From Actinoplanes sichuanensis (GTDB lineage: Bacteria > Actinomycetota > Actinomycetes > Mycobacteriales > Micromonosporaceae): DNA of 64,000 bases. Numbering within the stretch: the first letter of the stretch is position 1; each line of letters opens with the position of its first letter. Location: contig NZ_AP028461.1 in NCBI RefSeq assembly GCF_033097365.1, positions 10,319,501 to 10,383,500 on the forward strand, in the 5' to 3' direction. Made by a program: the position numbers and the translations under genes. Of this stretch, positions 1-64,000 are shown in pieces. Under the pieces are notes generated by a model that was not told where the DNA came from, searched no databases, and was given only the letters and a program-made list of their open reading frames with translations.

Positions 1-962
1 TCCCGGCCCAGCACAACCCGCGTGTCCAGAGCCAGATCCCGCCACCACGTGACATCGGCCAGGTCACCGAACGTGCAGACCATCGCGATGCCCGTACCCT
101 TGTCGGCTGCCGCGAGCGGATGGGCCCGAACCGGGACCTCGACGTCGAAGAGCGGCGTGCGAACCGACGTGAGACCCGCGAAGCGGGGATCACCCGGGTG
201 ATGAACCAGCGCGACACACGCCGGCAGCAGCTCCGGCCGCGTCGTGTCGATGTCGACCGGCCCGTCCGGCCCCCGGAACCGCAACCGGTGGTAGGCGCCC
301 GGCCGCTGCCGATCCTCCAGCTCCGCCTGCGCGACAGCCGTCCGGAACCCGATGTCCCACAGCGTCGGCGCCTCCGCCGTATACGCCTGACCGGCCGCGA
401 GATTCGCCAGGAAAGCCCGCTGCGAAACCGCCCGCGCCCGCTCACCGATCGTCGTGTACGTCAGACCCCAGTCGACCGACAGCCCGAGCCGCCGCCACAG
501 CGCCTCGAACCCCTTCTCATCCTCGACCGTCAGCCGACCACACAACTCGACGAAATTACGCCGCGAAATCGAGACCGGATCCTTCGGCGCCTTCGCCGGC
601 GGCTCCCACGACGGGTCATACGGCAACGACGGATCACATCGGACACCGAACAGGTTCTGAACCCGGCGCTCCGTCGGCAACCCGTTGTCGTCGAACCCCA
701 TCGGATAGAAGACGGACTTGCCGCGCATCCGCTGGAACCGGGCGACTGTGTCGGTGTGCGTATACGAGAAGACGTGCCCGATGTGCAACGAGCCCGATAC
801 GGTCGGCGGAGGTGTATCGATCGCATACACGTCGGCCCGCTCCTTCGAGCGGTCGAACGCGTACGTCTCCTCCTCCTGCCAGCGCGGCGCCCACTTCTCC
901 TCGAGCCCGTCCAGAGACGGCCGCTCGGGGAGACCGTGACGCCCGGTTCCCGTATCAGTCAT
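1..962 (-). CDS. valS: Valyl-tRNA synthetase, N-terminal part (runs off the window)
   Basis: This reading frame enters from the left edge and has no stop in the window, so only about the first 320 residues are visible. Its product charges tRNA-Val with valine in the cytoplasm. The class I HIGH signature appears as SGSLHIGHVFSYTHTDTVAR near residue 48, followed by DDNGLPTE, which is typical of ValS. The later part covers the start of the editing domain. The chosen ATG at 962 gives MTDTGTGRHGLPERPSLDG and is the first plausible start before the synthetase core. ogt lies just upstream on the same strand. The C-terminal KMSKS motif lies outside the window. Confidence 0.9.
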   Translation of the reverse strand, partial: MTDTGTGRHGLPERPSLDGLEEKWAPRWQEEETYAFDRSKERADVYAIDTPPPTVSGSLHIGHVFSYTHTDTVARFQRMRGKSVFYPMGFDDNGLPTERRVQNLFGVRCDPSLPYDPSWEPPAKAPKDPVSISRRNFVELCGRLTVEDEKGFEALWRRLGLSVDWGLTYTTIGERARAVSQRAFLANLAAGQAYTAEAPTLWDIGFRTAVAQAELEDRQRPGAYHRLRFRGPDGPVDIDTTRPELLPACVALVHHPGDPRFAGLTSVRTPLFDVEVPVRAHPLAAADKGTGIAMVCTFGDLADVTWWRDLALDTRVVLGR

Positions 963-1003
963 GCCGGTCAGCGTAGGACCGGCACCACCGCGTCGCCATG
1001 CGA

Positions 1004-1498
1004 TTACGCCGCCGACTCGTGCTTCAACAGCCACTCCTTGACGTGCAGCCCCCAGCGGTAGCCGCCCAGCGACCCGTCCGTCCGCATCACCCGATGACAC
1101 GGCGTGAACAGCGCCACCGGATTGCGCGCGCAGGCCGCCGCCGCGGCACGGATCGCAGCCGGGCGGCCGGACAGTTCGGCGAAGCCCGTATAGGTCACCG
1201 GGGCGCCCGGTTTGATGTCACGCATCACCGCCCACGCGTGCGACATGAACGCGCCGGCCGTGTGCTGCTCCACATCGACCGCGTCGATCGCGGTGAGGTC
1301 GCCGTCCAGATACGCCCGGACGGCCGGACCCACCGCACCCGGATCGCCCGGTCGCGCCGGCTCCAGCAACACCGGATGCACCAGTTTCAGCAGCTCGGCC
1401 ACATCAGTCGTGAACCCGGCCGCGCGGACCGCGCCGGACTGCGCCACCACCACGGTGAACGGGCCGACCGGGGTGTTCAGAGTCGAATGAAGCAACAT
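1004..1498 (-). CDS. ogt: Methylated-DNA--protein-cysteine methyltransferase
   Basis: This suicide repair protein moves an alkyl group from O6-alkylguanine onto its own cysteine. The active-site motif PCHRV is present with Cys134, followed by GGYRWG, and the length of 164 residues is normal for Ogt/MGMT. A longer frame starts at 1651, but the ATG at 1498 is preceded by GAGGAGG at five-base spacing and gives a standard N-terminus, so it is the start. It follows the Ada-AlkA fusion gene on the same strand by about 140 bp and may form one alkylation-response unit with it. Confidence 0.93.
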   Translation of the reverse strand: MLLHSTLNTPVGPFTVVVAQSGAVRAAGFTTDVAELLKLVHPVLLEPARPGDPGAVGPAVRAYLDGDLTAIDAVDVEQHTAGAFMSHAWAVMRDIKPGAPVTYTGFAELSGRPAAIRAAAAACARNPVALFTPCHRVMRTDGSLGGYRWGLHVKEWLLKHESAA

Positions 1499-1640
1499 CG
1501 TTTCCTCCTCGTCGAGGGTTACAGCGTGACGCGATTTCGTGGCGCGTGGGCCGGCAAGTGGCCTGCCTGTGGACAACTCGTGCGGTGGTTTCAGCAATGT
1601 GGACAACCGTCGGGACGGGGCCGCCGAGAGGTAGGTTCGG

Positions 1641-3113
1641 TCACGCGGCACGCCACAGGCGGATCAGGGCGTAGGAGCGCCACGGGCGCCAGCGTTCGGC
1701 GTACGACGAAAGGGCTTTTGCGGTGGCGGGCAGACCGAGAGCCTCGGCGCCGCGGCGGGCCGCCAGGTCGGTGGGGAGGAAGACGTCGGGGTCGCCTATC
1801 GCGCGCATGGCGACATAACCGGCGGTCCACGGGCCGATGCCGGGCAGTTCGGTCAGGCGGGCGACCGTCTCGGTGCGGTCGGCTGTCGGGTCGAGGTCGA
1901 GCTTGCCGTCGGCTACCGCCTCGGCCAAGGCCCGGATGGTGTCGCGGCGTGCCGCCGGCATGCCGAAGGCGGTGTCCGGAAGGGCGGCGATGATGTCGGC
2001 CGGTGGGAAACCGGCGAGCCGCGCGGTGGTATCGGTTTGGGGGATGGGGGTGGGTTCCCCCGGAATGAGGGTGACGACCGAGCCCACCGCCGCTTTCAGG
2101 ATCCGCCCCAGAGTGGTCCGCGCCCCCGCCACACTCACCTGCTGACCCACCACGGCCCGCACAGCCATCTCGAACCCGTCGACCGCCCGCGGCACCCGAA
2201 CCCCGGGCTCACCCGCCACCGCCCCGGCCAGCGCCGGATCAGCCCCGAGCAACCCGTCCACGGCAACCGGATCAGCGTCCAGATCGAACAGTCGCCGGCA
2301 TCGGGCGACCGCCGGCGCAAGATCCCGAACGTCATCGAGCCGCAACGTCGCATGAACGACCCGGTCCCCGGGCCGTAGGGAGACGGTCGCGCTTCCGTGC
2401 GGCAGATTCAGCCCGCGCCGGTACGCGCCGTCCACGATTTCGTCGACGCCGGGCAGCGTCCGCCCGGCGAAGAAGGCGAGCAGCGATTCCGCGTGCAGCG
2501 GCGGCCGGTACGCGAGCCGCAGATTGACGACTCCCGCCTCACCTCGTCCGACGGGCTGTTTCTCGCGCATCTGGCTGGGTGAGCGCGCGTAGACCTCGAG
2601 CATCGTGTCGTTGAACTGCCGGACGCTTCCGAATCCGGCCGCGAAGGCGATCTCGGCCAGCCCCAGGTCGGTGGTCTCGACGAGGATGCGGGCGGTCTGG
2701 GCGCGCTGGGCGCGGGCGAGTGCGAGCGGTCCGGCGCCGAGTTCGGCGGTGAGCATGCGGTTGAGGTGCCGTTCGGTGTATCCGAGGCGTCCGGCGAGTC
2801 CGGGTACGCCTTCGCGGTCGACGACGCCGTCACCGATGAGGCGCATGGCGCGTCCGACCGTGTCGGCACGGGTGTCCCATTCGGGGGAGCCGGGGGCGGC
2901 GTCGGGCCGGCAGCGGCGGCAGGCCCGGAATCCACCGCGCTGGGCGGCGGCCGCGCTGGGGTAGAACGTGACGTTCTCCCGTTTGGGGGTGACGGCTGGG
3001 CAGGACGGCCGGCAGTAGATGCCGGTGGTGCGTACGGCCGTGTAGAAGCAGCCGTCGAACCGCGGGTCACGGCTGTCGACGGCCCGGTAGCAGTGTTCGA
3101 AGTCCAGCTCCAT
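1641..3113 (-). CDS. alkA: Ada-type regulator fused to AlkA DNA-3-methyladenine glycosylase
   Basis: This 490-residue fusion senses and repairs alkylated DNA. Residues about 1-75 are an Ada metal-binding domain with Cys34, Cys38, Cys65 and Cys68. Cys34 matches the residue that accepts methyl groups from phosphotriesters. An AraC-type helix-turn-helix follows at about 75-190, then an AlkA N-terminal domain, then an HhH-GPD glycosylase with LPGIGPWTAGYVAMRA and the catalytic Asp in LPTDLAARRG. The frame extends upstream to 3182, but MELDFEHCYRAV at 3113 matches the family start. The Ada methylguanine-transferase domain is absent and is supplied separately by the adjacent ogt. Confidence 0.92.
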   Translation of the reverse strand: MELDFEHCYRAVDSRDPRFDGCFYTAVRTTGIYCRPSCPAVTPKRENVTFYPSAAAAQRGGFRACRRCRPDAAPGSPEWDTRADTVGRAMRLIGDGVVDREGVPGLAGRLGYTERHLNRMLTAELGAGPLALARAQRAQTARILVETTDLGLAEIAFAAGFGSVRQFNDTMLEVYARSPSQMREKQPVGRGEAGVVNLRLAYRPPLHAESLLAFFAGRTLPGVDEIVDGAYRRGLNLPHGSATVSLRPGDRVVHATLRLDDVRDLAPAVARCRRLFDLDADPVAVDGLLGADPALAGAVAGEPGVRVPRAVDGFEMAVRAVVGQQVSVAGARTTLGRILKAAVGSVVTLIPGEPTPIPQTDTTARLAGFPPADIIAALPDTAFGMPAARRDTIRALAEAVADGKLDLDPTADRTETVARLTELPGIGPWTAGYVAMRAIGDPDVFLPTDLAARRGAEALGLPATAKALSSYAERWRPWRSYALIRLWRAA

Positions 3114-3177
3114 GTGGTCGAGTCTGCTCCGCTCCGGGCCGGTTCGGCTGGCGGGATTCGGACATGACCGTGCGATT

Positions 3178-3221
3178 GTCAACCAAGGTTGACGGGTTCG
3201 AAAGTGTCAACTACGGTTGAC
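3178..3221. promoter_or_regulatory. Two operator-like dyads before the alpha/beta hydrolase gene
   Basis: Two 16-bp dyads lie 28 bp apart centre to centre. The first, at 3178-3193, is GTCAACCAAGGTTGAC with perfect 7-bp arms. The second, at 3206-3221, is GTCAACTACGGTTGAC with perfect 6-bp arms. The second ends three bases before the ATG at 3225, so a bound dimer would cover a leaderless start. They sit between the divergent alkA fusion and the hydrolase. No regulator gene is adjacent, so the protein that binds them is unknown. Confidence 0.6.
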
Positions 3222-3224
3222 GGC

Positions 3225-4019
3225 ATGATGGCGCAAGCGGCAAGGACCGACATCCGGTGGCGCGTCTTCGGGGGCGGGCCCAAGGTCGTGCTTCTGCACG
3301 GCGGTATGCAGAGCTCGGCGAACTTCACGAAACTGGCCCGGTCGCTGGCCGGCGACTTCACCGTCTACGTCCCGGATCGCCGTGGTCGTGGGCACAGCGG
3401 TCCGGCGCGGGTCGGCCACGGGCTGCGGGCCGAGATCGACGACCTCGCGGCGGTGCTCGACGAGACCGGCGCGCGCAACGTGTTCGGGCTCAGCTCGGGC
3501 GCGGTCATCGCACTGCGGGCGGCGATGGAGCTGCCGGTCGAGCGGCTCGCGCTCTACGAGCCGCCGCTCAAATACGGTGATCATGACCCGGTCGCGTGGC
3601 TTCCACGCTTCGAGAAGGAGCTCTCCCGTGGTCACCGGGCTGCGGCTTTCGTCACGGTCGTCAAAGGCACAGGCGATTTGCGGTACGTGCCCCGAGCAGC
3701 CCTGATTCCGTTCCTGGGTCTGGTGATCCGGGCCGGGGAGGGTAAGCGGATCGGGGAGATGATCCCGACGATGCGCCTGGACGCGGCCGTCGTCGAGGAC
3801 GCGGCCGGGCCACTCGACCTGTACCGGGCGGTGACCGCGGACACGCTCCTGCTGGGTGGGGACCGCTCCCCGGCGTACCTCACCGGGGTCTTGAACGGTC
3901 TTGAGCCCGTCCTGCCGCGAGTGCGTCGGGTGACCTTGACCGGCGTCGGGCATCTCGCCGCCGACGACAGTGGCAAGCCGGAAACCGTGGCCGCCGAACT
4001 GCGGAAGTTCTTCCGCTGA
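3225..4019 (+). CDS. Alpha/beta hydrolase
   Basis: This 264-residue protein is a soluble alpha/beta-hydrolase-fold enzyme of unknown substrate. It shows the oxyanion loop LLHGGMQSSA, the nucleophile elbow GLSSGAV with its serine, and the C-terminal catalytic histidine in TGVGHLA. The helical cap after LYEPPLKYG is short, as in small esterase- or lactonase-like members. An upstream in-frame start at 3189 would run through both operator dyads, so the ATG at 3225 (or 3228) is preferred. There is no clear Shine-Dalgarno sequence, which suggests leaderless translation. ychF follows 22 bp downstream. Confidence 0.8.
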   Translation: MMAQAARTDIRWRVFGGGPKVVLLHGGMQSSANFTKLARSLAGDFTVYVPDRRGRGHSGPARVGHGLRAEIDDLAAVLDETGARNVFGLSSGAVIALRAAMELPVERLALYEPPLKYGDHDPVAWLPRFEKELSRGHRAAAFVTVVKGTGDLRYVPRAALIPFLGLVIRAGEGKRIGEMIPTMRLDAAVVEDAAGPLDLYRAVTADTLLLGGDRSPAYLTGVLNGLEPVLPRVRRVTLTGVGHLAADDSGKPETVAAELRKFFR

Positions 4020-4041
4020 GGCTTGCGTAGACTGGCGTTCC

Positions 4042-5127
<1,086 letters not shown>

Positions 5128-5247
5128 TTCCGGCTCCTGTCGGGCCGCGTCGGGTCGGTTCGTGCGATCCCACGCGGCCTTCGCCGGGTGGCGCACCATC
5201 GGCCTGCAGGCGGCATCCGGCCGTAGGTGCTGGTTCAATCAGTCACT

Positions 5248-5538
5248 GTGGAATGGGTTTTCGACGGCGAGATCATCGAGTGGCGGGGGCCCGCACCCTT
5301 CTTCTTCGTCGCCATGTCCAAGGCTGACAGCGCCGAACTCAAGGAAGCAGCCCGGTCGCTCATCTACTGGGGGCAGGTACCGGTGCAGGTCGTGCTCGGC
5401 GGCACCGAATTCCGGACGGCGTTGTTCCCGAAAGACGGCCGTTACCTGGTACCACTCAAGGACACCGTCCGAAAGGCCGAAGGTGTCGGCGAAGGCGACC
5501 ACGTCACGGTCACCCTGCGCCCGGCCGGCAGATCCTGA
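5248..5538 (+). CDS. DUF1905 domain protein
   Basis: This is a 96-residue single-domain protein. The opening WVFDGEIIEWRGPAPFFFV and the closing VGEGDHVTVTLRP fit DUF1905, a small beta-rich domain whose role is not established. The frame opens at a GTG at 5227, but the GTG at 5248 puts the first residues where family members start. Neither start has a clear Shine-Dalgarno sequence. It sits alone between ychF and a convergent Uma2 gene. Confidence 0.75.
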   Translation: MEWVFDGEIIEWRGPAPFFFVAMSKADSAELKEAARSLIYWGQVPVQVVLGGTEFRTALFPKDGRYLVPLKDTVRKAEGVGEGDHVTVTLRPAGRS

Positions 5539-5541
5539 TCG

Positions 5542-6120
5542 TCAGGACCGTGCTGGGGTGAGACCGGCCAGGTCGATGTCGATGTCGAACGGCACCGGCC
5601 GGCGGAGCACCTCACGGTGGATGCCGGAGGCGACGTACGTCTTCGTCGGCTCGTCCAGTTCGTAGACGTGGACGGCCGGTGTCCCGTTCTCGTCCTCGAT
5701 CCGCCAGTAATGAGGGATGCCCGCGTCGGCGTATTTGCGGAGTTTGACAGTGCGGTCCCGGTGAGCCGATTCGGGAGAGACGACTTCGACGACGAGTCGC
5801 ACCTCATCCGGCGTGAAATACGTGCGGTCGGGGTCGTAGGCGGTACTCGACACCAGAACGTCCGGCTCCGGCCGGTTGTATTTATCGAGCCGGATCGTCA
5901 TCTCTTGATCCACCTCGAAGCCTGCCGGCGCCTGTGCTGCGAGCGATTGCCGGAGGGCAAAGATGAGGCGGCTGTGCCAGGCGCGTTGCGGCGAAATCAT
6001 GAAGACGAGTGCTCCGTCGATGAGTTCGGTGTGCCGAGGAGCCTCGGGAAGGCGGTCCAGGTCTTCCGCGAACCAGCCTTCCACGCGTGGTGGGTGCATC
6101 CACTCGGGCAGGGCCGTCAT
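5542..6120 (-). CDS. Uma2 family endonuclease-like protein (DUF820)
   Basis: The 192-residue product has the Uma2/DUF820 fold of the restriction-endonuclease superfamily. The PD-(D/E)XK-like residues are visible in PEPDVLVSS, VRLVVEVVSPES and DRTVKLRKYADAGIPHYW. Members are abundant in actinobacteria and cyanobacteria and their function is largely unknown. The ATG at 6120 has no Shine-Dalgarno sequence and a TACCCT box lies about seven bases upstream, so the mRNA may be leaderless. A second, divergent Uma2 gene lies at 38.9 kb. Confidence 0.85.
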   Translation of the reverse strand: MTALPEWMHPPRVEGWFAEDLDRLPEAPRHTELIDGALVFMISPQRAWHSRLIFALRQSLAAQAPAGFEVDQEMTIRLDKYNRPEPDVLVSSTAYDPDRTYFTPDEVRLVVEVVSPESAHRDRTVKLRKYADAGIPHYWRIEDENGTPAVHVYELDEPTKTYVASGIHREVLRRPVPFDIDIDLAGLTPARS

Positions 6121-6124
6121 GGGA

Positions 6125-6601
6125 CTAGGGTAGCGGACTGCTGAGGGCCAAGGCTCGCTCGTAACAGACCGAGAGGTCGGAGCCGATGTAGGCGCCGAAG
6201 AGGGGGATCTCCTGGTAGCCCTCTCGTTCGTAGAAGCGCATCGCCTCCGGCTGGGCCGGGCCCGTCTCCAGCCTGATCGTGGTCCAGCCTCGATCCAGGG
6301 CGGCGGCCTCCAAAGCCCGGAGGATCGCGGTGGAGGCGCCCGAACCGCGAGCCGCTGGCGTCACGTACATCCGCTTGACCTCGGCAGTCGTCGGGTCCAG
6401 GCGGCGGAGGGCGCCGCAGCCGACCGGGGTGCCGTCGGCGGTCAGAGCCACCAGGAACAGGTCGATGTCGGCGGCCGACGGTGGAGTGCCCGGCTCATGG
6501 TCGTCGGTGCCGTAGCGGGCGTCGAGCTCGGTGCGCTGGGCGGCGCGGAGTGCGGTGCCGGCGGGATCGTCCCAGGGTCGCGGTTCGATGGTCCAGGTCA
6601 A
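6125..6601 (-). CDS. GNAT family N-acetyltransferase
   Basis: This is a 158-residue GCN5-related acetyltransferase. The acetyl-CoA pyrophosphate loop is seen in VTPAARGSGASTAILRALE, and the C-terminal part has MRFYEREGYQEIP. The substrate is unknown. The frame extends to 6673, but a TTG at 6601 preceded by GGAGG at six-base spacing is the best start and gives MTWTIEPRPWDD. It is divergent from a TetR-family regulator, and the dyads between the two suggest that regulator controls it. Confidence 0.82.
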   Translation of the reverse strand: MTWTIEPRPWDDPAGTALRAAQRTELDARYGTDDHEPGTPPSAADIDLFLVALTADGTPVGCGALRRLDPTTAEVKRMYVTPAARGSGASTAILRALEAAALDRGWTTIRLETGPAQPEAMRFYEREGYQEIPLFGAYIGSDLSVCYERALALSSPLP

Positions 6602-6616
6602 GGCGGGCCTCCGTTC

Positions 6617-6636
6617 GTAACAAGCGTTACGGTAAC
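6617..6636. promoter_or_regulatory. Overlapping dyads between GNAT and TetR genes (putative operator)
   Basis: GTAACAAGCGTTAC at 6617-6630 and GTTACGGTAAC at 6626-6636 are two palindromes that share the GTTAC half-site. Three GTAAC/GTTAC half-sites therefore lie within 20 bp, in the short gap between divergent genes. This layout suits autoregulation by the adjacent TetR protein. That assignment is inferred from position. Confidence 0.55.
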
Positions 6637-6666
6637 ATCCGTTCCGAATAGGGAGGGGTGCGACTC

Positions 6667-7269
6667 GTGTCACGAGCTGCGGATCGGTCGGCGCAGGGGG
6701 AGACGCTGTCCCGGGCGGTGTGGAGCGTGCTGGCCGAGCAGGGGCTGGAGCGGCTCACCGTGCGGGCCGTCGCGGCCGCCGCCGGGTGTACCACCGGGCT
6801 GGTCATGCACCGGTTCCCGAATCGGCAGTCGCTTCTGCTGCACGCCCGTCAACTGCTGCATCAGGTGACCCGGGCCCGGGTCGAGGCGCTGGAGGCGGAG
6901 GCCGGCTCGCCCCGGGCCGCGCTGCGGGCGGTCCTGCACCAGTCGATGGCGCTCGACGAGCAGACCCGGCAGGAGGCGATCGTGTGGATGGGCTTCCTGG
7001 CCGCTGCGGTCACCGACGACGAACTGATCGCCGAGCACCGGCGCAACAACCGGGCCTGGCGGGAGCGGATCGAGCGGCTCACCGCGGCCGCGGCTCCGGA
7101 GTGGCCGGCCGGGCGGGTGGCCACGGTGGTCCTGGCGCTGATCGCGATGACCGAGGGGGTGGCCGCCTACGCGGCCGCCGACCCGGCCGCGTTTCCGGCC
7201 GCCGACCAGGAGCGGATGCTCGACGCCGCCCTGGCCGCCTACGGCCTGCTGGAGGGCGCTGCGGGTTAG
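6667..7269 (+). CDS. TetR/AcrR family transcriptional regulator
   Basis: This is a regulator of about 200 residues. Its N-terminal helix-turn-helix is in LTVRAVAAAAGCTTGLVMHRFPNRQSLLLHA, and an all-helical ligand domain follows with a TetR_C-like ending. A GTG at 6658 abuts the GGGAGGG stretch with no spacing, whereas the GTG at 6667 lies about nine bases from it, so 6667 is preferred. Its likely targets are itself and the divergent GNAT gene. The last 39 bases of the gene are repeated downstream (see the 87-bp tandem repeat). Confidence 0.85.
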   Translation: MSRAADRSAQGETLSRAVWSVLAEQGLERLTVRAVAAAAGCTTGLVMHRFPNRQSLLLHARQLLHQVTRARVEALEAEAGSPRAALRAVLHQSMALDEQTRQEAIVWMGFLAAAVTDDELIAEHRRNNRAWRERIERLTAAAAPEWPAGRVATVVLALIAMTEGVAAYAAADPAAFPAADQERMLDAALAAYGLLEGAAG

Positions 7270-7360
7270 CAGAGCTCCCGCCCCGGCGGGGTTCTGCGGA
7301 TCAGCGGAGAGGGCACCCTGGCCGCCTACGGCCTGTTGAAAGGTGCTCGCGGGTCAGCGG
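7231..7360. repeat. Degenerate 87-bp tandem duplication of a gene end
   Basis: The 3' end of the TetR gene, starting CTGGCCGCCTACGGCCTG at 7231, recurs at 7318 with the same 18 bases. The match then degrades but keeps the GCGGGTTAGC / GCGGGTCAGC tail. The period is 87 bp. The second copy reaches the stop codon of the convergent PAP2 gene, so the duplication fills the whole intergenic space. Confidence 0.7.
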
Positions 7361-7977
7361 AGCAGGGGGAAGACGGTGCCGGCGATCGCCGCGCCGACCA
7401 GGGCGCCGGCGACCACCTGGGCCGGGGTGTGCGCGGTGAGGCGGACCCGCGCCCAGCAGCCGAGCAGTACCAGGGGTGCGCCGAGCAGGGCGATCTCGCC
7501 GTAGACGGCGGTCAGTGCGGACACCGTGCCGGCCGCCACGCCGGCGTGGATGGACATCTTCCACCAATGGGTGACCAGGGCGAACGCGGCCAGACCGACA
7601 CCACCGGCGGCGAGTAGGGCGAGCACCTCACGGGGTGCGCCCAGGGCCAGCATCAGCACCAGGCCGGCGATCAGCGACGCGGTGCCGAACAGCAGCGGGA
7701 CCCGCCGGTCGGCGCGCTCCGGAATGTGGTGGTTGGTGAGCCGGCCGCGGCGGACACCGTGCAGGACGTAACCGAGCGGGATGACCGCGGCGAACAGGGC
7801 GCCCGGCAGTCCCCACCAGCGGGAGACGCCCGGCGTGTCGCCGGCGTGCCAGCCGACGGTGAGCAGGAGCACCGCGACCAGGACCGCGGGTGCGAGCACC
7901 TCGGAGACGACGGTGGCGATCCGGTCGAGAGCGCCCGGGGCCGTCCGGGTGTCGTCGGTTGCGGCAGCGTTCAGCAC
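7354..7977 (-). CDS. PAP2-like membrane phosphatase
   Basis: This 207-residue integral membrane protein has about five hydrophobic segments and the type-2 phosphatidic-acid-phosphatase layout. Phosphatase motif pieces are a SIHAG segment (in place of PSGH) and RVRLTAHTPAQVVAGALVG, which carries Arg and His of the third motif. The final Asp of the classical motif is replaced by Gln, as in many actinobacterial members. It may dephosphorylate a lipid phosphate or pyrophosphate. The start is the GTG at 7977. A MarR regulator gene lies 66 bp upstream on the same strand. Confidence 0.72.
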   Translation of the reverse strand: MLNAAATDDTRTAPGALDRIATVVSEVLAPAVLVAVLLLTVGWHAGDTPGVSRWWGLPGALFAAVIPLGYVLHGVRRGRLTNHHIPERADRRVPLLFGTASLIAGLVLMLALGAPREVLALLAAGGVGLAAFALVTHWWKMSIHAGVAAGTVSALTAVYGEIALLGAPLVLLGCWARVRLTAHTPAQVVAGALVGAAIAGTVFPLLR

Positions 7978-8043
7978 GGTTAGATCATCGCAACCCGGAG
8001 GCCCCGGGCCGAGGACACGAAACGCGGAAAGACGCGCGCAAGA

Positions 8044-8493
8044 TCAATGCTCGGCGGCCATCGCGTCGAAGGCGTTCGCCAACCGCCGCAGGTCGAGGCC
8101 GTCGAGGTGGTCGAAGATGTGCCGGCGGACGCTGGCCAGATGGGTGGGCCACGCCTCGCGCAGCCGCTCCATGCCCTTCTCGGTGAGGACCGCGTTGGCG
8201 CCGCGGGCGTCCTCCTCACACCGGATGCGGCGCAGGCAGCCGAGCGACTCGAGCTTGGCGGCGAGGCGTGTCATGCCACTGAGTGACATGTCGCACGCGA
8301 TGGCGAGTTCGCTCATGCGCATCAGGTGGCCCGGGGTTTCCGAGAGGTGGCGCAACACCGCGTACTCACTGGCGGACATCCGCTGCTCGCGGATCAGGTC
8401 GGCGTCCAGAGCGCGCGGTATGACCAGCAAAAACCGGCCGAGGGCGCGCATCACGGCCTCCTCGTCCGGGCTGAGGGGCACAGGCGCGGGCAT
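8044..8493 (-). CDS. MarR family transcriptional regulator
   Basis: This is a 149-residue winged-helix regulator. The DNA-binding region is MSELAIACDMSLSGMTRLAA followed by a wing with the family DxRG-like sequence EEDARGANAVLTEKG, and flanking helices supply dimerisation. The frame is open far upstream, but MPAPVPLSPDEEAVMRALG at 8493 is the natural start. It reads away from the G5-domain gene and towards the PAP2 gene. Its ligand and targets cannot be seen. Confidence 0.87.
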   Translation of the reverse strand: MPAPVPLSPDEEAVMRALGRFLLVIPRALDADLIREQRMSASEYAVLRHLSETPGHLMRMSELAIACDMSLSGMTRLAAKLESLGCLRRIRCEEDARGANAVLTEKGMERLREAWPTHLASVRRHIFDHLDGLDLRRLANAFDAMAAEH

Positions 8494-8641
8494 GGCATCG
8501 ATCGTACGGCGAGGGCGCATCCGGGAGTCGGCAGGCGACTTTGCGCCTCGCCGGAGCAACGCGTGGGATCGGTTTCGGGGCGCGGGCGTCAGCTTTTCGG
8601 GTGACAGGCAGTGGCTTGCCAACGAACCGGAGGAAGTAACA

Positions 8642-8743
8642 ATGCTTTGGTGCAAAACCAGACAACTAGTGACTCTTGGCAGCATCTGCTCGAAATGCCA
8701 CGAAAGTCTTGGTGGGCCCGACTGCCGTTCGGCGTCCGGATGA
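8642..8743 (+). CDS. 33-codon leader-like ORF overlapping the G5 gene
   Basis: An ATG at 8642 sits eight bases after a perfect GGAGG (8629-8633), the best ribosome-binding site in this region. The frame encodes 33 residues beginning MLWCKTRQLVTLGSICSKC, with four cysteines. It ends in a TGA at 8741-8743 that overlaps an in-frame ATG (8740) of the G5 gene as ATGA. It runs in a different frame from the G5 protein, and its third-position GC is lower than in the neighbouring genes. It may be a translated leader that couples to the G5 gene, or the overlap may be chance. Confidence 0.3.
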   Translation: MLWCKTRQLVTLGSICSKCHESLGGPDCRSASG

Positions 8744-9627
8744 CCGCCGGCGCGTGTGCGATGTTCGTGATCGTGGGTGGTGGCGTGGCCGGCGCGGTCT
8801 CCACCATGACCTCTCCCGGCGCGAGCGACATCTCCGCTCAGCCGATCGACGCCGATCTCGGGGCGCCGCGTCTGGAAGAGGACCCGGAGGTGGTCAGCCG
8901 GGCCGCGGCCGCCGCCGAGCCGCTGCCGCCGCGGCACGGCGAGACACCGCCGCCGCCCGCACCGCCGGCCGAGGACACCGCGGCGGGCGAGAGCACCGCG
9001 GCACCCGTGGTGGCCGGCCGGAAAGCGCCCGCACCGCACATCGCGGCCGCGACCGATCAGCTCAGCCGGGCCCGGATCGCCGACGACCGCGCCGACCGGA
9101 CCGGGCAGCGTCCGGCCCGTACCCTCGCGGAGGCACCGACCCGGCGCCGCGCGGCGGCCGCGCCGGTCATCGCCACCCGGACCGAGGTCGAGACCAAGGT
9201 CGTCCCGTTCGACACCGAGGTGATCCGCGATCCGTCGATGCTCCGCGGCACCCGCCGCGTCGAGACGCGCGGCGCGGCCGGTGAGCAGACCCTGCGCTAC
9301 ATGGTGACGTTGACCGACGGCAAGCCGACCGCCCGGCGGCTGCTCGGCAGCACGGTCACCAAGAAACCGCAGAACCGGGTGATCGTCGTCGGTTCGGCCC
9401 GCCGGATCGAACCCGATGTGGACTGTGACCAGATCCTCGGTATCTGCCTGCCGTTCGGGCGGACCGCGATGGCCTGCCCGACCGACGGGCCGGCGGAACC
9501 GATCCAGGACCCGATCCCGCTCGCGAACGACGGCCAGATCCTGATCACGGACGAGGACTTGGAGCTTCTCCGCGAGAACGGGATCGAGGAGGTCGAGGCG
9601 CTCCTGGACCCCGCGGAACTGTGTTGA
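8650..9627 (+). CDS. G5-domain, membrane-anchored surface protein
   Basis: The protein has a basic N-terminus (PRKSWWARLPFGVR), one hydrophobic segment (MFVIVGGGVAGAV), a long Pro/Ala-rich extracellular linker, and one G5 domain in the second half. The G5 domain runs from ETKVVPFDTEVIRDPSMLRG to about RVIVVGSARRI. G5 domains bind cell-wall glycans and often accompany resuscitation-promoting factors or wall hydrolases, but no catalytic domain is seen here. The C-terminal 70 residues carry three cysteines and an acidic tail. The start is uncertain: the frame is open from GTG 8611, with TTG 8647, GTG 8650, ATG 8695 and ATG 8740 as alternatives. Confidence 0.75.
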   Translation: MQNQTTSDSWQHLLEMPRKSWWARLPFGVRMTAGACAMFVIVGGGVAGAVSTMTSPGASDISAQPIDADLGAPRLEEDPEVVSRAAAAAEPLPPRHGETPPPPAPPAEDTAAGESTAAPVVAGRKAPAPHIAAATDQLSRARIADDRADRTGQRPARTLAEAPTRRRAAAAPVIATRTEVETKVVPFDTEVIRDPSMLRGTRRVETRGAAGEQTLRYMVTLTDGKPTARRLLGSTVTKKPQNRVIVVGSARRIEPDVDCDQILGICLPFGRTAMACPTDGPAEPIQDPIPLANDGQILITDEDLELLRENGIEEVEALLDPAELC

Positions 9628-9651
9628 CGGTCAGAACTGTGTTGACGGTCA
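9616..9651. repeat. Exact 18-bp tandem duplication over the G5 gene stop codon
   Basis: GAACTGTGTTGACGGTCA occurs twice in a row, at 9616-9633 and 9634-9651. The unit contains the last three codons and the TGA of the G5 gene. The second copy therefore repeats the end of the gene, in frame, after the stop. Confidence 0.95.
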
Positions 9652-9693
9652 CCGGTGGTTGCGCCCGGGCCGCCCGGGGAACACGGTGATGCC

Positions 9694-10527
9694 ATGGCGC
9701 TGACCGACACCCGGCTGACCGATCTCGCCCACCGGCTGCTGACCGTTCCCGGGGTGGTCGGCGTGGTTCTCGGCGGCAGCCGGGCCCGCGGCACGCACAC
9801 CGCGGACTCGGACACCGACCTGGGGCTCTACTACCGGTCGCCGCTGGACACCGGCCGGCTCGGCGAGCTGGCCACCGAGGTGGCCGGGCCGGGCGCCGGG
9901 GTGACCGCGACGGGCGGCTGGGGCCCCTGGGTGGACGGCGGCGGATGGCTGCGGATCGACGGCCATCCGGTCGACTGGATCTACCGGGACACCGACCGGG
10001 TGCACCGCTGCTGGGCCGACGCCGAGCAGGGGCGCTACTCGTTCCACGTTCAGGCCGGCCATCCACTCGGGGTGCCCGATTTCTCGTACCCCGGCGAATT
10101 GGCCCTGAGCCGGATCCTGGCGGATCCGACCGGAGAGCTGGAGCGGCTGCGGCGTCGCGCCCTGGTCTTTCCCCGCCCGCTGGCGGAAGCGCTGGTGGCC
10201 GGGCTGTGGGAGGCCGATTTCCTGATCGGCGTGGCCCGCAAGGCGGTGTCGCGAGGTGACAGCTCGTACGTCTCCGGGTGCCTGTTCCGGATCGCCGGAG
10301 TCTGCGCACACGCCCTGCACGGGGCGGCCGGGCGTTGGCTGATCAACGAGAAGGGTGCGGTGGCCGCGGCCGGGTTGCTGCCGGGCGCGCCGGAGCGGTT
10401 CAAGGCGCGGATGGACGCGGTGTTCGGCGCGGTCGACGGCGATCCGCTGCGGCTGAGTATCGCCATCGATCTGGTCGAGGACCTGGTCCTGGAGGTCGCC
10501 GACGCGTGCTCGGTGATGCTGCGCTGA
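9694..10527 (+). CDS. Nucleotidyltransferase-fold protein (DUF4037-like C-terminus)
   Basis: This 277-residue protein has a DNA-polymerase-beta-type nucleotidyltransferase core. The motif GGSRARGTHTADSDTDLGL carries the GS and the paired metal-binding aspartates, and a third carboxylate is likely in GHPVDWIYRD. The helical C-terminal half resembles the DUF4037 substrate-binding region seen in minimal or aminoglycoside-type nucleotidyltransferases. Its substrate is unknown. An upstream start at 9655 exists, but the ATG at 9694 (MALTDTRLTDLAHRLL) is more natural. Confidence 0.8.
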   Translation: MALTDTRLTDLAHRLLTVPGVVGVVLGGSRARGTHTADSDTDLGLYYRSPLDTGRLGELATEVAGPGAGVTATGGWGPWVDGGGWLRIDGHPVDWIYRDTDRVHRCWADAEQGRYSFHVQAGHPLGVPDFSYPGELALSRILADPTGELERLRRRALVFPRPLAEALVAGLWEADFLIGVARKAVSRGDSSYVSGCLFRIAGVCAHALHGAAGRWLINEKGAVAAAGLLPGAPERFKARMDAVFGAVDGDPLRLSIAIDLVEDLVLEVADACSVMLR

Positions 10528-10534
10528 GACGCCG

Positions 10535-10642
10535 TTGCCGACCCGCGTCCTGACCTAGGCTGGACGCGTTGGGACTCCCGGAGTCCATCACGAACGTCAG
10601 AGGAGAACCATGACCGGCAAGGGCGGCGAAGGCGGAAGCTGA
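10535..10642 (+). other. Possible promoter, hairpin and 10-codon ORF
   Basis: TTGCCG at 10535-10540 and TAGGCT at 10556-10561, with a 15-bp spacer, resemble an actinobacterial promoter. A perfect small hairpin (GGACTCC-C-GGAGTCC, 10572-10586) follows. Then AGAGGAG precedes an ATG at 10610 that opens a 10-residue frame, MTGKGGEGGS, ending at 10642. No longer gene continues. It may be a minigene, the remnant of a lost gene, or chance. Confidence 0.25.
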
Positions 10643-10671
10643 CGCGCGTGGTCTCGCTGCGGCGGCCGGTG

Positions 10672-10875
10672 TCAGTGCAGGGCGACCGTGGCGAGACCCA
10701 CGAGCACCGCGGAGAGCAGCATCGCCGCGGCGAAGATGGCGTTGTGCCCGATCAGCAGCCGCCGGTGTGGCTGCCCGCCCTCACCTCCGCCGGAGATCGG
10801 CACGACGTCGAGGTCGTGACCGAACATCTCGGTCCGATATCTCCGGGTCAACGGCCTCTGCAGGTGGCTCAGCAC
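10672..10875 (-). CDS. Small single-pass membrane protein
   Basis: This 67-residue protein starts at a GTG with GGAGG about eight bases upstream. The N-terminal half is polar (FGHDLDVVPISGGGEGGQPH). The C-terminus is one transmembrane helix, IFAAAMLLSAVLVGLATVAL, with almost no tail after it. The frame could extend to 11049, but that stretch has no start with a ribosome-binding site. No family is recognised. It is convergent with the 10-codon ORF. Confidence 0.55.
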   Translation of the reverse strand: MLSHLQRPLTRRYRTEMFGHDLDVVPISGGGEGGQPHRRLLIGHNAIFAAAMLLSAVLVGLATVALH

Positions 10876-11111
10876 CGGGGATCGCCTCCGGGGGGGTCGA
10901 GGATCGATTCTGGTGGAACTCCCGGTAGCATGCGGCGGTCCGGAAACAGCGTGCAAGAGGCGGCCGGGAAAAATAGTCGCGGGTGGGCCGGAGTGGCATG
11001 TCCGGTCCACTGATCGGACACCGGATATCAGGCGATCAGCCGTCCCCAAGCGATGCTATTCACTCTTTATGAGGATTTGTCGGTAACGATCGTTTCGCCA
11101 TCATTGGGACG

Positions 11112-12011
11112 ATGCCGGATACTCCGACGATCTCGCAGACCCTGTTCAGGGGCACCCTGAACGTCTCAGCCATGCTCATCGGCCTGGCGTCGGGCATCGC
11201 ACAGCTCACCGGGATCCCGATCCGGTTCGCACAATGGGCGTTCACCGCGGTCTTCCTGGCCTGCCTGCTCTATTTCGTGGTCCGCCTGTGGCAACTCGCC
11301 TTCGTCGTCAAGATCCGCGAACTGAAGGCCGATCTGCAGGACGCCACCCGGCTGCTCACCCTCCAGCAGGCCGGCCACCAGCACTATCTCGACGCCATTC
11401 AGCGAATCAGCGAACGCGAGAAGCCGCTCTATTCGGAGACCGTCGAGGTGCTCGTCACGATCGGCTCCGACGACGACAGCGACCGCATCGTGGAGAAGCG
11501 GATCACCACCCCGGAACCGCTCGTCACCCACCGGACCATGCGCCCGATCGTGCCGACCGACACCGACCGGATCACCCGACTCGACGAGATCTCGTTCAAG
11601 ACGCTGCGGCCGATCGGTGGGCACATCACGTCACTGCCGCTGGAACAGAGCCGGCTGCTGCGGGTCTGGCTGATCTTCGACCCGGCGATGACCACACCGA
11701 CCGAATGGCAGGTCGAGTACCGGCCACGCGGACTGTGGGGGCCGCTGCGCGAACGCGGCTGGGATCAACTCGTCTGGGAGGACCGGCTGCCGGCCGCGAG
11801 CGGCAGCCCGTCGGCGTTCACCAGATTCCAGGTCACCTTCAGCTTCCCGGACAGCGATCAGCCGCCGAGCGTCAAGGAGCGGCAGGGGTACGGCCGGTTC
11901 AGCGAGCCGGAACGCGACCCGCGGGGCCGTTGGGAGGTGGTGTGGCGGGACGAGAAACCCGCCGGCCGCCGGTACGTGTGGGATCTCACGCAGGCGGTCG
12001 GCGGGCGCTAG
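11112..12011 (+). CDS. Hypothetical membrane protein with cytoplasmic beta-rich domain
   Basis: This 299-residue protein is not recognised. Two hydrophobic stretches lie near the N-terminus (SAMLIGLASGIAQLTGI, then WAFTAVFLACLLYFVVRLWQLAF). A predicted coiled coil follows (KIRELKADLQDATRLLTLQQ), then about 190 residues rich in charged and beta-prone sequence. The upstream 11040-11110 stretch is AT-rich for this genome and probably holds its promoter. It converges on a PH-domain gene nine bases away. Confidence 0.6.
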   Translation: MPDTPTISQTLFRGTLNVSAMLIGLASGIAQLTGIPIRFAQWAFTAVFLACLLYFVVRLWQLAFVVKIRELKADLQDATRLLTLQQAGHQHYLDAIQRISEREKPLYSETVEVLVTIGSDDDSDRIVEKRITTPEPLVTHRTMRPIVPTDTDRITRLDEISFKTLRPIGGHITSLPLEQSRLLRVWLIFDPAMTTPTEWQVEYRPRGLWGPLRERGWDQLVWEDRLPAASGSPSAFTRFQVTFSFPDSDQPPSVKERQGYGRFSEPERDPRGRWEVVWRDEKPAGRRYVWDLTQAVGGR

Positions 12012-12020
12012 AAGACAGCG

Positions 12021-12383
12021 TCAGGACGCCTGGCTGAGGATCAGGTTGTGCACGTGGTGGGCCTTGTCCGAGCCACGGAACTCGATCTCGTACGTGACCG
12101 TGCCGACCGCGATGGCGATCGTGCCCGAGGAGAAGAACTGGCCGGCCCAGCTCTTGTTGCTCACCACGCTGACACTGCTGACCCGGGAATACGGGATGCT
12201 GGTGATGGCGAACCGCTTCCCGACATAGGACTGGTCCTGGATGATGATCCGCCGGTTGGTGAGACCGATGAAACCGGTCCCCGCGCCGATCGCGTCATAG
12301 ACCGCGATGATCTGCTCGCCCTCCAGCAGACCGTCCTGGATCTGCTCGAGCTGACCCTTGTCGTCGTACACCACGTCAGTCAT
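12021..12383 (-). CDS. Bacterial PH-domain protein
   Basis: This 120-residue protein consists of one bacterial pleckstrin-homology-like domain. The segment GFIGLTNRRIIIQDQSYVGKRFAITSIPYSRVSSV shows the pattern of strand, LTNRR/I and I-P-Y/I-S-V seen in these proteins. It lacks a signal peptide or membrane segment and is expected to be cytoplasmic or peripheral. The function of this class is unclear. Confidence 0.75.
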   Translation of the reverse strand: MTDVVYDDKGQLEQIQDGLLEGEQIIAVYDAIGAGTGFIGLTNRRIIIQDQSYVGKRFAITSIPYSRVSSVSVVSNKSWAGQFFSSGTIAIAVGTVTYEIEFRGSDKAHHVHNLILSQAS

Positions 12384-12431
12384 GCGGCGCAGCGTAGTAC
12401 CGATCGATCAGGGGTCTGCGACCACGTCGGA

Positions 12432-12743
12432 TCATGACCTCTCGACCACGGTCCGGTAGAAGTCCTCGATCCGAGCCGCCAGGGTGACCTCACCGTCGGT
12501 GATGGCCGTTCCGTCCTGCGACCCCAGGCAGATCTGAGTGTGACCGTTGATTCGCCGGATGCTTGGTCGTATGTGCAGAGTGTCCGCGGCCACCTTGATA
12601 CGTTCCGTCAAGGCGGCGTGCTGACTGTCGTCACACGCCAGATCGCGGCGCAACTGAACGCCGTCACGGGTCCAGCCGGTCAGTAAGGCCAGGGCGTCGT
12701 TGAGATAGTCCGCGCCGGTGTCCCGGCGTCTTCTCGCCCGCAC
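12432..12743 (-). CDS. Degenerate pterin-4a-carbinolamine dehydratase-like protein
   Basis: This 103-residue product aligns by eye with 4a-hydroxytetrahydrobiopterin dehydratase (PCD/DCoH). It opens ALALLTGWTRDGVQLRRDL, and the C-terminal DGEVTLAARIEDFYRTVVE matches the family's helix. The catalytic HHP motif is replaced by HIRPS, so ordinary activity is unlikely. The frame continues upstream to 13070 across the NUDIX gene. A GTG at 12743 with AAGGGGGG upstream is the likely start. It is divergent from the NUDIX gene. Confidence 0.6.
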   Translation of the reverse strand: MRARRRRDTGADYLNDALALLTGWTRDGVQLRRDLACDDSQHAALTERIKVAADTLHIRPSIRRINGHTQICLGSQDGTAITDGEVTLAARIEDFYRTVVERS

Positions 12744-12900
12744 TCGCGCACCCCCCTTAGCGTCGTTGCCGGCTTGTGGCCGAACTGTCGCCGGATCGTC
12801 ATGGTCGGTGTCCCACAGTTTCGTCCGTCCAGCCACCCATGTCCACGCCCACATATCCGTGTTTGCGTGACGATCAGGGCACCAGCGGGCAACCTGAACG

Positions 12901-13353
12901 ATGAACTTTCGTGAGATCTTGGATCGCATGCGGCCCGAACAATACGTCAAACCGGCGCCATCACCCAGGGTGATCGTTGCGGCTGTGATCATCACCGCCG
13001 GGCGGGTCCTCGCCTGTGAGCGCAGCTCCCCGCCGGAGGCGGCCGGGCGCTGGGAGTTCCCCGGCGGCAAGGTCGAGCCGGGGGAGACCGACCAGCAGGC
13101 GCTGGCCCGCGAATGTGCCGAGGAGCTGGGCGTACGCGTCGAGGTGGGCGCCCGGGTCGGCCCGGACGTGCCACTGGCCCACGGCCGGGCCGTGCTCCGG
13201 GTCTACGCCGTCGAACTGCTCGGCGGCGACGTCCCGGAGGCGCTGGAGCACCGCTCCATGCGCTGGCTGACCGTGGACCAGCTGGACACCGTCCCGTGGC
13301 TGCCCGCCGACGTACCGATCGTCGCCGAGCTGCCACCACTGCTCAAGGTTTAG
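12901..13353 (+). CDS. MutT-like NUDIX (deoxy)nucleoside triphosphate hydrolase
   Basis: This protein of up to 150 residues probably hydrolyses (damaged) nucleoside triphosphates. The NUDIX box is complete as GGKVEPGETDQQALARECAEELGV, shown here only to locate the Gly, REC and EE residues at about 57-79. The start is uncertain. The ATG at 12901 adds about 23 residues before the conserved VIVAAVIITAGRVLAC, and a GTG at 12970 is the alternative. Its stop codon overlaps the stop of the convergent acyl-CoA synthetase gene. Confidence 0.85.
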   Translation: MNFREILDRMRPEQYVKPAPSPRVIVAAVIITAGRVLACERSSPPEAAGRWEFPGGKVEPGETDQQALARECAEELGVRVEVGARVGPDVPLAHGRAVLRVYAVELLGGDVPEALEHRSMRWLTVDQLDTVPWLPADVPIVAELPPLLKV

Positions 13354-14885
13354 CTGTACTGCTTGCGCAGCTCCCGCTTCAGGACCTTCATGCTCGGGCC
13401 GAGCGGCAGCGACTCGGTGAACCGCACCTGACGCGGGTACTTGTGCTTGCCCAGCCGCTCCTTCGACCACTCGATCAGCTCGTCCGCGGCCAGGCCCTGG
13501 TCTTCGAGGACCACGACGGCGCAGATCTCCTCGCCCAGCGTCTCGTCGGCCACCCCGATCACCGCGACCTGCTGGATCGACGGGTGCCGGGCCAGGACCT
13601 CCTCCACCTCACGCGGGTAGACGTTGAAGCCGCCACGGATGATCAGGTCCTTGGTCCGGTCGACGATGCTGATGAAGCCCTGCTCGTCCTTCACCCCCAG
13701 GTCACCGGTCCGGAACCAGCCGTCGACCAGGGCCTCCGCGGTCGCCTCGGGTCGGTTCAGGTATCCGGCGAACACGTTGTGCCCGCGGATCACGATCTCA
13801 CCGAGCTCGCCGTCCGGCACGAACTCGATGCTCTCCGGCACCTCCGGGCGGGCGATCTCCACCTCGACACCCCAGATCGGGTGCCCGACCGTGCCGGGCT
13901 TCGCTCCGAACGAGGGCTGGTTGGTGGTCGCCGTGGGGGAGGTCTCGCTCAACCCGTACCCCTCCCAGATGGTCGAACCGAAAGCCGCCGCGAACTTCTC
14001 CAGGACCGCCACCGGAAGCGACGCGCCACCTGACACGCACAGCTTCAGCTGTGGCAGGCGGTCGGCCTTGGCCGCCGCCTCCAGGAGTCCGATGTACATG
14101 GTCGGCACGCCGTGGAAGATCGTGACGTTCTCCCGGATCATCAGCTCGATCGCCGCCTCACCGGTGAACCGCGGCAGCAGCACCAGCGTCCCGCCCAGCC
14201 GGAACGTCGCGTTCATGCCGACCGTCTGGCCGAACGTGTGGAACAGCGGCAGGCAGCCCATCACCACGTCGTCGCCGGTCAGCGGGTGCACGTCGAAGAC
14301 GTTGACGGCCGCGTTCATCACCAGGTTCAGGTGGGTGAGCAGGGCGCCCTTCGGCTTCCCGGTCGTGCCGCTGGTGTAGAGGATCACCGCGACGTCCTCG
14401 GCCTCGACCGTCGTGTAGGTCCGGACCGGCTCCAGGCCGACCGAGATCTGGTCCAGCCGCGGCGGATACTGCGGCAGACCCTCCGGCAGCGGGCCGACAT
14501 TGGCCAACGGCGTGCCGGTCGCGGCCGCCGCAGCCGCGCCGACCTGGAGGAACGCCGAATGCGTGACCAGCAGCTTGGCGCCGCTGTCGGACAGCACATA
14601 GCCGACCTCCTCGGCGTTGAGCAGCAGCGACACCGGCACGATCCGGGCGCCGACGGCCAGTGCGGCGTAGTAGACCCGGGGGAAGTCGGCGACGTTCGGG
14701 ATCATCACGGCCACCGTGTCGCCGGGGCCGATGCCCAATTCCTTCAGACCCGCGGCGTACGACCGGGTCTGCGCCCAAAGTTCACGATAGGGAATCCGGC
14801 CCCCGGCCTCGTCGACGATCGCTACCTTCTCCGGGTACCGACGGGCCGCCTCGGCTAGAACGGTGGCGAGGGAAAGCGTCGTCAT
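13350..14885 (-). CDS. Acyl-CoA synthetase (AMP-forming, FadD-like)
   Basis: This 511-residue ANL-superfamily enzyme would activate a carboxylic acid to its CoA thioester using ATP. It has the P-loop-like ILYTSGTTGKPKGALLTH, the adenylate-binding EGYGLSETSP, the hinge region GWFRTGDLG, and the catalytic lysine region near the end (SMKVLKRELRKQY). AGGGAG precedes the ATG at 14885. It is divergent from the TetR-aldehyde dehydrogenase-alcohol dehydrogenase unit and shares the operator-like dyad at 14944. It likely supplies the CoA ester for the catabolic genes downstream. Confidence 0.9.
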   Translation of the reverse strand: MTTLSLATVLAEAARRYPEKVAIVDEAGGRIPYRELWAQTRSYAAGLKELGIGPGDTVAVMIPNVADFPRVYYAALAVGARIVPVSLLLNAEEVGYVLSDSGAKLLVTHSAFLQVGAAAAAATGTPLANVGPLPEGLPQYPPRLDQISVGLEPVRTYTTVEAEDVAVILYTSGTTGKPKGALLTHLNLVMNAAVNVFDVHPLTGDDVVMGCLPLFHTFGQTVGMNATFRLGGTLVLLPRFTGEAAIELMIRENVTIFHGVPTMYIGLLEAAAKADRLPQLKLCVSGGASLPVAVLEKFAAAFGSTIWEGYGLSETSPTATTNQPSFGAKPGTVGHPIWGVEVEIARPEVPESIEFVPDGELGEIVIRGHNVFAGYLNRPEATAEALVDGWFRTGDLGVKDEQGFISIVDRTKDLIIRGGFNVYPREVEEVLARHPSIQQVAVIGVADETLGEEICAVVVLEDQGLAADELIEWSKERLGKHKYPRQVRFTESLPLGPSMKVLKRELRKQYS

Positions 14886-14943
14886 TACTGATCTCCCTTA
14901 GTGATGTACGTCGCAGCTGTGCTTAAACTAGCGGCGTAAGTTT

Positions 14944-14960
14944 TTACACGTCCAGTGTTG
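14944..14960. promoter_or_regulatory. Operator-like dyad between fadD-like and TetR genes
   Basis: TTACACGTCCAGTGTTG has ACAC/GTGT arms around a 5-base centre. It matches the perfect dyad at 28065-28081 at 12 of 17 positions, including TTACAC and AGTGT. It lies in the divergent promoter region of the acyl-CoA synthetase and TetR genes. Binding by the TetR product is inferred. Confidence 0.55.
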
Positions 14961-14987
14961 ATTTCGTCTTTCTTCAGGAGTTCTCCT

Positions 14988-15617
14988 ATGGCCCGCCCTC
15001 GGCAAGCCCTCCTCACCCGGGAGCGCATCGTCGAGGCGGCCGCCGCGCTCATCGACGCGGAAGGGATCGACGCCTGCTCGATGCGACGCCTCGCCACCGA
15101 ACTGGGCGTGCAGGGGCCGTCGCTCTACAACCACTTCGCCACCAAGGCGGAGATCGTCGACGCGGTCGCCGAGGCGGTCGTCGCCCAGGTGGACATCTCC
15201 GGCTTTCGGGGCAACGACTGGCGTGCGGGGCTGCGGATGTGGGCGAAGTCGTACCACGCCGTGCTCGCCGCACATCCGAACATCGTCCCGGTGCTGGCCA
15301 CCGGCCCCGGCCGTCGACCGGCCGGGCTGGCCATGGCCGAGGCCGTCTACGGCGCGCTGATCGAGGCCGGCTGGTCCCGGGCGCGGGCCACCCACATCGG
15401 CGCGCTGATGCGATACCTGATCACCGGCTCCGCGCTCGGGTCGTTCGCCCTCGGCTTCGAGGCCGACCCGGAGCTGTACGACCGCTTTCCACACCTGCAC
15501 CGGGCCCACGAACTCGCCGCGCATCGCGACGCCGTCGACGAGGGCGCATTCGAGCTCGGGCTCGACCTGCTGATCAACAGCCTTTCCGACCGTTACGACC
15601 AGGGGGTACGCCGATGA
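14988..15617 (+). CDS. TetR family regulator of the catabolic island
   Basis: This 209-residue regulator has a clear N-terminal helix-turn-helix ([30 protein letters not shown]), which resembles the TetR subgroup with a TetR_C-type ligand pocket. The ATG at 14988 follows AGGAG at seven-base spacing and gives [18 protein letters not shown]. An ATG at 14955 is unlikely because it adds a hydrophobic stub. Its stop overlaps the aldehyde dehydrogenase start as ATGA, so the three genes form one operon. The dyad at 14944 is the probable binding site. Confidence 0.87.
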
Positions 15618-17026
15618 CGTCGGTCTTCCGTGATGAGCACTGGATCGGCGGCGCCTACGTGCCGGCCGCCTCCGCAGAGCGCATCGGAGTCGAGAACCCG
15701 TACACCGAGGAGGTGTTCGGGCATGTGCCGGCCGGCACGGCCGAGGATGTCGACCTCGCCGTCTCCGCCGCCCGCGCCGCCTTCGACGGTTGGGCATTCG
15801 GCCTGACGCCCGCCGAGCGCGGCGCGGCCCTGACCCGGCTGCATCGGGCGCTGGCCGCGCGCGCCGACGAGATCGCCCGGATCGTCGGCCTCGAACTGGG
15901 CACCCCGCTCAAGATCGCCAAGGCGGTCCAGGCCGGCCTTCCCCTGACGGTCCTCGCCGGGTACGCGGAACTCGCGAACCAGCCGGCCCTGGAGGAGACG
16001 ATCGGCAACTCGCTGGTCGTCCACGAACCGATCGGTGTGGTCGGCGCGATCACCCCGTGGAACTATCCGCTGCATCAGGTCGTCGCCAAGGTCGGCGCGG
16101 CCCTGGCGGCCGGCTGCACGGTGGTCCTCAAGCCGAGCGAGCTGACCCCGCTCACCGCGTACCTGCTGGCCGACGCGTTCGCCGAAGCCGACCTGCCGCC
16201 AGGCGTGTTCAATCTGGTCACCGGCACCGGCCCGGCCGTCGGCTCGGCCATCGCCGGGCACCCCGGCATCGACATGGTGTCGTTCACCGGCTCCACCCGG
16301 ACCGGTGCGGCGATCAGCCACGCCGCCGCCGACCGGATCGCCAAGGTGTCGCTCGAACTCGGCGGCAAATCCGCCAACGTCATCCTCGACGACGCCGACG
16401 TGGTCAAAGCGGTCAAGGTCGGCGTCGGCAACGCGTTCCTCAACAGCGGCCAGACGTGTACGGCGTGGACCCGCATGCTCGTGCACCGCAGCCACTACGA
16501 CGAGGCGGTCGAACTGGCCGCCAAGACCGCCGCCGGATACACCGTGGGCGACCCGTTCGACCCGGCCACCCGCCTCGGACCGCTCGCCTCGGCGGCCCAG
16601 AAGGAACGCGTCCGCGGCTTCATCGAGCGCGCCACGGCCAGGCTCGTCGCCGGTGGCCTCGACGCTCCCGTTCCCGGCCAGGGGCACTTCGTCGCACCGA
16701 CCGTCTTCGCCGACGTCGATCCGGACAGTGAAATCGCCCAGGAGGAGATCTTCGGGCCGGTGCTGTCGATCATCCCGTTCGGCGACGACGACGAGGCGGT
16801 GGCGATCGCCAACAACTCGAAGTACGGGCTGGCCGGCGCCGTCTGGGGATCCGACGCGCGGGCGGTAGCGGTGGCCCGTCGGCTGCGCACCGGCGCGGTC
16901 GACGTCAACGGGGGCTCGTTCAACCCGTTCGCGCCGTTCGGCGGCTACAAGCAGTCAGGTATCGGTCGTGAGCTGGGCGCCTACGGGCTGACCGAGTTCC
17001 AGCAGGTGAAGGCGATTCAGCGATGA
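15614..17026 (+). CDS. NAD(P)-dependent aldehyde dehydrogenase
   Basis: This 470-residue member of the ALDH superfamily oxidises an aldehyde to the acid. Key residues are visible: Asn150 in TPWNYPLHQ, Glu248 in [13 protein letters not shown], and the catalytic Cys282 in [11 protein letters not shown]. The NAD-binding FTGSTRTG precedes them. Full length and the typical ending ([17 protein letters not shown]) show it is intact. Its ATG overlaps the TetR stop, and its own stop overlaps the alcohol dehydrogenase start by four bases, so translation is coupled. The substrate is unknown, but the alcohol dehydrogenase partner suggests alcohol to aldehyde to acid. Confidence 0.93.
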
Positions 17027-18111
17027 CCGCTTACATGACCGGCCTGGTCGTCCGGGACGCCGGCGCTCCCGCCGAACTCGCCGAACTCCGGCTGCCCGAG
17101 ATCGGTCCCGGCCAGGTCCGGGTGCGGGTGCGGGCCGCCGGGGTCTGCCACTCCGATCTGTCCATGGTGAACGGCACGCTGCGTCCGCCGCACCCGCTGA
17201 TCCTCGGGCACGAGGCGGCCGGTGAGGTGGTCGAGGTCGGCGAGCACGTCACCCGGGCCGCCGTCGGTGACCACGTGGTGCTGAACTGGCAGCCGGCCTG
17301 CCGCAACTGCTGGTACTGCGAACACGGCGAACCGTGGCTGTGCAGCACCTCGCACGGTGTGGCGGCACTGTCCAACGGCATCACCCTCGACGACGCACCG
17401 GTCCACGTGACACTCGGCGTGGGGGCGTTCGCCGAACAGGTCGTGGTGCCGGAGAACGCGGTCATCCCCGTACCGTCCGAACTCGGGTTCGATCTCGCCG
17501 CGCTGCTCGGGTGTGCGGTTCTGACCGGGACCGGTGCGGTGCGCAACACCGCCCGTGTCGCGCCCGGCGAATCGGTCGTGGTGATCGGGCTCGGTGGAGT
17601 CGGGCTGTCGGTCGTCACCGCGGCCCGGGCCGCCGGTGCGGCGCAGGTCATCGCGGTGGACGTCACCGAAGCCAAGAAGGGGCTCGCCGAAGCGGCCGGA
17701 GCCACCGACTTCGTGGTCTCGTCGGACAACCTGTCCAAGGACATCCGGGGCCGCACCGAGCGGCGCGGCGCCGACCACGCGATCGAATGTGTCGGGCGAG
17801 CCTCGACAATCCGGGCCGCGTGGCGGGCCACGAGGTCCGGCGGCCAGGTCACCGTGGTCGGCATGGGCGCGGCCGACGACATGGTCCAGTTGAGTGCGCT
17901 GGACATCTTCTCGTCGGCGCGAACCCTGCGGGCCTCGGTCTACGGGCAGGCCGACACCGACCTGGAGATCCCGGCCCTGGCCCGCGACGTGCTCGACGGC
18001 AAATTCACGCTCGACCACCTGATCACCGATCGCATCACGCTGGCCGACGTGCCGGCCGCCTTCGACCGGATGTCCCGAGGCGAGGGCGCCCGCTCGGTGG
18101 CCATCCTCTGA
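17023..18111 (+). CDS. Zinc-dependent alcohol dehydrogenase
   Basis: This 362-residue medium-chain dehydrogenase has catalytic zinc ligands Cys42 and His63 (GHEAAGEV). The structural zinc cysteines are in [15 protein letters not shown], at about 93, 96, 99 and 107. The Rossmann motif is [12 protein letters not shown]. It resembles class III-like or NDMA-dependent actinobacterial alcohol dehydrogenases. The start overlaps the aldehyde dehydrogenase stop (ATGA). Together the two would turn an alcohol into the acid that the divergent acyl-CoA synthetase can activate. Confidence 0.9.
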
Positions 18112-18118
18112 CCGGCAC

Positions 18119-18153
18119 CCGCCGCTGTCTCGCACTTCACGGGACGACGGCGG
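18119..18153 (+). terminator. Possible hairpin terminator after the alcohol dehydrogenase
   Basis: CCGCCG at 18119 pairs with CGGCGG at 18148, with further imperfect pairing inside. It begins eight bases after the stop codon. There is no U-run, which is common in high-GC actinobacteria. Confidence 0.4.
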
Positions 18154-18186
18154 ACCGGCCGGGCCGCGGTGCGATAGGAAAGAAGG

Positions 18187-18750
18187 ATGCGTCCGGAACC
18201 GGGTCAGGTGCTGCACTTCTCCGAGGATCCGACGATCACGCGGTTCGTGCCGCACGTCGCGGCCACCGCGCAACAGCCGGAGGCCTACGTCTGGGCGCTC
18301 GATCATGATCGGGCGCCCGACTACTGGTTCCCGCGGCAGTGCCCGCGCGCCCTCGCCTGGGTGCGGCCCGGCGTCACCACCGATCACGACCGGGACCGGA
18401 TCATCGGGGCGGGCTGCGGCGAACGCGTCCACGCGATCGAATACGCCTGGTGGGAGGCGCTGCGCACCACGAGGCTGTACGTGTACCGGCTCCCCGCCGG
18501 GCCGTTCCGCCCGTTCGGGGAGCCGGAGTCGCACGCGCACGTGGCCACCGAACCGGTCGAGCCGCTCGGCCCACCGGAACCGGTCGGCGACCTGATCGAA
18601 TGCCACGCCGCCGCCGGAATCCAGCTGCGTCTGCTCGACAACCTGTGGCCGTTCTGGGACCGGGTCACCGCCAGCACGGTCGCCTTCAGCGGCATCCGCC
18701 TCGGGAACGCGGCACCCCGCCCCGCGGCGGGCCACTCTCCGATGCCCTGA
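18187..18750 (+). CDS. DUF6886 family protein
   Basis: This 187-residue soluble protein resembles the DUF6886 family by its opening VLHFSEDPTITRFVPHVAAT and the segment VWALDHDRAPDYWFPRQCPRA. The family function is unknown. An AAGAAGG site precedes the ATG. Its final ten codons (after PRPAAG) lie inside the first unit of a 30-bp tandem repeat that continues beyond the stop, so the C-terminus appears to have been remodelled by repeat expansion. Confidence 0.75.
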   Translation: MRPEPGQVLHFSEDPTITRFVPHVAATAQQPEAYVWALDHDRAPDYWFPRQCPRALAWVRPGVTTDHDRDRIIGAGCGERVHAIEYAWWEALRTTRLYVYRLPAGPFRPFGEPESHAHVATEPVEPLGPPEPVGDLIECHAAAGIQLRLLDNLWPFWDRVTASTVAFSGIRLGNAAPRPAAGHSPMP

Positions 18751-18900
18751 TCTGCGGCGGGTCGCCCTTCGGCGTCCGGCTTTCCGGCGGGCCGCCGTTC
18801 GGCGTCCCACATTCCGGCGGGCCGCTCTTCGGCGCCCCGCCCTGCGGTGGACCGCTCTTCAGTGTCCTGATCTTCGGTGCGCCGTGCTCAGCGGGTGGCT
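18721..18900. repeat. 30-bp tandem repeat, about six units, bridging two gene ends
   Basis: Six consecutive 30-base units start at 18721, 18751, 18781, 18811, 18841 and 18871. The core is (C/T)CGGCGGGCCGCTCTTCGGC with drift, and the sixth unit is weakest. The first unit encodes the end of the DUF6886 protein. The last contains the stop codon of the convergent TetR gene at 18888. There are no spacers, so it is not a CRISPR array. Read in one frame the units would code decapeptides such as SGGPLFGAPP, but no start codon precedes them. Confidence 0.85.
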
Positions 18901-19490
18901 GAGGCGCCGGCCGGGTTGATCAGGGCGGTCACCATCCGGGCGAGTGCCGCGCGGGCGCTCTCCACCGGCAGGCCCATCGCGTCACGCCAGGTAGCCCACG
19001 TCGGCCACAGGCTCGCCGCGGTCAGCGCGTTGAGCAACTCCTCGTCACTGCCGATCTCGGCCGGGAAGGTGGAGGTCAACTCATCGCGTACCCGAGAGGT
19101 GTGCAGTTTGCGGTAACGCTGCAACCCGGCCGAGAACGGTTCCTTCAGCGCGGAGGCCCGCGCCGCGGGCCCGATCTCCTCCAGCAGGCGGGCCCGTTGA
19201 TGGCAGAACGCCTCGATCCGGTCGGCCAGCGGAAGATCCGCCGGAATCGGCCGGTACGACGCGTCGCGCTGCTCCAGGACACGCTGGCCACTGGCCGCCA
19301 TCAGCGCTTCCATGTCGGCGAAGTGGCTCCACAGGGCGCGCAGTGACACCCCGGCCAGCTTGGCCACCCGATCGGCGGTGGGGCGCATGTCCCCCTCGCC
19401 GATCAGCTGGAGATGCGCGTCGATGATCGCGTTGCGGGTCCGCTCGGACCGCGCGGTACGCCCGTCGACGCGCGTCGGTGGGTTGGTCAC
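18888..19490 (-). CDS. TetR/AcrR family regulator, last gene of the long operon
   Basis: This is a 200-residue regulator with an N-terminal helix-turn-helix ([29 protein letters not shown]). The GTG start overlaps the stop of the acyl-CoA dehydrogenase gene (GTGA), so it is translated with the catabolic operon. It may sense a CoA ester from the pathway and give feedback. Whether it or the TetR at 14988 binds the TTACAC-type dyads cannot be told from sequence. Confidence 0.85.
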
Positions 19491-20686
19491 GAACCACTCC
19501 GGTAACGCTTGAGCTCACGGTGGGCCAGCGAACGCTTGTGCACCTCGTCCGGCCCGTCGGCGAGTCGCAGCATACGGGCGCTGGCGAACAGTCCGGCAAG
19601 CGGGAAGTCCTGCCCGAGCCCGGCCGCCCCGTGCGTCTGGATCGCCTTGTCGACGATCCACTCCACGGTGGACGGCACCACGATCTTGATCGACTGGATC
19701 TCGGTGTGCGCGCCCTTGTTGCCGACCGTGTCCATCAGCCAGGCCGCCTTGAGAACCAGCAGCCGGGCCTGCTCGATCCGGACCCGGGACTCGGCGATCC
19801 AGTCCTGGATGACGCCCTGCTCGGCGAGCGGTTTGCCGAACGGGGTCCGGACCAGCGCCCGTGTGCACATCAGCTCCAGCGCCCGCTCGGCCATGCCGAT
19901 CAGCCGCATGCAGTGGTGGATCCGACCCGGCCCGAGACGAGCCTGGGAGATGGCGAAACCGCCGCCCTCCTCGCCGATCAGGTTGGTGGCCGGCACCCGT
20001 ACGTTCTCGAAGATCACCTCGGCGTGACCGCCGTGGTCGCCGTCGGTGTAGCCGAGCACCGTCATGCCCCGTTCGACAGTCACGCCGGGGGTGTCCCGCG
20101 GCACCAGGATCTGGCTCTGCTGCAGGTGCCGTGGCGCGTTCACGTCGGTCTTGCCCATCACGATGAAGATCTTGCAGTTCGGGTTCATCGCGCCGGTGAT
20201 GTAGAACTTGTGCCCGTTGATGACGTAGTCGTCACCGTCCCGGTCGATCCGGGTGCCGATGTTGGTGGCGTCCGACGAGGCGACCTGCGGCTCGGTCATC
20301 GCGAAGGCGGACCGGATCTCACCGGCCAGCAGCGGCTTGAGCCACTTCTCCTTCTGCTCGTCGGTGCCGAAGTCGGCCAGCACCTCCATGTTGCCGGTGT
20401 CCGGAGCAGCGCAGTTCAGCGCGGGTGGCGCCACCGCCGGGCTGCGGCCGGTGATCTCGGCCAGCGGCGCGTACTGCAGGTTGGTGAGGCCGGCGCCGTG
20501 GTCGCCGGGGAGGAAGAGGTTCCACAGACCGGCCTCCTTGGCGGCCGCCTTCAGGCCCTCCAGGGCGGCCGGGGGGCCCCAGCCGTCGCTGTGGAACGTG
20601 GCCTCCGCGGGATAGACGTGCTCGTCCATGAAGGCGAGTAGCCGCTTGCGGTAATCCTCGGTCTTCGCGTCGTACTCGAAGTCCAT
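19487..20686 (-). CDS. ACAD10/11-like acyl-CoA dehydrogenase
   Basis: This 399-residue flavoprotein has the acyl-CoA dehydrogenase fold ([16 protein letters not shown], then the C-terminal helical domain). At the position of the usual catalytic glutamate it has Asp377 in [11 protein letters not shown], the hallmark of ACAD10/ACAD11 and LvaC-type enzymes. Those enzymes act on 4-phosphorylated acyl-CoA to remove the 4-hydroxyl group. Its gene overlaps the kinase gene by one base (TGATG), the partner that would make such a substrate. The pair would convert 4-hydroxyacyl-CoA into a normal beta-oxidation intermediate. The substrate chain length is unknown. Confidence 0.9.
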
Positions 20687-21666
20687 CAGTGTCCTTCCAG
20701 CGCTCGGTGGCCCTGCTCGACCAGGGCGGGAACCATGGCCCCCACGGTGTCGAAGCCGGGGCCGACCGTCTGACCCTTGGTGTAACGGAAGTGCACGCCC
20801 TCGAGGATGACGGCGAGCTTGAACGCGGCGAAGCCGACGTACCAGTGCAGGTCGCTGACGTCACGCTTGCTGCGTTCGGCGTAGCGTGCGGCGATCTCGT
20901 CGAGCGTGGGGTGCCCGGGGATGTCGATCGGCGCGAACGGTTTGCCGTCGCGCTCCAACAGCGGACGGCCGGCGTAGATCTGCATCAACGCCAGGTCACT
21001 AAGCGGATCGCCCAGTGTGGACATCTCCCAGTCCAGCACCGCGTTGACCGCCAACTCGTCGCTGACCAGCACGTTGTCCAGGCGGAAGTCACCGTGCACG
21101 ACGGCGCCGGGGCCGCCGGCCGGGATGTCGGTGGCCAGCCGGGCGTGCAACTCGTCGATGCCGGAGAGCTCCCGGCTGCGGGACGCGTCGAGCTGCTGCT
21201 TCCACCGGCGGACCTGCCGGGCGTTGAAGCCCTCCGGCTTGCCGAAGTCACCGAGCCCGATCGCCGCCGGGTCCAGCGAGTGCAGATCGGCGAGCGTGTC
21301 GACGAGGGTGAACGTCAGCGCCCGAAAGTCGATCTTCTCGATCAGCGCGGCGTCCCGGTAGATGGTGCCGTCGACGTGCTCCATCAGGTAGAACGGCGCC
21401 CCGATGACCTCGGTGTCGGTGCAGAGTCGCACCGGTTTCGGCACCGGGAACCCGGCCTGGGAGAGGGCGTCGAGGACCTTGTGCTCCCGCACCATGTCGT
21501 GCGCGGTGGGCAGCACGTGCCCGAGTGGCGGCCGGCGAAGCACCCAGCGGTTGACGCCGTCGGTGACCGCGTAGGTCAGGTTCGACTTACCGCCCGCGAA
21601 CATCGTCCCGGATAGCGGCGGGCTGTCCAGATAGGCCTGGAGTTTCTCCAGGTCAAGGCCCCTCAC
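20686..21666 (-). CDS. APH-family acyl-CoA kinase (ACAD10/11 kinase-like phosphotransferase)
   Basis: This 326-residue protein has the aminoglycoside-phosphotransferase/choline-kinase fold. Catalytic residues are in [12 protein letters not shown] (His191, Asp193, Asn198) and the metal-binding Asp212 in [15 protein letters not shown]. This class forms the kinase half of ACAD10/11 and matches LvaA of the levulinate pathway, which phosphorylates the 4-hydroxyl of 4-hydroxyacyl-CoA. The GTG at 21666 overlaps the SDR stop (GTGA) and gives [15 protein letters not shown]. The frame also opens at 21711, inside the SDR gene, which is less likely. Antibiotic resistance is unlikely in this context. Confidence 0.88.
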
Positions 21667-22448
21667 TTGGACTCGAATCCGCGCTGGAGTTTGTTCATGC
21701 CCCCCAGCCAACGGTCCGGATCGCTCGCGCGCAAGCGGTAGTAGCCCTCGACCTCAGGATGCGGGAGGATCAAGAACCGGCCGTCGGTAAGCGTTCCGGC
21801 GACCAGGTCGGCCACCGCCTCCGGCGGCAGCGCGCCCTCGGCGAGCAGCGAGGCCGCGCCACTGCCGCGATCGTTTCCGCGGGTCAGCATGTCGGTGCGG
21901 ACACCCTGCGGGCACAGCGCCTGCACGATCAGACCCCGATGGGCGTACGTGGCCCGCAACCACTCCGCGTAGGCCAGAGCAGCGTGCTTCGTCACCGAGT
22001 AGGTGGCGCTCCCGAGCAGGGTCAGCAGACCGGCCGCGCTCACCGTGATCAGCAGCCGTTTCGGCTCACCGCTGTCCAGCCAGCGCGGCAGCAGCGCCCG
22101 GCTCACGTAGACGTGCGACATCACGTTGACCCCGAAGTCGCGCTGCCATTGGGCGTCCGGTGTCGTCTCGTCGCCGGCCGACAGCACCCCGGCGTTCGAG
22201 CAGAACAGGTCGATCCCGCCCAGTTCGCCCCAGGCCGTGTCGACGAGGTGCGCAACGTCCTGCTCACTGGCCGCGTCACCGGGCACCGCGAGCCCGCCGA
22301 TCTCACCGGCGACCGAGCGGGCCGCTTCCGCGTTCAGATCGTTGACCACGACCTTTGCGCCGTCGGCGGCGAACCGGCGGGCCAGTGCCGCCCCGATCCC
22401 GCCGCCCGCGCCCGTCACGACGACCCGCTTCACCGATCCGTTGGTCAC
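21663..22448 (-). CDS. SDR family oxidoreductase
   Basis: This 261-residue classical short-chain dehydrogenase has the cofactor motif TGAGGGIG at 12-19 and catalytic Ser137, Tyr150 and Lys154. An acidic residue after the second strand (NDLNAE) suggests NAD(H). The GTG start overlaps the preceding SDR stop. It probably oxidises or reduces a hydroxyl or keto intermediate of the pathway. The C-terminus (DPDRWLGGMNKLQRGF) is longer than in FabG. Confidence 0.88.
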   Translation of the reverse strand: MTNGSVKRVVVTGAGGGIGAALARRFAADGAKVVVNDLNAEAARSVAGEIGGLAVPGDAASEQDVAHLVDTAWGELGGIDLFCSNAGVLSAGDETTPDAQWQRDFGVNVMSHVYVSRALLPRWLDSGEPKRLLITVSAAGLLTLLGSATYSVTKHAALAYAEWLRATYAHRGLIVQALCPQGVRTDMLTRGNDRGSGAASLLAEGALPPEAVADLVAGTLTDGRFLILPHPEVEGYYRLRASDPDRWLGGMNKLQRGFESK

Positions 22449-23191
22449 TGGACGGCCCCGGTCAGGGTGAGCCCGCCGTCGATCACGATGGTCTGGCCGG
22501 TGATCCAGCCGGCCTCCGGTGAGCAGAGGAATGCCACGGTGCCGGCCACGTCATCGGTGTTGCCGAGCCGCTGGAGCGGATACGTGGCCGCCACCTCCGC
22601 CTCCCGCCCCTCGTAGAGGGCGGTGGCGAACCGCGTCTTCACGACCGCGGGCGCGACCGCGTTGACCCGGATCTTCGGGGCCAACTCGACCGCGAGCTCC
22701 TCGGTGAGGTGGATGAGGGCGGCCTTGGTGGTGCCGTAGAACGCGATCCCCGGCGCCGGGCGGACACCGGAGACCGACGAGATGTTGACGATCGAGCCGC
22801 CGGTCTCGGCCAGGCCACCGCGCAGCGCCTCCTGGATCCAGCCCAGCGTGCCGATCAGGTTGACCTCGACCATCTTGCGGGCGGCGTTCAGATCGAGGGT
22901 GGCCAGCGGGCCGTACGCCGGATTGATCCCGATGTTGTTGATCAGTGTGGTGACCGGCCCGAACCGCTCCCGCACCGCGTCGACCACGGCGGCCCGGTGC
23001 GCCGGATCGTCACCCTTGCCGGCCACACCGATCGCCACCTCGGGGCCGCCGAGCTCCTTCACGGCGGCCTCGAGGGCGTCGGCGTCACGTCCGGTGACGG
23101 CGACCTTCGTCCCCTGGGTGACGAACCGTTGCGCGATGGCGAACCCGATCCCCCGGCTTGCTCCGGTCACGATTGCTACCTGGTCAGCCAT
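22445..23191 (-). CDS. SDR family oxidoreductase, FabG-like
   Basis: This 248-residue enzyme has TGASRGIG at 9-16, NNIG at 85-88, a serine at 138-139, Tyr152 and Lys156. It ends in the FabG-like GWITGQTIVIDGG. It fits a 3-hydroxyacyl or 4-keto/4-hydroxyacyl-CoA dehydrogenase, the role of LvaD in the levulinate pathway. A strong AGGAGG precedes the ATG by seven bases. The gap to the upstream binding-protein gene is only 44 bp, so it likely belongs to the same transcript. Confidence 0.9.
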   Translation of the reverse strand: MADQVAIVTGASRGIGFAIAQRFVTQGTKVAVTGRDADALEAAVKELGGPEVAIGVAGKGDDPAHRAAVVDAVRERFGPVTTLINNIGINPAYGPLATLDLNAARKMVEVNLIGTLGWIQEALRGGLAETGGSIVNISSVSGVRPAPGIAFYGTTKAALIHLTEELAVELAPKIRVNAVAPAVVKTRFATALYEGREAEVAATYPLQRLGNTDDVAGTVAFLCSPEAGWITGQTIVIDGGLTLTGAVQ

Positions 23192-23235
23192 CGCTCAACC
23201 TCCTGAGTCGTGTTTTTGCAGTTTGTGTGCAGATA

Positions 23236-24510
23236 TTACGCGGTAGGCACGCCGCTCTGTGGCGGTGTCACGGCCTGCCCCTGGTATGCCGTGACCGGAC
23301 CGTCTCCGTCGTCGGTGGTGTACGGGGTGCCGAAGTACACGGCCTTGCCGTTCTCGACCTTGGTGAGCTGCTCGCCGGCGTACCCCGAGTGATCCTGTGC
23401 GGAGAAGCGCAGCGGCACCAGGCCCGGACCCTGGAAGCCGTTCTTCTGCACGGCCTCGGTGATCTTCTCGCGGGTCAGGTCCTTGCCGGCCGACTGGAGC
23501 GCCTGCACGAACAGGTAGCCCACCGACATGCCGTAGACGATGTTGTTGTCGAATTCGGCATTGCCGTTGTGCTCCGCGTTGACCTTCTTGAACAGCTGGA
23601 TCCACGGGTTGGCCTCGTCGGTGTTCAGCGGCAGGTAGTTGGCTGCCACGAGGCCCTCCATCAGGGGCGCGGCGGCACCCAGCGTCTTCCCGACGGTGGT
23701 CGGGTCGGCGCCGACGTTACTGACCACGAACTGCGGTTTGAACGCAATCTTCGCAGCGGTACCGATCGACAGGGCAGTGAAACCGGGCACAGTCGCCAGC
23801 ACGACCACCTCGCAGCCGGCCGCCTTGAGCGCGCCCATCTGCGGCCCGACGTTCGGGTTGCTGGTCACGTAGCTCTCCTTGGCCGCGACCGGGCCGAGGA
23901 TCTTCTGCACGCCCTCCAGGCTGTCCCGCCCGAAGTCGTCGTCCTGCCCGAGGAAGCAGGTCTTCTTTCCGGCCAGGTTCTCCTTGATGTAGGTGCCCAG
24001 GATCTTCCCCTCGACCGTGTAGTCCGGGTTGAAGCCGAACGTGCCCGGGTACTTGTCGGCCTGGTTCCAGCTCCGGCTGCCGCTGGCCACGAAGAGGTCG
24101 GGCACCCGGTTGGTCTTGAGGAAGTCGAGCACGCCGGTGTGCGTGGGCGTGCCGAGGCCGTTGAGGATCGCGAAGACCTTGTCCTGCAACACCAGCTCAC
24201 GCACCACGGTCTGGGTGTTCGCCGGGTTGTAGCCGTCATCCTTGATCTTGTAGGTGATCTTGCGGCCGTGCACGCCACCGTTCGCGTTGACGTAGTCGAA
24301 GTACGCCTTCGTCGCCGGCGCGATCTTCGAGTAGCCGCCCGCGGCCGGGCCGGTCAGTGGCATGTGCGTGCCGACCACGATCTCCGTGTCGGTCACCCCG
24401 GGCACGTTCGTGCTGCCGCTGGGAGTGCTGCCGCCGCCGTCGTTCGTGCAGCCGGCCGTGGCCGCGGCCAGCAGCACGACGGACAGAGCCGCCGTCGTTA
24501 TCCGTTTCAT
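23236..24510 (-). CDS. ABC transporter substrate-binding lipoprotein (branched-chain type)
   Basis: The 424-residue product is an extracytoplasmic solute-binding protein of the Leu/Ile/Val (LivJ/K, Peripla_BP_6) family. A lipoprotein signal ends in AAATAGC with Cys21 as the acylation site, followed by a Gly/Ser linker. The ligand domain opens VTDTEIVVGTHMPLTGPAAG. The start at 24510 has AGGAGG upstream, and a longer upstream frame is not coding. It would deliver the catabolic substrate to the permeases encoded just upstream. The true ligand is not predictable by eye. Confidence 0.92.
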   Translation of the reverse strand: MKRITTAALSVVLLAAATAGCTNDGGGSTPSGSTNVPGVTDTEIVVGTHMPLTGPAAGGYSKIAPATKAYFDYVNANGGVHGRKITYKIKDDGYNPANTQTVVRELVLQDKVFAILNGLGTPTHTGVLDFLKTNRVPDLFVASGSRSWNQADKYPGTFGFNPDYTVEGKILGTYIKENLAGKKTCFLGQDDDFGRDSLEGVQKILGPVAAKESYVTSNPNVGPQMGALKAAGCEVVVLATVPGFTALSIGTAAKIAFKPQFVVSNVGADPTTVGKTLGAAAPLMEGLVAANYLPLNTDEANPWIQLFKKVNAEHNGNAEFDNNIVYGMSVGYLFVQALQSAGKDLTREKITEAVQKNGFQGPGLVPLRFSAQDHSGYAGEQLTKVENGKAVYFGTPYTTDDGDGPVTAYQGQAVTPPQSGVPTA

Positions 24511-25532
24511 CGGTTCCTCCTGATCAGGCGTGAAATTCGGGATGGGATCGAAGCGAGGCCGCCCGGGGCGGCGAGCATGACGACGACGAGCACGACACCG
24601 AAGACGATCAGCGCGAGGTTGCCCTCCAACCGCTGCGAACCGGCCTGCTCGCCGAGGGACTGGGACAACGTGGGCAGCACGACCAGGAGCAGCGCGCCCC
24701 ACAATGCGCCGAACAGGCTCCCCAGCCCGCCGATCACGATCGCCATGACCAGGAACAGGGAGAGCGTCAACGGGAACGCGCCAGGCGACACGCTCTGCGC
24801 GAGGTAGGCGAAGAGAGCGCCGGACACCCCGGCGCAGGCGGCGCTCACCACGAAAGCCAGCACCTGGGTACGTGCGATGTTGATCCCGGCCAGCTTGGCG
24901 GCGGTCTCGTCGTCCCGGACCGCACGCAGGTCACGCCCGAACCGGCCGCGCACCAGCAGCGCCAGCAGCAGCACCACGACCAGCGCCGCGCTCCAGCACA
25001 GCCAGGCCTGCCACTGCTCCATCGGATACTGCTCGGGTGGCGGGTTCAGGTACACCGACAGGCCCTGATCGCTGTTGAACGTCTCGTCGAACGTGCTGGT
25101 CACCGACGGGACCACGATCGCCACGGCGAGCGTCAGCCCGGCCAGATAGGGACCGCGCAACCGGGCCGCGGCCAGGCCGATGATCGCGCCCAACAGGGTC
25201 GTGACCAGCACCGCGGCCGCGAAGCTGACCGGTAGGTTCTCCCATTTGTTCTGAGTCAGTGCCAGCGTGTAGGCGCCGGTGGCCATCAGTGCGCCGTGGC
25301 CCAGAGACAACTGACCGTTGAGTCCGGTCAGGACGGTCAGCCCGGCGGTCACACAGAAGTAGGCGCCCACCGTGGCCAGCTGATAGTTCCGGAACGGCGG
25401 CAGCACGTAGGTCAGCACGACCACCAGGACCGCGGCGGCCGCGATCACGATCACCGGATGCACGCGCCGGCGACGCTTCGCTTCGGGTAGTGCTTTCGCC
25501 CCGGTCTCCGGCCGGGCCTCGATCGCGGTCAT
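24507..25532 (-). CDS. Branched-chain-type ABC permease (LivM-like)
   Basis: This 341-residue inner-membrane permease has eight to ten hydrophobic segments and the signature LNGQLSLGHGALMATGAY. The EAA-like loop is DLRAVRDDETAAKLAGINIARTQ. A cytoplasmic basic stretch (EAKRRRRVHP) precedes the first helix. The stop and start overlap the neighbouring genes by four bases at both ends. The frame runs on upstream to 26585, but MTAIEARPETGAK at 25532 is the start. Confidence 0.92.
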   Translation of the reverse strand: MTAIEARPETGAKALPEAKRRRRVHPVIVIAAAAVLVVVLTYVLPPFRNYQLATVGAYFCVTAGLTVLTGLNGQLSLGHGALMATGAYTLALTQNKWENLPVSFAAAVLVTTLLGAIIGLAAARLRGPYLAGLTLAVAIVVPSVTSTFDETFNSDQGLSVYLNPPPEQYPMEQWQAWLCWSAALVVVLLLALLVRGRFGRDLRAVRDDETAAKLAGINIARTQVLAFVVSAACAGVSGALFAYLAQSVSPGAFPLTLSLFLVMAIVIGGLGSLFGALWGALLLVVLPTLSQSLGEQAGSQRLEGNLALIVFGVVLVVVMLAAPGGLASIPSRISRLIRRNR

Positions 25533-26407
25533 GCCACCCTCGCTTTCGAGCTGGAGAACAGCCCGCCCGGCCGGCCCAGCAGGACCACGACGAGCAGGGC
25601 GAGAACCGCCATCGGGGCGACCGTGACGTCGATGTATCCACTGACGTACGACAGCAGGACGCCGACGATCAGCCCACCCACGACCGCGCCGATCGGGCTG
25701 TCCAGGCCACCGACCACGGCCGCCGCGAACGCCGATACGAAGACCACGTCCATCGCCGTCGGATGCACACCCAGCTCGGTGGGGACGACCAGGATCGCGG
25801 CGAGTGAGCCCACCGCCGCCGCCAGCGCCCAGCCGAGCGTCAACATGCCGCCCACCGAAACCCCGAGCAGCCGGGACACGTCCGGAGCGAAGGCCGCCGC
25901 CCGCATTCGCAACCCGATGGCGGTACGGGTGAACAGCAGCGTGAGAGCGACGACCACGGTGCCCACCGCCGCGAAGACGAACAGGTCGTACCGGGACAGC
26001 ATCGCCACCCCACCGACCTCGAACGCGTCCCGGCTGAACGGCGTCGCGAACGGCAGGAACTCGTTGCCGTAGACGATGCCGAGCACGCCCTGGATGATCA
26101 GGACCAGCCCGAGCGCGACCACCACCCCGTTGAGCGGAGACGAGTGGTCGACGAACCGCATCACCACCCGCTCGACGGTGACGCCCAGCGCCAGCCCGGC
26201 CAGCAGCGCCGCCGCGAACCCCAGCCAGTACGAACCGGTGGCGTTCGTGACCGAGTACGCGACGTACACGGTGGACACCGCCATCGCGCCCTGTGCGAAG
26301 TTGACGATCCGGGCGGCCCGCCAGATGAGCACCAGGGCCAGCGCGAAAGCGGCATAGACCAGCCCGCGACTGAGCCCGTCGAAGGTGAGGTAGATGAACT
26401 CGCTCAT
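25529..26407 (-). CDS. Branched-chain-type ABC permease (LivH-like)
   Basis: This 292-residue permease has about eight membrane segments and the LivH hallmark IVNFAQGAMAVSTVYVAY. Other markers are ALGLVLIIQGVLGIVYGNE and the coupling region RAAAFAPDVSRLLGVSV. It pairs with the LivM-like subunit, and their genes overlap by four bases. Its ATG lies two bases after the ATPase gene stop. Confidence 0.92.
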   Translation of the reverse strand: MSEFIYLTFDGLSRGLVYAAFALALVLIWRAARIVNFAQGAMAVSTVYVAYSVTNATGSYWLGFAAALLAGLALGVTVERVVMRFVDHSSPLNGVVVALGLVLIIQGVLGIVYGNEFLPFATPFSRDAFEVGGVAMLSRYDLFVFAAVGTVVVALTLLFTRTAIGLRMRAAAFAPDVSRLLGVSVGGMLTLGWALAAAVGSLAAILVVPTELGVHPTAMDVVFVSAFAAAVVGGLDSPIGAVVGGLIVGVLLSYVSGYIDVTVAPMAVLALLVVVLLGRPGGLFSSSKARVA

Positions 26408-26409
26408 GT

Positions 26410-27129
26410 TCAGAACCCCAGGTAGGCGTGACGGAGGTCGGCGTCGTCACGGAGCACCGACGCCTTGTTGCGCACCACCACCCGGCCCAGCGAGAGCACC
26501 ACGCCCTCGTCGGCGATGGAGAGGGCGCTGCGTACGTTCTGCTCGACCAGCAGAACCGCGAGCCCGGTACGTTCCCGCAGGTCACGCAGCAGGGTCATGA
26601 TGTGCCGGGTCACCTTCGGCGCGAGGCCCAGGGACGGCTCGTCGAGCAGTAGCAACCGCGGCCGGCCGATCAGCGCCCGGCCGAGCGCGAGCATCTGCCG
26701 CTCGCCGCCGGACAACTGGTGCCCGGCGAAGGTCCGGCGTTGCGCCAGGGGCGGGAACAGGTCGTAGACCTCGTCGAGAGCGACTTTCGCGTCGGCCCGG
26801 TCGCGCCGCCACAGACCGCCGAGCCGCAGGTTCTCGTCGACGGTGAGCTCGGTGACCACGCCACGGCCCTCGGGGACGTGCGCGATGCCCCGCCGCACCA
26901 GATGCTCCACTTTGGTGCCGGCCAGATCGTCGCCGTCCAGCATGACCCGGCCGCGTGTGCTGCGGACCAGACCGGACAGAGTGCGCAGCAAAGTCGTCTT
27001 GCCGGCACCGTTCGCCCCGAGCACGGCGACGATCTCTCCCGGTTGGACGGTGAGGTCGACGTCATGCAGTACGGGCGCCGCGTCGTACCCGGCGGTCAGG
27101 CCTTCGACCTGCAGCAATGCGCCGCTCAT
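26410..27129 (-). CDS. ABC transporter ATP-binding protein (LivF-like)
   Basis: This 239-residue ATPase has a Walker A motif GANGAGKTTLLRTL, the signature QLSGGERQMLALGRAL, Walker B LLLLDEPSLGLAP and the H-loop region. The start at 27129 (MSGALLQVEGLTAG) has GGAGAAGG upstream, and an in-frame ATG at 27195 is less likely. It powers the importer together with the LivG-like ATPase. Confidence 0.92.
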   Translation of the reverse strand: MSGALLQVEGLTAGYDAAPVLHDVDLTVQPGEIVAVLGANGAGKTTLLRTLSGLVRSTRGRVMLDGDDLAGTKVEHLVRRGIAHVPEGRGVVTELTVDENLRLGGLWRRDRADAKVALDEVYDLFPPLAQRRTFAGHQLSGGERQMLALGRALIGRPRLLLLDEPSLGLAPKVTRHIMTLLRDLRERTGLAVLLVEQNVRSALSIADEGVVLSLGRVVVRNKASVLRDDADLRHAYLGF

Positions 27130-27302
27130 CGGCCTTCTCCGGCCGACTCCGGGGTATGCGTGATCATCGGCGCTCCTTCCTTCGGGGCCGCTCATAGACG
27201 TGTTTCGGGTATGCCGAAGAGAGCCGGGACACGACCGGCTTTCCGGATATGCGAAGTCAGAGGCCGGTCAGGCCCCCGTGACACAGATGAAGCTGAGGAA
27301 GA

Positions 27303-28010
27303 TCAGGCCGCCGCGCCGAGGTAGGCCTCGGTGACCTTGGGGTTCGCGCTGATCTCGGCTGGGGAGCCGATTGCGATCGGTTTTCCGAAGTCGAGGACCA
27401 GAATCTCGTCGCAGACCGACATCACCAGGTCCATGTGGTGCTCGACCAACAGCACGGTGGTGCCGGTCTCCTTGATCAAAGCGCCGAGCCAGGCGATCTC
27501 GTCGGCGTCCAGGCCGCCGGCCGGCTCGTCGAGCATCAGAATGCGCGGCTTCGCCACCAGGGCGCGAGCCAGCTCGATGCGTTTACGGATCGCGTATGGC
27601 AGTGCACCCGGATAGGCGCCCGCATAACGTGCGACACCGCACCGGTCCAGTGCGGCCAGCGCCTCGGACTCCGCGTGCCGGTGACGGGCGCCGACCATCA
27701 CGTTGTCCAGCACGGTCATGCCGGCGAACTGGCCGACCCCCTGAAGGGTCCGGGCGATGCCCAGACGGTTCAGGTGGTGTGGGCGGGGCCGCCACGGGCT
27801 CCCGTCCAGAGTGAGCGACCCGGAGGTCGGCTGCACGAAACCACAGATGACGTTGAAAAGGGTGGTCTTGCCCGCGCCGTTGGGCCCGATGACGCCGACG
27901 ATCCGTCCCGGCGCCACGCGCAGGGACACATTGTCGAGGGCGGTCAGGCCGCCGAAGCGGACCGTGATGTCGTGGAGCGCAAGCTCCTTGAGCTGGGAAT
28001 CTGTTGACAT
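27303..28010 (-). CDS. ABC transporter ATP-binding protein (LivG-like)
   Basis: This 235-residue ATPase has Walker A GPNGAGKTTLFNVICGF and Walker B RILMLDEPAGGL. Its signature is weakly conserved (ALPYAIRKRIELARAL), as is usual for LivG. It is the first gene of the long minus-strand operon, which runs to the TetR gene at 18888. A 173-bp gap separates it from the LivF-like gene and shows no gene. A perfect dyad at 28065 lies about 55 bp upstream of its ATG. Confidence 0.92.
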   Translation of the reverse strand: MSTDSQLKELALHDITVRFGGLTALDNVSLRVAPGRIVGVIGPNGAGKTTLFNVICGFVQPTSGSLTLDGSPWRPRPHHLNRLGIARTLQGVGQFAGMTVLDNVMVGARHRHAESEALAALDRCGVARYAGAYPGALPYAIRKRIELARALVAKPRILMLDEPAGGLDADEIAWLGALIKETGTTVLLVEHHMDLVMSVCDEILVLDFGKPIAIGSPAEISANPKVTEAYLGAAA

Positions 28011-28064
28011 GACCGCCTCGCCGGACCGGTGGAAGTCCTGTAAGGGAGATGGAGCATCAACTAT

Positions 28065-28081
28065 TTACACTTGGAGTGTAA
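28065..28081. promoter_or_regulatory. Perfect operator-like dyad before the importer operon
   Basis: TTACACT-TGG-AGTGTAA is a perfect 7-bp-arm palindrome, 55 bp upstream of the LivG-like start. It shares TTACAC and AGTGT with the dyad at 14944 in the fadD-like/TetR promoter region. This suggests one TetR-type regulator controls both halves of the island. Binding is inferred. Confidence 0.65.
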
Positions 28082-28137
28082 CTTTCTCGGCGGACTCGTC
28101 AACCACTTGCAATGTCCGCGTTACCGACGAGCTCTGA

Positions 28138-28773
28138 TCAGGCCACTCCGGCCGGCCGGAACTGCACGCTGATCCGCGGTCCGACCGCTTTCGCCGTCTT
28201 CGGCACCGCGTGCTCCCAGGTGCGCTGACAGGACCCGCCCATCACGATCAGATCGCCGTGCCCGAGCGGGAACCGCAGCGTCTCGTGGCCACCGGCCCGT
28301 GGTCGAAGAAGCAGGTTGCGGGGCGACCCGAACGAGACGATGGCGACCATGGTGTCCTCGGTGGCCGACCGGCCGATGGTGTCACCGTGCCAGGCCACGC
28401 TGTCGCGGCCGTCGCGGTAGAGACACATGCCCGCGGTCACGAACTCCTCGCCCAACTCCTCGGCGTAGTGCCGGTTGAGCTCGCCCCGCGCCGCCACCAG
28501 GGCGGGATGTGGCAGTTGCTCCCGCGGGCCGAACCACCGCAGGAGCCGGGGGACGTCGACGACGTCGTCATACATCTTGCGCCGCTCGGCCCGCCAGTCG
28601 ATGCCGAGCAGGGTTTCGAAGACGGCGTCCGAGCCGTGCAGCCAGCCGGGCAGCACGTCGACCCACGCGCCGGCGGTGAGTCGATGCCGGGTGAGGCGGC
28701 CGGTCAAGGACGTGACCGCCTCAGCCGGCCCGGACATCAGGTCGAACATCGATGGCTGGTAAGCGCTGGTCAT
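28138..28773 (-). CDS. AlkB-like 2-oxoglutarate/Fe(II) dioxygenase
   Basis: This 211-residue enzyme would oxidatively dealkylate DNA or RNA bases. The iron ligands are His and Asp in VAWHGDTIG and His in TWEHAVPK, and the 2-oxoglutarate-binding arginines are in GPRISVQFRP. The nucleotide-recognition part contains YQPSMFDLM and the DWRAERRKMYD segment. It complements the Ogt and Ada-AlkA functions encoded at 1-3 kb. It is not part of the ABC operon, although it is on the same strand just upstream of that promoter. Confidence 0.9.
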   Translation of the reverse strand: MTSAYQPSMFDLMSGPAEAVTSLTGRLTRHRLTAGAWVDVLPGWLHGSDAVFETLLGIDWRAERRKMYDDVVDVPRLLRWFGPREQLPHPALVAARGELNRHYAEELGEEFVTAGMCLYRDGRDSVAWHGDTIGRSATEDTMVAIVSFGSPRNLLLRPRAGGHETLRFPLGHGDLIVMGGSCQRTWEHAVPKTAKAVGPRISVQFRPAGVA

Positions 28774-28782
28774 GGCGCCACT

Positions 28783-30348
28783 TTAGTACGGGCGTTCGAT
28801 CCCGGCCGGTTTCGGCTCCGTGTCTGTGGACAACGGCGGACCGGATACGGCTTCTGTGGACAACGGATCGGGGTCGCCCGGAATCGTGGCAGGCTTCGGG
28901 CGCAACACCGCGGCGGCCAGCACCGCCGCCGCGATCCCGCCCACCACACCGATGAGAGAGGTGACCGCGATGGCGTCGACGAACGCCGCCCGGGCCACAT
29001 CGGCCAGCCCGGCGTCACCGGTCGCGGCCGCGACGCCGAGGGCGTCACCGAGCGAGTCCCGTGCCGGACCGGTGGTGCCGGACGGCATGGCCGCGCGGTA
29101 GGCGGTGGTCAGCACGCTGCCCAGCACCGCGACACTCAGCGCGGTCCCGACCTGCTGCACCGTGTCGTTGACCGCTGACCCGACGCCGGCCCGCTCCGGT
29201 GGTAGTGCTCCGAGCAGCGTTCCCACCGCGGCCGGCGACGCCACTCCACTGCCCATTCCGATGATCACCAGGGCGGCCGCGAGTTTCAGGTAGCCGTCCG
29301 CGGGATCCAGCGACGCCAGCACCGCGAATCCACCCGCCACCAGCAGGAGCCCGGCCGCCAGCGCCACCCGCGCGCCGAACCGCTTGTCCACCACCACGCC
29401 GATGCCGTTGAAGGCCATCGTCGTCACGATCATCGGAATGAAGGCGGCCCCGGCCCGGATCGGCTCGTAACCGAGAACGAACTGGAGGTACTGCGTGATC
29501 GCCAGCATCACCCCGCCGGCCGAGAAGGAGAGCAGTACCAGAGACAGGCTGGCACCCCGGAAGTTGCGATCGCCGAAGAGCGACAGCGGCAGCATGGGTT
29601 CGTCGACCCGGCGCTCCCAGAGGACGAACCCGATCAGCGCGACCAGGGCGACCACGAAACCGCCCGCGGTGCGCGGTGACTCCCAGCCGTGCCCGGGTGC
29701 CGAGATCACACCCCAGACCAGGGCGGCCATGCCGATCGTGGAGAGCAGCGCGCCGACCGTGTCGGGGCGGGTGGCCGGACCCTTCGACTCCGGGATGATC
29801 GCCAGGGCGGCGATGATCCCGAGGATCGCGATCGGGATGTTGAGCAGGAAGACCGAGCCCCACCAGAAGTGCTCCAGCAGCAGGCCGCCCAGTGTCGGGC
29901 CACCGAGGGCGCCGAGCATCAGGACCGAGCTCCAGATGGCGATCGCCTTCTTGCGCTCATCCTCGGCGAAGACCGTGGTCAGGATGGCGAGCGTGCCCGG
30001 CATCAGAAACGCGGCTCCCAGGCCCATCACGCCACGGACCGCGATCAGCTGGCCGGGGGTCTGGCAGAGCGTGGCCAGCGCCGAAGCGCCACCGAAGACC
30101 ACCAGGCCGATGACCAGGCCACGGCGGCGGCCGTACCGGTCGGAGAGGCTGCCGGCGGTGAGCAGCACACCGGCGAAGACCAGGATGTACGCGTCGATGA
30201 TCCACTGAATGTCGGCGGTGCTCGCGCCGAGATCGCGGATCAATGACGGGATCGCGATGTTGAGGACCATGTTGTCCACGACGACCACGAGCAGGCTCAG
30301 GCAGAGAACGCCCAGGATCAGCCAGCGTCGCGGGTGACGATCGGCCAT
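28783..30348 (-). CDS. MFS drug exporter, DHA2 (EmrB/QacA-like) family
   Basis: This 521-residue protein has 14 predicted membrane helices. The family motif appears as SLSDRYGRRRGLVIGLVVFG in loop 2-3, with motif C-like GPTLGGLLLEHFWWGSVFLLNIP. It would export drugs or toxic metabolites using the proton gradient. The ATG at 30348 follows GGAGGAG at five bases. It is divergent from a TetR regulator, and a 32-bp dyad lies between them. The C-terminal 40 residues are hydrophilic and Pro-rich. Confidence 0.9.
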   Translation of the reverse strand: MADRHPRRWLILGVLCLSLLVVVVDNMVLNIAIPSLIRDLGASTADIQWIIDAYILVFAGVLLTAGSLSDRYGRRRGLVIGLVVFGGASALATLCQTPGQLIAVRGVMGLGAAFLMPGTLAILTTVFAEDERKKAIAIWSSVLMLGALGGPTLGGLLLEHFWWGSVFLLNIPIAILGIIAALAIIPESKGPATRPDTVGALLSTIGMAALVWGVISAPGHGWESPRTAGGFVVALVALIGFVLWERRVDEPMLPLSLFGDRNFRGASLSLVLLSFSAGGVMLAITQYLQFVLGYEPIRAGAAFIPMIVTTMAFNGIGVVVDKRFGARVALAAGLLLVAGGFAVLASLDPADGYLKLAAALVIIGMGSGVASPAAVGTLLGALPPERAGVGSAVNDTVQQVGTALSVAVLGSVLTTAYRAAMPSGTTGPARDSLGDALGVAAATGDAGLADVARAAFVDAIAVTSLIGVVGGIAAAVLAAAVLRPKPATIPGDPDPLSTEAVSGPPLSTDTEPKPAGIERPY

Positions 30349-30363
30349 CGAAACTCCTCCCTC

Positions 30364-30395
30364 GTACAGTGTTCGGGTTGGCTCGAACACTGTAC
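30364..30395. promoter_or_regulatory. 32-bp dyad operator between MFS exporter and TetR
   Basis: GTACAGTGTTCG at 30364-30375 is exactly repeated in inverse as CGAACACTGTAC at 30384-30395, with an 8-bp centre. A further CGAACAGTGT half-site lies at 30405-30414. The arrangement suits two TetR dimers repressing both divergent promoters. Confidence 0.75.
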
Positions 30396-30437
30396 TACTC
30401 GACTCGAACAGTGTGCGAGGACCCTTAAGATGAACAC

Positions 30438-31208
30438 ATGCCCGACTTCACCGACTCGGTGTGGACCCGCCCCGCCCGTGCGCGTACCGGCCAGCCGACG
30501 CTTAGCCGTGAGCAGATCGTTCGAGCGGCGATCGAGCTGCTCGACACCGAGGGCACCACCGGGCTGAGCATGCGCCGGCTCGGTGCCCGGCTCGGCTCCG
30601 GCGCCACGTCGCTCTACTGGCACGTCGCCACCAAGGACGATCTGCTCGAACTGGCCGTCGACGAGGTGATGGGGGAGGTCTACGTTCCGGAGGCCGGTGA
30701 CGCGCCCTGGCGGATCGGGGTTTCGGTGATGGCCGGCGGGATGCGGGCCATGCTGCTGCGGCATCCCTGGGTGATCGGGATGCTCGGGGTGCGGCCCACC
30801 ATCGGGCCCAACGTGATGCGGATGAGTAATCGGAGCGTCGGGCTGTTCTCCGCGGCCGGGTTCACCGGGCCGACCCTGTCCCATGTGCATTCGCTGATCA
30901 CGGCGCATGTGATCGGTTCGGCGACCACCGAGGCGGCGGTCGGCGCCGCGGTCATCAGATCTGGGCAGTCGGCGGCCGAGCTGCGCAAGAGCCTGGAGCC
31001 GTTCATGGAGAAGGCGGCGGGGGAGTATCCGGAGTACGCCAAGTGGCGGGAGGAGAGCGGCGTCATCGAGATGGAGCCGGACAAGGTCTGGGACCAGAGC
31101 TTCGCCTTCGGCCTGGAGCGCATCCTCGACGGCCTCGAACTCTGGCTGGCCGGCGCAGGCAGCTCGGCAGCCGGCGAGGGCGGCGGCGGGGCCCCGGCCG
31201 GATCTTGA
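30438..31208 (+). CDS. TetR/AcrR family regulator of the MFS exporter
   Basis: This 256-residue regulator has a helix-turn-helix (LSMRRLGARLGSGATSLYWHVATKDDLLELA) preceded by a basic N-terminus (TRPARARTGQPTLSREQIV). A C-terminal TetR_C ligand domain follows. It probably represses the divergent exporter gene by binding the 32-bp dyad. A Gly/Ala-rich tail (SSAAGEGGGGAPAGS) runs into a 14-bp tandem repeat at the stop codon. Confidence 0.87.
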   Translation: MPDFTDSVWTRPARARTGQPTLSREQIVRAAIELLDTEGTTGLSMRRLGARLGSGATSLYWHVATKDDLLELAVDEVMGEVYVPEAGDAPWRIGVSVMAGGMRAMLLRHPWVIGMLGVRPTIGPNVMRMSNRSVGLFSAAGFTGPTLSHVHSLITAHVIGSATTEAAVGAAVIRSGQSAAELRKSLEPFMEKAAGEYPEYAKWREESGVIEMEPDKVWDQSFAFGLERILDGLELWLAGAGSSAAGEGGGGAPAGS

Positions 31209-31238
31209 AGGCCGGATCCTGAAGGCCGGACCGGCAAG
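31197..31238. repeat. 14-bp tandem repeat over the TetR stop codon
   Basis: GGCCGGATCTTGAA (31197), GGCCGGATCCTGAA (31211) and the degenerate GGCCGGACCGGCAA (31225) follow each other directly. The TGA of the TetR gene is inside the first copy. Confidence 0.85.
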
Positions 31239-31281
31239 GCGGTCCGGCTGAGGTAGCGAGCCGTGGGATCAGGCTGGGCGG

Positions 31282-31860
31282 TCAGGCGGGGGGATCAGTG
31301 GCCAAGCGGGCATGGGCGTGCATGTCGTGCCAGCCGTCGGCGTGGCGAGCCTCGCTGCGTTTGGTTCCTTCCAGCAGGTAGCCGCATCTGACGGCCACCT
31401 GGCAGGACGGGGCGTTCGCGGTGGAGTGGCTCAGTTCTAGCCGGTGTAGGCCCAGCTCGGCGAAAACCCAGGTGGTCAGTGCCTCCAGGGCTCTCGGGGC
31501 GACTCGTTTCCCCCGGGCGTTCGGGAGTGTCCAGTAGGAGATGGCTGCCGTGCCTTCGGCGAGGTCGATCTGTCGGAGGCCGATCTGCCCGGCCACCACG
31601 TCGTCGACTTCGACTGCCCAGCATGCCTCGGTCTCCATCAGCCAGCCCACCCGCCATCTGGCGATCCAGGCCATCGCCTCCTCGTCGTCCAGGCTTCGGC
31701 AGTGCCATCGCTGGATATCGGGGTCGGCGAATCCGGCTACTACGGACGGGATGTCGGCGGTCGTCCATGCTCGCAGGAGCACGCCGTCTCCGGTGATCAC
31801 CGCCTGGTCCATGGACGCGAGAGAACCCGCGGGCAGCGCGGGCGTGACAAGCGAGGGCAC
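31282..31860 (-). CDS. RimJ/RimL-type GNAT acetyltransferase
   Basis: This 192-residue GNAT protein resembles ribosomal-protein or small-molecule acetyltransferases. It opens ITGDGVLLRAWTTADIPSVV, its core is ISYWTLPNARGKRVAPRALEALTTWVF, and the usual ending is present as VAVRCGYLLEGTKRSE. The substrate is unknown. An internal ATG in MDQAVITGDG is an alternative start. It lies downstream of the sdh terminator and is probably transcribed separately. Confidence 0.82.
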   Translation of the reverse strand: MPSLVTPALPAGSLASMDQAVITGDGVLLRAWTTADIPSVVAGFADPDIQRWHCRSLDDEEAMAWIARWRVGWLMETEACWAVEVDDVVAGQIGLRQIDLAEGTAAISYWTLPNARGKRVAPRALEALTTWVFAELGLHRLELSHSTANAPSCQVAVRCGYLLEGTKRSEARHADGWHDMHAHARLATDPPA

Positions 31861-31912
31861 CCGTCGACTCTAGGACAGCAGGCGACCGGACAGCAGGGGC
31901 GCGGGAGCCGCC

Positions 31913-31955
31913 GCCTCAGCCCGGCGGCCGCGTTTCGGCCGGGCCGGGCTGAGGC
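31913..31955 (-). terminator. Strong hairpin terminator after sdhB
   Basis: GCCTCAGCCCGGC (31913-31925) pairs perfectly with GCCGGGCTGAGGC (31943-31955). An inner GGCCG/CGGCC stem sits inside the loop. It lies between the end of sdhB and the start of the GNAT gene and has no U-run. It should end sdhCAB transcription. Confidence 0.75.
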
Positions 31956-32021
31956 GTCGCGTCGTAGCCGACGGGACGGGGTGGTTCGGTGGGGCTGTCC
32001 ACCCCGTACCGCATGGGGGTT

Positions 32022-32978
32022 TCAGGGTTTCGGATCCGGATGGTGGTAAGTGACCTGTTCCGGCGGGAGGGGGAACTCGATGTCCTCGCCGAACGGCGAG
32101 AGGCCGCCCTGCAGGGGTGCCGCGAGCTCGGCGATGTCCATGTGGCCGTCGGGACCGACGGGCGCGCCCTCGGGAAGGCGGGCGCTGGACAGCGACGGGT
32201 TGACAGTGGACGGGGCGCCGGAGTGTTCGAGCTGGTCCCGGCGGAGGATCTTGCGGCCCAGCCAGACCAGCGGGTCGTAACGCCGATCGACGACGCGCTC
32301 CTTCATCGGGATGATCGCGTTGTCGGTGATCTTGATGTGTTCGGGGCAGACCTCGGTGCAGCACTTGGTGATGTTGCAGAAGCCGAGACCCTGGCTGGCC
32401 TGCGCGTACTCCTTGCGGTCCTCGAGGGAGTCGAGGGGATGCATGTCCAGCTCGGCGGCGCGGATGAAATAGCGCGGGCCGGAGAAGGCCGGCTTGTTCT
32501 CGTCGTGGTCGCGGATCACGTGACAGGTGTTCTGGCAGAGGAAGCACTCGATGCACTTCCGGAACTCCTGGCTGCGCTCCACGTCGACCTGCTGCATCCG
32601 GTACTCGCCGGGGGCGACACCGGCCGGCGGGGCGAACGCGGGCGTCTCCCGTGCCTTCTGGTAGTTGAAGGACACGTCGGTGACCAGGTCACGGATCACC
32701 GGGAAGGTCCGGATCGGGGTGATCGTGATGGTCTCGTTCTCCTCGAACGTGGACATCCGGGTCATGCACCCGAGCCGGGGCTTGCCGTTGATCTCCATCG
32801 AGCAGGAGCCGCACTTGCCGGCCTTGCAGTTCCACCGGCAGGCCAGGTCGGGCGCCTCGGTGGCCTGCAACCGGTGGATGATGTCGAGGACGACCTCGCC
32901 CTCGTTCACCTCGACGTCGAAGTCGAGCAGGTCGCCGCCGGACGCGTCGCCGCGCCAGACACGGAATCGGCGTTTCAC
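32022..32978 (-). CDS. sdhB: Succinate dehydrogenase iron-sulfur subunit
   Basis: This subunit passes electrons from the flavoprotein to the membrane anchor in the respiratory chain. The [2Fe-2S] ligands are Cys51, Cys56, Cys59 and Cys71. The [4Fe-4S] and [3Fe-4S] cysteines are in CIECFLCQNTC and CNITKCCTEVCPEHI. At 318 residues it is longer than typical members (about 240-260) because of a C-terminal tail of roughly 70 residues rich in Pro, Gly and acidic residues. The GTG start overlaps the sdhA stop. The set resembles mycobacterial Sdh1. Confidence 0.92.
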   Translation of the reverse strand: MKRRFRVWRGDASGGDLLDFDVEVNEGEVVLDIIHRLQATEAPDLACRWNCKAGKCGSCSMEINGKPRLGCMTRMSTFEENETITITPIRTFPVIRDLVTDVSFNYQKARETPAFAPPAGVAPGEYRMQQVDVERSQEFRKCIECFLCQNTCHVIRDHDENKPAFSGPRYFIRAAELDMHPLDSLEDRKEYAQASQGLGFCNITKCCTEVCPEHIKITDNAIIPMKERVVDRRYDPLVWLGRKILRRDQLEHSGAPSTVNPSLSSARLPEGAPVGPDGHMDIAELAAPLQGGLSPFGEDIEFPLPPEQVTYHHPDPKP

Positions 32979-34870
32979 TCTGCCTCCCTCTCGGCCAGTT
33001 CCTCTTCGGTCAGGTATTTGGCCAGCTCACTGCGCTCGAACAGGTTGAACAGCTCGTCGCGCATCCGCGGCACCGGCTTGCGTTCCAGGTGCACCTCGCC
33101 GGACTCCTCCAGCGAGCAGACCAGATTGACGCGCCGCCACTCGGGGCTCATCTTCGGGAAGTCCTCGCGGGTGTGGCCGCCGCGCGACTCCTCCCGTTCG
33201 AGCGCCGCCTTGGCCGTGCACTCCGAGACGACCAGCATGTTGCGCAGGTCGAGAGCCAGGTGCCAGCCGGGGTTGTACCGCCGGCCGCCGGTCGCGCCCA
33301 CGTTCGCGACGCGGACCCGCAACTCCTGGAGCTTCTTCATCGCGTCGGACAGTTCGCCCTCGCGCCTGATGATGCCGACCAGGTCACCCATCACCGCCTG
33401 AAGATCCTGCTGCAAGGTGTACGGGTTTTCGCCCCCCGCATTCACCAGGGGCGCCAGCGCCACCTCGACGGCCGCCGCCACGTCGACCTTCGACGGCTTC
33501 GGCCGGGCCGGCAGCGCGTCCACGTAGGCCGACGCGTGCTCCCCGGCCCGTTTGCCGAAGACCAGCAGGTCGGACAGCGAGTTGCCGCCCAGCCGGTTGG
33601 ACCCGTGCATGCCGCCGGACACCTCACCCGCCGCGAACAGACCCTGGACCGTGCCGAGCGCCGCACCGGTGTCCGGCTCGACCTCGACCCCACCCATCAC
33701 GTAGTGGCATGTCGGGCCGACCTCCATCGGCTCCTTGGTGATGTCGACGTCGGCCAGCTCCTTGAACTGGTGGTGCATCGATGGCAGCCGCCGGATGATC
33801 TGCTCGGCCGGCATCCGGGTCGACACGTCCAGATAGACACCGCCGGCCGGACTGCCGCGACCCGCCTTGACCTCGCTGTTGATGGCCCGGGCCACCTCGT
33901 CACGGGGCAGCAGTTCGGGCGGGCGGCGGTTGTTGTCCGGGTCGGTGTACCAGCGGTCGCCCTCCTCCTCGGTCTCCGCGTACATCTTGCGGAAGACGTC
34001 GGGGACGTAGTCGAACATGAACCGCTTGCCCTCGGAGTTGCGCAGCACCCCGCCGTCACCCCGGACCGACTCGGTGACCAGGATGCCCTTCACGCTGGGC
34101 GGCCAGACCATGCCGGTCGGGTGGAACTGGAGGAACTCCATGTTGATCAGCGTCGCCCCGGCCCGCAGCGCCAGCGCGTGGCCGTCACCCGTGTACTCCC
34201 ACGAGTTCGAGGTGACCTTGTAGCTGCGGCCCACCCCGCCGGTCGCCAGCACCACCGCCGGTGCCTCGAAGAGCAGGAACTCGCCCGACTCCCGGTAGTA
34301 GCCGAACGCGCCGGCCACCCGGTCCCCGTCGAGCAGCAGCTCGGTGATGGTGGTCTCCTGGAAGACCCGGATCCGCGAGTCGTAGCTCCCGGTCTCGGCG
34401 AAGTCCTGCTGCTGCAGCGACACGATCTTCTGCTGCAGCGTCCGGATCAGTTCCAGACCGGTCCGGTCGCCGACGTGCGCCAGACGCGGGTACTCGTGGC
34501 CGCCGAAGTTGCGCTGCGAGATCTTGCCGTCCTTGGTCCGGTCGAAGAGAGCGCCGTACGTCTCCAGCTCCCAGATCCGCTCCGGCGCCTCCTTGGCGTG
34601 CAGCTCCGCCATCCGGAAGTTGTTCAGGAACTTGCCGCCCCGCATGGTGTCGCGGAAGTGGACCATCCAGTTGTCGTTGCTGTTCACATTGCCCATCGCG
34701 GCTGCGGCGCCACCCTCGGCCATCACCGTGTGCGCCTTGCCGAACAGCGATTTAGAGATGATCGCGGTGCGTTTCCCGGCCAGCCGGGCCTCGATCGCCG
34801 CGCGCAGGCCGGCCCCACCGGCCCCGATCACGACGACGTCGTACAGGTGTCGTTCGATCTTCGTGCTCAT
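32975..34870 (-). CDS. sdhA: Succinate dehydrogenase flavoprotein subunit
   Basis: This 631-residue subunit oxidises succinate to fumarate. The FAD-binding motif is VVIGAGGAGLRAAIEA. His47 in GKAHTVMAEGG matches the covalent FAD attachment site. The active-site segments around LQFHPTGMVWP and HGSNRLGGNSL are present. The frame is open far upstream through sdhC, but MSTKIERHLYDVVVIG at 34870 is the start. It lies between sdhC and sdhB in one operon. Confidence 0.95.
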   Translation of the reverse strand: MSTKIERHLYDVVVIGAGGAGLRAAIEARLAGKRTAIISKSLFGKAHTVMAEGGAAAAMGNVNSNDNWMVHFRDTMRGGKFLNNFRMAELHAKEAPERIWELETYGALFDRTKDGKISQRNFGGHEYPRLAHVGDRTGLELIRTLQQKIVSLQQQDFAETGSYDSRIRVFQETTITELLLDGDRVAGAFGYYRESGEFLLFEAPAVVLATGGVGRSYKVTSNSWEYTGDGHALALRAGATLINMEFLQFHPTGMVWPPSVKGILVTESVRGDGGVLRNSEGKRFMFDYVPDVFRKMYAETEEEGDRWYTDPDNNRRPPELLPRDEVARAINSEVKAGRGSPAGGVYLDVSTRMPAEQIIRRLPSMHHQFKELADVDITKEPMEVGPTCHYVMGGVEVEPDTGAALGTVQGLFAAGEVSGGMHGSNRLGGNSLSDLLVFGKRAGEHASAYVDALPARPKPSKVDVAAAVEVALAPLVNAGGENPYTLQQDLQAVMGDLVGIIRREGELSDAMKKLQELRVRVANVGATGGRRYNPGWHLALDLRNMLVVSECTAKAALEREESRGGHTREDFPKMSPEWRRVNLVCSLEESGEVHLERKPVPRMRDELFNLFERSELAKYLTEEELAEREAE

Positions 34871-34881
34871 CGCCCGCCCTC

Positions 34882-35673
34882 TCAGTTGATGATGCGCAGG
34901 TCGGTGAACCAGTCGGCGGCGAGACCCATGATGTAGAAATCGGTCAGAGCCAGGGTGCCGAGCGTGATCCAGGCCAGCTGCATGTGGCGGGTGTTGAGCT
35001 TCGACACGAAGGTCCAGAAGCGGTAGCGGACCGGGTGCTTCGAGAAGTGCTTCAGCCGGCCGCCCGCGATGTGCCGGCAGGAATGGCAGGACAGGGTGTA
35101 CGCCCACAGCATGATCACGTTGACCCAGAGGATCACATTGCCCAGCCCGAGCCCGGTCGTCTGCGCATGCACGGCGTCCCAGGTGTTGATCACCGAGATG
35201 ACGCCGGCCGCGTAGAACGCGTACCGGTGCGCGTTCTGGAAGATCAGCGGGAACCGGGTCTCGCCGGAGTAGGTCTTGTGCCCGTCCGGCACGGCGCACG
35301 CCGGCGGCGACAGCCAGAACGCCCGGTAGTACGCCTTCCGGTAGTAGTAGCAGGTCAACCGGAACAGCAGCAGGAACGGCAGAGTGAACGCCGCCTCCGG
35401 GAGGAGGAAGAAGCTCGGCAACGGGGTGCCGAACATCGCCGCCTCGCCGCATATGTCGGTGACGCAGGGCGAGTAGAACGGGGTCAGATAGTGGTACTCC
35501 GGGACGAAGAACCAGTCGTGCATGAACACCCGGACGGTGGCGTAGGTGACCCACGCGCCCAGGCCGATAAAGGTCACCAGCGGCGCGAGCCACCACCGGT
35601 CGGTACGCAAGGTCCGCGCCGCGATGGCCGCGCGTGCCTTGCCGCCGCCCGGCGTCGTTGCCGTCGTCGTCAT
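34882..35673 (-). CDS. sdhC: Succinate dehydrogenase membrane anchor (cytochrome b-type, Sdh1-like)
   Basis: The 263-residue protein has five to six membrane helices and anchors the complex. Conserved histidines (for example in FQNAHRYAFYAAG and YTLSCHSCRHIAGG) could bind haem or contact quinone. A periplasm-facing loop carries YSPCVTDICGEA, with two cysteines. The length and layout fit the Sdh1-type anchor of actinobacteria rather than the SdhC/SdhD pair of E. coli. GGGAGATGG precedes the ATG at 35673. The first gene of the operon, it lies behind the nested dyads at 35703-35774. Confidence 0.85.
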   Translation of the reverse strand: MTTTATTPGGGKARAAIAARTLRTDRWWLAPLVTFIGLGAWVTYATVRVFMHDWFFVPEYHYLTPFYSPCVTDICGEAAMFGTPLPSFFLLPEAAFTLPFLLLFRLTCYYYRKAYYRAFWLSPPACAVPDGHKTYSGETRFPLIFQNAHRYAFYAAGVISVINTWDAVHAQTTGLGLGNVILWVNVIMLWAYTLSCHSCRHIAGGRLKHFSKHPVRYRFWTFVSKLNTRHMQLAWITLGTLALTDFYIMGLAADWFTDLRIIN

Positions 35674-35702
35674 TCCATCTCCCTGACAGTGCCGTGTACA
35701 GG

Positions 35703-35774
35703 GTCGGGACCCGACGAGGTCAGGGCACAGTGATGCCCCACGCCGCCGTCGTGTCACGACAGTGATGTGGGGCA
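35703..35774. promoter_or_regulatory. Three dyads, two of them concentric, before sdhCAB
   Basis: GTCGTG-T-CACGAC at 35748-35760 is a perfect palindrome. Around it, with exactly 6 bp on each side, lie TGCCCCAC (35734-35741) and GTGGGGCA (35767-35774), a second perfect inverted repeat with the same centre at 35754. A third perfect palindrome, GTCGGG-A-CCCGAC, lies at 35703-35715, nearer the sdhC start. They probably bind regulators of respiratory carbon flow. No matching regulator is encoded nearby. Confidence 0.6.
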
Positions 35775-35839
35775 CACGTTACGCCGAAGGTCTGACTCTT
35801 TGCGGACTGGGTCACAAAAACATCATCCCGGCGGGCAAA

Positions 35840-35865
35840 GATCATCGCCTATGAAGTAGGTGATC
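35840..35865 (-). terminator. Possible hairpin after tldE
   Basis: GATCATCGCCTA at 35840 pairs with TAGGTGATC at 35857-35865, with a three-base bulge and a TGAAG loop. It begins at the tldE stop codon. Confidence 0.45.
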
Positions 35866-37319
35866 TATCCCGAGGCGTTGCCTGTCACGTTCCACTCGGC
35901 CAGATGCAGGGCCGGCGCGGCATAGCGGGCACGCCCCCACGACTCGGGCAGCAGCACCGTCTCCGCGCCGATCCCGAGCACCCGGCCCGGGCCCAGCGCC
36001 CGTGGGTAGGACTGGGTGAACCGCACGTTGCTCACCGCCGACGTGACCTCGCCATCCTCCACCAACCACACCCCGTTACGGGTCAAACCGGTGATCACCA
36101 ACGCTTTCGGGTCGAGCACCCGGGTATACCACAAATCGGTGATCAGGAGCCCCCGGCGCATCCCGGCGACCAGCGGCCGGGCCGAGTCGGCGATCACGCC
36201 GGTGCCACCCGCCCCCGGCGCCGAACCCGGCAGCGGGGCCGCCTCCAGGCGCAGGTGCGTGGCCTTCGGACCCCACGACCGCGACACGGCCGAGGCATGC
36301 CCGGTCGACGCGGTGCCGGCCAGCGCCGCCGACGTACGGTCGTGCGTCACCGCGGTGGTCACCCCGTCACGGACCAGCACCAGCGCCCGCCGCGGTGTGC
36401 CCTCGTCGTCGAACGGCAGGTCGGCGGCCGGCTCCGCGCGGCTGCCGAGCGGCTCGTCCACGATGGTCACCGACGGGTCGAACTGCTCCCGGCCCAGCTC
36501 GGCGAAGCTCTGCTGCTGGTGGTGCGCCTTGCCGTCGAAGCCGAAGACCGCGAAGTTCTCCAGCAGGTCACGGACCGCGTCCGGTTCCAGCACCACCTCG
36601 TAGTGGCCCGGTGGCAGCTCGACCGGGCCACGGGCGGCCCGCGCCTTCGCCGCGGCCCGGGCACCGAGCACCGCGCCATCCAGGTCGGCCAGCCGGGCGG
36701 CGGCCAGCCGGGCCACCCCGTCCGCCCCCTCGCAGCGGGCGATGCCGTCCATCGCGGCCTCCGCGGTACGCCCTTCGACCGCCTGGCCCGCACTGTTGGC
36801 GAACGCGGCCGACACGTACACGGTCCGGCAGTAGCCGGCCGTCTCCAAACCCCCGGCCGCCCGCACGAAGTCGCCGACCCGCTCGGCGCGCTCGGCCGGA
36901 TCGGCCCGGGCCGTCGCCTCGTCGAACCCGAACGCCAGCCCGGACCGCTCACCCGACCCCGGATGGCCGGCCGACAGCCGCAGCGGCGCCGGTGGGGCCA
37001 GACCCGGCCAGGACCTGTCGACAGGTGACACCCGCACCGCCGCGAGGGTCCGCTCGACCAGCGTCCGTAGGCCGTCGGCGCTGGTCACGGTGGTCGAACC
37101 GCCCGCCGAACGCCCCTCCGCGTGCAGCCGCAACCGGACGCCCGTGGTCGCCGACGCCACATTCTGATGGATCGTCGAATTCGCGAACCGGGTCAGCGCC
37201 TCGGCGTCGTGCCGGACATTCACCTCGGCCTCGGCCGACCGGCCGCCCAGCTCCCGCACGATCTCGATGACGCGGGCCGCGAGCTCCAGCTCGGCCCCCG
37301 CGCGACCACCCTCGCTCAT
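35865..37319 (-). CDS. tldE: TldE/PmbA-type metalloprotease subunit
   Basis: This 484-residue protein is the non-metal-binding partner of the TldD/TldE heterodimeric peptidase. That peptidase trims unfolded peptides and, in known cases, matures or degrades small peptides. Family features are TTGVRLRLHAEGRSAGGSTT near residue 60 and the C-terminal WYTRVLDPKALVITGLTRNGVWLVEDG. The HExxxH motif is absent, as expected for TldE. Its ATG overlaps the stop of a 28-codon ORF (ATGA), which in turn overlaps tldD. Confidence 0.9.
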   Translation of the reverse strand: MSEGGRAGAELELAARVIEIVRELGGRSAEAEVNVRHDAEALTRFANSTIHQNVASATTGVRLRLHAEGRSAGGSTTVTSADGLRTLVERTLAAVRVSPVDRSWPGLAPPAPLRLSAGHPGSGERSGLAFGFDEATARADPAERAERVGDFVRAAGGLETAGYCRTVYVSAAFANSAGQAVEGRTAEAAMDGIARCEGADGVARLAAARLADLDGAVLGARAAAKARAARGPVELPPGHYEVVLEPDAVRDLLENFAVFGFDGKAHHQQQSFAELGREQFDPSVTIVDEPLGSRAEPAADLPFDDEGTPRRALVLVRDGVTTAVTHDRTSAALAGTASTGHASAVSRSWGPKATHLRLEAAPLPGSAPGAGGTGVIADSARPLVAGMRRGLLITDLWYTRVLDPKALVITGLTRNGVWLVEDGEVTSAVSNVRFTQSYPRALGPGRVLGIGAETVLLPESWGRARYAAPALHLAEWNVTGNASG

Positions 37320-37402
37320 GCCGCCCCCTCCGCAGCGCCCCGGCGCGACCCGGGCTGGAGAGATCCACGCTGGAAGAACCCGCGTTGGAAGAACCCGCTC
37401 AT
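37316..37402 (-). CDS. 28-residue ORF coupled between tldD and tldE
   Basis: An ATG at 37402 overlaps the tldD stop as ATGA, and the ORF's TGA overlaps the tldE ATG in the same way. It therefore forms a perfectly coupled link in the operon. The product begins MSGFFQRGFFQRGSLQPG and ends in a basic and Ala-rich tail. The first part is built from a 15-bp tandem repeat (FFQRG, FFQRG, SLQPG). It could be a peptide handled by TldD/TldE, a coupling device, or a by-product of repeat expansion that separated two formerly overlapping genes. Confidence 0.4.
   Translation of the reverse strand: MSGFFQRGFFQRGSLQPGSRRGAAEGAA
37354..37398. repeat. 15-bp tandem repeat, three units
   Basis: GCTGGAGAGATCCAC, GCTGGAAGAACCCGC and GTTGGAAGAACCCGC follow each other at 37354, 37369 and 37384. 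The last unit abuts the tldD stop codon. On the minus strand they encode the FFQRG/SLQPG units of the small ORF. Confidence 0.85.
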
Positions 37403-38835
37403 CCCCGCACCCCCACCCGGACGTCGGTGAACCGGGCCGGCGCCGCCGGATGCCCGGTGTGCCCGATCTGGCCGGGCTGGCCCTTCCCGCAGTTCGGAGT
37501 GCCCCACGCGATCGTCTCGCCGGACAGCATGTCCATCGACTGCCAGAACCTCGGGCCGATCCCGGTATACGTCGGGTTACGCAGCATCCGGCCCAGCTTC
37601 CCGTTCTTGATCTCGTAGCCGATCTCGCACCCGAACTGGAAATTCAGCCGGCGGTCGTCGATCGACCAGGACCGGTTGACATCCATGAACACGCCGTCGT
37701 CGGTCGCCGCGATGATCTCCTCCAGGGTGTGCGGACCGGGCTCCAGACCGACATTGGTCATCCGCACCATCGGCAGCCGCGACCAGCCGTCCGACCGCAC
37801 GCTGCCCGCGTAGTCGAGCCCGGCGATCGCCGCCGAGTCACGCCCGGCCAGCACTCCCACCCACAGGCCGTCGCGGACCGCGTGCCGTTTCGTCGCCGGG
37901 GTGCCCTCGTCGTCGAAACCGAAACTGCCCAGTGCGCCCGGGAACGTCGGATCGATCGTGATGTTCATCAGCTCGGACCCATACCGCAACGAGCCCAGCC
38001 GACTCAGATCCAGCCAGCTCGTCCCCGCGAACGCCGCCTCCCAGCCGAGGATCCGGTCCAGCTCGATGGCGTGCCCCACCGACTCGTGGATCTGCAGCGC
38101 CAGCTGCTCGCCCCCGAGCACCAGCGTGGTCTCACCGGACGGGCACAGCGGCGCGGTCAGCAGCGCCCGCGCCTCCTCCGCCATCCGTGGCGCGTTGCCC
38201 ACCAGATCGATCTCGTCGACCAGCTCCCAGCCCCGGGTGCCGAACTGGCCCCGATGCGACGGCCAGGACCGGCGTTGCACCTCGCCGTCGCCGATCGCGA
38301 TCGCCGTCACGCCCGCGCCACACTCACGGATGTGCTGGTCGATGCGGTGGCCCTCGCTGGAGACGAACCACTTACGGGTATCCCAGACGGCGTAGTTGGC
38401 CTCGGCCACGTCGGCGCCCGCGGCCTTCGCCGCCTCGGTCGCCCGGACCAGCAGGTCACCCTTGGCGGACAGCGGCACCCCGAGCGGATCGATCACGCAG
38501 TCGGAGGCCCAGCTCGCCACCACTGGGCGGGCCGGCACCAGATCGGCCGGAAGGCCCGGGACCGCGGCACTCGCGGCGGCGATCTGCGCGGCGCGTCTCC
38601 CGGCCGCGCGTGCGGACGGTTCGGTCAGATCCGGCACGGCGTAGAAGCCCCACCCGGAGCCGACCAGGGCTCGCACTCCCAGCCCCGCGCTCTCGTCGAA
38701 ACCGAGATCCTCGACGTCGCCGTCACGGGCCGACATGGTCTCGGAACGCCGCACCATCACCCTGGCGTCGGCATAGCGGGCGCCGGCGTCGAGCGCGGCC
38801 TGCACCGCCGCCCCCGCCTCATCGAAGTGGGTCAT
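37399..38835 (-). CDS. tldD: TldD-type zinc metalloprotease subunit
   Basis: This 478-residue catalytic subunit of TldD/TldE carries the zinc-binding motif HESVGHAIELDRILG. The downstream metal-ligand cysteine region is IAWGTPNCGKGQPGQ. The N-terminal domain forms the peptide channel. The stop overlaps the small ORF and so links to tldE. The start ATG at 38835 is the first residue of the family alignment (MTHFDEAGAAVQAALD). Confidence 0.92.
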   Translation of the reverse strand: MTHFDEAGAAVQAALDAGARYADARVMVRRSETMSARDGDVEDLGFDESAGLGVRALVGSGWGFYAVPDLTEPSARAAGRRAAQIAAASAAVPGLPADLVPARPVVASWASDCVIDPLGVPLSAKGDLLVRATEAAKAAGADVAEANYAVWDTRKWFVSSEGHRIDQHIRECGAGVTAIAIGDGEVQRRSWPSHRGQFGTRGWELVDEIDLVGNAPRMAEEARALLTAPLCPSGETTLVLGGEQLALQIHESVGHAIELDRILGWEAAFAGTSWLDLSRLGSLRYGSELMNITIDPTFPGALGSFGFDDEGTPATKRHAVRDGLWVGVLAGRDSAAIAGLDYAGSVRSDGWSRLPMVRMTNVGLEPGPHTLEEIIAATDDGVFMDVNRSWSIDDRRLNFQFGCEIGYEIKNGKLGRMLRNPTYTGIGPRFWQSMDMLSGETIAWGTPNCGKGQPGQIGHTGHPAAPARFTDVRVGVRG

Positions 38836-38866
38836 GACCCGACCCTATGCGCCGGGTACGACAGTT

Positions 38867-39424
38867 TCAGCGAGGCGGCAGCAGTTCCGCCGGATCGATG
38901 GTCGCGACGACGGGCTCGGTCAGCTCCAGCAACTCGCCGGGAGCGGCCTTGGCATGCTCGGTGTACCGATCACCATCCAGGCGGAACAGGTGGAAGGTCT
39001 CACTTCGAGGATCGATCAGCAGATACCACGGGATTCCGGCGTCCGCGTAATGACGCATCTTCTGGACGGTATCCGTCGATGCGTTGGAGGGCGAGATGAC
39101 CTCGCAGATCAGCTTCACCACATCGGAGTCGTTCACCCGATCGTCGAAGTTGAGCTCTGTTGTGATGAGGAAGTCGGGGATGCGGATGTGGCCGGGGCCG
39201 AGGCGGATGCCCAAGCCGGCAAACGCATGAAGTCCCGCGCTGCGGGCCACCTCGTATAAGGAGACGACTAGTCTGCTGACGATGTACTGATGGCCCACGG
39301 TCGGGGTGGGGGTCACTACCAGGCTCCCGTCGAAAAGCTCGATGCGCTCGGGCGTTTCGCCGATGGCCAGATACTCCGACTCGGTCCAATAGTGGTTTTC
39401 GAGGTGGAGAAGAGCGGTTGTCAT
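38867..39424 (-). CDS. Uma2 family endonuclease-like protein (DUF820)
   Basis: This 185-residue protein is a second Uma2/DUF820 member. The superfamily residues are in IRIPDFLITTELNF, VVKLICEVISPSN and VQKMRHYADAGIPWYLLIDP. The ATG at 39424 follows GGGAGA at four bases, and an upstream ATG at 39499 would run into the S9 peptidase gene. Sequence differs clearly from the copy at 5.5 kb, so the two are not a recent duplication. Confidence 0.85.
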   Translation of the reverse strand: MTTALLHLENHYWTESEYLAIGETPERIELFDGSLVVTPTPTVGHQYIVSRLVVSLYEVARSAGLHAFAGLGIRLGPGHIRIPDFLITTELNFDDRVNDSDVVKLICEVISPSNASTDTVQKMRHYADAGIPWYLLIDPRSETFHLFRLDGDRYTEHAKAAPGELLELTEPVVATIDPAELLPPR

Positions 39425-39492
39425 GGCGTCTCCCGTCTTGTCAGGGGGAAATTGTTCCACGCCAACATGCTCCATGACAACCTCCCTGGTGA

Positions 39493-41253
39493 CTACCACC
39501 CTGTCAGGAAGGTTAGCTCCTCCTCGAAGGTCACGGCACTCCGCGACGCGAAGCCGTCCAGCTCGACGCCGATCAGCAGCACGTCCGGTGACGTGCCGGC
39601 CTCGTGCAGGGAGTGGTGGGCGTACACGTCGGAGGAGTCGTTCCGGTCGCCCAGATAGCGCTCGGCCACCGGCCCCGGCAGCTCACTCCAGTCGACCACC
39701 GGCCGGTGCGCGACCGCCCGGTGGAAGTCCTCCGGCCGGCGCAGCACGGCCAGCGCGGCCAGCCATCCCCCCAGTCCGCAGCCGCGCACCGCGACCCGGG
39801 TGAGGTCGAGATCCGGATGTTTGCCGTGCAGCGCGTGCAGGGCGTCGGCCTGATCGGCGAGCACCACGTCGGCCAGCCGCCGATGGACCGCCTTCTCGAA
39901 GCTCGGGGCCACTCCGGGCGTACCCCGGGAATCGACGCTGACCACCGCGAACCCGGAGTCGGCGAACCGCTGTCGCTCCCGCCACGCCGAAGGGTCCGCC
40001 AGGACCTGCTGATGTCCGGGCCCGTCGCCCAGGGTGACCAGCACCGGAAGCCTGGTCCCGCCGACGTGCCCGGTCGGGTAGAGGACCGCGGCCGGCAGCC
40101 GCCGGTCGGTGACCCGCTCCAGGACCGGCTCGGGAAACCCGGACGGATCCGGCGCCGGCGACCGCAACGAGATCATCCGGTCGCCCTGCCAGACCCGGTG
40201 CCCGGCGACCAGCACGTCGCCGCCCACGGTGACCCGGTCCGCGCCGGTGAGCAGCGCCAGCCGGGTGACCTCGGGCCCGCCGCCGCCGAGCGAGGTACGC
40301 ACCCGGAACACCTCCCGCACGGCCGGCTCGCCGAGGCTGCCCTCGACGATCAGGTCGGGCGCGCCGGGTGGTCCGCCGGGTCGCGGCAGCGTGCCGGCCA
40401 CCCGACGCACATAGAGGCCGGGCGGGGTGAGCAGGCTGCCGTCGGCGAAGAGGCAGCGCGCGTCGAAGCCGTCGTGGGCGAGTTCGCCGCCGACCAGCAC
40501 CCGCCCGTCCGGCAGGTGTCGGGGTGTGCCCGGGATCGGTTCCACCCAGCGGGCGTCGGCGAGCTCGGCGTGCACCTGGGTCTCGCCGGTGCGCGGGTCG
40601 ATCGAGAGGACCAGGCCGTGCTGCTGCATCCGGCGCAGCACGGTGATCAGCGGACCGCCGCCGATCCAGCGGACCTGCGCCAGATAGGGGTAGGTCTCCC
40701 GGTCCCAATGCACGTCGACCCAGCCGTCGTCCAGGTCGAGAAGATGCAGGCTGACCGTCCGGGCGCTGCGCACGGCCAGGATCTGCGATCCGTCCGGCGA
40801 CCACCACCAGCCTCTGGTACGCCCGAACTCGCCCGCCCACGTGCCGGGCATCCCCCAGGAGATCGTCCCGCCGTGTTCGCGCCACGCGTTGCCCGGCTCG
40901 CCGGCCAGCAGCCGGTCGGTGTCCGGCCCGATGACGTGCAGCGACGCCGCCCCGCCGGGGTCGGTGAGGTAGCCGATGGCCGAGCCGAGCGGGTCCGGCC
41001 GGGCGTCGAAGACCGGCCCGACCGACGGCACCGCGGTGACCGTCCCGTCGACGAGGTCGGCCCGGAACAGCTCACCACCGCACACCACGGCGGCGACCCG
41101 GGCGTCACGGTCGGTCGCGTAGGAGTCGACAGGTCCCGAGACGATCCGGCGTTCCGCCCCGGTGGGCAGGTCGAGCAGCCAGAGCTCGGACGAGCGGAGG
41201 AACACGACTCGGGCGCCATCGGCCCCGACGGTCACGGCGTACGGGTACTCCAC
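39493..41253 (-). CDS. S9-family (DPP IV-like) peptidase homologue, probably inactive
   Basis: This 586-residue protein has the beta-propeller and alpha/beta-hydrolase plan of S9 peptidases. The nucleophile elbow, normally RGWSYGG-like, reads [12 protein letters not shown], so glycine replaces the catalytic serine. The C-terminus ends soon after [17 protein letters not shown], where the catalytic aspartate and histidine region of active relatives should follow, so it is truncated there. The N-terminus is also short: the GTG at 41253 gives [21 protein letters not shown]. It is divergent from mshB. Either a pseudoenzyme or a decaying gene. Confidence 0.75.
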
Positions 41254-41346
41254 ACTCCCAGCATTGCCGATCGGGGGCGACTCGCGCCGGGCAAACCGCG
41301 GGCTGGTGAGCCGAACCCGTCGGTGGTCGCGCGTACAGTATCGGCC

Positions 41347-42213
41347 GTGACTGAAGAGTTGCCCGCCCGCCGCCTGCTGCTGGTCCACGCGCACCCCGAC
41401 GACGAGGTGATCGGCACCGGCGCGACCATGGCCCACTACGTCTCGACCGGCGCCCACGTGACCCTGGTGACCTGCACCCTCGGTGAGGAGGGTGAGATCC
41501 ACGTCCCGGAGCTGTCGAGACTCGCCGCCGCCGAGGCCGACCAGCTGGGCGGTTACCGCCTGGTCGAGTGGGAGCGCGCCTGTTCCGCCCTGGGCGTCAC
41601 CGACCGCCGCATGCTCGGCGGCACCGGTCGGTACCGGGATTCCGGCATGATGGGCCTGCCCACCAACGAGCACCCGCGCGCGTTCTGGCAGGCCGACCTG
41701 GATGAGGCGGCCGCCCACCTGGTCGAGATCATGCGTGAGATCCGCCCGCAGGTGATGATCACCTATGACGAGAACGGGTTCTACGGCCACCCCGATCACA
41801 TCCAGGCCCACCGGGTCGCGATGCGCGCCGCCGAGCTGGCCGGGGTGGACGGCCCGGAGAAGATCTACTGGACGGCCATGCCGCTGAGCGTGCTGCTGGA
41901 CGGCATGGAGGCGTTCCGCGGGTCGGAGAGCAACCCGTTCGCCGAGGTGGAGAAGGTCGACGACCTGCCGTTCGGCACCCCCGACGAGGAGATCGCGGCC
42001 CGGATCGACGGCACCGACCACTACGCGAAGAAGACCGCGGCGATGCGCGCCCACGCCACCCAGATCCCGGACAACTCCTGGCTGTACGGGATCGCCGGCG
42101 ATTTCGGCGGCGAGTTCATGGGCGTGGAGTACTACACGCTCGCCAAGGGTGCCCGTGGTTCCGGCTCGGGGCCGTACGGCTGGGAGTCCGACCTGTTCAG
42201 CGGGCTGGCATGA
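41347..42213 (+). CDS. mshB: N-acetyl-GlcN-inositol deacetylase of mycothiol synthesis
   Basis: The 288-residue zinc deacetylase removes the acetyl group from GlcNAc-inositol in mycothiol biosynthesis. The metal motif is [17 protein letters not shown], with the second histidine in [13 protein letters not shown]. The related conjugate amidase Mca has a similar plan, but the DUF6113 neighbour favours MshB. The GTG at 41347 lies six bases after a TACAGT -10-like box, so it may be leaderless. The stop overlaps the DUF6113 start. Confidence 0.88.
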
Positions 42214-42776
42214 CGGACGAGAAGGCGCCCGCCGAGGCTTCCGGCGCTGAGACCTCCGCCGCCGTGACCTCCGGCGCCGAGACTTCCGCCGTCGTGACCG
42301 AGGAGCCGCCGGCCGCCGGTCTGCCCGACGATGTGAAGGACATCCTCCTCCGGGTCGCCGGGCTGACCGTCGCGCTCGTCGCCACCGTGCTCACCGTCTT
42401 CGTCGAGCTGGAGTTGAGCGCGCTGCGGACCGGGGCGATCGGCGCGGTGCTCGACGGTGACTCGCCGTGGACCGGCAGCGGCGCCCCGCTGCCGGTGGCC
42501 GTCCCGTTGACGGTCGGGGTCAACCTGGGGATCGCCTGGTTCGCCGTGACGACGACCGGCCGTCGGTGGGCGGCCGGCCCGCCGTGGGCGGTGTGGACGC
42601 TGCTCATGCTGGTCGCCTCCGGTACCCGGACGGCCGAGGGCGACTACCTGGTCGGCGGGACGAATTGGGTGGCCCTGGTGGTGATCCTGGCCGGCAGTCT
42701 GACCTTCGCGGTGTACGTGTACCGGATGATCCTGGCTCCGGTGCGCAGGGGCAGCGAACTCTCAGGCAGCGTCTAG
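42210..42776 (+). CDS. DUF6113 family membrane protein
   Basis: This 188-residue protein has a polar Ala/Thr/Glu-rich N-terminus and four hydrophobic segments. DUF6113-type proteins often follow mshB in actinobacteria, and translation here is coupled to mshB by an ATGA overlap. The role is unknown. The N-terminus contains a 30-bp tandem duplication (SGAETSA twice), so its length there is probably not constrained. Confidence 0.7.
42241..42300. repeat. 30-bp in-frame tandem duplication in the DUF6113 gene
   Basis: Two 30-base units start at 42241 (CCGGCGCTGAGACCTCCGCC) and 42271 (CCGGCGCCGAGACTTCCGCC). They differ at only a few positions and encode near-identical ten-residue segments. Confidence 0.85.
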
Positions 42777-42857
42777 GAATCCCGGCGCACCATCGGCGAG
42801 GATGAGCGCTACGATCCCGCCACGCGAAATTCACGGTGCTCTTTCCAGGAGGACGAC

Positions 42858-43322
42858 ATGAGGCAGCAACGTTGGTTCCGGATCGCGGTGCTGGCCGTCG
42901 TCCTGTTCGCGATCAACGTGGTCGCCCGGCTGGTCATCCGGCTCTCGTCGGAGGACCAGAGCGGCCAGGGCATCGCGTCGATCGTCATGTTCGTGGCGAT
43001 CGCGGTGATCCTCGCCGGCCTGACGTTCGTCAGGTCGCAGCGGCAGGCGCCGAGCGACTGGCTGCCCGAGGTCGGGTTCGGCGCGCTCGGCGGGATGGCC
43101 CTGACCGTCCTGCTCGGACCGCTGGTGAGCGGCCACGGCCCGTTCGCGAACGGGGCGGGCGACTTCTTCGCCCAGATCTGGCTCTACTCGGCCTGCGCGA
43201 TCGCCGGCACGGTGATCGGCTACTGGACGGCGGTCATGCTCGGTCGGGACTACCGGTCCCGGGCGCTGAAGGCGTACACCGAGGCCCGCAAGGTTCGCCC
43301 CCGCCGGGTGGTCGGCCGCTAG
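42858..43322 (+). CDS. Hypothetical membrane protein
   Basis: This 154-residue protein is not recognised. It has four hydrophobic segments (IAVLAVVLFAINVVARLVI, SIVMFVAIAVILAGLTF, GFGALGGMALTVLLGPLV, LYSACAIAGTVIGYWTAV). Short polar loops separate them, and the cytoplasmic tail is basic ([11 protein letters not shown]). AGGAGG lies five bases before the ATG. Its stop overlaps the convergent GNAT gene by four bases. Confidence 0.65.
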   Translation: MRQQRWFRIAVLAVVLFAINVVARLVIRLSSEDQSGQGIASIVMFVAIAVILAGLTFVRSQRQAPSDWLPEVGFGALGGMALTVLLGPLVSGHGPFANGAGDFFAQIWLYSACAIAGTVIGYWTAVMLGRDYRSRALKAYTEARKVRPRRVVGR

Positions 43323-44281
43323 TCGGCCGGCGCTTCCCTGGTCAGATAGGTGTGGTGGGTGCTGAAGCCGAGCCGCCCGTAGAGCGCGACCGCCGCCGTG
43401 TTCCGTTCCTCCACCTGGAGGTAGGCACGGTTGGCGCCGCGCTGGGCGGCCCAGTGCGCCAGCGCCCGCACCACGTGCGCGCCCAGACCCCGCCGGCGTG
43501 CGGCCGGGGCGGTCTGCACCAGCGACACGCCGAGCAGGCGGTCCGGGCCGGTGACCGCGCCCCGGGCCACCGCCAGCAGACCGCCGTCGGTGTCGCGGAC
43601 GTGCGCGAAAACCCGGTCCGGCACGCCGTTCAGGATGGTCAGGGCGGCCGCCGGCAGGGTGCCCTTGTGCTCGGCGACCATCGCATACCAGTCGTCGCCC
43701 GCCGCGTCGGCCAGGTCGACCGGCGGCAGGTCGGTCCGGGCCGTGGTGGCCAGCATCGGCGCCATCGGGGCGGTCTGCACCAGGGTCAGTGGGCGGCTCG
43801 TCCAGCCCCGCTCGTCGAGGGTCGCGTTGACCGGTGCGGCGAGCGGTAGCGGGGCGTTGATCAGAGGCTGCTGGCCGCGTTCGCCGTACCACTTGACGAC
43901 CGCGTCGATGGCCGCCTCCAGCGGGCGGTCCGGGTCGCCGACGGTGAGCGCCGAGTTGGCCCGGCCGGTCCAGTTGTCCGCGGCACGCAGTAGCCAGCCG
44001 CCCAGCCGGCCGCGCACCGGGGCGGGCCACGCCTCGTCAGCGGCCAGTTCCAGGGCGATCACGGCGGCGGCGTGCGGCCGTCGTGCGGCGGGCACCCGCT
44101 TGGCGCGGTGCACCTCACGCAGCGGCACCCGTAGAGTGCCTTTGTCGGTGGCCAGTGTGAGATCGGTCTCCGTGAGGTCGACTAGCTCACCGAGCGCATC
44201 CGTGAAGAGCGTGCGGTCTCCGGATACGCCTACAATTCGCCGTACCACCACCCGGTGTCCCACATCCTGCTGTCGGAGCAC
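43319..44281 (-). CDS. GNAT acetyltransferase, CG3035/N-acetylglutamate-synthase-like family
   Basis: This 320-residue protein has an N-terminal SH3-like beta domain (about 1-60) and a C-terminal GNAT domain. The acetyl-CoA loop is [21 protein letters not shown] and the end is [18 protein letters not shown]. The combination fits the actinobacterial CG3035 group, proposed to include N-acetylglutamate synthases for arginine biosynthesis. The assignment rests on domain layout. The GTG at 44281 has GGGAGG at about six bases. It is divergent from the ferredoxin gene. Confidence 0.72.
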
Positions 44282-44364
44282 GCATCACCTCCCTCGGCGG
44301 GAATACTAGGCTCTGCAATTTGTCGTCGGCGGTTCCCGCGGCGTGGCTTCGAAGGGAAAGATCC

Positions 44365-44691
44365 GTGACCTACATCATCGCTGAGCCCTGCGTCGATGTT
44401 CTCGACAAGGCATGCATCGAGGAGTGCCCGGTCGACTGCATCTACGAGGGCAACCGGATGCTCTACATCCACCCCGATGAGTGCGTCGACTGCGGAGCCT
44501 GCGAGCCGGTCTGCCCGGTGGAGGCGATCTTCTACGAGGACGACGTGCCGGAGCAGTGGAAGGACTACACCAACGCGAACTACGAGTTCTTCGAGGATCT
44601 CGGTTCGCCCGGTGGCGCCTCCAAGGTCGGCAAGATCGAGAAGGACGCGACGTTCGTGGCCGCGCAGGCCCCCCGTGGGGACGCACACTGA
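44365..44691 (+). CDS. fdxA: 7Fe/8Fe-type ferredoxin
   Basis: This 108-residue electron carrier opens [20 protein letters not shown] and contains [18 protein letters not shown]. These give the cysteine sets for a [3Fe-4S] and a [4Fe-4S] cluster. Such ferredoxins serve actinobacterial cytochromes P450 and other oxidoreductases. The GTG at 44365 follows GAAGGGAAAG. An upstream frame start at 44320 is not supported. Its TGA overlaps the probable start of dapC. Confidence 0.93.
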
Positions 44692-45788
44692 GCGCTCTGT
44701 CGTCGGCCCTGCCGGACTTCCCCTGGGACCTGCTGGAGCCGGCCAAGAAGCTCGCCGCGGCACACCCGGGCGGCATCGTGGACCTGTCGATCGGTACCCC
44801 CGTCGACTCGGTCCCGCAGTCGGTCCGGCAGGCCCTCGCGGACGCGTCGGACGCGCCCGGTTATCCGCTGACCGCCGGCACGCCGCAGCTGCGTGCCGCG
44901 ATCGCCGGCTGGCTCGCCCGGGAGTGCCGGGCGAGCGGTGACCTCGGGGTGCTGCCCACGATCGGTTCGAAGGAGCTGGTGGCCTGGCTGCCGACGCTGC
45001 TCGGCGTCCGGCCCGGCGACGTGGTCGTCATCCCGTCGGTCTGCTACCCGACCTACGAGGTGGGCGTCAGATTGACCGGCGCCGAGGTGATCCGGTCCGA
45101 CTCGCTCACCGCGATCGGCCCCGACCCCCGGGTCAAGCTGATCTGGATCAACTCACCGTCCAATCCGACCGGCCGGGTGCTCCCCGTGGAGCATCTGCGC
45201 AAGGTCGTCGACTGGGCCCGCGAACGTGGTGTCACCGTGGTCAGCGACGAGTGCTACCTGTCGCTCGGCTGGGAGACCACCCCGGTGTCGGTGCTCGACG
45301 ACCGGGTGACCGGTGGCGACTACACCGGTGTGCTGGCCGTCCACTCGCTCTCCAAGCGCTCCAACCTGGCCGGTTACCGGGCCGGCTTCCTCGGCGGTGA
45401 CCCCGCCCTGGTCAACGAGCTGCTGACGGTGCGCAAACACGCCGGCATGATCGTCCCGGCACCGGTGCAGGCCGCCATGGTGGCCGCGCTGACTGACGAG
45501 ACGCATGTGGAGCAGCAGCGCGAGCGTTACGCCGCCCGTCGCGAGATCCTGCGGTCGGCGCTGGTCAAGGCCGGTTTCGAGATCAGCCACTCGGAGGCCG
45601 GTCTCTACCTGTGGGCGACCCGCGGGGAGGACTGCTGGACGACCGTGGACCGGCTCGCCCAGCGGGGCATCCTGGCCGCGCCGGGCGCCTTCTACGGCCC
45701 GGCCGCGGCTCAGCATGTGCGGATCGCCATGACCGCCACCGACGAGCGGGTGGCGGCCGCGGCCGACCGCCTGAGTGAGCCGTTCTGA
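44688..45788 (+). CDS. dapC: Succinyldiaminopimelate aminotransferase
   Basis: This PLP-dependent class I/II aminotransferase of about 366 residues makes N-succinyl-LL-diaminopimelate in lysine biosynthesis. The cofactor-binding pieces are [18 protein letters not shown] and the lysine in [15 protein letters not shown]. No ATG, GTG or TTG lies near the expected N-terminus ([15 protein letters not shown]). The only fitting start is a CTG at 44688 that overlaps the fdxA stop as CTGA. The next GTG would remove about 30 conserved residues. It belongs functionally with dapD and dapE at 55-57 kb. Confidence 0.85.
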
Positions 45789-45808
45789 CGCAGAGGGAGA
45801 GTCTCGCC

Positions 45809-46456
45809 GTGGACCCGACGATCGTGACAGTCCACGGCGAGGCACGCCGTGAGGTTCCTCCGGAGCAGGCCGTCTTCTCGGTGACGGTGTCCGCACGCGA
45901 CCGTGACAAAGCGGCGGTGGTCGCCCGCCTCACCGAGCGGGCGGCCGAGGTGGGCCGGATCCTCGACGGGTGCGGTGCGGCCGTCGAGCGCCGGGAGACC
46001 GCCGGTCTGCACGTCTACGAGGAGTACCGGCGCCGTGCCGAGCGGAGCGCGACCTACTCCGGTTCGCTGACCACCACCGTCACCGTCACCGACTTCGACC
46101 CGCTCGGCGAGCTGCTGGCCCGGCTCGCCTCAGGTGACTCCATCTCGGTGTCCGGCCCCTGGTGGCAGCTCCGGCCGGGCAGCCGGGCCGGCGCCGACGT
46201 GCGTCGCGAGGCGGTCACCGACGCCCTCGACCGCGCCCACGAGTACGCCGCGGCGGTCGGTTCGGAACTCGACCGGATCGTCGAGATCTCGGACGCCGAG
46301 GCGGCCGGCGCACGCCCGATGATGATGCGGGCGGCCGGCGCGTCGGCCGAGGCCGAGGACAGCGCGGCCTTCGACCTGGATCCGCGGCAGCAGACCGTCG
46401 AGGCCCGGGTGCTGTTGCGGGTCACCATCACCGAGCCGACCGCGCTGCGCCGCTGA
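45809..46456 (+). CDS. SIMPL-domain protein (DUF541)
   Basis: This 215-residue protein is one SIMPL domain. It opens TIVTVHGEARREVPPEQAVF and contains the family's repeated beta-alpha segments, with alternation of TVTVTDFDPLGELL and a long helix AVTDALDRAHEYAAAVG. It has no signal peptide, unlike many relatives, so it should be cytoplasmic. AGAGGGAGA precedes the GTG at 45809. It follows dapC by 20 bp. Its function is unknown. Confidence 0.85.
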   Translation: MDPTIVTVHGEARREVPPEQAVFSVTVSARDRDKAAVVARLTERAAEVGRILDGCGAAVERRETAGLHVYEEYRRRAERSATYSGSLTTTVTVTDFDPLGELLARLASGDSISVSGPWWQLRPGSRAGADVRREAVTDALDRAHEYAAAVGSELDRIVEISDAEAAGARPMMMRAAGASAEAEDSAAFDLDPRQQTVEARVLLRVTITEPTALRR

Positions 46457-46519
46457 CCCCCTTCGCCATCCTGGCCAAAACGCCTACGGGCGGCCGGGGA
46501 GTCGGTAAGACTCGGCAGC

Positions 46520-47767
46520 ATGCGCAAGGGCCTCGGGCACCTGCTGCTGCGGGTGGCGAACGTGAATCCCCGAAGTGTCAACACACACTCGGACCGCGTT
46601 CTTTATCGATCGATAGGCGTCTTCATCCTGCTCTACTTCGTCTACGCGACGGTGGGCGGTGCCGCGTTCATCGACGCCAGTTCGGGCTACGCCCATCCCT
46701 GGTACCAGTGGGTGGTCGGGCCGCTGGTGGCGATCGGCGTGGTCGCCTACGACCGGGCGGTCGTGGGCCGGGTGACGATCAGCTACGAACGGCTGGAGTC
46801 CTCGGACCCGCGGCATCTGCTGCGCCCACCGACACTCGGCCTCTACCTGGGCCGGCTCAGCCTGGCCCTGCTCTTTGCGATCGTCATCACCGAGCCGCTG
46901 ATGCTGGCCCGGTATCGCGGCGAGATCGAGGCGCACCTGGCCCGCGTGCACAGCGAACAGCTCAGCGACCTGGACTCGGGTGGTGCCGTCGCCGGCTACA
47001 CGGCCCGTCTCGGTGAGCTGCGCCGGGAGAACGCCGCCGACGACACCGCGGTCCGCCGTCTCGTCGACCGGGCCGCCCAGAAACGCGAGGACGCCCGTCA
47101 GATGTACCGGCAGGCGCTCGACGACTCGGCCGGTCGTGGTGTCACCCGCAGCCCCGGCTGCCCGCGCAACGGCTACTGCTATCAGCTGGTACGCCGCTCC
47201 CGGATCCTCGACGACCAGGCGGTCCGGCTGGAACGGCAGGCCGCCGCGCTGCAGCGGGATCAGCGGACGTCCCGGGCGGCTCGGGCCGGCGAACAGTCCC
47301 GGCTGGCCGAGCAGATCAACGACGAACGGGCCGCCAACGCCGAGGCGGTACGCGGCGACTCCGGCTTCGGCGCCCGCACCGCGGCGATGTGGCATCTGAT
47401 CCGCACCGACTTCTGGGGCGTCGGCGTCTTCTACCTGGGCATCGCGCTGCTGATGGTGGCCCTGGACTGCGCGGCCATCGGGCTCAAACTCGTGTCCCGC
47501 GGCAATGCCTACGAGCGGGCCGAGGCACGGGTCGCCCGGCTCCGCGAGCACGAGGCGTCACTCATGCACGAACGTGAGATCCACGACGCCCGGACGTACG
47601 GTGAGGCCACCGCCAAGGTGATCGCCGACGGCATCGAGGCGGCCTCCCACGACGGCCGCCTCGCGCGTGCCGCCACCGACCGGGCGCGGCACGTCCTGCA
47701 CGACGCGGTGGTCGTCGACCCGGCCCGAATCGAGCGGCCGATCCCGCGCCACCGCATCAACGTCTGA
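46520..47767 (+). CDS. DUF4407 membrane protein with long coiled coil
   Basis: This 415-residue protein has membrane segments near the N-terminus (VFILLYFVYATVGGAAF, VVGPLVAIGVVAY, LSLALLFAIVITEPLML). A long extracytoplasmic coiled-coil region with two cysteines (SPGCPRNGYCYQLV) follows, then another membrane segment (GVFYLGIALLMVALDCAAIG). A cytoplasmic helical tail closes it. This is the DUF4407 plan, function unknown. It converges closely on the secreted-protein array. Confidence 0.8.
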   Translation: MRKGLGHLLLRVANVNPRSVNTHSDRVLYRSIGVFILLYFVYATVGGAAFIDASSGYAHPWYQWVVGPLVAIGVVAYDRAVVGRVTISYERLESSDPRHLLRPPTLGLYLGRLSLALLFAIVITEPLMLARYRGEIEAHLARVHSEQLSDLDSGGAVAGYTARLGELRRENAADDTAVRRLVDRAAQKREDARQMYRQALDDSAGRGVTRSPGCPRNGYCYQLVRRSRILDDQAVRLERQAAALQRDQRTSRAARAGEQSRLAEQINDERAANAEAVRGDSGFGARTAAMWHLIRTDFWGVGVFYLGIALLMVALDCAAIGLKLVSRGNAYERAEARVARLREHEASLMHEREIHDARTYGEATAKVIADGIEAASHDGRLARAATDRARHVLHDAVVVDPARIERPIPRHRINV

Positions 47768-47773
47768 AAAACC

Positions 47774-48337
47774 TCATGGGCGTACGGCTTTCGCCCGCAC
47801 CGGAACCGTGTAGGTCGCCCCCTGGCACGAGGTGTCACCACCGGCCCGTACCGCCAGGGCGCCGTTGAGAATGAACGCACCCACCGTGTTGCGCGGCACC
47901 TCCCACGACACCGGGAACATCGGCTGGGTGAACTCCACCCGCGGCTCGGCACAACCGGCGTCCCGATGGACGTCGTCGGCGACCGCCGGCCCCCGGCCGG
48001 GCAGGATCTCGGTGATGTGCACCGGCACCTCGTGCTGATTGGTGACGGTCACCGTGAGGTTTCCCGGTATGCCCGGCCGGAGCGGCCGCCCCGGATCGGA
48101 GATGGCGGTCAGTGACACCTCCACCAGCGTCCCCGCCGTCCAGTCCTCCGCCGCGGCCGGATTGTTGAATCGCCAGTAGGCCCAGGCCGCACCCGCGTTG
48201 GCGAGCAGCGCCGCGATCGCCGCGGCGCTGAGGATGAGCCGGGCCCGCCTGTCGAACCGCCGCCGCTTCGCCGGATGCCGTACCTCCCAGGTCGGCTCCT
48301 CGTGGTCGGCGGCGTCGAGCTCCAGGTGCGAGGGCAT
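47774..48337 (-). CDS. Secreted/anchored Ig-like protein, array member 1
   Basis: This 187-residue protein has a basic stretch (RHPAKRRRFDRRARL), a hydrophobic segment ending GAAWAYWRF, and one beta-rich extracellular domain. The domain has the array's shared plan: PGIPGNLTVTVTNQHEVPVHITEI, a lone cysteine (DAGCAEP), and SCQGATYTVPV near the end. The two cysteines could form a disulfide. A GTG at 48385 is an alternative start. The signal-segment pattern AAWA-W followed by an AGT-like stretch recalls TasA/camelysin-type secreted proteins, but no SipW-like peptidase is encoded here. Confidence 0.65.
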   Translation of the reverse strand: MPSHLELDAADHEEPTWEVRHPAKRRRFDRRARLILSAAAIAALLANAGAAWAYWRFNNPAAAEDWTAGTLVEVSLTAISDPGRPLRPGIPGNLTVTVTNQHEVPVHITEILPGRGPAVADDVHRDAGCAEPRVEFTQPMFPVSWEVPRNTVGAFILNGALAVRAGGDTSCQGATYTVPVRAKAVRP

Positions 48338-48595
48338 CCGGGTGTCGCTCTCGGTGAATCCGGGCAGGGTGTCGCGCCGATTCACGAAGCGACCCCGAGG
48401 GTGGCCGCCGCGCGGGGATCCCTTGGTTCGGGCATGCGGCTCGTTCCTCCTTGAGGGCCGGTGGGAAAGATGCCGGGTTCGGCGCTCATATAACGTTCCC
48501 CGACGCGGATGTCCGATGTGATCGGTTTTCCGTCCGCCCTTCCAGTGCATAAATCGGACAGGTCTGCCGTTACGGCTTACCCCTGCGGGGTGATG

Positions 48596-48635
48596 AAATC
48601 GACCGTCCGGCCCCCTCCCGCCGGACGATCGATTT
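48596..48635 (-). terminator. Long hairpin in the 320-bp gap between array members
   Basis: AAATCGACCGTCCGGC (48596-48611) pairs with GCCGGACGATCGATTT (48620-48635), with one mismatch and an 8-base loop. It lies after the Fn3-type gene (stop 48706) and before array member 1. It probably ends the upstream array transcript. The rest of 48338-48705 shows no gene. An AT-rich ATATAACG stretch near 48490 may be the promoter for member 1. Confidence 0.7.
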
Positions 48636-48705
48636 GCCCGGCAGCCGCCCGGACCAGCCCTGTCGCTCTATGCCTGTCGCCGCACACCCATCGGCCATGA
48701 CGCAC

Positions 48706-49329
48706 CTACCCGCCAGCCGTGACCTCCGTGCTGCCGGTCACCACAGGCGATGGCGAAACGGAGGCGGAGGGGGAGGCAGAGGGGGACGCCGACGGCACGG
48801 GTGCCGTCGCCTCTGCCTTCTCCACCGGCCCGGTCGCGCCGTCGTTCACCGGGCCGCCTCCGCTCGTCCGGTCGCCCGCCGTGGCCGTCGCCGGCCCGGT
48901 GCCGGCGGGCTTGCCCGGCACCCGGATCGGGTCACTCGCCGGGCTTTCCGGTCCGGTCCATCGGGCGCCGGCGATCGCCCGGACCGTGTAGGTCACCTCG
49001 CTCCCCGGCTTGGCCCCCGCATCCGTGCAGCTGAACATGGATGCGGGGGCCCGGCAGGCCTCCGCCTCGACCTTGCCGGTGCGCCGGGTCACCACATAGC
49101 CCCCCACGGGGTGCCCGGAAGCGAACCGCACCGCCACCCACTCCACCCGCGGGACCCGGGTGGCGGTGACGCCGGGCTCAGCCATGGTGGGCATGGATGC
49201 GGCTGTGAGCGAGCCCCGGCCGTTCGTCAGCTCCACCCGCCAGCTCGCCCATGCGGTGATTCCGCTGCCCACAGCGACAGCCGCGAGTGTTCCGGCCGCG
49301 ACGATCAACGCCGCCGTCTGCCGTCTCAC
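48706..49329 (-). CDS. Anchored Fn3-domain protein, array member 2
   Basis: This 207-residue protein starts at a GTG (RRQTAALIVAAGTLAAVAVG) with one hydrophobic segment. A single fibronectin type III-like domain follows (VEWVAVRFASGHPVGGYVV, then TYTVRAIAGARWTGPESPAS). Two cysteines lie in EACRAPASMFSC. The last 60 residues are a Pro/Ser/Ala/Thr-rich linker with SPSASPSAS repeats, as in wall-spanning tails. Its start overlaps the stop of the next array gene by four bases. Confidence 0.65.
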   Translation of the reverse strand: MRRQTAALIVAAGTLAAVAVGSGITAWASWRVELTNGRGSLTAASMPTMAEPGVTATRVPRVEWVAVRFASGHPVGGYVVTRRTGKVEAEACRAPASMFSCTDAGAKPGSEVTYTVRAIAGARWTGPESPASDPIRVPGKPAGTGPATATAGDRTSGGGPVNDGATGPVEKAEATAPVPSASPSASPSASVSPSPVVTGSTEVTAGG

Positions 49330-49793
49330 CGTGCCACCCTTTCGGCGCTGGCCGAGAAGGCCAGCCGAAAGGTCGCCCGCTGGCAGGCGTTCGCGACTGT
49401 GTCCGGCATGGTCACCTCGAACTCTCCGGCCGTCCTCCGCCCACCGGCCGGAACGATCAGCGGCAACCCGCCCCGGTACTTCCCGATCGTCAGGTTGGCC
49501 GGCGTCGGCTTGCATCGTGACTTCGAGCTGCCGGTGACCCGGGCGTCCACCTGCCGGACCCGGATCGCGAACGGATACGGGTTCGCGATGGTCACCCGAG
49601 TGCGCCGGACGGCGCCCGGGTGGAACTGCTCCATCGGGCTCCCGGTCACCGCGAACGCGAACGCGGAGCGTTCGGCGAGGTCGACTTCGGATTCTTCGGT
49701 ACGCCAACCGGCCGCGACCCAGGCACAGGCCAGAGCCGTCCCGGCCGCCGCGATCCGCCGGACCACCCGCAGGTTCGGGAAGTCAGTCAACAC
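49326..49793 (-). CDS. Secreted/anchored Ig-like protein, array member 3
   Basis: This protein of about 155 residues has a hydrophobic segment (VVRRIAAAGTALACAWVAAGW) and a beta domain. The domain carries HPGAVRRTRVTIANPYPFAIRVRQV and NACQRATFRLAFS, matching the plan of members 1, 4 and 5. Two conserved cysteines (SRCKPTP, NACQ) are present. GGGAGGAG lies close upstream. The start may be the GTG at 49793 or a TTG at 49790, both overlapping the end of member 4. Confidence 0.65.
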   Translation of the reverse strand: MLTDFPNLRVVRRIAAAGTALACAWVAAGWRTEESEVDLAERSAFAFAVTGSPMEQFHPGAVRRTRVTIANPYPFAIRVRQVDARVTGSSKSRCKPTPANLTIGKYRGGLPLIVPAGGRRTAGEFEVTMPDTVANACQRATFRLAFSASAERVAR

Positions 49794-50277
49794 CGCTCCT
49801 CCCACTGGCGGTCAGCGGAATGCCGAACGTCGCCCCCTGGCACGCCGAATCCGACTCGTCGGTCATCCGGATCGCGTCCAGCAGCAGGAAACTCGCGCTG
49901 GACCGGGCTGCGATCGGCAGGGACACCGCGCTCCGACCCCGGGTCGGTGAGACTCCGCTGTTGACGCAACCCGCGGCACGATGGGCGGCGTCCACGGTGA
50001 CCGGGCCGCTTCCCGCGTGCACCGCGGTGACCAGGACCGGGAACGGGTTCGGATTCTCCACCGTGACGGTCAGGTCGGTGCGTGCCCCCGGGTAGAGCGG
50101 CCGGTCGGGGCGCGGTTTGGCGGTCAGCCGCAGGTCGATCGCGGAGGAGGCCGTCGTCGACGAGCTTCCGAAGCCGGTCAGCCGCCACATCGCCCAGGCC
50201 GCGCCACCGGTGGCGACGAGAGTTCCGGCAACCGCCGTCGCGACCAGCGCTCGACGTCGCGACAATGCTTTCAGCAC
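49783..50277 (-). CDS. Secreted/anchored Ig-like protein, array member 4
   Basis: This 164-residue protein opens MLKALSRRRALVATAVAGTL and has the AAWAMWRLTGFGSS junction. Its beta domain carries PGARTDLTVTVENPNPFPVLV, a cysteine in AAGCVNSG and SACQGATFGIPL. It is the clearest match to members 1 and 5. It is preceded by a strong hairpin, so its expression may be lower than that of member 5. Function unknown, surface location likely. Confidence 0.7.
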   Translation of the reverse strand: MLKALSRRRALVATAVAGTLVATGGAAWAMWRLTGFGSSSTTASSAIDLRLTAKPRPDRPLYPGARTDLTVTVENPNPFPVLVTAVHAGSGPVTVDAAHRAAGCVNSGVSPTRGRSAVSLPIAARSSASFLLLDAIRMTDESDSACQGATFGIPLTASGRSGVD

Positions 50278-50310
50278 GATCAGGCTCCTGTCCGCGAGGG
50301 ATTGCCCGGA

Positions 50311-50346
50311 CCGGGAGAGGACGCCGACTGTGGCGTCCTCTCCCGG
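50311..50346 (-). terminator. Perfect 15-bp-stem hairpin between array members 5 and 4
   Basis: CCGGGAGAGGACGCC (50311-50325) and GGCGTCCTCTCCCGG (50332-50346) pair perfectly around a 6-base loop, eight bases after the stop of member 5. It probably acts as a partial terminator or mRNA stabiliser, giving member 5 the highest expression. Confidence 0.75.
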
Positions 50347-50354
50347 CGGAACGA

Positions 50355-50966
50355 CTACTGGTTCTCGACCGGGTCGACCTGATCGCCCGGCTGGCCCGGG
50401 GGAACCACTACGCCGCCGCCATTGGCCGGACCACTGCCGGTGGCGGGAGCCGTGCCGCTGTTGGCGGCCAGTGCCACCGTGATCGGGAACGCCGCGGCCT
50501 GGCAGTCGTCGCTCGCGTTCTCGACCATGCTGAGCGCGCCCGCGTAGCTGATCGCCGAGGAGCCGTTGACCGAGCCCTGCTTGGCCGGCACCACCAGGGT
50601 CGCCGCGGCAGGCAGCTGCGCACCGCTGTTGACCTCGATGTTGTTAGCCTTGCAGCCGGACTCGTTGGTGGAGTCGCCCACGGTGAGCACGATGCCGGTG
50701 ATCCGGACCGGGAACGGATTCGGGTTCTCCACCGTGAAGGCGACCCCGTTGGTGCTGCCCGGGAAGAAGGCCGGCGACACGGCCACGTCGTCGGCGACGT
50801 GGTTGCCGTTGAGATCCTTGATCGTGAGGCCCTGGGCGGTGCCGGCGGTGGCCGCACCCGATCCACCACCGCTCAGGAGCCAGGCTGCGTAGGCGGCTCC
50901 GGCTCCGCCGACGGCCACGACAGCGGCGGTAGCGATGGCAGCGGAGCGCTTGGTGAACTTACGCAT
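50355..50966 (-). CDS. Secreted Ig-like protein, array member 5 (first gene)
   Basis: This 203-residue protein has a classical signal-like start (MRKFTKRSAAIATAAVVAVG) with a GAAYAAWLLSGGGSG junction. The beta domain carries GVAFTVENPNPFPVRITGI, a cysteine in ESGCKANN and DDCQAAAFPITVALA. The tail is rich in Gly, Pro and Asn. GGGAGG precedes the ATG. Junction and domain resemble TasA/camelysin-like fibre proteins of Firmicutes only in outline. A structural surface role is an inference. Confidence 0.7.
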   Translation of the reverse strand: MRKFTKRSAAIATAAVVAVGGAGAAYAAWLLSGGGSGAATAGTAQGLTIKDLNGNHVADDVAVSPAFFPGSTNGVAFTVENPNPFPVRITGIVLTVGDSTNESGCKANNIEVNSGAQLPAAATLVVPAKQGSVNGSSAISYAGALSMVENASDDCQAAAFPITVALAANSGTAPATGSGPANGGGVVVPPGQPGDQVDPVENQ

Positions 50967-51467
50967 GGAAATATTCCTCCCGGAACCGGCTCAGCGTGCG
51001 GCCACCCCGGAGCGAGTCGCGAGCGACCTACTCGGGGTGCACGTCGTTAATCGGATGTCACCGGGGCCCTCGGGGCCACCCGGCGCTGGGACAAAGATGG
51101 CGGACCGGCACCAAGCCGACGATCGTCCATTTCGTTCGGCTGTTGCATGCGAGACGGCGGCGGTTCCGGGCCGTCCCGGCTACCCCGTTCGCGTGACCTC
51201 GGCCGCCGTACCGATCACCGTGGACCGTGGCGGAGATCGATGAGACCGGCCGCCACCTGCATCGATGTCCACCATGCATCGGCCGTTCGACCTGGCAAGC
51301 CCGAGCCTGTCGCGGCATGCCCGAAAAGCCACGCAATGATAGTTGAAACGTGAATTAATCAGCCGTCACGGCATCAAATGGGAGCGATTCTCGGAACAAT
51401 TTCCTGCCCGGCGACCCTAACGGGTTAGTTGCCGGACGACATCTTTCCCCTGAAAGAGGCTTGACGC
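50967..51467. other. Intergenic region upstream of the secreted array
   Basis: About 500 bp lie between array member 5 and the methyltransferase gene, both minus-strand. No convincing gene is seen, and open frames here lack ribosome-binding sites and read as Arg/Pro-rich noise. AT-rich stretches around 51337-51365 (GATAGTTGAAACGTG region) are likely to hold the array promoter. Confidence 0.5.
51408..51435 (-). terminator. Hairpin after the methyltransferase gene
   Basis: CCGGC at 51408 pairs with GCCGG at 51431, and inside it CTAAC pairs with GTTAG. It begins about 30 bp after the stop of the minus-strand methyltransferase gene. Confidence 0.5.
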
Positions 51468-52217
51468 TTATGCCTCTGTCGACCGCTCGGCCCGGACGAG
51501 GAACCGGTGCGCGCGTACCGTGAAACCGCCTCGCGCTCGGATCGTCGCCGCCAGACGGGCGAGCTCCCGTTCGTACCGCAGCGGGGTGAAGTCTCTGATC
51601 TGCCAGGGCACCGACCGCAGCTGATGGACCACCGCGGCGATGTCGTGGAACGCGAGGAGCGGATGCTCCTCGCGAACGTCGGTGACCCGGAGCCCGGCGG
51701 CGCGCAGTGCGCCGACCGCGACCTCGGCGTCCCACCGGCGCGGATGCGGGGGCGGGGCGCCGAGGGCGGTGTTGAGCTCGGCCAGGTCGTCGCTGCCGAC
51801 CTGCTGGGTGAGTAGGACGCCGCCGGGTTTGAGCAGGCGGGCGATGTCGGCCGCGGGAAGCCGCCCGTGCCGGCTGAGGACGAGGTCGAACTCGTCCTCC
51901 TCGGACGGCAGCTCGGTCTGTACCGCCACCCCGAACGGCGCGAGCCGTTCCCGGGCGGCCGGAGTGTTACGGGCCCAGGTCTCCACCGCGACGGTGCGTG
52001 GGGGGAGTGGCGCCAGCTCGGCGAGCAGCTCGCCGCCGCCGGTGTCGAGGTCGAGCACGCTGCACGCGCGGCGCACCAGAGGCCGAGCCAGATCGAGGTA
52101 CGACCAGGACGGCTCGGACGCCACGGCCAGGCCGTCCAGCCAGGCGAATTCCCACCCGGTCATGGAGGCGCCGGTAGCCGCGGCGTTGAGCTCTTCCTCC
52201 TGCCGGTTGCTGCGCAC
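51468..52217 (-). CDS. Class I SAM-dependent methyltransferase
   Basis: This 249-residue protein has the SAM-binding motif I as CSVLDLDTGGGELLAELAPLP, followed by the acidic strand end (VAVETWARN). Motif IV lies around EFDLVLSRHGRLPAADIARLLKPGG. Substrate unknown. It resembles small-molecule methyltransferases annotated as UbiE/MenG-like. The GTG at 52217 is preferred over the upstream GTG at 52265. Confidence 0.82.
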   Translation of the reverse strand: MRSNRQEEELNAAATGASMTGWEFAWLDGLAVASEPSWSYLDLARPLVRRACSVLDLDTGGGELLAELAPLPPRTVAVETWARNTPAARERLAPFGVAVQTELPSEEDEFDLVLSRHGRLPAADIARLLKPGGVLLTQQVGSDDLAELNTALGAPPPHPRRWDAEVAVGALRAAGLRVTDVREEHPLLAFHDIAAVVHQLRSVPWQIRDFTPLRYERELARLAATIRARGGFTVRAHRFLVRAERSTEA

Positions 52218-52314
52218 GCCTGCGAAAGTAGCCGGGCTTCCGGTCCGGCAGCGACTCCATCCCACCGCCTTTCCAGGACCGGTGCCGGACTGTGGCTGAA
52301 CGGTTACCTACCTC

Positions 52315-53352
52315 TCAGTGGCGGACCGGCATGAGTAGTGAGAAATGAGACGCCGATCCCACCGGGCGGACGATCAGTGGACGGACCGGGCCGTCGAGTT
52401 CGAGTTCGAGCTGGCCGGCGGCACCCGCGTCGAGGGCCTGCAGCAGGAACTCCCGGTTGACCGCGACGTGCGATTCGGTGTCGGCGGCCCACTCGTCGGC
52501 GCCGGCGAACCGCACCCGGCCGGACGGGTCGAGACCGAGCACCGACACCGGGTACGGCCGGCCCTCGTGCTCGCGGTCGATCACCGGGGCACCGGCGAGC
52601 AGGTCACGCAGCTCGGCCACGTCGACGGTGACGGTCGAGCCGGGTGCCGGGAGCAGCCGGCGGTAGTCCGGGAAGTCCATGTCGATCGGCTTCCCCTCGA
52701 CGGCCCGGTCGCCGGCACGGGCCGAGATCAGGCCGTCGGTGAGGTCCACCGTGATCGACCCGGTCCGGATCCCGTGCAACTCCTCGGCCAGCCGGTACGG
52801 CAGGAACAACCGGGCCGGCGAACCCTCCACGACGGCCGGGGCGGTGGCCGCGGCGAGCCGGTAGCGGTCGGTCGCGACCAGGGTGATCACGTCGTCGCCG
52901 GTCTCGAACAGCACGCCGGGCGGGATCGGGTCGGCGGCACCGGCGGCGGCGAACAGCACGGTGCCCAGGGCCGCGGACAGGTCGGCGGCGGGCAGGGTGA
53001 TCCGGGTCATCAGGTTCTCCTCCAGGTCGAGCAGGGTGTGTAGGCGGAGGAGCTCACGCTTGGCATCGGCGAGACCGGACTCCAGCCGGACCAGGTGGTC
53101 GGCCAGCTTCGCCCGTACCGCCGAAGGGTTGTGCAGAAGGTCTTGGACCGCCACCGCGATCTCGGCCACCGGCATCCCCACCCGCCGCAGCCCGGCGATC
53201 AGCCGGGCCGCCCGGATCTGCTCCGACGTGTACCGGCGATAGCCGGTCGCGGGATCCACCGCGGCCGGGACCAGCACGCCCGCGCTGTCGTAGAACCGCA
53301 GCGCGCTGATGCTCAGACCGCTCGCCCGGGCCGCCTCGCCGATGCCCCGCAT
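52315..53352 (-). CDS. MerR regulator fused to a DNA polymerase III beta-clamp-like domain
   Basis: The first 75 residues are a MerR helix-turn-helix (MRGIGEAARASGLSISALRFYDSAGVLVP; YRRYTSEQIRAARLI), followed by a dimerisation helix. Residues from about 115 match two of the three sliding-clamp domains: VATDRYRLAAAT, then FPDYRRLLPA, and the clamp ending FSLLMPVRH. In DnaN the same fold encircles DNA. Here it may sense a ligand or replication protein, or form a ring on its operator. The ATG at 53352 follows GGGGAG. Such fusions occur in other actinobacteria, but their role is not established. Confidence 0.85.
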   Translation of the reverse strand: MRGIGEAARASGLSISALRFYDSAGVLVPAAVDPATGYRRYTSEQIRAARLIAGLRRVGMPVAEIAVAVQDLLHNPSAVRAKLADHLVRLESGLADAKRELLRLHTLLDLEENLMTRITLPAADLSAALGTVLFAAAGAADPIPPGVLFETGDDVITLVATDRYRLAAATAPAVVEGSPARLFLPYRLAEELHGIRTGSITVDLTDGLISARAGDRAVEGKPIDMDFPDYRRLLPAPGSTVTVDVAELRDLLAGAPVIDREHEGRPYPVSVLGLDPSGRVRFAGADEWAADTESHVAVNREFLLQALDAGAAGQLELELDGPVRPLIVRPVGSASHFSLLMPVRH

Positions 53353-53399
53353 GTCGCTCCCCACGCCGATCAACCCTGGTGTCTCGACCTCATCGAGGG

Positions 53400-54002
53400 T
53401 CAAGCCTGCACTATCAGCATGACTCCGAGAACCGCCATGACCAGCGCTATCGATCCGTCCAGGACCCGCCAGGCGGCGGGCCGGGCGAGCAGCGGGGCGA
53501 GCCGCCGCGCGCCGACGCCGAGCGCGACGAACCAGGTCAGGCTGGCCGCCGCGGCGCCGAGACCGAACGCCCACCGGCTCGCGTGCTGCTGCGCGACCGA
53601 GCCGAGCAGCAGCACGGTGTCCAGGTAGACGTGCGGGTTGAGGTAGGTCAGGGCGAGGCAGGTGAGCAGGGTGGCGCGCAGCGTCGCCGGGGCCTGGGCG
53701 GCCGGGTCGAGGGCGGCCCGCGGGTGCAGCGCGCGGCGGCCGGCCAGAACCGCGTAGCCGATCAGGAACGCGGCACCGGCCCACCGGATCGCGGTGATCA
53801 GCGCGGGTTGCGCGGTCAGGACCGCGCCGAGGCCGGCGATGCCGGCCGAGATCAGCGCAAGATCGGAGAGAGCACAGGTCAAGACCACGGGGAGTACGTG
53901 CTCCCGGCGCAACCCTTGACGCAGGACGAACGCGTTCTGTGCCCCGATGGCGATGATCAGCACAGCGGACGCGACGAACCCGGCGATGACGGAGGAGAGC
54001 AT
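53400..54002 (-). CDS. lysE: LysE/ArgO family amino-acid exporter
   Basis: This 200-residue membrane protein has six hydrophobic segments and the family opening FVASAVLIIAIGAQNAFVLRQ. The LysE motif TYLNPHVYLDTVLLLGSVA is in the middle. It exports lysine, arginine or related basic amino acids. It is divergent from the LysG/ArgP-type regulator, the classical arrangement, and lies beside dapD and dapE of lysine synthesis. Confidence 0.92.
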   Translation of the reverse strand: MLSSVIAGFVASAVLIIAIGAQNAFVLRQGLRREHVLPVVLTCALSDLALISAGIAGLGAVLTAQPALITAIRWAGAAFLIGYAVLAGRRALHPRAALDPAAQAPATLRATLLTCLALTYLNPHVYLDTVLLLGSVAQQHASRWAFGLGAAAASLTWFVALGVGARRLAPLLARPAAWRVLDGSIALVMAVLGVMLIVQA

Positions 54003-54038
54003 GCCCCGACGCTACGGCCGGTCCGGACAGTGCTCCAG

Positions 54039-54062
54039 CTAATCATTTTCACGATGGATTAG
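54039..54062. promoter_or_regulatory. LysR-type operator between lysE and lysG
   Basis: CTAATC at 54039-54044 and GATTAG at 54057-54062 form a 6-bp-arm inverted repeat with a 12-bp spacer. A further TTAG...CTAA pair runs up to the lysG GTG. The AT-rich spacing is typical of LysR-type sites and fits the divergent lysE/lysG pair. Confidence 0.6.
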
Positions 54063-54072
54063 TTTTCCTAAC

Positions 54073-54873
54073 GTGGATCAGGTGCAGCTGGCGACCTTCC
54101 AGGTCGTCGTCGAGCAGGGCAGTTTCGAGGCGGCGGCCCGTGCGTTGCACGTCACACCGTCCGCGGTCAGCCAGCGCATCAAGGCGCTCGAGCAGACCGT
54201 CGGCCAGGTGCTGATCCGGCGGGCGAAACCGTGCACGGCCACCACCGCGGGCCACGGGCTGCTCCGCTTCGCCAACCAGGTGGCACTGCTGGAACGGGAA
54301 CTCCTGGGCGCCGACGGCGTCCGCATCTCGGTGGTCGTCAACGCCGACTCGCTGGACAGCTGGTTCCCCCCGGTGCTGACGAGCGTGCCCGGCGTACTCT
54401 TCGAGATCCACACCGACGATCAGGAGCACACCACCGAGCTGCTGCGATCCGGGACCGTGATGGCGGCGGTCACCTCGGAGCGGGTGCCGGTGCAGGGCTG
54501 CCGGGTGGAGAGGCTGGGTGTCATGCGCTACCTCGGGGTGGCCGCACCGGGCCTCGACGAGTCCGCGCCCACGCTTCTCTACAACCGCAAGGACCGGCTC
54601 CAGCACCGTTTCCTCAGCCTGGCCCAGGATGCGCCGATCCACTATCTGCCGGCCACCGCCGTGTTCAACCGGGCCCTGCTCATGGGTCTCGGCTGGGGCA
54701 TGCTCTTCGAGCACGAGGCCCGTCCACACCTGGACGCCGGCCGCCTCGTCGAGATCCGCCCCGGCCGCCACCTGGACATCCCGCTCTACTGGCAGTGCTG
54801 GCGGCTCTCCTCACCGGCCCTGGACGCACTGACGGCCGCCGTTCGCACGGCGGCCGCCCAGTACCTGCGATGA
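54073..54873 (+). CDS. lysG: LysG/ArgP-type LysR regulator of the exporter
   Basis: This 266-residue LysR protein has a winged helix near the N-terminus (FEAAARALHVTPSAVSQRIKALEQTVG) and a periplasmic-binding-like effector domain. That domain opens ISVVVNADSLDSWFPPVL, a signature of ArgP/LysG. It would activate lysE when basic amino acids accumulate. The start is a GTG at 54073. It is convergent with dapD, three bases apart. Confidence 0.92.
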   Translation: MDQVQLATFQVVVEQGSFEAAARALHVTPSAVSQRIKALEQTVGQVLIRRAKPCTATTAGHGLLRFANQVALLERELLGADGVRISVVVNADSLDSWFPPVLTSVPGVLFEIHTDDQEHTTELLRSGTVMAAVTSERVPVQGCRVERLGVMRYLGVAAPGLDESAPTLLYNRKDRLQHRFLSLAQDAPIHYLPATAVFNRALLMGLGWGMLFEHEARPHLDAGRLVEIRPGRHLDIPLYWQCWRLSSPALDALTAAVRTAAAQYLR

Positions 54874-54876
54874 AAG

Positions 54877-55824
54877 TCAGTCGTTCGCGTGCAGAGCGCT
54901 GTTCAGCTCGATGCCGGTGCCCTTACGCGACCGGGCCTCCAGCGCGCCGGAGACCGAGTTACGCCAGAACAGGAGATTGTTCACACCCGACAGCTCGATG
55001 GCCTTCACCACACGGCCGTCCGGCAGCGTGATCTTCGAAGCGGCGGTGATGTAGGTGCCGGCCTCGATCACGCAGTCGTCGCCCAGCGAGATGCCGACGC
55101 CCGCGTTCGCCCCGAGGAGGCTGCGCTCACCGATCCGCACCTTCTCCTTACCACCGCCGGACAGCGTGCCCATGATCGACGAGCCACCGCCGATGTCCGA
55201 ACCGTCGCCGACCACCACACCCTGCACGATCCGGCCCTCGACCATCGAGGTGCCGAGCGTGCCGGCATTGAAGTTGACGAACCCCTCGTGCATCACGGTG
55301 GTGCCGGAGGCCAGGTGGGCGCCGAGCCGGACCCGGTCGGCGTCGGCGATCCGGACACCCGACGGCACCACGTAGTCGATCATGCGGGGGAACTTGTCCA
55401 CCCCGTAGACGGCCAACTGCCGGCCCGCCGCGCGCTCCAGGAACCGCAGCTCGTCGACCCGCTCCGCCGGGCAGGGCCCGGCCGACGTCCAGGCCACGTT
55501 GGCCAGCTTGCCGAAGATGCCGTCCAGATTCACCTCGTTCGGCCGGACCAGCCGGTGCGACAGCAGGTGGAGGCGCAGATACGCGTCCGACGCGTCGGCG
55601 ATCGGGTCGGCCAGCGACTTGACCAGCACCCGCACCTCGACGGTGCTCAGGCCGGGCAGCAGTTTCGGGCCGGTCTGACCGGCCGGGAGAACCGGCGGAT
55701 CGGCCGGCTCCTCACCCAGACCCAGGTATCCCGCGGGGAACCAGGTGTCGAGAACCTGCCCCTCGGCGGTCACGGTGGCGAGGCCGATGCCCCAGGCGGG
55801 CGAAGTCGAGATCGCGGTTTCCAC
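54877..55824 (-). CDS. dapD: Tetrahydrodipicolinate N-succinyltransferase
   Basis: This 315-residue enzyme succinylates tetrahydrodipicolinate in lysine and meso-diaminopimelate synthesis. The left-handed beta-helix of hexapeptide repeats is seen in VVVGDGSDIGGGSSIMGTL and the later GANAGVGISLGDDCVIEAG. The length fits the actinobacterial DapD class. The start is a GTG at 55824. It is divergent from dapE, and both belong with dapC at 44.7 kb. Confidence 0.94.
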   Translation of the reverse strand: METAISTSPAWGIGLATVTAEGQVLDTWFPAGYLGLGEEPADPPVLPAGQTGPKLLPGLSTVEVRVLVKSLADPIADASDAYLRLHLLSHRLVRPNEVNLDGIFGKLANVAWTSAGPCPAERVDELRFLERAAGRQLAVYGVDKFPRMIDYVVPSGVRIADADRVRLGAHLASGTTVMHEGFVNFNAGTLGTSMVEGRIVQGVVVGDGSDIGGGSSIMGTLSGGGKEKVRIGERSLLGANAGVGISLGDDCVIEAGTYITAASKITLPDGRVVKAIELSGVNNLLFWRNSVSGALEARSRKGTGIELNSALHAND

Positions 55825-55891
55825 GAACCGAACCCTACCGGACCCTCAATGAGTGATCAGCGGGCTCGTCGGCCCCCGGTATGGTGCGCAC

Positions 55892-56962
55892 ATGGCCAAC
55901 CCGCTTACCCCGGACGTGCTGGTCGATCCCGTGGTGCTGACCCGTGCCCTGGTCGACGTCGAGTCCGTGTCGCGCGACGAGAAGGCGATCGCCGACTGCG
56001 TCGAGGACGTCCTCCACAAGGCCGGCCACCTCAGCGTCCGCCGCGTCGGCGACACCGTGATGGCGCGTACCAAGCTGGGCCGCGAACAGCGGGTGATCCT
56101 CGCCGGTCACCTCGACACCGTCCCGGTCAACGGGAACCTGCCGTCCACCGTCGTCGACGACCTGATCTACGGCTGCGGCAGCGCCGACATGAAGGGTGGC
56201 GTCGCGCTCGCCCTGCATCTGGCGGTCACCCTGCCCGACCCGCGGTACGACGTGACCTACCTGTTCTACGAGTCGGAGGAGATCGAGTCCGAGTTCAACG
56301 GGCTCAACCTGGTCGCCCGCGAACACCCCAAGTGGCTGCGGGCCGACTTCGCGGTACTGCTCGAACCCACCTTCGGCGCCGTCGAGGCGGGCTGCCAGGG
56401 CACCATGCAGGCGCGGGTACGGACCCGGGGCCGGCGGGCGCACTCGGCCCGGGCCTGGCGCGGCGTCAACGCCATCCACGCCGCCGGTGAGGTGCTGCGG
56501 CGGCTCGAGACGTACCACCCCCGTACCGTCACGATCGACGGCTGCACGTACCGGGAAGGGTTGAGCGCGGTCGGGATCTCCGGCGGCGTCGCCATCAACG
56601 TGGTGCCCGACGAGTGTGTCGTCGACATCAACCTGCGGTTCGCGCCGGACCGTTCGGAGAAGCAGGCGGCCGAGCACCTGCAAGAGGTCTTCAAGGGTTT
56701 CGACGTCGAGGTCACCGACTCGGCACCGGGTGCGCTGCCCGGCCTCGACGCCGCACCGGCCCGGGAGTTCCTCGGCGCCGTCGGCATCGAACCGGCCGCC
56801 AAACTGGGCTGGACCGACGTGGCCCGGTTCGCGGCGCTCGGCATCCCGGCACTCAACTACGGGCCCGGTGACCCGGCGCTCGCCCACGCGCCCGACGAGC
56901 ACGTCGAGATCGGCAAGATCCGCGACGGGGCGGCCACCCTCTACCGGTGGCTGGCGCCCTAA
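55892..56962 (+). CDS. dapE: Succinyl-diaminopimelate desuccinylase
   Basis: This 356-residue M20-family zinc enzyme removes succinate from N-succinyl-LL-diaminopimelate. Metal and catalytic residues are in LAGHLDTVPVNGN, GCGSADMKGGVA and FYESEEIESEFNG. The dimerisation domain starts near GTMQARVRTRGRRAHSARAW. The ATG at 55892 is preceded closely by TATGGT (55880-55885), so it may be leaderless. Its end overlaps a small convergent gene by four bases. Confidence 0.94.
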   Translation: MANPLTPDVLVDPVVLTRALVDVESVSRDEKAIADCVEDVLHKAGHLSVRRVGDTVMARTKLGREQRVILAGHLDTVPVNGNLPSTVVDDLIYGCGSADMKGGVALALHLAVTLPDPRYDVTYLFYESEEIESEFNGLNLVAREHPKWLRADFAVLLEPTFGAVEAGCQGTMQARVRTRGRRAHSARAWRGVNAIHAAGEVLRRLETYHPRTVTIDGCTYREGLSAVGISGGVAINVVPDECVVDINLRFAPDRSEKQAAEHLQEVFKGFDVEVTDSAPGALPGLDAAPAREFLGAVGIEPAAKLGWTDVARFAALGIPALNYGPGDPALAHAPDEHVEIGKIRDGAATLYRWLAP

Positions 56963-57129
56963 TACTCGACCGTGACCCGGCCGACCGCGCGCTGTGGCGG
57001 CGGGATCTCCATCGTCGCCTCCGGATCCACTGCCGGTTCCGAGTCGCGGGCCGCGAAAGCGGCACGCCGTTCCTCCAGCACCAGGCGGATCCGGCGCTGC
57101 ATCCTGAGACGCTCGTGTCGATTCGTCAC
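56959..57129 (-). CDS. Small hypothetical protein
   Basis: This 56-residue product is rich in Arg and Glu (TNRHERLRMQRRIRLVLEER, then AAFAARDSEPAV). A GTG at 57129 follows GAAGGAG at about eight bases, so it is probably translated. The N-terminal half looks helical, the rest disordered. No family is recognised. Confidence 0.5.
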   Translation of the reverse strand: MTNRHERLRMQRRIRLVLEERRAAFAARDSEPAVDPEATMEIPPPQRAVGRVTVEY

Positions 57130-57302
57130 GGTGGTCGCTCCTTCGCGGGGAGCCCGGTGATGCCAGGTCGGTAACTGTACAGACGCGCCAGGGCTACTGT
57201 CGGTTGTCTCAATCTGGCAAAAAGGTCTGCGGGTCGCAATCCTCTTACCGAAACGCAGCCGGTTATTCACCGGGTACTGACCGTCCGCACTACCTTTGTG
57301 GC

Positions 57303-58064
57303 ATGACGGAGAGCACCAACGGGCGACAGCCGGGGCCGGAGCGTCATCGAGGAGCCGTCACGTTGCGCCGTGACGCCATCCCACCGAGCACGGCCGATCA
57401 GAAACTGCTCGACTCCCACCACCGCGACGAGTGGAAGACCAAGGACGCCTGGCGGGCGCTGCGGATACTGTCCGAGTTCGTCGAGGGCTTCGACACACTC
57501 GCCGACCTGCCGCGGGCGGTCAGCGTCTTCGGCTCGGCCCGCAGTGCCCCCGACAGTTTCGAATGCGAACTGGCCGAGAACCTGGGTGCCGCTCTCGCCG
57601 AGGCCGGCTACGCGGTGATCACCGGCGGCGGCCCGGGCGTGATGGAGGCGGCCAACAAGGGCGCCACCGACGCCGGCGGGATGTCCGTCGGCCTCGGCAT
57701 CGAGCTGCCCTTCGAACAGGGCCTCAACGACTGGGTCGACATCGGCATCGACTTCCGCTACTTCTTCGTCCGCAAGACCATGTTCGTGAAGTACGCCCAG
57801 GCGTTCGTGGTCCTGCCGGGCGGCTTCGGCACCCTGGACGAGCTGTTCGAGGCGATCACCCTGGTCCAGACCAAGAAGGTCACCCGCTTCCCGGTGATCC
57901 TGATGGGCACCGAATATTGGGGCGGCCTTCTCGACTGGATGAAGCGCCGGATGCTCGACGAAGGCAAGATCAGTGCCATGGATCTCGATCTCATCCAGGT
58001 CACCGACGACGTCGCCGAAGCCGTCCGCATCATCACCGAAGCCGACCCTGCCGGGCAGCACTGA
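57303..58064 (+). CDS. LOG-family (TIGR00730) protein, first of two
   Basis: This 253-residue protein belongs to the LOG/lysine-decarboxylase-like Rossmann family. Members cleave cytokinin- or purine-nucleoside 5'-monophosphates to base plus ribose phosphate. Motifs are ITGGGPGVMEAANKGATDAG and VVLPGGFGTLDELFEAITL. It has an N-terminal extension of about 60 residues compared with the second copy. The ATG at 57303 follows a TACCTT box closely. The second LOG gene starts one base after its stop. Confidence 0.88.
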   Translation: MTESTNGRQPGPERHRGAVTLRRDAIPPSTADQKLLDSHHRDEWKTKDAWRALRILSEFVEGFDTLADLPRAVSVFGSARSAPDSFECELAENLGAALAEAGYAVITGGGPGVMEAANKGATDAGGMSVGLGIELPFEQGLNDWVDIGIDFRYFFVRKTMFVKYAQAFVVLPGGFGTLDELFEAITLVQTKKVTRFPVILMGTEYWGGLLDWMKRRMLDEGKISAMDLDLIQVTDDVAEAVRIITEADPAGQH

Positions 58065-58065
58065 C

Positions 58066-58671
58066 GTGGCCGCGATCTGCGTCTTCTGCGCCTCCTCGAC
58101 CACCCTCGAACAGCGCTGGCTCGACCTCGCCGCGGAGACCGGCCGGGTGCTGGCCCAACGCGGTCACACCCTGGTCTCCGGCGGCGGCCGGGTCGGCATG
58201 ATGGGCGCCGTCACCGACGGCGCCCGCTCAGCCGGCGGCCACACCCTCGGCATCATCCCGCAGTGCCTGGTCGACCTCGAGGTCGCCGACGAGGCCTCGG
58301 CCGAACTCGTGGTCACCGACGACATGGCCGCCCGCAAGACCGTGATGATCGACAGGTCGGACGCGTTCATCACCCTGCCCGGCGGCCTCGGCACCCTCGA
58401 CGAGCTCTTCGAGGTCTGGACCACGTCCACCCTCGACGTGCACAGCAAACCGATCGTGCTGCTCGACCCGGACGGCTTCTACGACGGCCTGACCCGCTGG
58501 CTCGGCACCCTCGTCGATCAGAAGTTCGTCCGCCCGGCCGCGATGGACATGCTGCTCACCGCCCGTACCGTCAGCGAAGCCGTCGACCTCGCCGAGGCGG
58601 CGGTCGCCGCCGGCCCACGAAGCGGTCCGTCCGGCGCCGCGTCCGGCACAGCCAGCCCGGCCGCCCACTGA
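58066..58671 (+). CDS. LOG-family (TIGR00730) protein, second of two
   Basis: This 201-residue paralogue opens AAICVFCASSTTLEQRWLDL and has LVSGGGRVGMMGAVTDGARS and FITLPGGLGTLDELFEVWT. It is closer to the short, typical LOG proteins than its neighbour. The GTG at 58066 starts one base after the upstream stop, so the two are co-translated. A Ser/Gly/Ala-rich tail ends it. Confidence 0.87.
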   Translation: MAAICVFCASSTTLEQRWLDLAAETGRVLAQRGHTLVSGGGRVGMMGAVTDGARSAGGHTLGIIPQCLVDLEVADEASAELVVTDDMAARKTVMIDRSDAFITLPGGLGTLDELFEVWTTSTLDVHSKPIVLLDPDGFYDGLTRWLGTLVDQKFVRPAAMDMLLTARTVSEAVDLAEAAVAAGPRSGPSGAASGTASPAAH

Positions 58672-58842
58672 ACATCCTTTCGCGGTACGGCCAGAGCCGA
58701 TCCGGTTCTCGGGGCTGCCCCGGTGCGGTGTCGGCCCAACGGTGGTGCCGGGTCGGCCGTTCGGTGTGATTCCGGTGGGGTCGGCCGCCCTCGCCCTTCC
58801 TGGTCCGGAATAACGTCATACCGGCGTGCTCTCATAGATGCC

Positions 58843-61800
58843 GTGAGCACGCCGGTTTCCCTTCCCCCCGTGCGCCGGCCCACCTATCGCCTGGTCCGTC
58901 GCCCCCGCCCGGTGGTGCCCGCGCTGCCGGTCGATCCGGTCCAGCGCCGGGTGGCCGGGCACACCTCCGGTCCGCTCCTGGTCATCGGCGGCCCCGGCAC
59001 CGGCAAGACGTCGGTGCTGGTCGAGTCGGTCGCCGCCCGGATCGCCGAGGGCACCGATCCGGAGCGCATCCTGATCCTCACCTTCGGCCGCCGGAGCGCC
59101 GCCGCGCTGCGTGACCGCATCGAGGCCCGGATCGCCGACGACCCCGGCCGGATCGTCCACGAGCCGTTGGTGCGCACCTTCCACGCGTATGCGTTCGGGC
59201 TGCTCCGCCGGGCCGCGGCCGAGCGCGGCGAGCCGTCCCCGCGCCTGCTCACCGGCCCCGAGCAAGACCTGATCATCCGCGAGCTGCTGGCCGTGGTCGC
59301 CGACCCGGAGGCACCCGACCAGATCGGCTGGCCGGAGGCGCTGCGCCCGGCCCTGCCCACGAGAGCGTTCGCCCAGCAGCTGCGTGACCTGATGCAGCGT
59401 GCCGCCGAGCGCGGTGTGGGCCCGGTCGAGCTGGCCCGCCTCGGCGAGCGCCTGGGCCGCGACGACTGGCCGGCCGCCGCCCGTTTCCTCCGGGAATATG
59501 TCGCGGTGCTGGCTCTCCGAGACGTCACCACCCGCGGTTCCACCGCCTACGACCCGGCCGAGCTGGTCCGCGCCGCATCAGGCCTGCTGGCCGACGAGCC
59601 CGACCTGCTGGAGGCCGAGCGCCGCCGCCTCGATCACGTCTACGTCGACGAGCTGGCCGAGACCGACCCGGCCCAGGTCGACCTCCTGGCCCAGGTCGCG
59701 GGCGGCGGCAAGCCCTTGGTCGCGTTCGCCGACCCGGACTCGTCGATCTTCGGGTTCCGGGGTGCCGACCCGGCCGTGGTCACCGCTTTCCCGCCGCGCT
59801 TCCGCTCGGTCTCCGGCGCCCCGGCCGAAACCGTCGTCCTGCACACCAACTACCGGGCCGCCCCACCCTTGCTGACCGCCACCACCCGGGTGACCCGCCG
59901 TATGCGCGGCCCGATGGCCCACCGCCTGATGTATCCACCCGCGCCCCCACCGTCTCCCGCGGCGCCGGCCCCGGCAGTGCCTCCCGCATCGTCGGTCGGC
60001 CCGGCGGCCCCGCCTGCCTCGCCGATCGCTGCGGTCGGCCCGGCCTCTTCTATTACGGCAGCCGACTCCGCATCGGGCTCGGCCGAGTCTGTGGCTGCCG
60101 CAACGGCGTCACCGACCTCAACTGACGCCGTATCAGGCTCGGCCGAGTCTGTGGCTGCCGCGACGGCGTCAGTGACCTCAACCGATTCCGTATCAGGCTC
60201 GGCCGGATCTCTGGCTGCCGCAGCGGCCGCACCGACCTCGACCGATTCCGAGGCGTCGCCGGAGACGGGCGCGGCTCCCGAAGGCCCGAAATCGCCTGCT
60301 GACGGCGAGGTGGATTTCGGCCCGGTGCCGGCCGCAATTGTGCGGACATTCCGCTCAACCGCCGCGGAGACCGCCTATATCGCGCACGCCCTCCGGGAAG
60401 CGCATCTGCTGCATGGCGTGCCGTGGTCACGGATGGCGGTGCTGATGCGGTCGACGACGCTTCAGCAGCCGTCGGTGCAGCGGGCGCTGGCCGCCGCCGG
60501 AGTACCGACGATCATTCACGCCGAGGATCTGCCGCTGCATCTGCAGCCGGCGGTGGCGCCGTTCCTGCTGTTGCTGCGCTGTGCGGTCGACCCGGACGCG
60601 CTGAACGAGGAGGCGGCCGTCGCACTGCTGCACTCGCCGCTCGGTGGGGCCGATCCGCTGACCGAACGGCGGCTTCGGCAGGGGCTGCGGGCGCTGGCGA
60701 TCAGTGCCGGCGACCGGCGGGCCTCCGGTGAGCTGCTGGTCGACGCGGTGCGCGATCCGGCCGGGCTCGACCTGGTGGAGCGACGCTGGGCCCGTCCGGC
60801 GCAGACCGTCGCCCGACTGCTGGCCGTGGCCCGGGAAGCGGCCGCCGAGGCCGGCGCGTCGGCCGAGCAGGTGCTCTGGACCGTGTGGCGGGAGAGCGGC
60901 CTGCACGACAGGTGGTATGCGATGAGCACCGGGAACACCCCGATGCCGGATCAGCGTGACTCGGCCCGGGCCCGGGCCTGGCGTTCCGAGGCGGCCGACC
61001 GTGACCTGGACGCGATGGTGGTCCTCTTCGACGCCGCGGCCCGGTTCGTGGACCGGCTGCCTGGTGCGGGTGTCTCGGTCTTCCTGGATCACGTGCTCGG
61101 TCAGGAGCTGCCCGCCGACTCGATCGCCCCGAGCGCCGACCGTGGCGAAGCGGTCCGGCTGCTCACCGCCCACGCGGCGAAGGGCTTGGAGTGGGACGTC
61201 GTGATCCTCGCCGGTGTCCAGGAGGGCATCTGGCCCGACCTGCGGCTCCGCGGCAGCCTGCTCGGTTCGGAACGCCTGGTCGACGTGCTCGCCGGCCGCC
61301 CGGCGACCGGTCCGGAGGCGATCCTCGGCGAGACGTCGGCCCTGCTCGACGAGGAGCGGCGGCTCTTCTACGTGGCCACGACCCGGGCCCGGCGGCGTCT
61401 GGTGGTCACCGCGGTGGCGTCGGCGAGCGTCGGCGGCTCGGTCGGTGAGGAACAGCCCAGCCGCTTCCTCACCGAACTCGCCACCCCGAGCCGTGGCCCG
61501 GGCGGCGAACGCCCACCAGGACCACCCCGCCCGGACCCCTGGGACACCGGCCCACCCGACAGCCCCGGCGACCCGGCGGGCGGCGGCGGAGCCGCGGAGG
61601 ACAAAACGCCGGGCGAGGACGAAACGCCGGACGAGGACAAAACGCCGGACGAGGGCGAAGCGCTGGGCGAGGACAAAACGCTGGGCGAGGGCGGAGCCTC
61701 GGGCGAGGGCGAAGCGCACGGTGCGGACACCACGTCGGCTGCGGACACCACGTCGACAAAGACCGTGGGTCCGGATGACCGGAGCGGCCCGGTACCGGGA

Positions 61801-62868
61801 CCGGATCAGCCGACCGGTGACCGTGGACCGACGGTGGACGACCAGGTGGACGGGGAGATCGAGCTTCCGGTCGGGCGGCCGCCCCGAGCCCTGACCCTGG
61901 CCTCACTGGTGGCCGAGTTGCGTACCGTCGTGGTGGGAAGTGCCGAGACGCCCAGCCGCAAGCGCGCTGCCGCGGCCGAGCTCGCACGCCTCGCGGCCGC
62001 CGGTGTGCCGGGGGCGCATCCGGACGAGTGGTGGGGCCTGCGTCCGCTCTCCGACGACCGGCCGCTCGTCGACGAGGGCGAGCCGGTGAAGGTCACCCCG
62101 TCGTCGATGGAGAGCGCGTTGCGGTGCAGTCTGCGCTGGCTGCTGGAACGGCACGGGGGCGCGGCGCCGACCGGCCCGGCGCAGGGGATCGGCAACCTGG
62201 TGCACGCCGCGGCGATGCTGGCCGAGGACGCGAACGCGGACCGGGAGAAGCTGGTCGAGTACGTGTCGGCGCGGTTCGACTCGATCGAGCTGGCCGCCCA
62301 GTGGCTGGCCGGGCCGGAGCACGATCGCGCCCAGGCGATGGTGGACAAGCTGCTGCGCTGGCTGGCGGTGAACCCGCGGCGGCTGCTGGCGATCGAGCAC
62401 GAGTTCACGGTGCGGCTGGAGGACGAGCGGAACCCGATCCAGCTGACCGGCCGGGTGGACCGGTTGGAGGTGGACGAGGAGGGCCGGCTCGTCGTGATCG
62501 ACTTGAAGACCGGCAAGACGACCGCCGTGTCGGCGTCCGACGTGGCGGAGAACGCGCAGCTCGGCGGATACCAGGCGGCGATCGACGCGGGCGCGTTCGC
62601 GGATTTCGGCACCGACAGCGGCGGCGCGGCGCTGGTGCAGCTGGGACCGGGCAAGGACGCCCGGGAGCAGATGCAGGTGCCGCTGGCCGAGGCCACCGAC
62701 CCGGGTTGGGCGGACGGCATGGTTCGCCGGACCGCGGCGGCGATGGCGGCGTCCACGTTCTCCGCGGTGGCCAACAGCAGGTGCCGGGTCTGCCCGGTAC
62801 GAACCAGTTGCCCGATCTCCGGCAAGGGCCGGCAGGTCGTCGAGCCGAACGGACCGGATCAGGACTGA
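58843..62868 (+). CDS. adnB: AdnB-like helicase-nuclease subunit
   Basis: This 1341-residue protein combines a UvrD-type motor with a C-terminal RecB-family nuclease. Walker A is GGPGTGKTSVL. Other helicase motifs include FHAYAFGLLRR, the motif-III-like AFADPDSSIFGFRGAD and motif V LLTAHAAKGLEWDVV. The nuclease has VIDLKTGKT, with Fe-S cysteines in ALRCSLRWLL and RCRVCPVRTSC. With the next gene it forms an AdnA/AdnB pair for double-strand-break end resection. It exceeds mycobacterial AdnB by about 250 residues, partly through two repeat-built insertions. The GTG at 58843 is the likely start. Confidence 0.9.
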   Translation: MSTPVSLPPVRRPTYRLVRRPRPVVPALPVDPVQRRVAGHTSGPLLVIGGPGTGKTSVLVESVAARIAEGTDPERILILTFGRRSAAALRDRIEARIADDPGRIVHEPLVRTFHAYAFGLLRRAAAERGEPSPRLLTGPEQDLIIRELLAVVADPEAPDQIGWPEALRPALPTRAFAQQLRDLMQRAAERGVGPVELARLGERLGRDDWPAAARFLREYVAVLALRDVTTRGSTAYDPAELVRAASGLLADEPDLLEAERRRLDHVYVDELAETDPAQVDLLAQVAGGGKPLVAFADPDSSIFGFRGADPAVVTAFPPRFRSVSGAPAETVVLHTNYRAAPPLLTATTRVTRRMRGPMAHRLMYPPAPPPSPAAPAPAVPPASSVGPAAPPASPIAAVGPASSITAADSASGSAESVAAATASPTSTDAVSGSAESVAAATASVTSTDSVSGSAGSLAAAAAAPTSTDSEASPETGAAPEGPKSPADGEVDFGPVPAAIVRTFRSTAAETAYIAHALREAHLLHGVPWSRMAVLMRSTTLQQPSVQRALAAAGVPTIIHAEDLPLHLQPAVAPFLLLLRCAVDPDALNEEAAVALLHSPLGGADPLTERRLRQGLRALAISAGDRRASGELLVDAVRDPAGLDLVERRWARPAQTVARLLAVAREAAAEAGASAEQVLWTVWRESGLHDRWYAMSTGNTPMPDQRDSARARAWRSEAADRDLDAMVVLFDAAARFVDRLPGAGVSVFLDHVLGQELPADSIAPSADRGEAVRLLTAHAAKGLEWDVVILAGVQEGIWPDLRLRGSLLGSERLVDVLAGRPATGPEAILGETSALLDEERRLFYVATTRARRRLVVTAVASASVGGSVGEEQPSRFLTELATPSRGPGGERPPGPPRPDPWDTGPPDSPGDPAGGGGAAEDKTPGEDETPDEDKTPDEGEALGEDKTLGEGGASGEGEAHGADTTSAADTTSTKTVGPDDRSGPVPGPDQPTGDRGPTVDDQVDGEIELPVGRPPRALTLASLVAELRTVVVGSAETPSRKRAAAAELARLAAAGVPGAHPDEWWGLRPLSDDRPLVDEGEPVKVTPSSMESALRCSLRWLLERHGGAAPTGPAQGIGNLVHAAAMLAEDANADREKLVEYVSARFDSIELAAQWLAGPEHDRAQAMVDKLLRWLAVNPRRLLAIEHEFTVRLEDERNPIQLTGRVDRLEVDEEGRLVVIDLKTGKTTAVSASDVAENAQLGGYQAAIDAGAFADFGTDSGGAALVQLGPGKDAREQMQVPLAEATDPGWADGMVRRTAAAMAASTFSAVANSRCRVCPVRTSCPISGKGRQVVEPNGPDQD
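60061..60240. repeat. 60-bp in-frame tandem repeat in adnB, three units
   Basis: Units start at 60061, 60121 and 60181, each carrying GGCTCGGCCG near base 16 and ending in a GACCTC-containing stretch. They encode a 20-residue segment around SGSAESVAAATAS. A fourth unit starts at 60241 and fades after about 12 bases. The segment lies in a Pro/Ala/Ser-rich insertion between helicase motifs. Confidence 0.9.
61597..61758. repeat. 18-bp in-frame tandem repeat in adnB, nine units
   Basis: Nine 18-base units run without gaps from 61597, beginning GAGGACAAAACGCCGGGC and ending GCGGACACCACGTCGACA. They encode acidic hexapeptides such as EDKTPG, EDETPD, EGEALG and ADTTSA. The stretch lies in the linker between the motor and the nuclease domain. 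Its A-runs (CAAAACG) are unusual in this GC-rich gene. Confidence 0.92.
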
Positions 62869-64000
62869 TGACGCAGCCGACGTTGTTCGCCGAGGGTCCG
62901 CAGCCCCGCCGTCAGGTTCGGTCGGGCCCTAGGTTCACGCCGCGTGAGCTGGCCCGGATGCTGCACCTGCACGAGCCGACGGCCGAGCAGGACGCGATCG
63001 TCGCCGCACCGGTGGAACCGCTGCTGGTGGTGGCGGGCGCCGGGTCGGGCAAGACCGAGACGATGGCGTCGCGGGTGGTGTGGCTGGTCGCGAACGGCTA
63101 CGCGCACCCGGGCGAGATCCTGGGTCTGACGTTCACCCGGAAGGCGGCGGGCGAGCTGGCGCACCGGGTCCGGACCAGGTTGGGCCAGCTGAGTCGCCGC
63201 CTGGGCCGGGACGAGGCACTCGCCGGCGAGCCGACCATCTCCACCTATCACGCGTACGCCGCCCGGGTGGTCACCGAGCACGGACTGCGAGCCGGATACG
63301 AGCCGTCCGCGCGCCTGCTGACCGAGGCCGCCCGCTGGCAGATCGTCGACTCGCTGGTCCGGACGTACACCGGCGAGATGACCGGGCTGAACCGCGCGCC
63401 CGGCACGGTCACCGACGACGTGCTGGCGCTGGCCGCCGAGATGGCCGAGCATCTGGTCGGCCCGGACGATCTGGCCGCGTGGACCGGCCGGTTCTTCGCC
63501 GATGTCCAGGAGTACCCGGGACGGGTCTACAAGGACGTCTCCGAGGTGCTGCGCCGCCAGCAGAACAGGCTCACCCTGCTGCCCCTGGTCCGCCTCTACG
63601 AGCAGCGCAAACTCGACCTGGAGGCGATGGACTTCGGCGACCAGATGGCCCGTGCCGCACTCGTCGCCCGGGACCATCCGGAGGTCGGCGCGATCGAGCG
63701 GGGCCGGTTCCGGATCGTGCTGCTCGACGAGTACCAGGACACCAGTCACGCCCAGGTGACGATGCTGAACAACCTGTTCGGCGGCGGGCACCCGGTGACC
63801 GCGGTCGGTGACCCGTGCCAGTCGATCTACGGCTGGCGAGGTGCCTCCGCGGGGACGCTGGAACGGTTCCCGGAGGAGTTCCGTGACTCGGCCGGCCACC
63901 CGTCCTGGGTGCGCACGCTGACCCGGAGCTGGCGGAACCGGCCGGAGATCCTGCGGGTGGCGAACACCGTGTCGGCGCCACTGCGTGCACAGGTGCACCA
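62868..64000 (+). CDS. adnA: AdnA-like helicase-nuclease subunit, N-terminal part (runs off the window)
   Basis: The visible 377 residues are a UvrD/PcrA-type motor. Walker A is VVAGAGSGKTETMASRVV, then GLTFTRKAAGELAHR (motif Ia), STYHAYAARVV, LLDEYQDTSHAQ (motif II) and AVGDPCQSIYGWRGASA (motif III). The ATG overlaps the adnB stop by one base (TGATG), so the subunits are made together. The nuclease domain expected in AdnA lies beyond the edge. Confidence 0.9.
   Translation, partial: MTQPTLFAEGPQPRRQVRSGPRFTPRELARMLHLHEPTAEQDAIVAAPVEPLLVVAGAGSGKTETMASRVVWLVANGYAHPGEILGLTFTRKAAGELAHRVRTRLGQLSRRLGRDEALAGEPTISTYHAYAARVVTEHGLRAGYEPSARLLTEAARWQIVDSLVRTYTGEMTGLNRAPGTVTDDVLALAAEMAEHLVGPDDLAAWTGRFFADVQEYPGRVYKDVSEVLRRQQNRLTLLPLVRLYEQRKLDLEAMDFGDQMARAALVARDHPEVGAIERGRFRIVLLDEYQDTSHAQVTMLNNLFGGGHPVTAVGDPCQSIYGWRGASAGTLERFPEEFRDSAGHPSWVRTLTRSWRNRPEILRVANTVSAPLRAQVH

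Follow-up and report, generated by a model that had tools for sequence, protein, structure and literature searches.

What does a run of genes that joins a Liv-type ABC importer to an APH-fold kinase and an acyl-CoA dehydrogenase (ACAD) do for Actinoplanes sichuanensis? In mammals (ACAD10/11) and in the Pseudomonas levulinate pathway, a kinase and a phosphate-eliminating ACAD together remove oxygen from fatty-acid-like molecules. The 4-hydroxy-acid route was assigned to the mammalian enzymes only in 2024-2025 (PMC11342911, PMC12440821), and P. putida is the bacterial model in the literature consulted. A sequence-only reading had recognized the logic of this route in our window (the whole 64,000-nucleotide stretch analyzed), and our follow-up makes it probable that the locus holds an inducible operon for the uptake and breakdown of carboxylic acids bearing, or acquiring, oxygen on carbon 4.

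The core of the locus consists of ten co-directional minus-strand genes running from 28010 to 18888 in the order LivG-LivF-LivH-LivM-SBP-SDRb-SDRa-APH-ACAD-TetR2. The first encodes a LivG-type ABC ATPase (27303..28010; Pfam ABC_tran and BCA_ABC_TP_C) and the second a LivF-type ATPase (26410..27129, alternative start 27195; ABC_tran), with LivG and LivF as their respective top NCBIfam matches, both under the cut-off. These are followed by LivH-type (25529..26407) and LivM-type (24507..25532, a start of our choosing) permeases, both carrying BPD_transp_2, and by a 424 aa Liv-type substrate-binding protein (SBP; 23236..24510) that matches Peripla_BP_6 at 181 bits. Two ATPases, two BPD_transp_2 permeases and a Peripla_BP_6 SBP make up a Liv/HAAT ABC importer. 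Downstream lie the short-chain dehydrogenases SDRb (22445..23191; adh_short_C2) and SDRa (21663..22448; adh_short), whose PDB matches were generic, the kinase (20686..21666; 326 aa, GTG start, Pfam APH 176 bits), the dehydrogenase (19487..20686; 399 aa) and, as last gene, TetR2 (18888..19490; TetR_N 24.8 bits against a cut-off of 24). The one-base kinase/dehydrogenase overlap described earlier is real (TGATG at 20686), and with the chosen starts, including the kinase GTG at 21666, four-base overlaps occur at the SDR/SDR, SDR/kinase and dehydrogenase/TetR2 junctions.

All the genes listed by the sequence-only reading (synthetase, ALDH, ADH, kinase, ACAD, two SDRs and Liv-type importer) are present. 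Its island at 13350..28010 is not, however, a single transcription unit; strand and gene order divide it into three. The Liv-to-TetR2 run is one. On the plus strand, TetR1 (14988..15617; TetR_N) is followed by an aldehyde dehydrogenase (ALDH, 15614..17026; Aldedh 530 bits), a zinc-dependent alcohol dehydrogenase (ADH, 17023..18111; ADH_N, ADH_zinc_N) and a DUF6886 protein (18187..18750; 227 bits), ALDH and ADH forming an accessory unit. An AMP-forming acyl-CoA synthetase (13350..14885, minus strand; AMP-binding 309 bits) stands alone, divergent to TetR1.

The dehydrogenase matched ACAD11 entries in the PDB at 438 (2wbi), 432 and 430 bits, and 4hr3, a putative ACAD, at 430 bits, whereas the top ordinary ACAD reached only 155 bits, 283 bits below ACAD11. 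Its R250, R255, H258, R261 and D377 correspond to ACAD11 R626, R631, H634, R637 and D753, as counted on the 8v3u alignment, where the printed chain runs one behind. In the available excerpts of PMC12440821 the class is marked by an HCMR motif with H634 and R637, an upstream R626 and a shared R631. All five window residues were unvarying across 17 aligned proteins, while C259 of the motif varies; D377, within ADGPDEVH, places a catalytic Asp where Glu would otherwise stand. Among 26 ACAD matches in the same genome two stand apart (915 and 395 bits), the next scoring 149. Judged by its residues and scores, the dehydrogenase is of the ACAD10/11-LvaC type.

Its partner kinase, of LvaA/ACAD11 kinase-domain type, matched 9o56 (225 bits), ACAD11 (184 and 180 bits) and 3dxp (161 bits) in the PDB, and the next match fell to 45 bits. 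D193, N198 and R150 align with ACAD11 D220, N225 and R176 and were unvarying in 16 sequences. The same sequences all keep R60-E61, aligned with an Arg-Glu pair whose ACAD11 position counts as 84 against the expected R86, on a printed alignment with the same one-residue shift. By alignment, the kinase carries the catalytic residues of the ACAD11 kinase domain. Superfamily names alone would fit an ordinary FadE beside an aminoglycoside-type or unrelated phosphotransferase, but the diagnostic residues and the 283-bit gap speak against FadE, and the top kinase matches are ACAD11-type, with APH(3') at merely 40 bits in NCBIfam; this alternative is scarcely credible. Given the diagnostic ACAD residues, the score gap and the matching kinase residues, the kinase/dehydrogenase logic first proposed for this locus holds at the sequence level, with ACAD10/11 and LvaC markers in both enzymes.

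A predicted palindromic operator, TTACACT-NNN-AGTGTAA (28065..28081), lies upstream of LivG and is kept there in related genera. With up to two mismatches it was present in 75/78 LivG upstream regions and in 18/22 of a second, overlapping set; L128, L046 and L050 were scored as misses through a mis-delimited LivG, and the operator does show there. The window and the genome each contain one site, but a reversed-pattern control gave seven matches, so that rarity proves nothing and the case rests on conservation. Where the fetched stretch of a locus had no TetR1, TetR2 and the operator were still retained together, and TetR2 is a candidate reader of the site. A second conserved stretch, unlike the operator in sequence and shared by five of eight alignment rows, occupies the TetR1/synthetase intergenic region (14886..14987).

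The SDRb-SDRa-APH-ACAD-TetR2 run occurred in all 14 fetched genomes of the same genus, preceded by the Liv genes in 13 (they were absent in L056), and given this conservation the kinase-dehydrogenase arrangement is more than chance. We gathered 80 loci by SBP alone, counting a kinase at ≥44% identity within reach. SBP, kinase and ACAD were together in 42 of them, 41 with all five Liv genes, some of the 42 ending at contig or stretch borders. Across 150 Micromonosporaceae genomes, 84 had the SBP, 118 the kinase and 79 both, within 10 kb in 39; the kinase was present in 79/84 SBP genomes vs 39/66 others (Fisher p = 2e-7, uncorrected for kinship). Counting against a general coupling, a class-level survey of 296 genomes gave 64 with the SBP and 181 with ACAD11-type proteins, and outside the family the two lay within 20 kb of each other in only seven genomes, a number that is a lower bound. 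Families f38/f46 (L185-L189) and f28 (L190, L191) have largely the same gene set in a different order, and on the dehydrogenase tree the Liv-linked label must change at least five times along supported branches. The importer is thus joined to the kinase pair at separate places in the tree and in differing gene orders, which takes the link beyond local synteny. The Liv importer singled out from the sequence sits in one operon with the kinase/dehydrogenase pair, is kept with it across genera and recurs, reordered, in other families; the neighborhood search proposed in that reading found the importer beside the kinase/dehydrogenase in several lineages. Islands of related genera also hold a MaoC hydratase, a thiolase, an ordinary ACAD and an extra ligase, in keeping with the CoA-ester/β-oxidation context suggested for the locus.

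The accessory genes followed the core less faithfully. ADH and ALDH together were found in 22/42 kinase-positive SBP loci, a ligase in 13/42 and DUF6886, probably a passenger, in 20/42. ADH, ALDH and acyl-CoA synthetase had been taken as pathway parts; they do lie nearby, but they have their own TetR, are separate units and are often missing.

The remaining 38/80 SBP loci, mainly from Micromonospora, had no kinase in reach (one, L119, ends at a contig edge), and in L135, L146 and L158 the dehydrogenase is kept while the adjacent kinase is missing. The importer and TetR2 can therefore exist without the kinase pair, and these loci count against tight coupling. They would suit an explanation in which the Liv system serves amino acids or some other compound and simply adjoins a housekeeping module for stray 4-hydroxyacyl-CoAs, akin to a possible role of ACAD10/11 in animals. 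In a hand-chosen set, 26/61 ACAD11-type tree rows likewise had no Liv neighbor. By fold, amino-acid binders match the SBP about equally well, those of valine and leucine among them at similar Z, which also favors this explanation. The top PDB sequence match of the SBP, 4n03 from Thermomonospora curvata, is titled a fatty acid ABC transporter SBP but is only 22-24% identical, and over fold and sequence together the matches range across binders of fatty acids, aromatic acids and amino acids whose scores lie close to one another. The shared operon and operator, and a link that recurs in separate lineages under altered gene orders, point the other way. The genome also already holds a second such module without nearby Liv genes, so the window module looks specialized, and we consider a mere-neighbor relationship improbable.

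In the preferred reading, uptake of a 4-oxygenated acid, the Liv-type importer would bring in the acid and an acyl-CoA synthetase, local or another, would form its CoA ester. An SDR may interconvert 4-oxo- and 4-hydroxyacyl-CoA, as LvaD does on levulinyl-CoA. From their residues, the APH kinase would then phosphorylate the 4-hydroxyl of the acyl-CoA and the ACAD11-type dehydrogenase would eliminate the phosphate, yielding a 2-enoyl-CoA for β-oxidation. TetR2 would repress the operon at the pre-LivG operator until an acid or CoA-ester ligand arrives. At the sequence level the kinase/dehydrogenase and importer parts of the original interpretation are supported, and its inclusion of ADH/ALDH and ligase is supported in part.

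Two leads bear on which acid would be imported. One possible though doubtful form of the 4-oxygenated-acid explanation is that the food is cutin or suberin hydroxy fatty acids: a secreted cutinase/PETase-like esterase would free them, the Liv importer take them up and ADH/ALDH oxidize the end hydroxyl, while a mid-chain even-carbon hydroxyl would become a 4-hydroxyl through rounds of β-oxidation and be removed by the kinase/dehydrogenase. A PF12740 PETase-like gene lies upstream of LivG in 34/80 SBP loci, some with an intervening ACAD pair, and adjoins LivG in L071 too; the title of 4n03 and the ADH and ALDH in 22/42 kinase loci also favor it. However, the PETase-like gene goes with kinase-free loci (2/42 kinase-positive vs 32/38 kinase-negative) and lies upstream of the operator, outside the operon; all four strong PF12740 genes of this genome are away from the island, and synteny inside one clade could account for the neighbor.

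Levulinic or other 4-oxo acids, derived from lignocellulose or left as the final fragment of natural rubber, are an unlikely food. Breakdown of oligo-isoprenoid keto-acids starting at the acid end would leave 4-oxopentanoyl (levulinyl)-CoA, the end product we expect of rubber catabolism from its chemistry; an SDR would reduce it, and the kinase/dehydrogenase convert the product to 2-pentenoyl-CoA. The island also occurs in another genome, very probably that of Actinoplanes sp. OR16, for which rubber degradation is proven (PMC7413915), and among 19 genomes positive for the rubber oxygenase gene lcp 17 had the SBP and 13 the linked island, against 84/150 with the SBP overall (Fisher p = 0.002, kinship uncorrected). 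In fetched stretches of about 19.5 kb around lcp, an ACAD11-type dehydrogenase and kinase were found in 3/71 regions (L225, L229, L270), compared with 0.36 expected if there are two such genes per 8 Mb (P = 0.006), and the second module of the A. sichuanensis genome begins 8 kb after an lcp1-lcp2-oxiB-oxiA operon. Set against this, the window island is not near lcp, 67/84 SBP genomes lack lcp at the cut-off, and 68/71 lcp regions lack the kinase pair. It would be a long shot to join both foods, such that the degradation of natural polymers by actinomycetes exits through importer-coupled ACAD11-type chemistry (for plant-polyester hydroxy fatty acids and rubber levulinyl-CoA), with the window operon as uptake-and-exit module and the L225, L229 and L270 pairs as the missing last polyisoprene step. 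For the final step of rubber degradation, the lcp neighborhoods suggest an answer that can be tested. If many soil actinomycetes keep an operon that couples this chemistry to a dedicated importer, its natural substrate would become directly accessible to experiment, with SBP binding and TetR2-mediated induction as routes to it.

Like the lva pathway of P. putida KT2440 (lvaABCDEFG) and its counterpart in P. citronellolis, the island brings together a kinase of LvaA type, a dehydrogenase of LvaC type, an SDR and a CoA ligase, a likeness of gene classes set beside the excerpted pathway descriptions (PMC9399607, PMC6692424). As far as those descriptions go, lva instead employs the ActP-like symporter LvaG with LvaF and the activator LvaR; by domain assignments these are absent from the window island, where a Liv-type ABC importer and TetR regulators are found. 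There are two SDRs here, and the ligase is in a separate unit. No LvaB-like gene is present in the run, in which kinase and dehydrogenase overlap and all other genes are assigned; this differs from P. putida, while P. citronellolis is also described as lacking lvaB. The second module of the genome (G000:C1 near 2.28 Mb; L212 580-4935), ordered His-phosphatase, kinase, SDR, SDR, ACAD, has the same enzyme classes, its dehydrogenase about 50% and its kinase 39% identical to those of the window. It has no Liv genes in the stretch and A for C in the HCMR motif, and its His-phosphatase adjoins the kinase, as described for P. citronellolis. Mammalian ACAD10 and ACAD11 unite in one chain a kinase and an ACAD of these classes, whose catalytic and phosphate-binding residues are the same, whereas the window has two separate overlapping genes with importer and regulator in the operon. 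The comparison points to the Actinoplanes operon as a new, importer-coupled version of the known kinase/dehydrogenase pathway.

The Actinoplanes sichuanensis genome is a single contig of 12.14 Mb, and the window, at 10.32-10.38 Mb, has a G+C content of 70%. All of the genes named in the sequence-only reading were recovered by reading frames, Pfam and NCBIfam. LivG, LivF, LivH, LivM, the Liv-type substrate-binding protein (SBP), SDRb, SDRa, an APH-fold kinase (20686-21666, minus strand), an acyl-CoA dehydrogenase (19487-20686, minus strand) and TetR2 are encoded in one direction from 28010 to 18888. With the start codons chosen in the analysis, which apply to this run and its overlaps alike, SDRb/SDRa, SDRa/kinase and dehydrogenase/TetR2 overlap by 4 bases and kinase/dehydrogenase by 1 base. 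The TetR1-ALDH-ADH-DUF6886 run lies on the strand opposite to the Liv-to-TetR2 run, and TetR1 and the gene for the AMP-forming acyl-CoA synthetase (ligase) are transcribed divergently; the island therefore comprises three units and not one. Rfam and tRNA scans across the 64-kb window gave no match. A 2OG-Fe(II) oxygenase gene (28138-28773) directly upstream of LivG is kept in Actinoplanes-type genomes; its cluster numbers 15 proteins, including that of the window, and it has no clear link to the pathway.

The kinase and dehydrogenase had been proposed to phosphorylate a 4-hydroxyacyl-CoA and then remove the phosphate. In PMC12440821, ACAD10/11 and LvaC are set apart by R626, an HCMR motif (H634, R637) and the catalytic D753, R631 being common to ACADs in general. 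Counted on the 8v3u alignment, the window dehydrogenase has R250, H258-C-M-R261, D377 and R255 as counterparts of R626, HCMR, D753 and R631, and the diagnostic residues were unchanged in 17 aligned relatives, the C of HCMR excepted. A PDB search with the dehydrogenase returned three ACAD11 chains and 4hr3 at 438 to 430 bits, the next ACAD scoring 155, whilst the kinase matched 9o56 (225 bits), ACAD11 chains (184 and 180) and 3dxp (161), with other APH proteins at 45 bits or less. Kinase residues D193, N198 and R150 align with ACAD11 D220, N225 and R176. For R86, residue numbering gave no secure counterpart. NCBIfam gave nothing above cut-off for either protein. In PMC11342911, bacterial homologs of both parts took the place of the ACAD10 domains. 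These residues and PDB scores, with the domain replacement, give the proposed enzymatic logic good support at the sequence level, and the two proteins were filed as predicted members of the ACAD11/Lva classes.

The neighborhood of this pair is conserved: SDRb-SDRa-kinase-dehydrogenase-TetR2 was intact in all 14 same-genus genomes fetched, with Liv genes ahead of it in 13. In a scan of named genomes with the SBP alignment, Actinoplanes and close genera came first, and 42 of the 80 named SBP loci used (found via the SBP alone and kept as the best among 571 matches that were confirmed) held both kinase and dehydrogenase. Counts were taken from tblastn layouts, with identity cut-offs set in the analysis, because layouts from the codon-usage gene caller can miss or mislabel genes. 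Among 150 Micromonosporaceae genomes, the cut-offs applied gave the SBP in 84, the kinase in 118 and both in 79, with the two lying within 10 kb of each other in 39. The kinase was present anywhere in the genome in 79/84 genomes with the SBP vs 39/66 without it (Fisher p = 2e-7, kinship ignored).

Five loci outside the family (L185-L189) share most of these genes but arrange them differently, some with single genes missing or beyond the stretch fetched. Thiolase, ACAD, TetR, thioesterase, kinase, ACAD11-type dehydrogenase and (in 4/5) ligase genes come first, followed by the Liv genes from the opposite side, FabG, MDR, TetR and SDRb. In two further loci (L190, L191) the order differs again, and these include a PucR-type regulator and an alpha/beta hydrolase. 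In a dehydrogenase tree of 61 rows (a usable sequence from 61 of 64 loci tried, L063 and L212 being the same gene), the Liv-linked label changes at least five times on supported branches; it was set by hand from the layouts, L064 stops at a contig edge, and for L176-L184 it reflects no SBP match nearby among the matches listed. Both the order within the genus and the linkage in other gene orders support the importer coupling that had been proposed. In related genera the island also contains inserted genes for a MaoC hydratase, an acetyl-CoA acyltransferase, an ordinary ACAD and an additional ligase, which is what a pathway feeding beta-oxidation would collect.

Upstream of LivG lies a palindrome, TTACACT-NNN-AGTGTAA (the operator, 28065-28081), which is conserved in the alignment whilst its flanks diverge. 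It is the only such site in the window and occurs at one place in the genome at ≤2 mismatches; this rarity alone means little, since the reversed-pattern control gave 7 matches. At ≤2 mismatches it was found in 75/78 LivG upstream regions of the named genomes and 18/22 of a second set, two counts that are not independent because the sets overlap (one 487,119-bp contig, for example, is in both). The control covered 294 other stretches of the window, each 430 bases long; a site was present in one of them, which overlaps the operator, as the window holds only one. Four loci (L062, L065, L070, L071), whose fetched stretches show no TetR1, ADH or ALDH, retain the operator and TetR2, so TetR2 is the likely reader of the operator. 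The TetR1/ligase gap (14886-14987) holds another conserved stretch, different from the operator, in 5/8 aligned rows.

The other 38 of the best 80 of 571 SBP loci hold the importer, TetR2 and nearly always the operator with no kinase in reach, which argues for a kinase-independent use of the importer. Nearly all of these are from Micromonospora, Verrucosispora or Hamadaea, and one locus counted here (L119) is cut by a contig end straight after the SBP. Three loci (L135, L146, L158) retain an ACAD11-type dehydrogenase in the Liv operon with no adjoining kinase. Mostly in kinase-less loci of the Micromonospora type, a PETase/cutinase-like gene was seen upstream of LivG (within L123-L162), in some with an ACAD pair. 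Of the 296 genomes searched at class level, 64 gave the SBP and 181 gave ACAD11-type proteins. Outside the family the two lie within 20 kb in at least seven genomes among the matches listed (G212, G243, G274, G296, G351, G360, G395). Liv SBP loci of other families, e.g. L192, L193, L196 and L199-L204, have neither kinase nor dehydrogenase in reach. In L197 a kinase (46% identity) lies close to the SBP, but the short contig carries no dehydrogenase. Among the 42 kinase-positive loci from the best 80 of 571, only 22 have ADH and ALDH and only 13 the ligase, so this part is optional.

Several substrate clues were discarded. The SDRs and ligase gave PDB matches that were too generic. For the SBP we considered the amino-acid pocket motif of E. 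coli; valine-bound 3lkb does not show it clearly in the alignment, and the clue was dropped. That the island serves mainly for rubber was unsupported, 67 of the 84 SBP genomes being without the rubber oxygenase gene lcp at the cut-off. The own genome has an lcp1-lcp2-oxiB-oxiA-like rubber degradation operon (L211:6354-11421), which ends about 8 kb before a second kinase/dehydrogenase module. An ACAD11-type dehydrogenase with a kinase stood beside lcp in 3 of 71 lcp regions (L225:14744-16976; L229:12629-14929; L270:17242 to about 19500), the 71 being 57 plus 14 that added no further pair. The L225 dehydrogenase has the motif RLGPARLTHCMR and retains the catalytic Asp. A reverse-order ACAD-kinase fusion in L229 was apparent only, as the frame shifts close to the dehydrogenase end. 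Another Liv-type importer lies near lcp in 8/71 regions (L216, L217, L218, L232, L235, L247, L264, L278). For Dactylosporangium, a figure legend of PMC8538451 places LivG, LivH, an SBP, an ACAD, TetRs and an SDR beside lcp, with no kinase listed there.

In P. putida, LvaE, LvaD, LvaA with LvaB, and LvaC act on levulinate in that order, under the activator LvaR and with LvaG as an ActP-like symporter (PMC9399607, PMC6692424). By analogy, the window operon would be expected to act like this route. Because the island is without LvaB, symporter and activator, and the operon adds a Liv importer, TetR and a second SDR, it was filed as a variant set apart from the lva operon. Title-level searches of open-access literature yielded no paper describing, for actinomycetes, a Liv importer next to genes of the lvaA/lvaC type. 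What the sequence-only reading had observed was confirmed and its interpretation supported in part only; our verdict is a new, importer-coupled form of a known pathway. The second module (L212:580-4935; own genome, G000:C1, about 2.282-2.286 Mb) encodes a histidine phosphatase, a kinase, two SDRs and an ACAD11-type dehydrogenase. Its histidine phosphatase adjoins the kinase, as in the P. citronellolis lva cluster, and its layout is closer than that of the window operon to the P. citronellolis arrangement.
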